Shown here: piece after piece, positions 1-29,415 of the stretch
Position numbering within the stretch: position 1 is the stretch's first letter
Layout: the number at the start of each line of letters is the position of its first letter
From: a virus
Virus record (IMG/VR): IMGVR_UViG_3300009158_000154
Location: 1 to 29,415 of that record
DNA length: 29,415 bases
Strand: one strand, 5' to 3'
Made by a program: the position numbers and the translations under genes
The notes under the pieces: generated by a model
The model's input: only the letters and a program-made list of their open reading frames with translations
Told to the model about the DNA's origin: nothing
Databases searched by the model: none

Positions 1-31
1 AGGCTTGATGGCAAGGGGCCCGATGGCATGA
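1..31 (+). CDS. 3' end of an upstream gene (partial)
   Basis: Reading from base 2 there is an open frame encoding GLMARGPMA that ends in TGA at 29-31. This stop overlaps the adaptor start ATG at 28-30 as ATGA, the junction type used repeatedly in this window. That arrangement is the only support, since nine residues are too few to recognise. In related podoviruses the gene before the adaptor is a capsid or small head-region gene, so this is probably the tail of one of those (inference). Confidence 0.4.
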   Translation, partial: GLMARGPMA

Positions 32-723
32 ACTATTCTGAGCTTTCGGCGGCGATACAGACCTACACGGAAAACAACTTTCCGACGATTACCCTTGCGG
101 ATTCGTCTACGGTCTCGTCTACGGCTCAGATTAACCGCTTCATTGAGCAAGCGGAGCAGCGCATCTACAACACGGTGCAGTTCCCTTCGCTGCGTAAAAA
201 CCAAACAGGTGTCATCACGTCAGGCAATAAGTACCTGACGACCCCTGACGACTTCCTTGCGCCGTATTCCTTGGCGGTCTACACAGGTTCTGGCCCGTAC
301 ACGTATTTGCTGAACAAGGATGTGAACTTCATTCGTGAGGCATATCCCACACCAACGGATACTGGGACTCCTAAGTACTACGCTTTGTTTGGCCCTGCTG
401 TGTCTGGCACAACTATCACCACGGAGTTGACGCTAATCCTCGGGCCTACGCCCGATGCGGCCTACGATGCTGAATTTCACTACTACTATTACCCTGAGTC
501 CATCACCACGGCTACCAATACGTGGCTAGGGGATAATTTTGATACCGTGTTGCTGTACGGTTCTTTGGTTGAAGCGTATACGTTTCAAAAAGGCGAACCA
601 GATTTGGTTGCCTTATACGATACCAAATACAAGGAAGCACTGGCTCTTGCCAAGCGCCTTGGAGACGGCCTTGAAAGGCAAGATAGTTATAGGAGCGGTC
701 AGTACCGACAGGCCGTAACATGA
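28..723 (+). CDS. Head-tail adaptor protein (SU10-like)
   Basis: This 231-residue protein is probably the adaptor that sits on the portal ring and links it to the short tail. It opens with a helical stretch (MNYSELSAAIQTYTEN), followed by an INRFIEQAEQRIYNTVQFPSLRKNQ segment, a small beta domain containing KYLTTPDDFLAPYSLAV, and a C-terminal helical bundle (LLYGSLVEAYTFQKGEPDL, then YDTKYKEALALAKR). This helix/beta/helix order, with 'P.DFL....L' after the first helices, matches the podovirus adaptor family typified by phage SU10 as I remember it. An AAGGGG ribosome site at 13-18 precedes the ATG. The stop overlaps the following HNH gene by four bases. Assignment is by motif only; a generic head-completion protein is the main alternative. 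Confidence 0.7.
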   Translation: MNYSELSAAIQTYTENNFPTITLADSSTVSSTAQINRFIEQAEQRIYNTVQFPSLRKNQTGVITSGNKYLTTPDDFLAPYSLAVYTGSGPYTYLLNKDVNFIREAYPTPTDTGTPKYYALFGPAVSGTTITTELTLILGPTPDAAYDAEFHYYYYPESITTATNTWLGDNFDTVLLYGSLVEAYTFQKGEPDLVALYDTKYKEALALAKRLGDGLERQDSYRSGQYRQAVT

Positions 724-1241
724 TGCCAAGCACACGTAAAGAAGCACTAGCTGGAGGGTACAAAAGGTACTTTACTGGCGCTGCTTGCGTGCGTGGTCAT
801 GTAGCAGATAGGCGGGCAAAAACCGGTGAGTGCCTCGTGTGCAGAGCCAAGCATCTTGTTGTATGGCGTAAAAACAACCCGGAAAGCGTAAAGCAACACA
901 ACACCACACAGTACGTAAATCACACGGAAAAAATAAAAACGCATGTTCAAAAGTGGGCTAAAGAAAACCCAGCTAAGGTTCTAACCTACACACGCGCAGC
1001 GCAAACAAAAAAACGTATGCGTAACCCCAAATGGCTTACAGCGGATGAAAAGTGGATGATTGGGCAGGCATATGAACTTGCAGCTTTGCGCACCAAGATG
1101 TTTGGGTTCTCTTGGCATGTAGACCACATCATCCCCCTACAAGGTAAAACCGTGTCTGGGCTACACACGCCGTACAATCTACAAGTCATTCCGGGCACAG
1201 AAAATGTCCGCAAGTCCAACAGCTTTGAGGTAGCGGCATGA
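720..1241 (+). CDS. HNH endonuclease with zinc finger (probable free-standing homing endonuclease)
   Basis: This 173-residue nuclease should cut double-stranded DNA with a beta-beta-alpha-metal active site. The HNH core is near residues 133-168: H133-V-D135-H136-IIPLQG, followed by a YNLQVI segment and a basic end (ENVRKSN). An N-terminal treble-clef-like zinc site is formed by C23, H27, C38 and C41 (CVRGH then CLVC). The middle is rich in Lys and Asn, as expected for DNA contacts. The gene lies between structural genes with ATGA overlaps on both sides (720-723 and 1238-1241), so it sits in the morphogenesis operon without disrupting either neighbour. Such genes in phages are usually selfish homing elements. 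No intron is visible. A role in packaging, as for HNH proteins beside terminase, is unlikely here because no terminase is adjacent. Confidence 0.85.
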   Translation: MMPSTRKEALAGGYKRYFTGAACVRGHVADRRAKTGECLVCRAKHLVVWRKNNPESVKQHNTTQYVNHTEKIKTHVQKWAKENPAKVLTYTRAAQTKKRMRNPKWLTADEKWMIGQAYELAALRTKMFGFSWHVDHIIPLQGKTVSGLHTPYNLQVIPGTENVRKSNSFEVAA

Positions 1242-1654
1242 GCATTGTCCAGACGCAGACCACTAGCTTCAAGAAGGAGCTGTACGAGGCTGTCCACAAT
1301 CTGTCCACGGACTCCATTTACATCGCCCTGTACACCGGTGATGTGAGTCTGGGCGCAGACACCACGGTATATACCACCTCCAACGAAGTGGTGGCATCCG
1401 GCTACACGGCGGGCGGACAGGCACTGACCGGGGTTGCTATCAGCTCCTCTGGGTACACCGCCTATGTGAACTGGGCCAATGTGTCTTGGACGGCTGCACT
1501 GACGGCTCGGTGCGCTCTGATTTACAACGTGACGCAGGGGAACAAGTCCATTGCAGTCATTGATTTTGGTGCAGACAAAACTTCTACCACTACGTTTACA
1601 ATCACCATGCCCGCTAACACGGCTACCACTGCACTTATCAGGAGTTCAAATTGA
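1238..1654 (+). CDS. Small beta-rich tail-region protein (paralog A)
   Basis: A 138-residue protein of unknown function, rich in Thr, Ser and Ala. After an N-terminal helical stretch (TSFKKELYEAVHNL) come alternating strands: DSIYIALYTGD, then VVASGYTAGGQALTG, ALIYNVTQGNKSIAVIDFG and a final TFTITMPANTATTALIR. The last two blocks recur in the protein encoded at 1852-2343, so the two are paralogs. The position between the adaptor and the fibre genes and the beta-rich composition suggest a small virion or tail protein (inference). The ATG overlaps the HNH stop. The gene ends in TGA overlapping the TTG start of the next gene. Confidence 0.75.
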   Translation: MSIVQTQTTSFKKELYEAVHNLSTDSIYIALYTGDVSLGADTTVYTTSNEVVASGYTAGGQALTGVAISSSGYTAYVNWANVSWTAALTARCALIYNVTQGNKSIAVIDFGADKTSTTTFTITMPANTATTALIRSSN

Positions 1655-1842
1655 TTGTTACTACAACCAAAGGTGATATGGATGACTCCCTGCTGGAGCA
1701 CCGCACTGGAACTATTGACAACGAGAACGAACTGACTGTGTGGGATGAGTATTGGCTGGATGGTGAGCTTGTTCATCGTTCTGCGCATGTGACGTTGAAA
1801 CAATCCCCCAGCTTCGCTGGTGGCGAAACCGCAACCTTTTAA
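1651..1842 (+). CDS. 63-residue acidic protein of unknown function (TTG start)
   Basis: I do not recognise this protein. It is acidic and has a central WDEYWLDGELVHR segment, suggesting a compact beta fold. The start is TTG at 1651, overlapping the preceding TGA as TTGA, with a clear AGGAG six bases upstream (1640-1644). That site decides the start over the internal ATG at 1678. The gene is sandwiched between two paralogous structural genes, so it is probably co-translated with them. A virion accessory or assembly factor is conceivable, but nothing in the sequence shows which. Confidence 0.65.
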   Translation: MIVTTTKGDMDDSLLEHRTGTIDNENELTVWDEYWLDGELVHRSAHVTLKQSPSFAGGETATF

Positions 1843-1851
1843 GGATATATC

Positions 1852-2343
1852 GTGGCAAACACCCAAAGTATGTGCACTTCGTTCCTTGGTGAACTGATGC
1901 TGGGCCAACACCAACTTGGCACTTCCACCATTGTGTCTCGCGGTAGCTTGACTTCTCCCACCACGGACACTCTCAAAGCCGCGTTGTACCTTGCTTCGGC
2001 AACCATCAATGCAGCAACTACGGTTTACACGGTTACTGGTGAGGTATCAGGAACCAACTACACGGCTGGTGGTGTAACGGTAACCAATGCAACGGCTCCT
2101 ACGTCTACCAACTCGTCGGCTACGGCAGGGGTCGGTTATTGGACTCCTTCAGCAAGCCTTGTTTACACGACCGTCACTCTGTCCACTGCGTTTGATACGG
2201 TGTTGATTTACAACTCTACCCAGAGTAACAAGGCTATCAGCGTCCATACGTTCTCCTCGCAGACCATCACTGCTGGTACGTTGACTCTGACAATGCCTTC
2301 TAATACCACGACGACTGCACTGCTGCGTCTGGCTACAACCTAA
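1852..2343 (+). CDS. Small beta-rich tail-region protein (paralog B)
   Basis: This 163-residue protein is a paralog of the one at 1238-1654. Shared blocks, in order, are TVYT..EV, YTAGG, LIYN.TQ.NK, an I.V..F strand, and a TMP.NT.TTALLR ending. Copy B has about 25 extra residues, partly in the N-terminal region (GQHQLGTSTIVSRG) and partly in a Thr/Ser loop. It starts with GTG at 1852, preceded by AAGGA at 1841-1845. Function is unknown; a small structural component of the tail or of a fibre attachment site is the best guess from composition and context. Confidence 0.72.
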   Translation: MANTQSMCTSFLGELMLGQHQLGTSTIVSRGSLTSPTTDTLKAALYLASATINAATTVYTVTGEVSGTNYTAGGVTVTNATAPTSTNSSATAGVGYWTPSASLVYTTVTLSTAFDTVLIYNSTQSNKAISVHTFSSQTITAGTLTLTMPSNTTTTALLRLATT

Positions 2344-2372
2344 TAGCGGGGCGGCTATAGGCCGTGTAAACC

Positions 2373-3383
2373 ATGTTTGGTATAAACCCGTTTTCCGCTG
2401 CGCCGTTTGGAGCCACGGCTGCGGGCGGGCTATCTGGCGTTCAAGCCACCGGAACAACCGGTTCGGTATCGTCAGTTGATAAGACATTTGCGCTTACTGG
2501 AGTCAGTGCAGAAGCCCAAGTCAACTACGCATGGGGCACAGGGGCTTGGAGTGACTACGGTTGGGGTGGCGTATCCCCAAACCTCACTGTAAACGTCAGC
2601 TACGACACGCCAATCACAGGCGTAGCAGCCACTGGCGCTATTGATAGCGTCTCTGTAGGGGTTTCCATCACCCTGTCAGGGGTTCAGGTTTCCGGGGCAG
2701 TTGGCACGGTCATTTATAGCCACATAGTTTCCTTAACCGGAGTTCAATCCGATGGCGCGGTAGGCACAGTAACGTATGACCTGTCCAAAGCCATCTCTGG
2801 GGTTGCAGCTTCTGGTTTGGTTGGCACAGCCACCCCAAGCATTACTATCGCTCTCACGGGCAACCAAGCCGTTGGAGCAGTTGGAACCACCACCTACAGC
2901 CTATCTCAAGCCCTAACCGGGGTATCTGCAACTGGAACGGTAGATTCTGTTACCCCCAGCTTGACGCTGGCTTTGTCAGGGGTTGAAGCAGCCGGGACAG
3001 TTGGCAACATCGGGTTCAGTAAAGAGGCCGCGCTCACTGGTGTGCAGGCCGACGGTGGCGTAGGGACAGTGGTTCCCCCGCTCAGTATCAACACTGTGTC
3101 CGCAGAAGGTCAGGTTGGTAGCGTTGGCTTTGGTATCACTATGGAGCTATCCGGGGTTTCTGCCTCTGGGTATGCGGGCTCACTCCGGCTGCTGTGGGAG
3201 CTTATTGATGACAGCCAGACCGCAAATTGGCAGAATATTGACGACGCGCAGACCGCAGCTTGGGCAGCAATTGACAATGCGCAGAGTTCCAGTTTCAGCA
3301 ATACAAGCACCACTCAGACACCGGGCTGGGGTACAATTGACAACGCGCAGACAGACCAATGGGAATTGGTTGAAACGACATAG
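2373..3383 (+). CDS. Repeat-containing structural/fibre protein
   Basis: A 336-residue protein made almost entirely of repeats. After a short head (MFGINPFSAAPFGATAAGG) come about a dozen units of roughly 20 residues with consensus L-[TS]-G-V-x-A-x-G-x-V-G-[TS]-V (residues 20 to about 270). Repeat 2 carries an aromatic, glycine-rich insert near residues 52-68 (WGTGAWSDYGWGG). The C-terminus (275-336) switches to 11-residue units of form W-x-x-I-D-[DN]-[AS]-Q-T. The head and both repeat types are of a kind seen in phage virion proteins from aquatic phages. The regular beta pattern suggests a solenoid or fibre shaft (inference). A 29-base gap precedes it, holding a small CGGC/GCCG hairpin. The ribosome site is poor, so translation may depend on the upstream gene. 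Confidence 0.7.
   Translation: MFGINPFSAAPFGATAAGGLSGVQATGTTGSVSSVDKTFALTGVSAEAQVNYAWGTGAWSDYGWGGVSPNLTVNVSYDTPITGVAATGAIDSVSVGVSITLSGVQVSGAVGTVIYSHIVSLTGVQSDGAVGTVTYDLSKAISGVAASGLVGTATPSITIALTGNQAVGAVGTTTYSLSQALTGVSATGTVDSVTPSLTLALSGVEAAGTVGNIGFSKEAALTGVQADGGVGTVVPPLSINTVSAEGQVGSVGFGITMELSGVSASGYAGSLRLLWELIDDSQTANWQNIDDAQTAAWAAIDNAQSSSFSNTSTTQTPGWGTIDNAQTDQWELVETT
2430..3185 (+). repeat. Protein-level 60-base tandem repeats (20-residue units)
   Basis: Within the repeat protein, units starting [LI]-[TS]-G-V recur mostly every 20 codons. Examples begin ITGVAATGAIDSV, LSGVQVSGAVGTV, LTGVQSDGAVGTV, LTGVSATGTVDSV and LTGVQADGGVGTV. One unit is lengthened by an aromatic insert, and the late unit before VSAEGQVGSV has lost its LTG start. 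The nucleotide copies have drifted, so selection appears to act on the protein pattern. Confidence 0.8.
3195..3380 (+). repeat. 33-base tandem repeats encoding 11-residue W-x-x-I-D units
   Basis: Six units begin at 3195, 3228, 3261, 3294, 3327 and 3360, exactly 33 bases apart; the last is truncated by the stop codon. They start WELIDDSQTAN, WQNIDDAQTAA, WAAIDNAQSSS, FSNTSTTQTPG, WGTIDNAQTDQ and WELVETT. Trp (once Phe) at position 1, Ile at 4, Asp at 5 and Gln at 8 are the conserved residues. Confidence 0.85.
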
Positions 3384-3391
3384 GGTTATAA

Positions 3392-3736
3392 ATGGCACTT
3401 GTTTTAGCAGACCGCGTACAGGTAGCAGCTACAGCCAACACGACTGTCAGCTTCACGTTAGGCACGACCTCTACCGGCTACCAGAGCTTTGCTGTCATCG
3501 GTAACACTAACACTACGTACTACTCAGCCACGGATGGAACCAACTGGGAAGTTGGGATTGGAACTTATGCAACCTCTGGCCCAACCCTGACCCGCACCAC
3601 CATAATCTCGTCCAGTAACAGCAACGCCGCAGTCAGCACGTTCGGGGCAACCGTAACAGTGTTTGTGACCTACCCTGCCAATGTCTCTATTACAGAAGGC
3701 AAAGCAATCATGATGGCTATGGTGTTTGGAATATAA
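3392..3736 (+). CDS. Stand-alone tail-fibre module protein (MALVLADRV family)
   Basis: A 114-residue beta-rich protein. Its sequence pattern is one I recognise from aquatic phage structural proteins: an N-terminal MALVLADRVQ, then GYQSFAVIGNTNTTYY, GTNWEVGIGTY, LTRTTIISSSN and VFVTYPAN. In other phages this module is often the N-terminal part of a longer fibre or capsid-decoration protein; here it stands alone with only a short hydrophobic tail (AIMMAMVFGI). It lies eight bases after the repeat protein and before another small beta protein, in an adhesin island. The exact role, fibre base or decoration, cannot be decided from sequence. Confidence 0.7.
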   Translation: MALVLADRVQVAATANTTVSFTLGTTSTGYQSFAVIGNTNTTYYSATDGTNWEVGIGTYATSGPTLTRTTIISSSNSNAAVSTFGATVTVFVTYPANVSITEGKAIMMAMVFGI

Positions 3737-3745
3737 AGGAAACCT

Positions 3746-4117
3746 ATGGCAAACCCGAATATGGTCAACTTGTCCTCCATCCTTGGAGCGACTACCTACC
3801 TTGTGCCGACAACTACAACAGCTACTGCATGGACTGGATTAACGCCCGCAGCGGGAACCGTCAACAAGATTGACACCATGACGGCGACTAACGTCACAGC
3901 AACTGCTGCGACTATTACGGTATCCATCAACAGCGCAATTAGTGGTGGCGGTACGGCGTACCGTTTGACGTACCAAACCAGTGTTCCCGGAAATTCGTCT
4001 TTGGTAGTGGTGGACAAGAGCACCATGCTTTACGTAGGTGAGGCGCAATCCATTGTAGTGACATCTGGAACGACTAACTCTATTGAAATGGTTGCTACCT
4101 ACGAGGCCATCAGCTAA
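3746..4117 (+). CDS. Small beta-sandwich-like virion protein
   Basis: A 123-residue protein, rich in Thr, Ala and Val, with alternating strands typical of a small immunoglobulin-like or jelly-roll domain (for example MTATNVTATAATITVSI, then SSLVVVDKSTMLYVGEAQSI and a closing NSIEMVATYEAI). I know similar proteins from aquatic phages as unnamed structural proteins. An AGGAAA ribosome site is just upstream. The stop TAA shares its last base with the ATG of the glycine-rich adhesin (TAATG), so the two are translationally coupled. It may be a decoration or fibre-connecting protein (inference). Confidence 0.65.
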   Translation: MANPNMVNLSSILGATTYLVPTTTTATAWTGLTPAAGTVNKIDTMTATNVTATAATITVSINSAISGGGTAYRLTYQTSVPGNSSLVVVDKSTMLYVGEAQSIVVTSGTTNSIEMVATYEAIS

Positions 4118-5715
4118 TGAATCGTTATAAAGGTTCCATTCTGTCTGCAACGGCTGCGCCTACCAGCGGTTCCGCTGCGGCTGGGATATGGACGCAAACA
4201 GAAGCAATGCAAGCTAGGCAAGCGGGGACATGGCCTGGATACAATACACCTGATATTGAATATTTGGTGGTTGCAGGTGGCGGCGGCGGCGGTGTTTTTG
4301 GTGGCGGTGGAGGTGCAGGCGGGTATTTAACCTCAACAGGCTATTCTGTAACCCCAGGTTCCGCAATCACCATTACAGTTGGCGCTGCTGGCGCTGGTGG
4401 TATTTACAACTCTTCTACATCTGCAACTGCTGGTGGTAATAGTGTTATTGCTGGTGGAACTACCATAACAGCTTCTGGCGGCGGTATTGGAGGAAATGGA
4501 CGTTTTTCCCCAGGCGCTGGTGGTAATGGTGGTTCTGGCGGTGGCGGCGCAACAACTGGCGGTGTGGTGAATGCTGCTGGTTCAGCAAATGGGACTCCAT
4601 CAAGCCAAGGCAATGCTGGCGGCAGGGGCGGTAATGACTCTAGTGGAGGGCAAGTTAATTACCCAAGCGGTGGCGGTGGTGGTGCTGGGGGTGTTGGTCA
4701 ATATGGTTTACAAAATCAAAAGCCTGGATTTGGTGGTGTTGGTGTACTAACTAACTTTATCACCCCATTTGCTGGAACGGGAAACATTACTTCTGGTTCT
4801 ACAACATTAACAGTTACTGCCACAAGCGCAGGGGCTTGTGTACCAGGAACACAGGTTACTGGAACTGGCATTAGAACCGCACAATCTATAGCAATTACAA
4901 GCATAACAGCGGCGGCTAACGTAGTTACGGTTAACTATGCAACTCAAGGTTCAGCCCCATTCGCTGCGGGTATGGCAATTACGATTGCTGGGGTTACGGG
5001 TTCTGTAGTTTCAACTACAGGGTCTATAACAGCAAATACTCTAACCGTTTCATCTGGTACAAGTATTGCAATTGGGCAGCTTGTAACAGGAACAGGCGTA
5101 ACTGCTGGAACTTATATTACTGGTGGCAGTGCATTAAGTTGGACAGTAAACATATCTCAAACAGTAGCGTCTACCACACTTACTTTTAGCGCAAGCTGGA
5201 ACGGAACGTATCAAGTCGCGTCATCTAGCACTACTGCCACAACATTTTCCGCAAACACTACTGGAACTGCTACCGTCACTGGCGCGACTATTTCTAGCCT
5301 TGCGACATACATAGTTTCTGGTAGTGCAGGGTCTTTTGTTATGAGCGCCCCAGCAACGGCCACTACCACTGGCATTGCACTTACAAGTTCGGGCAACTAT
5401 TATGCTGGCGGTGGCGGTGGAGATGTGTTTACATCTGGGAATCCCATAGGTCAAGGCGGTGCAGGCGGCGGTGGTAATGGTGGTGTATCAGGCTCTGTTT
5501 CTGGAACTTCAGCCGCAGATGAAACAGGCGGTGGTGGTGGTGGTAGCGGACTTGCTGCGGGCGTTACTGGAGGCGCAGGCGGTAAAGGAATTGTTATTCT
5601 TAGGTATTCCATAGGATTTCCAGTAGCGGCATCTACTACTGGAAGTCCAACGGTCACAACAGACGCAACTTACCGGTACTACAAATTTACAGGCAACGGA
5701 ACCATTACGTTTTAA
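4117..5715 (+). CDS. Glycine-rich receptor-binding/adhesin protein with nested inserted domains
   Basis: A 532-residue protein. Residues about 45-215 and 427-532 form a glycine-rich domain: VVAGGGGGG, GGGGGAGGY, ITITVGAAGAGG and other poly-Gly stretches, ending with GKGIVILRY and a YRYYKFTGNGTITF strand. This is the pattern of phage tail-tip adhesins built from packed polyglycine helices, where hypervariable loops contact the receptor. The short N-terminus (SATAAPTSGSAAAGIWT) is typical of the family. Between the two glycine-rich parts, residues about 222-425 are Gly-poor, Thr/Ser-rich beta modules that appear split and nested within one another (see separate entry). The protein is probably the receptor-recognising element of the tail (family knowledge plus inference). 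Carbohydrate binding is possible for the inserted modules but not shown. Confidence 0.75.
   Translation: MNRYKGSILSATAAPTSGSAAAGIWTQTEAMQARQAGTWPGYNTPDIEYLVVAGGGGGGVFGGGGGAGGYLTSTGYSVTPGSAITITVGAAGAGGIYNSSTSATAGGNSVIAGGTTITASGGGIGGNGRFSPGAGGNGGSGGGGATTGGVVNAAGSANGTPSSQGNAGGRGGNDSSGGQVNYPSGGGGGAGGVGQYGLQNQKPGFGGVGVLTNFITPFAGTGNITSGSTTLTVTATSAGACVPGTQVTGTGIRTAQSIAITSITAAANVVTVNYATQGSAPFAAGMAITIAGVTGSVVSTTGSITANTLTVSSGTSIAIGQLVTGTGVTAGTYITGGSALSWTVNISQTVASTTLTFSASWNGTYQVASSSTTATTFSANTTGTATVTGATISSLATYIVSGSAGSFVMSAPATATTTGIALTSSGNYYAGGGGGDVFTSGNPIGQGGAGGGGNGGVSGSVSGTSAADETGGGGGGSGLAAGVTGGAGGKGIVILRYSIGFPVAASTTGSPTVTTDATYRYYKFTGNGTITF
4780..5391 (+). other. Nested ('Russian doll') beta-module insertions inside the glycine-rich adhesin
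   Basis: Residues 222-425 read as three modules placed one inside the other. Module A starts at 4780 (SGSTTLTV then VTGTGI, ending 4872) and resumes at 5299 (LATYIVSGSAGSF). Module B starts near 4873 (NVVTVNY, then MAITIAGVTG, ending 5004) and resumes at 5197 (WNGTYQVASSSTT). Module C is uninterrupted from 5005 to 5196 (TLTVSSGTSIAIGQLVTGTG, then GTYITGG and STTLTF). C resembles A put back together. The whole block interrupts the glycine-rich domain, which resumes with YYAGGGGG. The assignment rests on the split halves completing familiar phage fibre modules. Confidence 0.6.
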
Positions 5716-5717
5716 AC

Positions 5718-6080
5718 ATGGCACATTTTGCAAAACTTGATGAGAACAACGTAGTGGTAGAAGTGCATTGCGTCCACAATAACGAACTAATGGTTAACAA
5801 CGTTGAAGTAGAAGTTATGGGAGTAGTTTTTCTTATAAACTGGTCGGGCGGGTATACCAATTGGAAACAAACATCGTATAACCGCAACTTTCGCAAAAAT
5901 TACGCAGCAGTAGGCTATACCTACGACCCTAGCCGGGATGCGTTTATACCGCCAAAGCCCTACAATAGCTGGACGCTGAACGAAGACACCTGCTTATGGC
6001 AACCGCCAGTGGAGCGGCCCGTGGACGACAATATGTATGAATGGGATGAAGATTCCCTCTCTTGGAGAATGATTACATGA
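5718..6080 (+). CDS. Conserved aquatic-phage virion-associated protein (MAHFAKLDENN family)
   Basis: A 120-residue protein with a pattern I recognise from cyanophage and pelagiphage genomes. It has an N-terminal MAHFAKLDENNVVVEV strand pair, then QTSYNRNFRKNYAAVGYTYD, then DAFIPPKPYNSWTLNED and a Trp-rich end. The family is conserved but unnamed as far as I know. It is usually found near fibre genes, as here, and may be a fibre accessory or assembly protein (inference). It starts two bases after the adhesin stop without a visible ribosome site, and its stop overlaps the next ATG (ATGA, 6077-6080). Confidence 0.7.
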   Translation: MAHFAKLDENNVVVEVHCVHNNELMVNNVEVEVMGVVFLINWSGGYTNWKQTSYNRNFRKNYAAVGYTYDPSRDAFIPPKPYNSWTLNEDTCLWQPPVERPVDDNMYEWDEDSLSWRMIT

Positions 6081-6673
6081 CAACTGCTTATTCCGCACTT
6101 TTGGGCCTTGCCCTTCCAGTAACGGGCGAACTGTCCGGTACATGGGGTGACACGGTCAACAACTACATCACTGCCTATCTTGATGCGGCGGTTGCAGGCA
6201 CAAACACCATCAGCACTGATGCAGATGTAACGCTCACCAAGACCACCAACGCATCTCTCAGCGGCACTTCTTCCCAATACGCAGTCATCCTTTGGACGGC
6301 GGCTGGAACAGCAACCCGTACCATCATTGCCCCGGCGGCATCGTCAGGTAGCCGTCAGTTCTACATCGTCGTCAACAAAACCTCCAGCACCCAGTCCATC
6401 AAGCTGTGCGGCACAGGCCCGACCACCGGGGTAACTATCGGCGCGGGCAGTTCGGCAATCTGCACATGGAACGGTTCGGACTTTATTAAGGTCTCAGGTA
6501 GCGGCGGTGCTACAGGCGGTGGAGCCGACCAGATTTTCTACGAGAACGGTCAGACTGTGAACACCAGCTACAGCATCACGACCAACAACAACGCGGGCAC
6601 ATTTGGCCCAGTTTCTGTAGCTACCGGCGTAGTTGTTACTGTGCCGACCGGCTCTGTCTGGTCAGTCGTTTAA
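6077..6673 (+). CDS. Tail-fibre/structural protein with beta-rich fold
   Basis: A 198-residue protein beginning MTTAYSALLGLALPVTGELS, then GTWGDTVNNYITAYLDAA, a start found in many phage structural proteins from aquatic metagenomes. The 'G..SGTWGD.VN' motif is typical. The middle is strand-rich (YAVILWTAAGTATRTIIAP, then FYIVVNKTSSTQSIKLCG), followed by a Gly-rich linker (residues about 149-156) and a C-terminal NNNAGTFGPVSVATGVVVTV domain of the type that occurs as a fibre tip or trimerising unit. I chose ATG 6077, with GGAG at 6064-6067, over the in-frame TTG at 6062. Its start overlaps the previous stop. It is probably one component of the multi-gene fibre. Confidence 0.7.
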   Translation: MTTAYSALLGLALPVTGELSGTWGDTVNNYITAYLDAAVAGTNTISTDADVTLTKTTNASLSGTSSQYAVILWTAAGTATRTIIAPAASSGSRQFYIVVNKTSSTQSIKLCGTGPTTGVTIGAGSSAICTWNGSDFIKVSGSGGATGGGADQIFYENGQTVNTSYSITTNNNAGTFGPVSVATGVVVTVPTGSVWSVV

Positions 6674-6682
6674 GGAAAAAAT

Positions 6683-7471
6683 ATGAGCGTAGTACAAATC
6701 CAAGGCAATGCAGGCGGCACAGGCACGCTGACCATTGCTTCGCCCAACACGAACAGCAGCTACACGCTGACGCTGCCAGCGCAGACGGGTACGTTGGTAT
6801 CTGGAGCCAGCACTGCTGGAGCGGTCATTCCTGCGGGGACTACATCAACTGCGGCTATTTTGCTTACCTCGGGTACGAACCTGACCTCTGCTACAGCCGG
6901 TGCGATTGAGTACGACGGTAAAGTGGTGTACGTCACTCCGCTGGGCACGCAGCGTGGCATTGTACCGGGGATGCAGCTTTATCGCTTGAATGCTAGTTTG
7001 GTAGGAGCAGACGCAACCGGGGTGCAAAGCCTTTTTGGCGTGGGCGCTACGCTATCTGCAAGCACGGTGTACGAGTTTGAGATAGTTTTTTCCCTTGTAA
7101 AAAGTGCTGGAACAACTTCACACACCGTTTCGTTCCTTATAGGTGGAACTGCAACAGTTAATCAAATAACATACCAAGCATTTGGCGGGAATGGTGGAAA
7201 TTTACCAGATTCAAATACCACAAGTGCCGGACGTTTTGATACAAATGGGGTATCGGCGATTGTTATTACTTCTGCAATTACTGCTGCGTCTTCCGGCGTG
7301 TACTACACCGTAAAAGGCATGGTGTCAATAAGTGCTGGAGGCACATTCATTCCTCAGTATTCTTTGTCTGCCGCCCCCGGTGGGGCGTACTCAACATATC
7401 AGTCAAGTTTCATCAAGATCTACCCAGTGGGTGCATCCGGTGCAAACACCAACGTAGGCACTTGGGCTTAA
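6683..7471 (+). CDS. Tail-fibre protein, modular
   Basis: A 262-residue protein. The N-terminal module (MSVVQIQGNAGGTGTLTIAS, then SSYTLTLPAQTGTLV, residues 1-40) is the repeating 'TLTLPA.TGTL' unit common in phage fibres and some trimeric adhesins. After an Ala/Thr linker comes a second region (AGAIEYDGKVVYVTP, then IVPGMQLYRLNA, residues about 73-105) and a C-terminal jelly-roll-like domain (about 110-255) with many strands and Gly-Asn loops. The ribosome site is AGGAAAA just upstream. It sits in a run of fibre genes and is likely part of the receptor-binding apparatus. Which fibre it joins cannot be read from sequence. Confidence 0.7.
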   Translation: MSVVQIQGNAGGTGTLTIASPNTNSSYTLTLPAQTGTLVSGASTAGAVIPAGTTSTAAILLTSGTNLTSATAGAIEYDGKVVYVTPLGTQRGIVPGMQLYRLNASLVGADATGVQSLFGVGATLSASTVYEFEIVFSLVKSAGTTSHTVSFLIGGTATVNQITYQAFGGNGGNLPDSNTTSAGRFDTNGVSAIVITSAITAASSGVYYTVKGMVSISAGGTFIPQYSLSAAPGGAYSTYQSSFIKIYPVGASGANTNVGTWA

Positions 7472-7480
7472 AGGAACACC

Positions 7481-8590
7481 ATGACACTAGCAATAAACGG
7501 CACAACGGGTATTACCCTTGCAGGGCAGTTTGACACCGCCTCAACCTTTGGCTTCAAAAATCGCATCATCAACGGCGCGATGGTGATTGACCAGCGCAAT
7601 GCTGGGACTGAGGTGAATCCTGCCGTCAACAGTACGTATTATCTTGATAGATGGACAGTTGGTACTAGTGTTGTGTCCAAATTTAAGATTGGGCAAAATG
7701 CTGGGGCAGTAACGCCTCCAACAGGGTACATAAACTATCTTGGTTGTACATCACTATCTGCGTATACAGTTGGTGCAGCAGAAACTTTTAATGTACAACA
7801 AAAGATTGAAGGGTTAAACGTAGCCGACTTAGCGTGGGGCACTGCTTCTGCTGCAACTGTCACCTTGTCATTTTGGGTGTACTCAAGTCTGACGGGAACA
7901 TTTGGCGGTTCACTAAGAAATAGTGCTGCAAACAGGTCTTACCCGTTTACATACACCATATCTTCCGCAAACACTTGGACCCAAGCATCAGTAACTATTG
8001 CTGGCGATACAACAGGAACATGGCTTACAACTAGTGGAATTGGAATTTCAGTAATTTTTTCTATTGGTACTGGCTCCACTCTTTCTGGTACTGCTGGTGC
8101 TTGGGCAGCAACCAACTACAACTCAGCCACGGGCGCTGTATCAGTAGTCGGAACCAGCGGAGCCACGTTCTATATCACAGGCGTGCAGCTAGAAAAAGGC
8201 AGCACAGCTACATCGTTTGATTACCGCCCGTATGGGACTGAGTTATTTTTATGCCAGCGGTACTATTACAGAACTACTCCAGGTGCAGTCAGTAGGTCAT
8301 TTGGAAGTGCGTTTACACAAGCGACAACTGAAGCCATCGTACTAACGCCATACCCAGTAACTTTAAGAACATCTCCAACTGCGCTAGAACAATCTGGCAC
8401 TGCTGGTGACTATTCTTATGGAGAATCTGGTTCTAATTTTACCTGTTCTGCTGTTCCTGTTTTTACCGCTGCATCAGTTGATAGCGGAGCGTCAAAATTG
8501 ACTGTTGCATCTGGCTTGACAGTTGGTAGGGGTGGATTTGGCAGGGCTGTTAATGCAACCACATTTCTTGCATGGAGTGCTGAACTATGA
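7481..8590 (+). CDS. Tail-fibre protein with carbohydrate-binding-like domain
   Basis: A 369-residue protein. Residues 1-25 (MTLAINGTTGITLAGQFDTA) form a short fibre-attachment module. FGFKNRIINGAMVIDQRNAG follows: this 'NRIINGAM.IDQRN' block is a hallmark of many phage fibre proteins. The domain at about 45-250 (TYYLDRWTV, FNVQQKIEGLN, VTLSFWVYSS, ATFYITGVQLEKGS) has the layout of a jelly-roll carbohydrate-binding module. It ends with FDYRPYGTELFLCQRYYYRT, another common fibre motif, before a final beta domain (about 270-369). It probably contacts host-surface glycans (family knowledge; no substrate shown). The stop overlaps the next small gene (ATGA). Confidence 0.8.
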   Translation: MTLAINGTTGITLAGQFDTASTFGFKNRIINGAMVIDQRNAGTEVNPAVNSTYYLDRWTVGTSVVSKFKIGQNAGAVTPPTGYINYLGCTSLSAYTVGAAETFNVQQKIEGLNVADLAWGTASAATVTLSFWVYSSLTGTFGGSLRNSAANRSYPFTYTISSANTWTQASVTIAGDTTGTWLTTSGIGISVIFSIGTGSTLSGTAGAWAATNYNSATGAVSVVGTSGATFYITGVQLEKGSTATSFDYRPYGTELFLCQRYYYRTTPGAVSRSFGSAFTQATTEAIVLTPYPVTLRTSPTALEQSGTAGDYSYGESGSNFTCSAVPVFTAASVDSGASKLTVASGLTVGRGGFGRAVNATTFLAWSAEL

Positions 8591-8751
8591 TTTACAAATG
8601 CCTACCCGCCGTTGAAGGCGAACCACAAATTTACGCCCGTATTGACGATGACGGCTTGTGCCGCATGACTTGCATAGCAGAAAACCCCGAGTTCCAAGCA
8701 TGGCTTGCTGAAGGCAACACACCACAACCCGCAGATGAGGTGACCCAATGA
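8587..8751 (+). CDS. 54-residue small protein with fibre-assembly-like motif
   Basis: A short gene between two fibre genes. It starts with ATG at 8587 overlapping the previous TGA, and ends with TGA at 8749-8751 overlapping the next ATG. The product begins MIYKCLPAVEGEPQIYARID and ends with FQAWLAEGNTPQPADEVTQ. The 'W.AEGNTP.PAD' ending is typical of phage tail-fibre assembly or fibre-associated proteins, where it often precedes a DUF4376-like domain; here it stands alone. The two overlaps and the motif support it as real despite its size. It may be a fibre chaperone or a fibre part (inference). Confidence 0.65.
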   Translation: MIYKCLPAVEGEPQIYARIDDDGLCRMTCIAENPEFQAWLAEGNTPQPADEVTQ

Positions 8752-9293
8752 CTACGACTATCTCTGGAACATCTGGGGTCACATTCCCCGCTGGTGGCGT
8801 TGGCAACCCTGCCGGTGATGTTGTCGGTACGACTGACACCCAGACGTTGACTAACAAGACGCTGACGGGCGCAGTAATGAACGGCACTGTAGGCGCTACT
8901 ACACCGTCTACTGGTGCATTTACCACTCTGTCTGCTACGGGTTCTATTGCCGCAGTAGCAACGCCAAGCACTAACTGGGGTGTTGATTTTGCTGCGTCAA
9001 CTTCAGTACCTAATTACACGACTTTGGCAGCAGCCGCAACTTATGATTTAGCAGCAGGTTCTGGAATAGTTGTCATTCACAATAATGGCAATGGAGATGG
9101 GGCAGTATTTTTTACTTATGGTGGTATTGTTGTAAAACTTGGCGGCGCGGCATCTGTTGTATCAGGAATTGGGGGCGCAAGTCAAATTGGTTTGGTTTAC
9201 AACAGCGGCGCAGCAAAATACCGCATAAACAATGGTTATGCAACTTCGCAATCTATTTTTATAACAACCATTAGAACACGCACTACCGTATAA
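8748..9293 (+). CDS. Tail-fibre module protein
   Basis: A 181-residue protein. The N-terminus (MTTTISGTSGVTFPAGGVGN) and the following DTQTLTNKTLTGAVMNG with PSTGAFTTLSATG form the chain of beta repeats widely seen in phage fibres and adhesins. A compact C-terminal domain (about 90-181) has several strands (YDLAAGSGIVVIHNN, AVFFTYGGIVVKLGG, QSIFITTIRTRTTV). It is the last gene of the fibre island and starts on an ATGA overlap. The protein is likely a fibre tip or side fibre with variable binding specificity. It could be one piece of a fibre encoded by several adjacent genes. Confidence 0.75.
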   Translation: MTTTISGTSGVTFPAGGVGNPAGDVVGTTDTQTLTNKTLTGAVMNGTVGATTPSTGAFTTLSATGSIAAVATPSTNWGVDFAASTSVPNYTTLAAAATYDLAAGSGIVVIHNNGNGDGAVFFTYGGIVVKLGGAASVVSGIGGASQIGLVYNSGAAKYRINNGYATSQSIFITTIRTRTTV

Positions 9294-9303
9294 GGATTTA
9301 ATC

Positions 9304-9363
9304 ATGGTCACATACGAATTTACCCAGCAAGCACCGCCCCCAGACGTTGTAGCCAGTGATTGA
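9304..9363 (+). CDS. 19-codon ORF, possible 5' part of a broken or recoded small gene
   Basis: ATG at 9304 follows a good AGGA site (9293-9296, seven bases away), but the frame stops at TGA 9361-9363 after MVTYEFTQQAPPPDVVASD. The open frame that continues to 9517 is shifted by +1. This could be a leader peptide coupled to the GTG at 9356, the 5' part of a gene broken by an indel, or a site of +1 recoding. The +1 frame has TAG at 9347-9349, so any frame change would have to lie between about 9350 and 9360. There is no clear slippery sequence. Confidence 0.3.
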   Translation: MVTYEFTQQAPPPDVVASD

Positions 9364-9517
9364 CCAACTTGCCTCCGCTGATAACCCGTGGCCCAATACC
9401 GATACCAAAACGGTGTTGGTTTGCCGCATCCCTAAGAAGGATGACAAGCCAAGCGCAAATGAGTTTGTGGACAAAGACGGACGTATTTGCCGGTGGGCGG
9501 TAGTGAACAAGAAATAG
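9356..9517 (+). CDS. Small hypothetical protein (53 residues, GTG start or 3' part of a frameshifted gene)
   Basis: An open frame from GTG 9356 to TAG 9515-9517 encodes a protein reading MIDQLASADNPWPNTDTKTV in its first part and ending ICRWAVVNKK. It looks like a genuine protein, with a mixed hydrophobic and charged pattern and a CRIPKKDD segment, but I do not recognise the family. The GTG lies five bases before the TGA of the 19-codon ORF (GTGATTGA), an arrangement that allows termination-reinitiation. No good ribosome site of its own is visible. The alternative is that it is the body of one gene starting at 9304 whose frame is broken. Confidence 0.45.
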   Translation: MIDQLASADNPWPNTDTKTVLVCRIPKKDDKPSANEFVDKDGRICRWAVVNKK

Positions 9518-9528
9518 GAGTTGTCCTG

Positions 9529-10019
9529 ATGATTGACCCATTCACAGCCTTCGCAATGGCGCAAGGCGCGGTAGCTGGTATAAAAAAGCGATTGCCTTGG
9601 GGAAGGATATACACGGTCTTTACAAGGAGTTCTCCAGTTTCTATGCGGCGGCTGACACCGTTCACTTAGCAAGCACCAAGGCGCGAATTGCTTCAATTGG
9701 AAAGACAGATGCACAGATAAGCTCTCAAGCACTCCAAATAGCGATGGCCTCCAAGGCGCTGAGAGAGTATGAGAAGGAACTGAAGGACATACTCTTTTAC
9801 AGCGGGAACGCACAGGTCTGGGAAGAGATGATGGCAGAGCGGACACGGATGATTAAGGAGCGCAATACATTAGAAAGAGAAGACGCGGAACGCAAGCAAA
9901 AGGACAAGGAAATGAAAGTGACGATTATTATGAACACGTTGTGGATTGCCGGTGCTTCCGCTATCATCGTTCCATTGGTCAGTGTGGCATTTCACGTTAT
10001 AACGAATAGGGGCTTCTGA
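9529..10019 (+). CDS. Coiled-coil, C-terminally membrane-anchored protein of the lysis cassette, apparently made by -1 frameshift
   Basis: Two overlapping frames appear to encode one 163-residue protein. Zero frame begins at ATG 9529 (MIDPFTAFAMAQGAVAGIKK) and would stop at 9669 as a 46-residue product. A -1 shift at the A AAA AAG heptamer (9582-9588) continues AIALGKDIHGLYKEFSSFYA through to TGA 10017-10019. The -1 frame has no usable start of its own: TTG 9597 lacks a ribosome site. The long product has a charged, predicted coiled-coil middle (about 45-128) and one C-terminal membrane span (about 131-156, NTLWIAGASAIIVPLVSVAF). It directly precedes the holin (TGATG overlap), so a role in lysis or envelope attachment is likely but unproven. 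A homopolymer sequencing error is the main alternative. Confidence 0.65.
9582..9606 (+). promoter_or_regulatory. Putative -1 ribosomal frameshift site (A AAA AAG plus short hairpin)
   Basis: The heptamer AAAAAAG at 9582-9588 lies in the correct zero-frame phase (ATA AAA AAG from ATG 9529). It is the same slippery sequence as in Escherichia coli dnaX. Six bases downstream, CCTT (9595-9598), a GGGG loop and AAGG (9603-9606) can form a small stem. No strong Shine-Dalgarno-like stimulator lies at the usual distance upstream; the nearest is AAGG at 9563-9566. Confidence 0.55.
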
Positions 10020-10531
10020 TGATTCCAATACTCGGTGCATTGTTAGGCACACTGGCAGAAAACGGGTTGACGCTGCTGTCCTCGGCTATTCAAGCCAAAG
10101 GCAAAGAAGTCGTAGAGAACACTTTGGGCGTAAAGATTCCCGACAACCCTACCCCCGAGGACGTTGCCAAGCTGCGGCAGCTTCAGTATGACCATGAAGA
10201 ACGTCTGCTGGAGTTGGGCATTGAGAAAGCCAAGATGGAGTTGGCCGAGCTGGAGTTGCTTGCCAAGGCCGCACAGTCTGATGCGGAGAACGTCACAGAC
10301 CGTTGGAAAGCGGACATGTCATCGGACTCGTGGCTGTCCAAGAATATCCGGCCCATCAGCTTGATTGCCATTTTTGTAGGCTACTTCTTGTTCACCATGA
10401 TGTCAGCCTTTGGATACAGCCCGCAAGAGAGTTTCGTAAGCCTCTTGGGGACATGGGGGCAGATAGTGTTCTTGGCCTATTTTGGCGGCAGGACTGTGGA
10501 GAAGCTGGCAGAGATGAGGAGCAATAAATGA
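10019..10531 (+). CDS. Holin (3-TM GTA-type holin family)
   Basis: A 170-residue protein that probably forms the inner-membrane lesion releasing the endolysin. It starts with a weakly hydrophobic helix (MIPILGALLGTLAENGLTLL), then an amphipathic, charged coiled-coil middle (about 55-95), then RWKADMSSDSWLSKNIRP, a block typical of the GTA_holin_3TM family. Two clear membrane spans follow (about 110-131, ISLIAIFVGYFLFTMMSAF; and about 140-157, LGTWGQIVFLAYFGG). The length and order match the family. It overlaps the preceding gene by one base and the next by four (ATGA), consistent with a co-translated lysis cassette. Confidence is good on family, moderate on holin function. Confidence 0.8.
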   Translation: MIPILGALLGTLAENGLTLLSSAIQAKGKEVVENTLGVKIPDNPTPEDVAKLRQLQYDHEERLLELGIEKAKMELAELELLAKAAQSDAENVTDRWKADMSSDSWLSKNIRPISLIAIFVGYFLFTMMSAFGYSPQESFVSLLGTWGQIVFLAYFGGRTVEKLAEMRSNK

Positions 10532-10773
10532 AAGCCAAGTTGACTTTCCTTGTGACTCTCATGGTCAGCTTTACCCTTTGCGTAGTAATCATCGGAATGG
10601 TCGCCGTGCTTATGGCGGGTCTGTTTGACGAAAAAGTGGACAACGCTGAAATTTTCAAACTTATCAGCCCAGCATTTCAAACCATTGTCGGTGGATTTAT
10701 TGGTCTGCTGGCTGGTGTGAAGTTGTCCCACGGTGAAACAGATGAAGAACCCAAACAATCGGAGGTGGTATGA
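10528..10773 (+). CDS. Small two-span membrane protein, possible second holin or antiholin
   Basis: An 81-residue protein with two hydrophobic segments: residues about 6-31 (TFLVTLMVSFTLCVVIIGMV) and about 47-66 (SPAFQTIVGGFIGLLAGVKL). They are separated by a short charged loop (FDEKVDNAEIF) and followed by a hydrophilic, acidic tail. The size, two spans and position between a holin and an endolysin suggest a holin partner or antiholin (inference; no sequence family recognised). It starts on the ATGA overlap with the holin gene, and its stop overlaps the endolysin start. Confidence 0.7.
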   Translation: MKAKLTFLVTLMVSFTLCVVIIGMVAVLMAGLFDEKVDNAEIFKLISPAFQTIVGGFIGLLAGVKLSHGETDEEPKQSEVV

Positions 10774-11108
10774 GCCTTAGTCAAGAACAAGCAGCGTTTC
10801 TGCTGGACTTCTGCAAGCTGGTGCAGTACGCCACCGACCAAGGCTTTATGGTTACTGGCGGGGAACTTGCCCGTACCCCTGAGCAGCAGGCCATCTACTT
10901 CAAGACGGGGCGGTCTAAGACCATGAACTCCATCCACCTGAAGCGGTGCGCTGCCGACCTCAACTTCTTCCGTGATGGCAAAATCATTTGGGATAAGGGT
11001 ATCTTGGCCCCACTGGGTGCGTACTGGGAATCCCTACACCCCAAGAACCGCTGGGGTGGAAATTTCCGTTCGCTGGTAGACTGCCCGCACTTTGAGCGGA
11101 ACGTGTAA
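10770..11108 (+). CDS. Endolysin, M15-type L,D- or D,D-peptidase
   Basis: A 112-residue zinc peptidase that should cleave peptide bonds in peptidoglycan stem peptides. The zinc site is visible: H56 and D63 in SIHLKRCAAD, and H107 in DCPHFE, the H-x6-D ... H pattern of VanY/endolysin M15 enzymes. The N-terminal helix (QAAFLLDFCKLVQYA) and TGGELARTPEQQ segment are also typical, as is the WGGNF loop before the last histidine. There is no signal peptide, so it needs the upstream holin for release. A strong GGAGGT (10761-10766) lies close to the ATG within the previous gene. The length equals a bare catalytic domain with no cell-wall-binding module, as usual for phages of Gram-negative hosts. Confidence 0.88.
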   Translation: MSLSQEQAAFLLDFCKLVQYATDQGFMVTGGELARTPEQQAIYFKTGRSKTMNSIHLKRCAADLNFFRDGKIIWDKGILAPLGAYWESLHPKNRWGGNFRSLVDCPHFERNV

Positions 11109-11110
11109 AC

Positions 11111-13222
11111 ATGCCACTACAGAAAGTCATTCTCAAGCCCGGTGTAAACAGGGAGAACACCCGCTACACCAACGAGGGCGGTTGGTACGAGTCCGACAAA
11201 GTGCGGTTCCGTCAAGGTACGCCTGAGAAGATTGGTGGATGGCAGTGCATTTCCGCAGCTACGTTCCTCGGCGTATGCCGCTCCCTTTGGAACTGGATAA
11301 CGCTGGGTTCATTAAACCTACTGGGCGTTGGCACAAACCTCAAGTTCTACATTGAGCGCGGTGGGCTTTACAACGACGTTACTCCTCTTCGTGTCACTAA
11401 TACACTTAGCAATCCGTTCACTACCGCTACATCTACTAATACCGCAACAACTACGACGGTTACCGTAACAGATGCAAACGGTGGGTTCATCAACAACGAC
11501 TACGTTACTTTCTACTGTTCTGGCGCGGCCTCGGTCACGTTCAACGGTATCACCATCACAACGGGTACTGAATACCAGCTTACGTACGCAACTGCAACAA
11601 CCTACACCATTGTGGTAACGGGCACAGCATCAGCAAGTTCTGCGGGTGGCGGAACCATATACGCCGTCTACCAAATTAACACCGGCCCATCATACGCAGC
11701 ACCGTTGACTGGTTGGGGAGCAAGTTCTTGGGATTCTGGTACTTGGGGTATTGGTACTGCGTCTTCGGACGCGATGCGAATCTGGAACCAAATGAACTGG
11801 GGCCAGAACCTTGTGTACGGCCCCCGAGGGGCGCCTTTGTATTACTGGGATGCCGGTGTTGGTCTTAGCGGGTCTACGGTAACAATGACCATTGCTTCCC
11901 CTTGCGTAGTTACTACTACGTTAAATCTTGCTGATAAAACTCCCATCACGTTGTCTACTACGGGGTGGTTGCCAACCGGCTTGTTGCCGGGGGTTACGTA
12001 CTGGACAAAGTATCTCACCGCTACTACGTTCAACTTATCGGCTACTTCTGGTGGGGCGGCAATCACTACCACTGGTACGCAATCCGGTACGCAAACAATT
12101 TCCCAACGGGGGATTTTGCTTTCTTCACTTTCTGGAGCGGATGGATACACCCCGCTGTTTCAAAATACGTTTACCGTTTCGGACGTCAGTCGTTTTCTGC
12201 TTGTGTTTGGCACAAACGACTACGGCAGCACAGTTATTGACCCAATGCTTATTCGGTGGTCTGACCAAGAATCTCTGACAGTATGGTATCCAGCGGTAAC
12301 CAACCAAGCGGGCAGTGTGCGATTGTCTCACGGCTCCAAAATTGTCACTACGCTACAAAGCCGTCAGGAAATTGTGGTTTGGACAGACCAAGCGTTGTAT
12401 TCCTTGCAGTACCTTGGCCCACCGTATGTGTGGGGCACACAGCTTCTTGCCGACAATATCTCTATTGCTGGGCCAAACGCAGCGGCAATCGGTTCGGGAG
12501 TTACCTACTGGATGGGTGTGGATAAGTTCTACAAGTATGACGGACGGGTTCAGACACTGCGTTGTGACTTGCGGCAGTTCATCTACAGTGACATCAATCC
12601 CCTCCAGTATGACCAGATATGCGCTGGTACTAACGAAGGCTTTAACGAAGTTTGGTGGTTCTATTGTTCAAAAAATAGTTACACGGTTGATAGATACGTC
12701 ATCTACAACTACGCTGAAGACCTGTGGCAGTACGGCACTATGGCTCGTACTGCTTGGCTAGATACTGGTCTGCGTAACTACCCTATTGCAGCTACCTACA
12801 GCTACAACATCGTCAACCAAGAATATGGTGTAGATGACAACGAGACAACCACAACGCTGCCTATTGAAGCGTACATTACCTCCGCGCAGTACGACATTGG
12901 GGATGGGCACAACTTTGCGTTTGTGTACCGCATGATTCCTGATTTGACCTTCCGTGGCTCTACGGCTGGAACCACTCCGCAAGTGACCATGTATCTACAA
13001 GGTTTAAACAACTCTGGCTCAGGTATTACGCAGTCTGGTAATGCAGGGGTAACGTACAACGGCTTGGCTCCTGCGGTCATCAATGTGGATGAGTTCACTG
13101 GGCAGGTTTACATCCGTATCCGTGGTCGTCAGATGCAGATGAAGATTTCATCCAATACGCTTGGTACGCAGTGGCAGCTTGGCGCTCCTAGAATTGATTT
13201 GCGTCCTGACGGCAGACGATAA
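11111..13222 (+). CDS. Large tail protein, nozzle-like
   Basis: A 703-residue virion protein. It starts MPLQKVILKPGVNRENTRYT and continues GGWYESDKVRFRQGTPEKIG, a conserved opening in podovirus tail proteins that I associate with the nozzle (the tip below the adaptor, counterpart of T7 gp12). The body carries strand-rich blocks such as YVWGTQLLADNISIAGPNAA, YWMGVDKFYKYDGRVQTL, NEVWWFYCSKNS and YVIYNYAEDLWQYG, fitting a beta-propeller-like core. It ends with FTGQVYIRIRGRQMQMKI and WQLGAPRIDLRPDGRR, also typical. An apparent inserted beta module occupies residues about 254-332. It begins two bases after the endolysin stop and abuts the next gene (TAAATG). Confidence 0.72.
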   Translation: MPLQKVILKPGVNRENTRYTNEGGWYESDKVRFRQGTPEKIGGWQCISAATFLGVCRSLWNWITLGSLNLLGVGTNLKFYIERGGLYNDVTPLRVTNTLSNPFTTATSTNTATTTTVTVTDANGGFINNDYVTFYCSGAASVTFNGITITTGTEYQLTYATATTYTIVVTGTASASSAGGGTIYAVYQINTGPSYAAPLTGWGASSWDSGTWGIGTASSDAMRIWNQMNWGQNLVYGPRGAPLYYWDAGVGLSGSTVTMTIASPCVVTTTLNLADKTPITLSTTGWLPTGLLPGVTYWTKYLTATTFNLSATSGGAAITTTGTQSGTQTISQRGILLSSLSGADGYTPLFQNTFTVSDVSRFLLVFGTNDYGSTVIDPMLIRWSDQESLTVWYPAVTNQAGSVRLSHGSKIVTTLQSRQEIVVWTDQALYSLQYLGPPYVWGTQLLADNISIAGPNAAAIGSGVTYWMGVDKFYKYDGRVQTLRCDLRQFIYSDINPLQYDQICAGTNEGFNEVWWFYCSKNSYTVDRYVIYNYAEDLWQYGTMARTAWLDTGLRNYPIAATYSYNIVNQEYGVDDNETTTTLPIEAYITSAQYDIGDGHNFAFVYRMIPDLTFRGSTAGTTPQVTMYLQGLNNSGSGITQSGNAGVTYNGLAPAVINVDEFTGQVYIRIRGRQMQMKISSNTLGTQWQLGAPRIDLRPDGRR

Positions 13223-13885
13223 ATGGCTACCTACGCCCCAAACCTTCGCCCACCACAACAGCCACGCCTTCCTGCGGCTCCGTCAGACTACGACCCCAAT
13301 TACGCCAACCAGTTAAACAATGTTTTACGGTTGTACTTCAACCAGCTAGACAATTCATTTTCAGCGTTGCTGGACAGTGGTGGTGGGTCATATCTACGGG
13401 CTCCTTACGGCGCATTTGCTGACTATACCGACCAGACTACAACGGCTAACACCGCCACCTTAATGGCACTGGATACTACGGACTTCAGCAACCAAGTCAC
13501 TATCAGTTCATCCAAAATCACGGTGCAGAACGCAGGTATATACAACCTCCAGTTCAGTGCCCAGTTTCAAAACACAGATAACCAAATTCAAGACATCAGC
13601 ATCTGGCTGCGCCAAAACGGTACAGACATTCCGGGTTCAACTGGTTTGGTGTCCATCCCCGCTAGAAAAAGTGCTTCCGCAGGTGAAGAGGCGCATCAGA
13701 TTACTGGTTGGAATTACTACGTAAGTATGGCTGCAAATGACTATATAGAGATTTACTGGTCAACCACACTTGCAACCGTAACTATTCAAACATACTCAGC
13801 TTCCACTGGCCCAGTTCGCCCCTCAACTGCCTCTGTGGTCGCTACAATGTCATTCGTATCCGCGCTTCCCATAGCCGCCGTCTAA
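13223..13885 (+). CDS. Fibre-like virion protein with C1q/jelly-roll-type domain
   Basis: A 220-residue protein. The N-terminal part (LRPPQQPRLPAAPSDYD, then YANQLNNVLRLYFNQLDNSF) is Pro-rich, then helical; this segment is common in small tail proteins of aquatic phages and probably attaches to the nozzle. The rest (about 55-220) is a beta domain with ALDTTDFSNQVTISSSKI, AGIYNLQFSAQFQN, ISIWLRQNGTDIPGS and NDYIEIYWSTT, the strand order of C1q/TNF-like or similar phage jelly rolls. It may therefore form trimers at the tail tip (inference). It starts immediately after the nozzle gene stop. Confidence 0.72.
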   Translation: MATYAPNLRPPQQPRLPAAPSDYDPNYANQLNNVLRLYFNQLDNSFSALLDSGGGSYLRAPYGAFADYTDQTTTANTATLMALDTTDFSNQVTISSSKITVQNAGIYNLQFSAQFQNTDNQIQDISIWLRQNGTDIPGSTGLVSIPARKSASAGEEAHQITGWNYYVSMAANDYIEIYWSTTLATVTIQTYSASTGPVRPSTASVVATMSFVSALPIAAV

Positions 13886-13894
13886 GGACTATTT

Positions 13895-16132
13895 ATGAGC
13901 CTTCAAATCGCCGCCAAACACCTAGCCGCTCATGGGCGTGGGCCCGACACTACGCTCGTCCATATGACCCCCGGAGAAGTAAATAGTCTCCAGTCTTTGG
14001 CCCAACAGCACGGTGGCTCCTTGACCACCAACCCCCACACTGGCCTGCCCGAAGCCGGGTTTTTGTCCGCGCTGCTGCCTATGGCGGCTGGTGCTGGGTT
14101 GGCTGCTATGGGTATGCCTGCTGGCTATGCTGCGCTTTCTGTCGGCGCTGCATCTGCTGCGACTAACGGTGGAGACTTGAGAAAGAGTCTTATGGTTGGT
14201 ATCAGCGCATACGGTGGCGCGGGCATGGCTGAGTCGTTCATGGGAGCCGGGCTTGGTACTATGGGTGGAAGTATGGGTACTTCTGCTGCGGCTCCTGCGA
14301 CAGCGCTTGAAATTCCTACGGGCGCAACATCTCCATACGCCCTTACTGGTTCTACCGCCGCTGCCGCGCCTTCGACTACTGGCTATTCTTTGGGGGAGTC
14401 AAGCAGCTTCCTTAATCAGCCCCTGCCCGCTCTTGTCAGCACAGCACCAGCCGAAGTAGCCCGAGCAGCGGCGGCGGCAACCCCTGCGGCCCAAGCAGCC
14501 CAACAAGCAGCGGCACTGGATAGTATGTCTATGGGGCAGCGTTTCGATGCGCTCAAGGCCGGTGCTACCGGCACGAATGCACTGAATTACATCAAGGCCA
14601 ATCCATTTACGTCTCTCGGCGTAGCTACAGCCGCAATGACCCCCGACGAAACCAACACACCTCAAAAGACTACAGATAGCGACCGAGGACCTAGGGCCAA
14701 GCTTCAGTACTACTCCGGTTATGGCACTTCTCTTCCCAAGCCTAACATGCAAGGTATTGAACAGACCTACAACCGCCCTTACTATGCTGCTGAGGGTGGC
14801 GTTACGCATATGGCTGAAGGCGGCAGCACGGGAGGTAAAGACTACGATGGCGTAGCAATGAGCCCCGCTATTCGTGAATTGCTAGCCCAACACGACAGAA
14901 GCCTGCGCGAAATTCAACGCTTGAAAGCCCAACAGGTGGGCGCTCCCCCTGCACCGCTCGACCAGAAACAACTCTTTGCCGACTACCTCAAGCGGGTATC
15001 AGGAGGAACAGGAACGGGAACGGGGGTAGAAGTTGCGCCAAAACCGGGGACTGGGGTTGAGACTGAAACACCCAAAGTTGAGTTACCTTTCCTTGAAACC
15101 CCTGTGGCTAGCAATACGCGAGGTGGTGGCGGTGGTGGGCGTGGGAGTGATTCAGAAGGCCCAAGCGCATGGTCGCAAATGACGCCTGAAGAACGCGCTG
15201 CGTACTACGCAGAAAACCCAACTGAAGGGGAGTTAGCACTTTTAGGTCAAGATGCGTTAGGGTATACCACTCTAGGAATGCTTGCTAAAGCTGTAGGTAA
15301 AGACAAATGGTACGACAGCAGGTTGGAAAAAATGGGCGTAAATCCGACCATAAGCCTAGAAAAACAAAATCAAATTGCCGGAACTGCAATGCAAAAAGCG
15401 TTGGACTCGCAAGCGGCTACCCAAGCCCAGCAACAAGCAATAACTGAGGCAAATGCTACGGGTACAGTTTTTGGTGGCTACTTGCCCGGCGTTACTCCAA
15501 ATCCATACAGTATGGGGCCGGGGACTCCGGGATTTAATGACCCCAATACTAAGCCTCAGAACATAGGTTCAGTACCAACTTCCGATGGTAATGCTGAAGC
15601 AGCAGCAAGAGCCGAGGCAGTTGCAAGAATCGCAAATGAAATGCCCAATACGCCGCCTCCCGGCCACACTGCTCCCCCTGCGCCCCCATCCAATGATGGT
15701 GAAAGTAATCCCGGAGACTCCGGTCGTGGTGGTGGCGGTGCACATGTTGGCGAAGGACACCCCGCAGGGGGATGGGGTATGGGTGAGGGGCGGGCAAGTG
15801 GGGGCGCAATTCATCCGTATACCCAAGGCGGCATGTCCAGCCCCTACGACCTAGGCTCGTACTCGGATGGCGGTCGGTTGCTCAAGGGCCCCGGTGACGG
15901 TGTGTCCGATTCTATCCCTGCCACTATTGGTAAGGGACGCCCTGCCCGGTTAGCCGACGGCGAGTTTGTGATTCCAGCCCGCATTGTCTCTGAGATTGGC
16001 AATGGCTCTACGGATGCTGGTGCGCGTAAGTTGTACGCCATGATGGACCGAATCCAAGCTGGACGCAAGAAATCTGTAGGCAAAGGCAAAGTTGCGGTGA
16101 ATAGCCGCGCCGACAAGTACCTGCCCGCATGA
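13895..16132 (+). CDS. Large virion protein, probable internal/ejection protein
   Basis: A 745-residue protein. It begins MSLQIAAKHLAAHGRGPDTT, then LVHMTPGEVNSLQSLAQQHG and GLPEAGFLSALLP, a conserved N-terminus in large podovirus proteins as I remember. Residues about 60-125 are a Gly/Ala-rich hydrophobic stretch (AGAGLAAMGMPAGYAALSVG) that could insert into membranes. The middle has low-complexity Ala/Pro and Gly segments and AEGG motifs (AAEGGVTHMAEGG). The C-terminus is conserved: GPGDGVSDSIPATIGKG, then ARLADGEFVIPARIVSEIGN and a helix (ARKLYAMMDRIQAGR). The position after the tail genes and before a giant protein suggests it is packaged and ejected with DNA (inference). An AGGA site precedes the ATG; the stop overlaps the next gene. 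Confidence 0.65.
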   Translation: MSLQIAAKHLAAHGRGPDTTLVHMTPGEVNSLQSLAQQHGGSLTTNPHTGLPEAGFLSALLPMAAGAGLAAMGMPAGYAALSVGAASAATNGGDLRKSLMVGISAYGGAGMAESFMGAGLGTMGGSMGTSAAAPATALEIPTGATSPYALTGSTAAAAPSTTGYSLGESSSFLNQPLPALVSTAPAEVARAAAAATPAAQAAQQAAALDSMSMGQRFDALKAGATGTNALNYIKANPFTSLGVATAAMTPDETNTPQKTTDSDRGPRAKLQYYSGYGTSLPKPNMQGIEQTYNRPYYAAEGGVTHMAEGGSTGGKDYDGVAMSPAIRELLAQHDRSLREIQRLKAQQVGAPPAPLDQKQLFADYLKRVSGGTGTGTGVEVAPKPGTGVETETPKVELPFLETPVASNTRGGGGGGRGSDSEGPSAWSQMTPEERAAYYAENPTEGELALLGQDALGYTTLGMLAKAVGKDKWYDSRLEKMGVNPTISLEKQNQIAGTAMQKALDSQAATQAQQQAITEANATGTVFGGYLPGVTPNPYSMGPGTPGFNDPNTKPQNIGSVPTSDGNAEAAARAEAVARIANEMPNTPPPGHTAPPAPPSNDGESNPGDSGRGGGGAHVGEGHPAGGWGMGEGRASGGAIHPYTQGGMSSPYDLGSYSDGGRLLKGPGDGVSDSIPATIGKGRPARLADGEFVIPARIVSEIGNGSTDAGARKLYAMMDRIQAGRKKSVGKGKVAVNSRADKYLPA

Positions 16133-16557
16133 AGGCATCTTTGGTCCCTCCGGGCATGGTGTCCGGTGTGATACCGGCACTGCTTCCCTATCTAAGGGAG
16201 TCGGAAAAATGGTCGAGGGGTAGAGCTACGGTTGATGATATTCTGCGGTTTGTGCTGAATGGGCAAATGCAGTTGTGGATTGGGCATGAAGAAAATACAA
16301 TCTACGGGCATGTGGTTACGGAAATAAAGGAATACCCACAGTGCAAGATGTTGGTTGTCCAGTATTGCGCCGGGGAACCTAACCACATGCAGTATGTGGA
16401 TGACGAAATATTCGACCTGCTTGACAGGTTTGCTAAGGACGCCGGGTGTGCCGGTGTTGAGTTCGTTGGCCGACCGGGCTGGCGCAAACAAGCTGATAAG
16501 TATGGGTTTGAGGTACGCAGTGTGATGTACCAAAAATTCTTTAAGGAAGAAACATGA
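16129..16557 (+). CDS. GNAT-like N-acetyltransferase, phage type
   Basis: A 142-residue protein with the outline of a GNAT fold. N-terminal helices (VIPALLPYLRESEKWSRGRA, then VDDILRFVLNGQMQLWIG) lead to central strands ending in KMLVVQYCAGEPNHMQY, where the acetyl-CoA loop would lie. A later helix and strand (FAKDAGCAGVEFVGRPGWRK) and a final YGFEVRSVMYQKFF match the 'GR.GW.......GF' ending of phage GNAT-like proteins. The classical Q/R-x-x-G-x-G/A loop is not obvious, so activity is uncertain. The substrate is unknown. It overlaps both neighbours (ATGA at 16129 and 16554), so it is produced with the internal virion proteins and might be packaged or modify them (inference). Confidence 0.65.
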   Translation: MKASLVPPGMVSGVIPALLPYLRESEKWSRGRATVDDILRFVLNGQMQLWIGHEENTIYGHVVTEIKEYPQCKMLVVQYCAGEPNHMQYVDDEIFDLLDRFAKDAGCAGVEFVGRPGWRKQADKYGFEVRSVMYQKFFKEET

Positions 16558-18809
16558 GCTATTCTCGCCGTCAACTTTATGCAATGGGTGAGCCCCTTGG
16601 CGACTCTGCAACACGCCGTAAAGCAGGTGGTGGCCTAGTTTTAGGTGATGGTGGAGGTGGGTCTTCTCCCGCTAGCACCACTGTAAGTGCTACTGACCTT
16701 CCAGATTGGGCCAAGGGCTACGCCAAGGACACGTTGGCCAATGCAGCTAACCTTACGGACATCAATAAGAATCCGTACAAGGCTTACGACCAACCTCGGA
16801 TTGCTGGGTTTTCTCCCATGCAGGAGCAGGCACAAACGGCAGCTTCAAACATGTCGGCTGGGCCAGCAGCTTTTGGCCAAGGTGTCAACGCATACATGTC
16901 CCCGTACATGCAGAATGTGGTGGACGTACAGAAGCAAGAGGCTGCTCGGCAATCGGGGATTATGGGTACGCAGCAGCAAGCGCAAGCTGCTCAGTCCGGT
17001 GCTTTTGGTGGTGGTCGAGATGCCATCATGCGGGCAGAACGTGAACGTAACCTTGGTCAGCAGATGAACCAAATTCAAGCGCAGGGCTCCCAAGCTGCGT
17101 ACGACCAAGCTGCAAATCAGTTCCGTCAAGGCATTACCCAAGACACGGCTATCAATCAGTTGCAAAACCAATACGGCGGTCAGCAGCAAGCGCAAGCACA
17201 ACGAGGTCTGGACCTTGGGTATCAAGACTTCTTGAACCAACAGAACTACCCCTACAAGCAGATTGGCTTTATGTCCGATTTGGTTCGAGGCTTGCCGTTG
17301 GGTCAGCAATCTACAGCATCTATGTATCAGGCTCCCCCGTCAACATTGCAGACCGTTGGCGCTTTGGGTATGGGCGCGTATGGGGCTAGTCAGCTTATGG
17401 GTAGGGCTGAAGGTGGTCAAGTGAGCAGCTACGCTGGCGGTGGTGAAGTCAATGCAATGAACGACCAGAACCAGATGGCCGACGCAGTGGACAAGCTCAC
17501 CGACGAGCAGCTACAGCAAATCATTCAAAACCCATCCAGCGCAGCCGAACTCCAAGCAGCGCAACTTGAACTAGCTACCCGTGCCTCTGAACGAGGTGGA
17601 CTTGCCGGTGCTTACAACATGGCCCAAGGCGGCGTGGTTGCTTTTGAAGACGGTGGGTTTGTACAAACCCCTAGTGGGTTAAACGTACTAGAAAGTGAAG
17701 TAGGTGGATACGGCGGTAACGCGGATGAAATTGAGTCAGAAGGAAACCAAAACGTATACGATGAAATCTTACAAGAGTTTTTGGGGCAAATGCGCGCAGG
17801 TAAAAGTCGCAAAGGTATAACGCTGCGCAATGACACCCAAATGGAAGCCGACACAATAGCTAGGCTTGGGCGGTTGCAAAATACACTTGGTGGGGACAAA
17901 ACCTACACCGATATCCAAAAGCAAATTTCCGATATGCGCGGAGAGAACGAAGGCTCACTGCGTGAAGGTAAAGGGTTAGCTGCGCTCCAAGCAGCAGGTG
18001 CAATGCTCCAAGGTAATGACGCCATAAGGGGTATTGGCGCTGCGGGTTCTGCGTTTGCTTCTTCCTACGCCCCTGCACTGGCTGCTAAACGTAAGGCAGA
18101 CCAATCCTTCACTGAGATGAACATTAACTTGGCCAAGGCTCAACGTGCAGAAAAAGCGGGCCTACTTAAAGAAGCTGATACGTACGAGCAAGCTGCCGAG
18201 AAGAACAAGATTGATGCGTACAAAGCGGAAACCGCAGCACGTAATATGGGCCTTGGGTCTTTGGCTCAAGCAGCTAGAGCGGCTAAACCTCAGTCGTTTA
18301 GACCTGTTGCGGCGGTTAAAGAATCCGATGCGGTTCAAGCACAAAAAGCTTTTGCAGCAGAAATAGCAAACCCGGAAGACCCAGAAGCAAAACGTATTGC
18401 CGCAGCTTGGAGAGAAAGTTTGGGCCTTACACGTCCAAGCCCAATCTCCGCCGGTATATCCGCAACAGCGATGGGTGAAAGAACTGCTGCTCAGATAGCC
18501 GCCGATGAAGAGAAGCAACGGAAAGAGATTGAGGAAAAGCAAAATGCGGCGCGGTTGCAAGTAGAGAAAGACGTTGCTGCCGAGTACACGCTATCAAAAC
18601 TTGGTATGGAACAAGAGTACCAAGAGGCTCTGACAAATGCGGCTAAAAAAGTTAAGGGGGCAAAAACTCCAGACCAAGTTCGCCGAGAAATTATTGCTAG
18701 GGAAGTAGAACGCCGTGCGGGTGCGCGTCCATCTGCTAGTGGTGGAACCGGTGGTGCTAAGGGTGGAACTAGACTAAAATTTGACGCGAACGGAAACCAA
18801 ATTCAGTGA
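16554..18809 (+). CDS. Large Gln/Ala-rich virion protein, probable internal/ejection protein
   Basis: A 751-residue protein. After a Gly-rich N-terminus comes a conserved region (about 43-270) with LPDWAKGYAKDTLANAANLT, PRIAGFSPMQEQAQTAASNM and YMSPYMQNVVDVQKQEAARQ, then long Gln/Ala-rich helices (GTQQQAQAAQSGAFGGGRD). This block is familiar from unnamed structural proteins of phages with short tails. Residues about 282-370 carry GG motifs (AEGGQVSSYAGGGEV; YNMAQGGVVAFEDGG) like those of the protein at 13895-16132. The C-terminal half is mostly charged helix, probably coiled coil (about 475-715). A role as an ejected internal protein is inferred from size, helix content and position. An AAGGAAG site lies just before the ATG, which overlaps the GNAT stop. 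Confidence 0.65.
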   Translation: MSYSRRQLYAMGEPLGDSATRRKAGGGLVLGDGGGGSSPASTTVSATDLPDWAKGYAKDTLANAANLTDINKNPYKAYDQPRIAGFSPMQEQAQTAASNMSAGPAAFGQGVNAYMSPYMQNVVDVQKQEAARQSGIMGTQQQAQAAQSGAFGGGRDAIMRAERERNLGQQMNQIQAQGSQAAYDQAANQFRQGITQDTAINQLQNQYGGQQQAQAQRGLDLGYQDFLNQQNYPYKQIGFMSDLVRGLPLGQQSTASMYQAPPSTLQTVGALGMGAYGASQLMGRAEGGQVSSYAGGGEVNAMNDQNQMADAVDKLTDEQLQQIIQNPSSAAELQAAQLELATRASERGGLAGAYNMAQGGVVAFEDGGFVQTPSGLNVLESEVGGYGGNADEIESEGNQNVYDEILQEFLGQMRAGKSRKGITLRNDTQMEADTIARLGRLQNTLGGDKTYTDIQKQISDMRGENEGSLREGKGLAALQAAGAMLQGNDAIRGIGAAGSAFASSYAPALAAKRKADQSFTEMNINLAKAQRAEKAGLLKEADTYEQAAEKNKIDAYKAETAARNMGLGSLAQAARAAKPQSFRPVAAVKESDAVQAQKAFAAEIANPEDPEAKRIAAAWRESLGLTRPSPISAGISATAMGERTAAQIAADEEKQRKEIEEKQNAARLQVEKDVAAEYTLSKLGMEQEYQEALTNAAKKVKGAKTPDQVRREIIAREVERRAGARPSASGGTGGAKGGTRLKFDANGNQIQ

Positions 18810-18816
18810 GGGCGTT

Positions 18817-21800
18817 ATGACGATTGAAGCCGAACTCGCTGATGGGCGCGTCTTAGAGTTTCCTGATGGAACAAGCCCTACAGTAATCCAAGGTGTAGTC
18901 AAAAGACTCATAAGCGGTGGAGCACCCACACCTGCTGCGGCCCCCGCTGCCACCTCAACCGCCGCAGACAACCTAGCCCGTGCCCAAGCTGCGCAAAACG
19001 AAGCATCAAAAGGGCCAGAGCAAATCTCTATCCCTCAAGCGGAGTTGGCTGCTGCGGAAAAAAATGCTGCTGCGCTCAGGAAAGAGCTAGCACGTAAGGG
19101 TGTAGATGCTGGTGCGCCTCCTGCTATTGGAAGTACCAAGGCTGGAGAATTCCTGCTTGCCCAAGGAGCCCAAGCGCAAGGCCAACAACCCGCCCCCGCC
19201 GCTGCGGTAGTACCCCCTGCACCACCTCCTGCTCTTGCGCCAGCCCAAGTTGCTCGTACTGTTGACGACCGGGTTCGGCGTACGCCGTCCTTGTATGACG
19301 TGCAATCCACAACATCTGAACCTGCTGGTACGGTAGCTGGAACTCAAACAGCCCTCAACATGGCTGGGGTTAGCCCACAGTACGTGTCCTCACTAGAGGC
19401 GCAGTTCAATCAGCTAGACCCCGCCAAAAGAATTGCTGCATTGCAACAAGCATTGGTAGAAAACCCAAGAAATACGGTTAAAGGCCGTGCAGTGCGCGCA
19501 GTGGCTGCGCGAAACAAAGCTTGGGGCAAAGTGACCGACCCGGCAACATCCTACATTTCTGGCGCTGCTCGAAAGCTAAGCTCTCGGGTAGAAGATGTCA
19601 CCCAAGAGTTGATTGGCCAAGGAGTACGTGCTGACATTGCTCCGGGCATTGCTGCGAACAGGATTGCGTTTGGGGCTGCTACGCAGCCTATGGCTGCTGT
19701 TGACCGCGATGTAGTTGGTGAGCAAGCTGCCGCCGCTGCGGAGCAACAAGCCAAAGAACTCAAAGATGCAGGGTTGGCTAAACGCGTTGAGGCTGGAGTT
19801 ATGTCGGAAGGCACAAAAAGCGTTGCGGGTGTGGGACAGTTTTTGGCGGACATTACCGGGGATAAAGAGTTTTCTAGAGAGCTAGCAAACACCCAACGGA
19901 TAGAGGGCGCTAGGACTGCTGCAATCCCCCAAGGAGAAGGCGTTTTTGATAGGTCGCTTCAAGGGGCAGCTACAAGCCTTGCGGCACAAGCACCTTTCTT
20001 GGTGTTAAGCGCGCTGACTGGTTCTTCCGCACCCGTGTTGGCGCAAGTGGGGCTTACTTCGTTTGGGAAATCCTACGGAGAAGGTAGGGCTGCGGGCCTT
20101 GACATCGCAAAATCTGCCACACGGGCAACAGCAATGACTGCGGCGGAAATAATTTTTGAACGCCTTGGTATGACCAAAGCCCTTGCGGGTTTAAAAGCAT
20201 TTGTAGCTAAAAACGGCACAGCCAGCATACCTAAGTACTTAGCAACGTCTGTAGCAACAGAGCTACCCCCTGAAATAGCCACCGCCATAACGCAGTACGG
20301 TATTGACGTGCTGCCTAGTGTGGGTTTGAACAAAAAACCTAGCCTTATTGACCTGTACCAACAAGTAGAAGAAACGCTACGGCAAACAGTGTTGCAAGCC
20401 GGAGCTACTGCTGGGATTACCGTTGCTGGGGTTAAAGGTGTTCAAGGCGCTAAGGCCACCCCACAAGCAATAGCTGAGGCAAGAGAACGACTCCGCAAAA
20501 CCTCCAACCAAATAGTCGGCATAGAGAAAACCAACGAGCTACTCGGCCCTCGTGAGGGTGCGTACGAGCGTCCGGGGGAAATAAGCCGAGCAAAGCTTAT
20601 GGCTGAAGCAAAACGGGTTCCTTTTGCCTCTACTTCAGGTGCCTTGAACGCACCCCCCGCAGAAAAAGCCGCCGCTGAACCCAAACTAGGAGACCTAGAA
20701 AACGTGGGCATGCGGGAGGAAGAAGAACCCGGACTAGGTAGTCTAGAAAACGTACGTGCGGAGGATGGCCCGCCGTTGTTTGCTCCCACAGCCGAAGACA
20801 CCGAAGCAAAAGTAAACGCCATTGCTGAACGACTGCGTTCACGGGGCATCCCCAGAGAGAATGCGTTGCGCATAGCGCAGAAGCAAATTGCAGAAGAAGC
20901 AGCGGCTGCGGCAGGACCAGCGGCTGTCCAACCACCAAACGAAATCCAATTAGAAAAAGGTCTTGCAGCACCCCAAGATATGTCTAAGCTATCTGCATGG
21001 CCTGACGCTTTGCTGGCCGAGACGCTCAAGATGCAAGAGGCACAAGAGGCACCTAACAAGCCGTTAGTCGAGGCGCTTCAAGCGGAACTACAACGCCGAG
21101 CGCAAACCCAAGGAGCCCAAAATGTTGCAGGAACTGAGCCCACTCCAAGTGGAGAGAGCGTTAGCGTGGCTGGCCAGCCCGGAGCAGAGACCCCCGGAGG
21201 ACTTGAAACACCTGCACGAGATGGAGTGGTTCCTACTGAGCCGGATGCTGGACTCCCTGCTACAGGAGAAGTATCTGAGCCCGCTGCATTAGAAGAACGC
21301 CCCAAGCTGAACATGTTCGGCTTGCCTATCGGGGTGAATTTTGCCGCCAAACCAGAAAAAACTACTGCCTCCGAATTAAAGGCGGGCGATTGGATTATTT
21401 CTGATGGGAAAGCAATGCAAGTGCGTTCCGTTTCCCCTAATGAAGATGGCACATTGCATATAGTTTTAGACCATTTACTTGGTACAACTCCTGTCGATGC
21501 AAAACCAACTGCATCTGTCCAAAGAAAAATCATCGAGCAAAAAACCGAAGAAGGAACCACTGATGGCACTGAAACCGTTGAAGCCAAGCAAGCAGAAGCG
21601 CAAGAACAAGAAGCACCCGCCGCCCCAGTAAAAGTCAGAAACACTGAACCCGTAGTAAATGAAAATGGCGCGTTTATCCCTGCAAAGGAAAAAGGAGGGG
21701 AACTAGAAACCACCGCGCATTTCAAGGTACTGGACGAAGACAACGATATATCAGACAACCTTGTCGGCGCTACCATGATAACGGGCATGGGAGCTACCAA

Positions 21801-24800
21801 AGAAGGGCAGGGCGAAGGGTCTAAGCTACTCAAGGCAATTACTGCTTGGGCTGATGCTAACGGTAAAAAATTGGTACTTGTACCTGCGGCGACTCCTAAA
21901 GGCGAACGCGGGCTTTCTCAAGAACAGCTAAAAGCATGGTACGTCCGAAACGGGTTTGAAGACCGCATCGACTACATGGTGCGGGAACCCGGTGGTAAAA
22001 AAGCTGAAGCCCCCGCAGCACCGAAGCCTCCCAAAGCAGCCAAGCCCGGCAAAGAAGTACACACGACTCCGCAGAACGCTGAGGGCAAGTGGAGCCACGC
22101 AATAAACGGTGAGGTGGTTAAAACCTACGACACCAAGACCCAAGCAATTGCTGCGATGCTGCTGAACAAGGCCCAAAAAACGGGCAATGAAGAACTGATT
22201 GCAAAGAGGCAAAAAATATTTGATGGGGCGATGAACCCTCAGCAACGAGGCCGACCACCCAAGCTCGTTGATACCCTTACCGAAGATACTGAAGAGGCTG
22301 AAACAGCGAGAGCAAAAGCCGCTGTGGAAAAAGCCAATGCCGACGCAAAGGCCAAAGCTGAAGCCGCTGACAAAGCCGCTGAGAAAAAACCCACCGCTGA
22401 GGAAAAATTTGCGGCAAGAGCCAAGGCCAACGTAGAAGCTAATCAAAAAGCTATAGCAGAGAAAGCCAAGGCCGATGCCGAAGCAAAAGCTAAAGCCGAC
22501 GCAAGGGCTGAAAGAGAAAAAGACGAGGAGCAAGAGCAAGCTATTCGGGAAAAAGCTGAAGCTGAGGTAGATGCTGGGCCTATTGGTGAGGCACTGCGTC
22601 GCATTGAAGACGGTGACCGGGTTGAGACCAAGGCACAACTACGCCCCTTCATGTTTAAGCTGGAGAAAAACGGCGTACTCGACGACATCAGTGACATCCA
22701 AGAAGCTTTGAGCGACCGTGAGCAGACTGCTGATGACGTGCTTGACATCATGCGTGACCAGCTTGAAACCGCTAGAGACGATGCGATAGACGAGCGCGTC
22801 GATGAGCTTACGGAAGAAGCGGAACAAGAAGCGGAACAAGCTACCGAAGAAAAGCAAAAAGACCCGTGGGAAGGGGTTAAACGCACCACAAGGGGCGACG
22901 TAGAAACCGTGCCTACTTCTTCGCTGGATGATGTTGGGCAGAGAAACAAAGTAGACACCAGCACGCCTGAATACGCAGCATTAAAAGCCAGCATTGAAAA
23001 AACAGGAATAGTTGACCCAATTACGCTTACCACTAATTCGTTGGGTAAGCCAGAAGTATTTGAAGGTAACCACAGGTTACAAGCCGCTAGGGAGCTTGGG
23101 CTTAAAGAAGTGCCCGTAGTCCTGCATTCAAAAATTAACCCGTCTGAATCGCGCCCAGTTTTAGGGACTAAACCAAGCGAAATCTTGGCCAAAACCAAAG
23201 CCCCTGCCGCTAAAGCAACCGAACCCAAACCCAACCTAACAGCCGAAGAAAAAGAACGGCTGGAGGAACTTGATGACATATACCGCAACGCTACCAACAA
23301 CCCAAACACTGAGGGTGGTAAAGCTGCGAGGAAGACGCTTGAGCGTGTAACCAAAGACACCGACGAGCCCAAGGTTGTGCGTGAGCGGGCAAAGGCAATG
23401 TTGGCGGGGGAGTACTCCGCGCCTGCTGACGACGAGTTCTTCATTCAAGCTGCGCAGGGTAAGAAAGACCTAGCGTTTAGCAAGTTCACTACTTCCAGTC
23501 AGACCCTGTCGCACATCATAAAGACTGGCACAGACTTCCAGAAGAGACTGGCCCGCCGACTGCGTAGCACTGTGCGCAACGTGAAGATGGTGGTGGTTGA
23601 GAAGGGGCAAGAATTACCAGCAAGCGTAGCTGCGGTTAAAGACAAGTGGAACAGAGCACTTGCCCTGTACAACACAAACGAAAAGGTTGTCTACACCAAG
23701 GGGGAATCCTATGGAAGAAACAACGGCCTGAACGCTGTTGTGCAGCTACACGAGCTATTCCACGGGGCTACGTCCCAGAAGATACGCACCGCTTTGGCCT
23801 ACATGAAGATGGGCCGTCATGTGGACTCCCAGATGGTCAAGGCTGTTGATGGGCTGGAAAAAATAATGAACGCCGCCGCTGTTGAACTAAACAAACAAAT
23901 TGAGGCAGGCACTGTAGACCCAGACGTACACAGCCTAGCTGTCTATGGTGAAGCGTTCACCAACCTCCATGAGTTTGTGTCTTACGGAAACACCGATGCT
24001 AAGCTGCAAGAGTTTCTTAAAGGTGTGAAAGGATTTGAGAAAGACGAAGGTCTGTTCTCGCCGTTTGTTGACGCCCTGCGCCGCTTGATTGGTGTAGCGA
24101 AAGAAGACGCTAATGCACTGTCTGACCTTGTCCAGCACACCGACCAACTCATAAGTTCACGTAGACCGGGCGGCTGGGGCTTCCCAGAAGTAGGGGTGCT
24201 TGCATCAGCTATACCAAGAACCCAAGAGGAAATGGATGCGGACTCTGATGCGGCTTGGAGCAAAGTAACTCGGTCCCAGCTTGGGCAACAGCGGGCTGCT
24301 GCACTTAGCAGCGTTATGGCCTTGCGTGACCCCCGTGTTATTTGGGCACGGCTTGGGGGTGTGTGGGACAAGCTAGACGGCCCAACACGTAAAGCCATTG
24401 CGCTAACCTTCGACCGCAACGGTATTGCCAACACTATAGGTAAGCATATCCCTGCACTGGTAGACATAGCCGACCGGTTACAAAAGATGGACGGTATGGC
24501 CGCTAGCCTGCGTGCCCAAGCAACGAAGCAGGCTGGAATGGTTGTGAACTTTGCCCGAAAAGACCGCAAGGCTATGAAGGTGCTCGACCGACTGATACCG
24601 GCTTCAACCCTTGTTAGGTACGACCCTTCAAACCCCCCAGCAAATGGGGTTCGGGACACAAGAACAGATACAGCTTATGCGTCTTTAGGTGCAGCAGGCC
24701 AACGTGTGTATCGTGAAATTCGGGACTACTTCGCAGACATGCATCGCGTGGCGCGGGACATCATGGAGGCCAATGTTGATGGGCTAGACCTGCCTTCGGA

Positions 24801-27162
24801 TACCAAGCAAAAGCTGATGGGTAGCATTCGGCTAGCGTTTGAAGAAGGGAAAATTGAACCGTACTTCCCACTTATGCGTTTTGGCGATTTTGTCTTTCGC
24901 ATCAAAGAGCGGGGCTCCGCAGAGTATGAATCTTTCAGGTTTGAAACCAAAGCAGAGCGTGACTTTGCAGCTAAAGCGTACGCCAAAGAACAAGGCGTCA
25001 CTCTGGACAACTTGATTGAAGACAACGAAGTAGACCTGTCCGAAGACGATGGCGGGAAAGAAGTGCGCGGTATCGTCGAGGGTAATAGCAAGCTGCTAAA
25101 GGAACTGTACGGGGCCATAGACTCTATGGACTTGTCTGACCCCAACGCCAAGGCGAAGCTGAAGGACAACATGTATCAGGTGTATTTGGACTTGATGCCT
25201 GAAGCAAGTGTGCGCAAACAGTTCATGCACCGTGAAGAAGTAACTGGCTTTGGTACCGACACGCTGCGAATGATTAACGCGCAGGGTATCAAGATTGCTA
25301 GCGCCCTGTCCAAGCTTCAGTACGGTAACGAAATACGCAACTTGTCTGAGCAAGCGCATCGGCAGCTTAAAGGGAAAGAACAGTACAAAGCCTTTGTTGG
25401 TGCGATGGATGCGATTGCTGATGAGGCACTGAGCCCTAAACCGCTTGGCCCTGTTGCTGAATTTTTTGACCCAGTAGCGCAGCAATGGACAAAGTTTACT
25501 TTCTTCCATAACCTAACAAGCCTATCGTCTGCCCTCATGCAGCCAGCGGACATCATGCTGACCGGTGCACCTGTACTAGTCGGCAATCACGGCCCTAAAG
25601 CTATGGTTGAGTTGACCAAAATGGCCAACGTGGTTAAACAGTTTGGTGTGTGGGAAACCCTGCCTGATGGGACTAAACGGTTCCGTGCACCAAGCATTGC
25701 GTATGCAACAGGACTGCCTCAAGTAGAGCTTGATGCGATTGCCGACATGGTCAACGAGTACGGTCTTAGCGCCGACACGCTTGCAAATGAAATTTTTGAC
25801 GCAGCTACAAAACCTGTAAACAAGGCCGACCCAAAAGCAATCGAGCTTGCAAAAGATGCGGGCAGACTGCTTGTGCTTGGTGGGTTGATGCACCACACAG
25901 AACGCCTTTCGCGTGAAGTTTTGGGCGCGGCTTCATTCCGCTTGTACTACGCAGAGATGGAGAAAGCTTCTCCCGGCAACCCAAGCAACTATGCCAACGC
26001 TGTACGGGCTGCTGTAGCCGAAGTCAATGAGGCGCTGGGTGACTATAGCCCCGGTAACCGCCCGCAAATCATGCGTGGCCCTATTGGAAAGCTAGCAAGC
26101 ACTTACAAGTTTTTCCCGCTCACACGTATCAAGCTGCTTGGGGGTAACTTCTTCAGGATGATTCCGTTCCTCAACAAGGAGGGAAAACTTGCCGCAGCTA
26201 CTAAGTTCTTTGGCATCTTGGGTACACATAGCGTACTCACTGGGGTTGTTGGCCTTCCCATGTACGGACTCATACAAGCTCTATGGGGCCAGTGGCAAAA
26301 GGATGAAGACGCACCACAAACCATGAAGGACCTAGACCACGACACATGGTGGCGTACTGAGTACCTGCGCAAAGAACTAGACGATAGCAAGTTGACTAAG
26401 TTCGTTAAGGACGTGGCCAAAAGCGGTTTGGCTAACTACGCTACAGGCATGGCTATCTCTGAACGGCTTGGTTTGAACGATATGGTGTTCCGTACCCCAG
26501 ACCCAGCCAAGAACTTGAACGAGGCTTTTGCAAACTACGCCGCTGCGTTTTTTGGTGCGCAGTTGACTCCAATCAGAGCAACACAAGACTCGTGGGATTA
26601 CTACTCTCAAGGTGAGTATCAAAAAGCTTTTGAAGCCCTCCCATTTATGCCTAAGTCCATAGGCGCATTGTCAGCAACGGAACGCATTTCCCGCGAAGGC
26701 GTAGAGACTAAACAAGGCGTACCAATTTTAGACAAGGGCGAGGCAACCACAAAAGAACTTATCGGGCAAGCTCTTGGCTTCCAGTCTGCGCGTGTTGCAG
26801 AGGCACGAAGGATTGCACATGCTACGGACATAGTAGAGCGGGGCATTAGCAGTGAGAAGCAAGCCATAGTAGGTAAAGCAGCCACCATGTTCTTGAAGGC
26901 TATCAACCCGAACAGAGACCCAGAAGACCGGCAACGCTTCTTGAACATGTACCTAGAGTCCATCCAAAAGATACCTAAGTTCAATGTGAAGCACCCCGAA
27001 CATGGCATTGACGGTAAAGAGATTGACGCCAAGATTGACGCCGAGTTAGAGAAGATTGCCGCTTCTAAGATGTTCGGTGGGGTAAAAATCAACGACAACA
27101 ATATCCGGTTGTTTATCCAAGCGGCTTTGGCATCTAGGGAAGCATTGAACAACCCCAAATAA
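18817..27162 (+). CDS. Giant polyvalent virion protein (2781 residues)
   Basis: Start is ATG 18817, with GAGG at 18808-18811, preferred over the in-frame TTG 18781 inside the previous gene. By eye the order is: 1-34, ELADGRVLEFPDGTSP motif; 36-160, Ala/Pro-rich linker; about 383-545, hydrophobic helices; about 848-905, small beta region (LKAGDWIISDGKAMQVRS); about 981-1060, GNAT-like (GQGEGSKLLKAI at 998-1009); 1157-1255, Ala/Glu/Lys coiled coil; about 1363-1438, ParB/sulfiredoxin-like with G-N-H-R at 1417-1420; about 1558-1780, metallopeptidase-like with H1645-E-L-F-H1649 and E1719; about 1782-2560, conserved helical region ending in a polyvalent-associated (possibly LPD38-type) block with hydrophobic segment 2462-2491; then a C-terminal helical tail. 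Such proteins are thought to enter the host with phage DNA and counter defences. Domain edges are approximate. Confidence 0.8.
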   Translation: MTIEAELADGRVLEFPDGTSPTVIQGVVKRLISGGAPTPAAAPAATSTAADNLARAQAAQNEASKGPEQISIPQAELAAAEKNAAALRKELARKGVDAGAPPAIGSTKAGEFLLAQGAQAQGQQPAPAAAVVPPAPPPALAPAQVARTVDDRVRRTPSLYDVQSTTSEPAGTVAGTQTALNMAGVSPQYVSSLEAQFNQLDPAKRIAALQQALVENPRNTVKGRAVRAVAARNKAWGKVTDPATSYISGAARKLSSRVEDVTQELIGQGVRADIAPGIAANRIAFGAATQPMAAVDRDVVGEQAAAAAEQQAKELKDAGLAKRVEAGVMSEGTKSVAGVGQFLADITGDKEFSRELANTQRIEGARTAAIPQGEGVFDRSLQGAATSLAAQAPFLVLSALTGSSAPVLAQVGLTSFGKSYGEGRAAGLDIAKSATRATAMTAAEIIFERLGMTKALAGLKAFVAKNGTASIPKYLATSVATELPPEIATAITQYGIDVLPSVGLNKKPSLIDLYQQVEETLRQTVLQAGATAGITVAGVKGVQGAKATPQAIAEARERLRKTSNQIVGIEKTNELLGPREGAYERPGEISRAKLMAEAKRVPFASTSGALNAPPAEKAAAEPKLGDLENVGMREEEEPGLGSLENVRAEDGPPLFAPTAEDTEAKVNAIAERLRSRGIPRENALRIAQKQIAEEAAAAAGPAAVQPPNEIQLEKGLAAPQDMSKLSAWPDALLAETLKMQEAQEAPNKPLVEALQAELQRRAQTQGAQNVAGTEPTPSGESVSVAGQPGAETPGGLETPARDGVVPTEPDAGLPATGEVSEPAALEERPKLNMFGLPIGVNFAAKPEKTTASELKAGDWIISDGKAMQVRSVSPNEDGTLHIVLDHLLGTTPVDAKPTASVQRKIIEQKTEEGTTDGTETVEAKQAEAQEQEAPAAPVKVRNTEPVVNENGAFIPAKEKGGELETTAHFKVLDEDNDISDNLVGATMITGMGATKEGQGEGSKLLKAITAWADANGKKLVLVPAATPKGERGLSQEQLKAWYVRNGFEDRIDYMVREPGGKKAEAPAAPKPPKAAKPGKEVHTTPQNAEGKWSHAINGEVVKTYDTKTQAIAAMLLNKAQKTGNEELIAKRQKIFDGAMNPQQRGRPPKLVDTLTEDTEEAETARAKAAVEKANADAKAKAEAADKAAEKKPTAEEKFAARAKANVEANQKAIAEKAKADAEAKAKADARAEREKDEEQEQAIREKAEAEVDAGPIGEALRRIEDGDRVETKAQLRPFMFKLEKNGVLDDISDIQEALSDREQTADDVLDIMRDQLETARDDAIDERVDELTEEAEQEAEQATEEKQKDPWEGVKRTTRGDVETVPTSSLDDVGQRNKVDTSTPEYAALKASIEKTGIVDPITLTTNSLGKPEVFEGNHRLQAARELGLKEVPVVLHSKINPSESRPVLGTKPSEILAKTKAPAAKATEPKPNLTAEEKERLEELDDIYRNATNNPNTEGGKAARKTLERVTKDTDEPKVVRERAKAMLAGEYSAPADDEFFIQAAQGKKDLAFSKFTTSSQTLSHIIKTGTDFQKRLARRLRSTVRNVKMVVVEKGQELPASVAAVKDKWNRALALYNTNEKVVYTKGESYGRNNGLNAVVQLHELFHGATSQKIRTALAYMKMGRHVDSQMVKAVDGLEKIMNAAAVELNKQIEAGTVDPDVHSLAVYGEAFTNLHEFVSYGNTDAKLQEFLKGVKGFEKDEGLFSPFVDALRRLIGVAKEDANALSDLVQHTDQLISSRRPGGWGFPEVGVLASAIPRTQEEMDADSDAAWSKVTRSQLGQQRAAALSSVMALRDPRVIWARLGGVWDKLDGPTRKAIALTFDRNGIANTIGKHIPALVDIADRLQKMDGMAASLRAQATKQAGMVVNFARKDRKAMKVLDRLIPASTLVRYDPSNPPANGVRDTRTDTAYASLGAAGQRVYREIRDYFADMHRVARDIMEANVDGLDLPSDTKQKLMGSIRLAFEEGKIEPYFPLMRFGDFVFRIKERGSAEYESFRFETKAERDFAAKAYAKEQGVTLDNLIEDNEVDLSEDDGGKEVRGIVEGNSKLLKELYGAIDSMDLSDPNAKAKLKDNMYQVYLDLMPEASVRKQFMHREEVTGFGTDTLRMINAQGIKIASALSKLQYGNEIRNLSEQAHRQLKGKEQYKAFVGAMDAIADEALSPKPLGPVAEFFDPVAQQWTKFTFFHNLTSLSSALMQPADIMLTGAPVLVGNHGPKAMVELTKMANVVKQFGVWETLPDGTKRFRAPSIAYATGLPQVELDAIADMVNEYGLSADTLANEIFDAATKPVNKADPKAIELAKDAGRLLVLGGLMHHTERLSREVLGAASFRLYYAEMEKASPGNPSNYANAVRAAVAEVNEALGDYSPGNRPQIMRGPIGKLASTYKFFPLTRIKLLGGNFFRMIPFLNKEGKLAAATKFFGILGTHSVLTGVVGLPMYGLIQALWGQWQKDEDAPQTMKDLDHDTWWRTEYLRKELDDSKLTKFVKDVAKSGLANYATGMAISERLGLNDMVFRTPDPAKNLNEAFANYAAAFFGAQLTPIRATQDSWDYYSQGEYQKAFEALPFMPKSIGALSATERISREGVETKQGVPILDKGEATTKELIGQALGFQSARVAEARRIAHATDIVERGISSEKQAIVGKAATMFLKAINPNRDPEDRQRFLNMYLESIQKIPKFNVKHPEHGIDGKEIDAKIDAELEKIAASKMFGGVKINDNNIRLFIQAALASREALNNPK

Positions 27163-27165
27163 AAA

Positions 27166-27188
27166 ACCCCCGGTGTTTAGCCGGGGGT
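27166..27188 (-). terminator. Rho-independent terminator for leftward transcription
   Basis: ACCCCCGG (27166-27173), a seven-base loop TGTTTAG, and CCGGGGGT (27181-27188) form a perfect 8-bp GC-rich stem. On the minus strand the hairpin is followed at once by a T run (complement of the A run at 27161-27166), so it is canonical for the leftward genes. For the rightward virion transcript the stem is present, but only TAATGG follows, so termination in that direction should be weaker. It lies four bases after the stop codon of the giant protein, between convergent operons. Confidence 0.85.
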
Positions 27189-27233
27189 AATGGAAGGACC
27201 ACTTCCAAGGAGGAGCAACGCTGTCAGTGTAGC

Positions 27234-27428
27234 TCAAGTTCTCCAAACCCGCAAGCCCTTCACCCCATCCATGATGACCACCTTGGTGATGGTGGTTATC
27301 TTTAGCCGTTTTGTAACTACAGCCAACGTAGCCCGCGCCGCCTTGTGGTCGATGCAGGGGATGAAGAATGAATAGCCCTTGCGGAACTTGGACCAGTCAA
27401 TCCTGTACGCTACTGTCTCGATTTTCAT
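27234..27428 (-). CDS. Small basic conserved phage protein (64 residues)
   Basis: The product begins MKIETVAYRIDWSKFRKGYS and contains FFIPCIDHKAARATL, a basic helix (VTKRLKITTI) and a KGLRVWRT end. The pattern 'W..F..G.SFF.PC.D' followed by 'G.RVWR' is one I have seen in small phage proteins of unknown function. The basic helix suggests nucleic-acid contact (inference). It begins 32 bases inside the 3' end of the leftward ATPase gene, implying co-transcription and translational coupling, and ends before the terminator hairpin. The ribosome site (TGGGCACAG) is weak. The rightward ORF in this interval has no phage-like features and is a shadow. Confidence 0.65.
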   Translation of the reverse strand: MKIETVAYRIDWSKFRKGYSFFIPCIDHKAARATLAVVTKRLKITTITKVVIMDGVKGLRVWRT

Positions 27429-29415
27429 CTGTGCCCAGTATGGCTTCTACCCGTAGGGTCTCGTCGGCAGAGGTGTCAAACTTCAAGACGCGCACAGCAG
27501 GGGACACAATCTTCATGCCCTTGGACATGCGCTTGTTGGTAGCCTCTAGGAAAATACCCAAGTCGGTCAGCTTGCGCAGTAGCTCCTTGTAGCCCGTCTG
27601 CTGCTTGACGCAAAAGACTTTGAACTGCTTGGCTGAGATGTAGAGGTGCTTGGTATCCGGTTCGTAGCGTATGAGCAACTCCCCTCGTGGCTCCAGAGTC
27701 GGCAGCGCCGACAGGTTACTTCGGGAATCGACTTCACCATTGACCACCAGCGTGTTGTAGATGTGCCCGTTAATGAACTCACCCAGCGTGGAGATGGGGG
27801 ACAGGCTAGGGGGCTTCACATCTATGCGCATCTCACCCAGCATGCCCTTCAACCAGCCGTACACGTTACCCATGTGGAAGTCGTGCAGTCCTAACTCCTT
27901 GGCAATCAAGCCACCGGCAATGTTGGATGCCGACTGCGCAGACCAAAAGCGTTCCCGCGAAGTGAACTGGACTTCCTTGTCGATGCGGGCCTGTACTTTG
28001 CGCACAAGGTCTTGGCAGTACTCAAGGTTGTTGACCAAGAAGCTGATGTAGATTTCCCCAGCGTGACCGTAGTTCTCGTTCAGTTGGTGGTCGAACATCT
28101 GTTTGCCGACAGCTACGCCGATTACATCGTTTGGCTCAATCTTGTACTCCAGCAGACGCACAGACTCACCGTCCGGTGTGTTCTTCAACTCACCCAGCTT
28201 TTCGTAGAAGCTGCAATTGGCTGAGGCCAAGGTCATGTTTTTCCATGAGGTGTTGTTCAAGCGCAGACCGTTGACGTTGCCCCGCATGCGGTTCTTGCCC
28301 CGCCCGTGGCTGATGCCATAGGCCAAGTCGGAGAACTCCGCGCTCGTCATGTTGGTAATCTCGTCGATGGTGTTAGGCAGGTTGTTCATCACCCCTAGCT
28401 GCTGCATCTTGGCGTTCAATGTGTCCTTCTCAATCGCCATCAGTTCTTTGGGTTGGCCATACACACTGTTGCACATACGCAAGATGGTGGACTTCCCTGA
28501 CCCTGCCATCTCATAGATGACGTTGATGATTGCCCCATCCAAGCCCGTGAACTTCATCAGCGGTGAACCGAACGCAGTCAAGGCAGCAAACGCATGCGGC
28601 TCCATCCCCGGCAGGGCGTACAGGTTGAACACTTCCTTCCACTTATCGAAGGAACCCTTGGCGTGAATCTTCTCGGCGAAGAACTCCGTTGCTTCTGACG
28701 GCGGGCTGTAGAACGTACCGTCCTTGGTAATTTCTTTGTCGCCCATGATGAACTTGCTATCGTTCTCTACCCAACCAAATTGTGTTCTCATAATGTCTGC
28801 TTTCTTTTCGTATTGCATGTTCTTAACAAAAGTCACCACGTAGACAGCTAGGTTCTCGTACTGCTTGTGGTGGGCCATGACTCCTTGCTGGGCCAATGCT
28901 TTGCGCAACTCGTCCTTGGACGATATAGCTGCGGTGGATGTGGAAAATTCTCTGATGCCGTCGTGTGGCAGGTGCAGCCTAAACAATATGACTTCACCCG
29001 CTTGAGGGTCGCGCATACGTTTAACCGCATAGAAATCGTGCTCATAGACCAGCGTAGGGTCTGCTTCTTCATCGTCGGCGCGTCTATAGACCCCGCCGTT
29101 TTTCCCTCGAAAAAACGGGAACGGATACTCAGGAATGTTTATGGTTACCTGCTTACCCGCTTCAACCTCAACAACCACTTCATTGTCTTCATCGTCGGCT
29201 TCCTCTATCTCTAGCCCCAACACAATCGGGGACTTAATCTTGCCTTTGTGCACACAGCCATCGCATCCACCGGGGTTTTGCTTCTCAAACGTAGTGCAGT
29301 GGTGTGGCCCACCTTTGGTCAGCAAGTGATACACCTTGGCTTCAACCTCGTCAGGGTCGTAGTCAGGATACTGGTCTGACATCTTCTTGGTCGCACTGTC
29401 TTTGTCTACGCAGAA
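27397..29415 (-). CDS. DUF927-type primase/helicase ATPase, C-terminal part (5' end outside the window)
   Basis: A leftward gene, probably the phage replicative helicase or primase-helicase. Numbering from ATG 29382 gives 661 residues, but the frame stays open to the edge (FCVDKDSATKK precedes that Met) with no ribosome site, so the true start lies outside. Visible parts: a Cys/His cluster (H27, H28, C29, C40, C43); a middle domain with FGWVENDSKFIMGDKEI; an ATPase core with Walker A MAGSGKST (292-299), KDTLNAKMQQLGVMNNLP, Walker B-like TIDEIT (D340, E341) and GRGKNRMRG, a likely arginine finger; and a winged-helix-like C-terminus (YKELLRKLTDLGIFLEATNK). These match DUF927 proteins, whose N-terminus often carries primase-polymerase and PriCT domains, expected beyond the window (inference). 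Confidence 0.82.
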   Translation of the reverse strand, partial: FCVDKDSATKKMSDQYPDYDPDEVEAKVYHLLTKGGPHHCTTFEKQNPGGCDGCVHKGKIKSPIVLGLEIEEADDEDNEVVVEVEAGKQVTINIPEYPFPFFRGKNGGVYRRADDEEADPTLVYEHDFYAVKRMRDPQAGEVILFRLHLPHDGIREFSTSTAAISSKDELRKALAQQGVMAHHKQYENLAVYVVTFVKNMQYEKKADIMRTQFGWVENDSKFIMGDKEITKDGTFYSPPSEATEFFAEKIHAKGSFDKWKEVFNLYALPGMEPHAFAALTAFGSPLMKFTGLDGAIINVIYEMAGSGKSTILRMCNSVYGQPKELMAIEKDTLNAKMQQLGVMNNLPNTIDEITNMTSAEFSDLAYGISHGRGKNRMRGNVNGLRLNNTSWKNMTLASANCSFYEKLGELKNTPDGESVRLLEYKIEPNDVIGVAVGKQMFDHQLNENYGHAGEIYISFLVNNLEYCQDLVRKVQARIDKEVQFTSRERFWSAQSASNIAGGLIAKELGLHDFHMGNVYGWLKGMLGEMRIDVKPPSLSPISTLGEFINGHIYNTLVVNGEVDSRSNLSALPTLEPRGELLIRYEPDTKHLYISAKQFKVFCVKQQTGYKELLRKLTDLGIFLEATNKRMSKGMKIVSPAVRVLKFDTSADETLRVEAILGTDENRDSSVQD

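Follow-up and report, generated by a model that had tools for sequence, protein, structure and literature searches.

Nested insertion of small related modules in a glycine-rich, adhesin-like phage protein

The window, by which we mean the whole stretch of 29,415 nucleotides analysed, comes from an uncultured phage (IMG/VR) and encodes a glycine-rich protein of 532 residues (Table 1), and the genes adjoining its open reading frame match phage tail and virion families. Residues 43-222 score 30 bits against Pfam PF21722 (Gly_rich_2), whose curated cut-off is 24.3, and this places the protein in that family. It may bind a host receptor. The gp38 adhesins of the T4-like phages S16 and PP01 are polyglycine II sandwiches whose hypervariable loops contact the receptor (PMC6851490, PMC12892980). 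By inspection, the window protein likewise alternates glycine-rich motifs with variable segments, and the insertion described here lies in a segment that varies among homologues. Unlike gp38, whose loops are short turns, the window protein has a loop of 206 residues and finds no sequence match in any PDB chain (phmmer, up to E 1, the solved gp38 included). A tblastn search of cultured phages with the whole protein and with the inserted region also returned no match, the low-complexity filter probably masking such sequences. Elsewhere in the window, positions 18781-27162 of the + strand hold an open frame of 2793 residues, which resembles ParB_N and LPD39 (large polyvalent protein) at scores slightly below the Pfam cut-offs. 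Positions 27397-29415 of the - strand encode a primase/helicase-like protein (phrog_25314, phrog_8841), whose nearest cultured relative is that of Pseudomonas phage Rollin, at 30% identity.

At the level of sequence, residues 220-425 of the protein consist of five segments in the order A1-B1-C-B2-A2. An earlier note on this DNA had proposed that residues 222-425 are a module A split by a module B, itself split by an intact module C, the whole set being inserted in the polyglycine domain. That reading holds at this level: it is borne out by tests on joined halves, by unbroken relatives and by homologues in which the site is empty. Every peptide quoted in its favour is present, in frame, in ORF 4117-5715, and the positions given were correct to within one to four codons (ATYIV begins at 5302, not 5305). 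Between VTGTGI and the start of B sit the residues RTAQ (4873-4884), which could be a linker or belong to the loop of A itself. A search for a DNA signature of insertion at the junctions found short direct repeats only, none of which marks them convincingly, and GC3 does not clearly separate the segments of the nest. A contig of the same phage, L003 (IMGVR_UViG_3300027733_000710), ends at the equivalent of window position 4885, one base past the RTAQ codons and thus at the A1/B1 junction; this may reflect differing continuations in that sample, or chance.

Table 1. Features of the glycine-rich protein and of its nest (positions are those of the window)
Feature	Position	Strand	Basis
Glycine-rich phage protein hosting the nest, putative receptor-binding adhesin, 532 aa	4117..5715	+	ORF; Pfam Gly_rich_2 E 6.7e-7; phrog_2295 E 1.2e-27
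Glycine-rich domain, part 1, up to the insertion loop (KPGFGGVGVLTNFITPFA)	4240..4773	+	Alignment with glycine-rich homologues
A1, first half of module A, aa 220-256, ending VTGTGI-RTAQ	4774..4884	+	58-61% identity to the first half of unbroken A in L272/L273/L260
B1, first half of module B, aa 257-295, ending AITIAGVTG	4885..5001	+	B-family profile, 29.3 bits alone; with B2 42.0 bits
C, intact module with short linkers, aa 296-360	5002..5196	+	C-family profile, 58.5 bits, E 4e-17
B2, second half of module B, aa 361-395, WNGTYQV...	5197..5301	+	With C excised, one B module across the cut, E 2.5e-9; joined test
A2, second half of module A, aa 396-425, ATYIVSGSAGSFVMSAPATATTTGIALTSS	5302..5391	+	67% identity over 27 aa to the second half of the unbroken module of L060
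Glycine-rich domain resumed (GNYYAGGGGG...) and C-terminal domain (TTGSPTV...YYKFTGNGTITF)	5392..5715	+	Alignment with glycine-rich homologues

Module A is split in the window and unbroken elsewhere. Joined, its halves match the unbroken module of locus L272 in a single alignment (46% identity over 72 residues, E 2e-15). A profile of unbroken A modules gives joined A 49.4 bits, against 26.4 and 27.6 for the halves alone, a score reached by none of 2000 shuffles of either half. A half-module scan scores window A around B at 25.5, the best of 203 null placements reaching 15.5. The broad C-family profile, taken by itself, gives joined A a low and non-specific score (20.6 bits, against 21.4 for B1 joined to A2); the case for a split A is therefore carried by the closer A-type relatives. 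Some seeds of the A profile (L060 and its relatives) had been found with joined A; that circularity does not touch L260, L272 and L273, to which the flanks had led. The search that led to L260 used the glycine-rich flanks, with A, B and C omitted from the query, and this locus has an unbroken A at the same site (PFTGTASVFSSNNTLTVTAVSDGIIDVGTQVTGTGIPANSYII...NTGVAITSTGRYYAGG), as is seen across L260-L263 with the same flanks. A further search added L272 and L273, again with an unbroken A at the site (VGTQVTGTGIPAGAYIV...GVAITSSGRYYAGG). Unrelated proteins, among them those of L060 and L150, likewise have matching unbroken modules, recovered with queries derived from A. The expectation that the A halves would be found joined elsewhere is thus confirmed both at the same site and in unrelated contexts.

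The evidence for module B is of the same kind. A profile was made from B modules that are uninterrupted, with the window left out; against it, joined B gives E 7e-12 (bit scores in Table 1; B2 alone, 14.8 bits), and none of 2000 shuffles does as well. The B family is unbroken in 278 confirmed phage loci, so its halves, too, occur joined as had been anticipated; a B query of bacterial genome assemblies yielded two loci only. The C family is intact in 423 confirmed loci, and C matches several unbroken A modules (E 8e-6 to 3e-4), in agreement with the view that it is an unbroken relative of A. Both inserted modules, B and C, are therefore met as intact units elsewhere.

B and the C/A family are likely to have a common origin, B probably being a distant relative. 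Comparison of the B and C profiles gives a probability of 1% in global alignment and 44% in local alignment (E 2e-4). In multiple alignments that mix relatives of A, B and C with the window, all relatives pile up on C, and the three modules align with each other. For the A/C family, as for the B family, there is no Pfam match above the cut-off and no credible sequence match in the PDB, where no solved relative was found; a match of the B profile to renin (E about 1) is attributed to chance.

Homologues of the glycine-rich protein preserve earlier stages at the insertion site. In the alignment, all five rows that lack a module have a short loop there (L260 at 203 and at 1159, L247, L265 and L259), two of them being L260's own tandem paralogues. 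Five tandem paralogous glycine-rich genes lie at 203-5232 in L260-L263, and one of these (3127-4278) was seen with module A. The site is thus found as an empty loop in some homologues, with A alone in L260, L272 and L273, where A's own loop is empty, and with A holding B holding C in the window. The earlier note held that the nest would record the order A, then B, then C. That A came first in the loop is supported by those homologues in which the site holds A and nothing else. Precedence of B over C is not recorded in this way, as B may have carried C.

Nests are also found in other phage proteins. An iterative excision test was applied to 1462 proteins from loci that A-, B- and C-based queries had brought in, so that the frequency of nests among them is not unbiased. 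The test first recognized 325 contiguous modules, distributed over 216 proteins; their excision revealed 13 modules spanning an excised one, and one level further there were 2 more. The 15 split modules lie in 12 phage proteins, which do not amount to 12 independent events since several are mutually related; random excisions of the same length gave 3 of 3230. C within C is found in L068, L063, L062, L111, L113 and L210, B within B in L184, and C within B, at another loop, in L105. Three nested levels are reached in L108 and L132. The homologues L132 and L111 differ by one shell, which is split in two pieces. The half-module scan also picked out L044, in which an A-like module has a B in the loop that holds B in the window, its joined A scoring 22.6 bits (0 of 1000 shuffles). 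The B-in-A arrangement of L062 and L063 is weak, as the second half is equalled or beaten by 9-23 of 1000 shuffles, and on shuffling of the second half the C-in-C arrangement of L073 is weakly supported as well. A number of long phage proteins (L073, L077-L079, L086, L088, L092-L094, L101, L106, L213 and L214) show a C between C-like halves (TTLYLTSTNANIKVGQ...[C]ITGTAYTFTISQ); we have moderate confidence that these are halves of one module split around C.

Several of these nests share a loop. The cultured cyanophages S-PM2, S-RSM4 and S-H9 have a virion structural protein (T4-like GC 863), different from the protein of the window, and the L132 protein is a homologue of it. The corresponding stretch of S-RSM4, AHGLEVGNEIAIAG-SAGTNV-NGSWVVARV, is a B-like module whose loop is empty, and the same holds for S-PM2, S-H9-1 and S-H9-2. 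Their uncultured relatives L111, L132 and L108 carry a nest in the matching B-like loop: this VxG/NG loop holds C[C[C]] in L132 and L108, and the nest of L111 sits in it too. It is the very loop of window B that holds C (IAGVTG-C-WNGTYQV). By alignment of the A/C and B profiles, its counterpart in A is the loop occupied by B (VTGTGI-B-TYIV). The VxG/NG loop is favoured and not exclusive, given that other nests (L105, L184 and the C-in-C cases) use other loops. A broader proposal is one that we find close to evenly balanced, the scales tipping slightly against it: the loop after the 'VxG' strand of these small related beta modules would be a general docking site, the matching loop of each newcomer would accept the next module, and host-recognition arms would grow inwards by shells that are reshuffled in natural populations.

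The following history very probably accounts for the window protein. A loop of the glycine-rich domain would have gained A, the A loop would have gained B, and the B loop would have gained C, or else a B already carrying C entered A, to give Gly-A1-B1-C-B2-A2-Gly. In this scheme, a beta-rich module A was inserted into a loop of a putative host-recognition domain, B into the A loop after 'VTGTG', and C into the matching B loop after 'IAGVTG', unless B and C came as one piece. A module whose ends are set close together could seat in a loop without disturbing the base, while its own loop could take the next module. Each split module would still fold as a unit with its ends lying close together, A1 presumably co-folding with A2 and B1 with B2. 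The nest would then probably be an arm projecting from the receptor-facing loops, altering reach or specificity. The insertions are likely to have arisen by recombination between phage genes with such modules in common.

The same nest could have had another history, in which B with C, or the whole A-B-C set, was acquired pre-assembled, so that nesting order is not the order of events. We regard this as a serious possibility, somewhat short of an even chance. The B-in-A unit is present in L044 also, and the difference by whole shells between the nests of L132 and L111 suggests that composites may move as units. On the other hand, the occurrence of A alone at this very site in three loci favours A first, and the fetched loci yielded no B[C] standing on its own with its VTG/NG loop occupied by C. 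A very unlikely alternative is that the modules are sequential and unsplit, and look nested through their richness in Thr, Ser, Gly and Ala. Cross-matches do occur with such biased composition, short halves and mutual resemblance of A, B and C, but the shuffle and random-excision controls argue against this explanation, as do the homologues with an unbroken A or an empty loop at the same position. It is just as improbable that the gene is a damaged one, in which recent insertions broke modules and have yet to be removed. A is indeed split in this phage and intact in relatives; however, the 532-residue frame is open from end to end and is identical in a second contig, L002, and several other phage proteins whose frames are intact have nests too. 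An assembly chimera, which the end of L003 exactly at the A1/B1 junction might suggest, is hardly credible, a single-assembly error being unlikely since L002 encodes the whole nest region at 100% identity.

Nested domain insertion is established for ndhH and for the Si3 region of cyanobacterial RNA polymerase rpoC2, where it reaches six levels (PMC13114784). The A1-B1-C-B2-A2 topology, in which an inserted domain hosts another, is the same in the window. The differences are that the window modules are small (about 65-75 residues), that A and C belong to one family with B a likely distant relative, and that the host is an adhesin-like phage protein. The domain mosaicism of phage receptor-binding proteins is likewise established (PMC10684548), while a limited search of the open-access literature found no nested insertion in a phage adhesin. 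What is new is that small phage modules of related sequence are inserted recursively, in one loop several times over, and that intermediates survive.

The nest also departs from a reported rule. According to a 2026 survey, inserted domains are consistently smaller than their hosts (PMC13114784), whereas here the insert B[C] comprises 139 residues and its host A 67. There is a practical consequence, in that domain searches which assume contiguous modules will miss or mis-order such nested architectures. In the usual description, host-recognition proteins of phages grow by end-to-end shuffling of modules; here the modules are nested instead. Because the homologues keep empty-loop, single-module and multi-level stages, the evolution of discontinuous domains can be traced through natural intermediates.

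Follow-up and report, generated by a model that had tools for sequence, protein, structure and literature searches.

A conserved candidate -1 frameshift site in the first gene of a phage lysis cassette

Among tailed phages, most known cases of conserved frameshifting lie in tail-assembly genes, with a few in capsid genes. In lambda gpG/gpGT and the other tail-assembly chaperones, the slip is kept as the sequence diverges. In E. coli dnaX, the heptamer A AAA AAG is accompanied by a stem and an upstream Shine-Dalgarno (SD)-like element, and slippage yields the shorter product. The OrfA-OrfB arrangement of IS911 and the IS3 family also uses A AAA AAG together with a downstream structure, and there the shift leads to a longer fusion product of two domains. 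Recoding and termination effects have likewise been tied to lysis-gene expression in MS2. However, MS2 is an RNA phage in which ribosomes that have shifted or terminated start anew on the lysis gene, and no fusion product arises.

Here we analysed a 29.4-kb virus record from an uncultured tailed phage (the window, i.e. the whole stretch of 29,415 nucleotides), in which one gene is split between two reading frames. The comparison of related sequences indicated that this gene, the first of the phage lysis cassette, very probably carries a conserved -1 programmed ribosomal frameshift of the dnaX/IS911 type. It shares with dnaX the in-phase heptamer and, in most members, the stem spacing of 5 nt. 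However, a slip in the phage gene gives the longer product, and no SD-like element is conserved. The absence of such an element also sets it apart from IS911 and its relatives, as does the fact that one ancestral phage protein is broken near its N-terminus instead of two domains being fused. As in the tail-assembly chaperones the -1 shift is a conserved phage feature, but the gene, the place of the shift (codon 20 here) and the neighbours are all different. The phrog_32327 library entry, to which the joined protein belongs by profile match, is silent on frameshifting. In the open-access literature we found no earlier report of frameshifting in this lysis-region gene family, only tail-gene cases and general reviews. 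This agrees with the sequence-only reading of the window, which knew of no such case, although absence from this literature does not prove novelty.

Gene order, reading frames and the joined protein

The split gene (9529-10019, plus strand) has tail-fibre genes on one side, including a phrog_4492 match at 7481-8590, and the lysis set on the other (Table 1). Relatives that are cultured or complete have the gene next to holin and peptidase or lysozyme genes, with the label hypothetical; one culturable relative, Limnohabitans phage DC31, has it unbroken. A scan of the genome contigs found no relative. In the window, the ATG of the holin gene overlaps the stop of the -1 frame (TGATG), and the holin gene has its own SD-like AGGGG. 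The overlap between the -1 stop and the holin start was present in 74 of 88 split genes versus 13 of 75 unbroken genes; therefore, it is possible that translation of the holin is coupled to that of the split gene. Upstream, a small ORF of 53 aa without family match occupies positions 9356-9517 of the window. In many relatives its stop abuts or overlaps the start of the split gene, an arrangement that suggests coupled translation of these two.

Table 1. Positions of the features of the split gene and its surroundings in the window.
Feature	Position	Strand	Basis
AGGAG, SD-like, ahead of ATG 9529	9516..9520	+	sequence
Zero-frame 5' part, 20 codons, MIDPFTAFAMAQGAVAGIKK, common to both products	9529..9588	+	start conserved in family
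Slippery heptamer A AAA AAG	9582..9588	+	sequence; invariant in 97 distinct split relatives
-1 frame ORF AIALGKDIHG...VITNRGF, 143 codons + TGA stop	9588..10019	+	homologous to unbroken relatives across junction
Zero-frame tail, 26 codons + TAG	9589..9669	+	not conserved as protein
Spacer between heptamer and family stem, 5 nt	9589..9593	+	RNAalifold, helix test
Family stem, 5' arm	9594..9608	+	15 pairs in most members; window keeps 12/15, many G-U
Alternative hairpin of window lineage, 9595-9599 with 9623-9627	9595..9627	+	not better than shuffles
Family stem, 3' arm, one bulged base	9637..9652	+	helix conservation, RNAalifold
C-terminal hydrophobic segment, putative membrane anchor	9924..10001	+	hydropathy; helix in AlphaFold2 model of L029
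Holin-like gene	10019..10531	+	phrog_3427 holin, E 8e-16
Small hydrophobic protein, 81 aa	10528..10773	+	holin-like weakly: phrog_785, E 0.044
Endolysin, M15 D-Ala-D-Ala carboxypeptidase family	10770..11108	+	PF13539 E 9e-7; phrog_465 E 1e-15

At the junction the zero frame reads GGT ATA AAA AAG CGA. Read without a shift from ATG 9529, the gene encodes MIDPFTAFAMAQGAVAGIKK followed by RLPWGRIYTVFTRSSPVSMRRLTPFT, 46 aa in total, and stops at TAG 9667-9669. A slip of one base back at A AAA AAG gives 163 aa with the stop TGA 10017-10019. Our analysis confirmed in this respect the sequence-only reading, which had proposed that the heptamer at 9582-9588 joins the two frames in slippery phase after 20 codons, the slip product having a predicted C-terminal membrane anchor and the unslipped product only 46 residues. 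AAAAAAG occurred three times on the plus strand of the window, and only at 9582-9588 was it in slippery phase inside a gene. In the relatives surveyed, the -1 frame 5' of the heptamer has as a rule only 17-22 open codons without a start codon, and the long protein therefore needs a shift.

The joined protein matches phrog_32327, a family with no assigned function (E 3e-4 with the -1 part of the window), as do 19 of 19 unbroken relatives (best E 5.6e-14). A single clear hydrophobic segment lies at the C-terminus of the joined protein of the window, and the AlphaFold2 model of the relative L029 was all-helical, with long helices and a mean pLDDT of 74. Profile searches gave no match of the joined protein to a holin, antiholin or spanin family. 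It has no family match to tail assembly chaperones either, and its neighbours are the holin and endolysin genes, not a tape-measure gene. Sequence and fold searches of the PDB returned nothing significant, and the viral fold library matched only uncharacterised phage proteins. We infer a lysis-related function of the joined protein from gene position only.

Conservation of the site and of the downstream stem

A protein search of IMG/VR, in which the -1 part only was used as query, retrieved 80 relatives with 87-98% identity, nearly all of them broken at the same codon (ATAAAAAAGC). We then compared a pattern scan for the broken form with one for the unbroken form, both patterns leaving every synonymous position free. 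The first yielded at least 100 distinct matches, among which L125 is not a relative and L168 ends at a contig edge, and every listed match reads ATAAAAAAGC. The second yielded 78 distinct matches, nearly all homologs, in which ATT/ATC/ATA and AAA/AAG were used freely. Queries made of C-terminal parts from other clades, which favour neither the broken nor the unbroken form, found about 99 broken genes, all in the clade of the window, and no frame break elsewhere in the family. When the -1 part of the window was searched by tblastn against the phage collection there was no match, and relatives served as queries instead. Since the retrieval patterns were degenerate or C-terminal only, the heptamer was not selected for by the search.

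Among the pooled matches listed, 97 distinct clade sequences have ATAAAAAAG at the junction, i.e. the codons ATA AAA AAG in 97 of 97 split relatives, and two further clade members (L029 and L258) have ATCAAAAAG and are in a single frame there. Apparent unbroken matches with six A after CAT, TAT, AAT or GAT were these split sequences read in the -1 frame and were disregarded. The -1 frame was open over its full length in nearly all split relatives. The alignment of homologs asked for by the sequence-only reading thus bore out an in-phase heptamer and a frame split conserved across the clade of the window. Unbroken homologs without the heptamer, which it had named as evidence against a shift, do exist as sister clades, but inside the clade of the window the break and the heptamer are essentially fixed.

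The clade is divergent at silent positions. Over 82 distinct genes, a median of 48% of the four-fold sites differed per pair, and nucleotide identity fell as low as 67%. In the DNA tree, ATA, AAA and AAG took 1, 0 and 0 third-position steps, respectively, compared with 5-19 steps at 12 other Lys columns and 1-22 at Ile columns, and by these counts the site is conserved beyond amino-acid need. Upstream of it third positions vary freely (7-31 steps), with no conserved SD-like stimulator. Past the site, synonymous change was reduced in codons 0-44 (obs/exp 0.44-0.86, lowest in codons 12-20). The same region in three unbroken control clades showed no reduction (0.92, 0.93 and 1.01).

Among 20,217 helices of 12 pairs tested in the gene, the best conserved one begins 9 nt past the heptamer, and RNAalifold extends it to a stem after a 5-nt spacer. 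Standard pairs made up 94% of the 15-pair stem, versus 36-57% when it was slid and 45-70% in the unbroken relatives. Codons 2 and 20 pair through their third positions (C-G or U-A). These two positions changed jointly in five of six changes, always in a compensatory manner, and their covariation was the highest among 780 comparable column pairs. Short-block exchange may account for part of this covariation, since codon 17 changes in parallel with these two codons. In the shuffle test, the stem was far better than shuffles in L050 (z -2.99) and not better in the window (z +0.73). The stem core was lost in the window, L002, L086, L121 and L185. A downstream structure at 5-9 nt is thus predicted for the clade, not for the window itself.

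The sequence-only reading had pointed to another stem, CCTT-GGGG-AAGG (9595-9606), six bases past the heptamer. This hairpin (-1.8 kcal/mol) is present but belongs only to the small lineage of the window, and its region folded no better than shuffles (z +0.27, +0.95 and +0.73), so that it did not hold up as a stimulator. None of the alternative structures tested for the window lineage beat shuffles, and pseudoknot partners sought for the stem loop were not convincing. Mean folding z against synonymous-codon shuffles separated split (-0.99) from unbroken genes (-0.64) weakly; the informative tests of the stem were helix conservation and covariation.

Origin of the break and fate of the short product

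In the protein tree, which has few columns and many open forks, all broken genes formed one group (SH-aLRT 96) with L029 and L258 nested within. The sister clades, about 40-65% identical, read ..IKKA[VI]ALGKD.. in a single frame with free codon choice; these one-frame genes include L217, L198, L204 and L196. Judged from this tree and these alignments, the break is derived, with one gain and one loss, because sister clades encode the same joined protein unbroken with freely varying codons. Nowhere is the family more conserved than across the junction (IKKA.ALGKD), and the sisters have these residues in one frame; therefore selection keeps the joined 163-residue protein. Apparently, an unbroken ancestral gene lost one base, once, and the break would then have been held by selection. 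Moreover, the rarity of repair speaks for a break that is beneficial and not merely tolerated, because one inserted base restores the frame, yet this is seen at most once in about 99 sequences.

L029 (about 4925-5000) and L258 (same contigs as L468, L469) are still frame-broken, at codons 4-6, where the conserved ATG frame (MIDPF) meets the main frame at CCT TTT CGT. The UUU_CGU core of this sequence is also the core of the influenza PA-X +1 site (PMC3498833). The -1 site may have been swapped in these two for a +1 site, CCU UUU CGU at codons 4-6, and a putative +1 shift there would restore the conserved MIDPF-[TV]AFALAQ exactly. Translation could instead begin at a TTG that overlaps the upstream stop (TTGA), which would give the single frame MILFVAFALAQ.

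In this uncultured freshwater phage clade, a probable lysis-cassette frameshift can thus be traced from an unbroken ancestor through one gain and a covarying stimulator to one loss. Such a history lets one ask directly why a phage keeps a break that one base could repair, and whether the timing of lysis is set by slippage. In almost all genomes of the clade, standard gene calling misses the joined protein or truncates it.

The zero-frame tail varies freely, and we rejected it as a conserved peptide on this ground. In 23 of 80 relatives the zero frame ends directly past the site, after IKKQ, IKKR or IKKP, giving a short product of 21 residues; this early stop took three changes on the tree. In most of the 23 sequences with the early TAG in the spacer (among them L010, L013, L018, L019, L023, L024 and L027), the stem is a little weaker. 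The later zero-frame TAG (9667-9669 in the window) was found in 80 of 80 relatives, even where an earlier stop is present. It overlaps a -1 codon CTA, TTA, GTA or ATA, whose first base changed seven times and whose third base never did, a pattern suggestive of selection on zero-frame termination. The sequence-only reading had also spoken of two products in a set ratio and of a control of lysis timing. Both are conjectural, because the tail is unconserved and ends after 21 residues in those 23 relatives.

Proposed mechanism, alternatives and other observations

We propose that ribosomes begin at ATG 9529 and translate 20 codons, and that a fraction of them would slip back one base at A AAA AAG, aided in most relatives by the 15-pair bulged stem 5 nt downstream. 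The slipped ribosomes would make the full 163-residue helical protein with its C-terminal membrane anchor, and the others a short peptide (21 or 46 residues) that shares its first 20 residues with the long one. With a stimulator, A_AAA_AAG ranks among the most efficient -1 motifs of E. coli (PMC4066793; PMC5009743), whereas V_VVA_AAG motifs without stimulator gave about 0.3% in this species (PMC4066793). Given these figures, most likely only part of the ribosomes would slip, and the full-length protein would be scarce. We infer that the slippage is translational, and its efficiency likewise. Given the shift, it is somewhat more likely than not that it serves to keep the amount of full-length protein low compared with holin and endolysin. 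Several observations stand against the frameshift reading: the window lineage (window, L002, L086, L121 and L185) is mostly without the conserved stem, such motifs yield little in E. coli without a stimulator, no SD-like stimulator is conserved upstream, the covariation may in part reflect block exchange, and L029 and L258 manage without the site.

Corrective frameshifting, in which a fixed one-base deletion is repaired by efficient slippage and the short product is waste without regulation, would also involve a shift at this site and is a real class (Atkins et al. 2016; PMC5009743). The unconserved zero-frame tail, the thrice-changed stop leaving 21 residues in 23 of 80, the sister clades lacking the break and the two members lacking the site are all consistent with it. 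However, under such a repair a frame-restoring insertion in the A run should be frequent, whereas the site was lost in one lineage only among about 99 sequences, and the heptamer, the stem and the zero-frame stop have all been maintained. We therefore regard a purely corrective role as possible but rather unlikely. At the other end, the break might be a selected lysis regulator, in which slippage sets the dose of the membrane protein and maybe, by way of the overlapping stop and start, holin translation, the short peptide opposes or tunes it, and L029 and L258 have swapped to a +1 shift. This full scheme is speculative, and we would give it only a small chance of being correct.

Programmed ribosomal frameshifting has also to be weighed against slippage in transcription, by which the A6 run would give a mixed mRNA pool that ribosomes read normally. 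To slip, bacterial RNA polymerase requires a longer run, of about 8-9. The A run is indeed present at the junction, but it never exceeds six A followed by G, it has precisely the phase of tandem tRNA slippage, and a stem 5 nt downstream has been retained, which makes the transcriptional route improbable. Very improbable, too, is an internal start, e.g. TTG 9597, that would make the long frame a separate gene and the short ORF an independent leader peptide. TTG is found at that codon in the window and four relatives, but 75 of 80 relatives have CTT there, and in the unbroken family conservation is highest in the joined N-terminus, IKKA.ALGKD included. An artefact of sequencing or assembly, or a gene that is a dead pseudogene, has nothing but the homopolymer at the junction in its favour. 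The conserved pattern already refutes both, and their chance is negligible: the break is common to 97 distinct metagenome sequences, almost all of them have the -1 frame open to its end, and this frame evolves as a protein (87-98% identity) with synonymous sites diverging.

Two other genes of the window were observed. A single ORF of 2793 codons (18781-27162) has a ParB-like segment (residues ~1346-1456) and a DarB-like C-terminal part, and its product is probably an internal or ejected virion protein. A primase/helicase-like gene lies on the minus strand (27397-29382), opposite to the structural genes.
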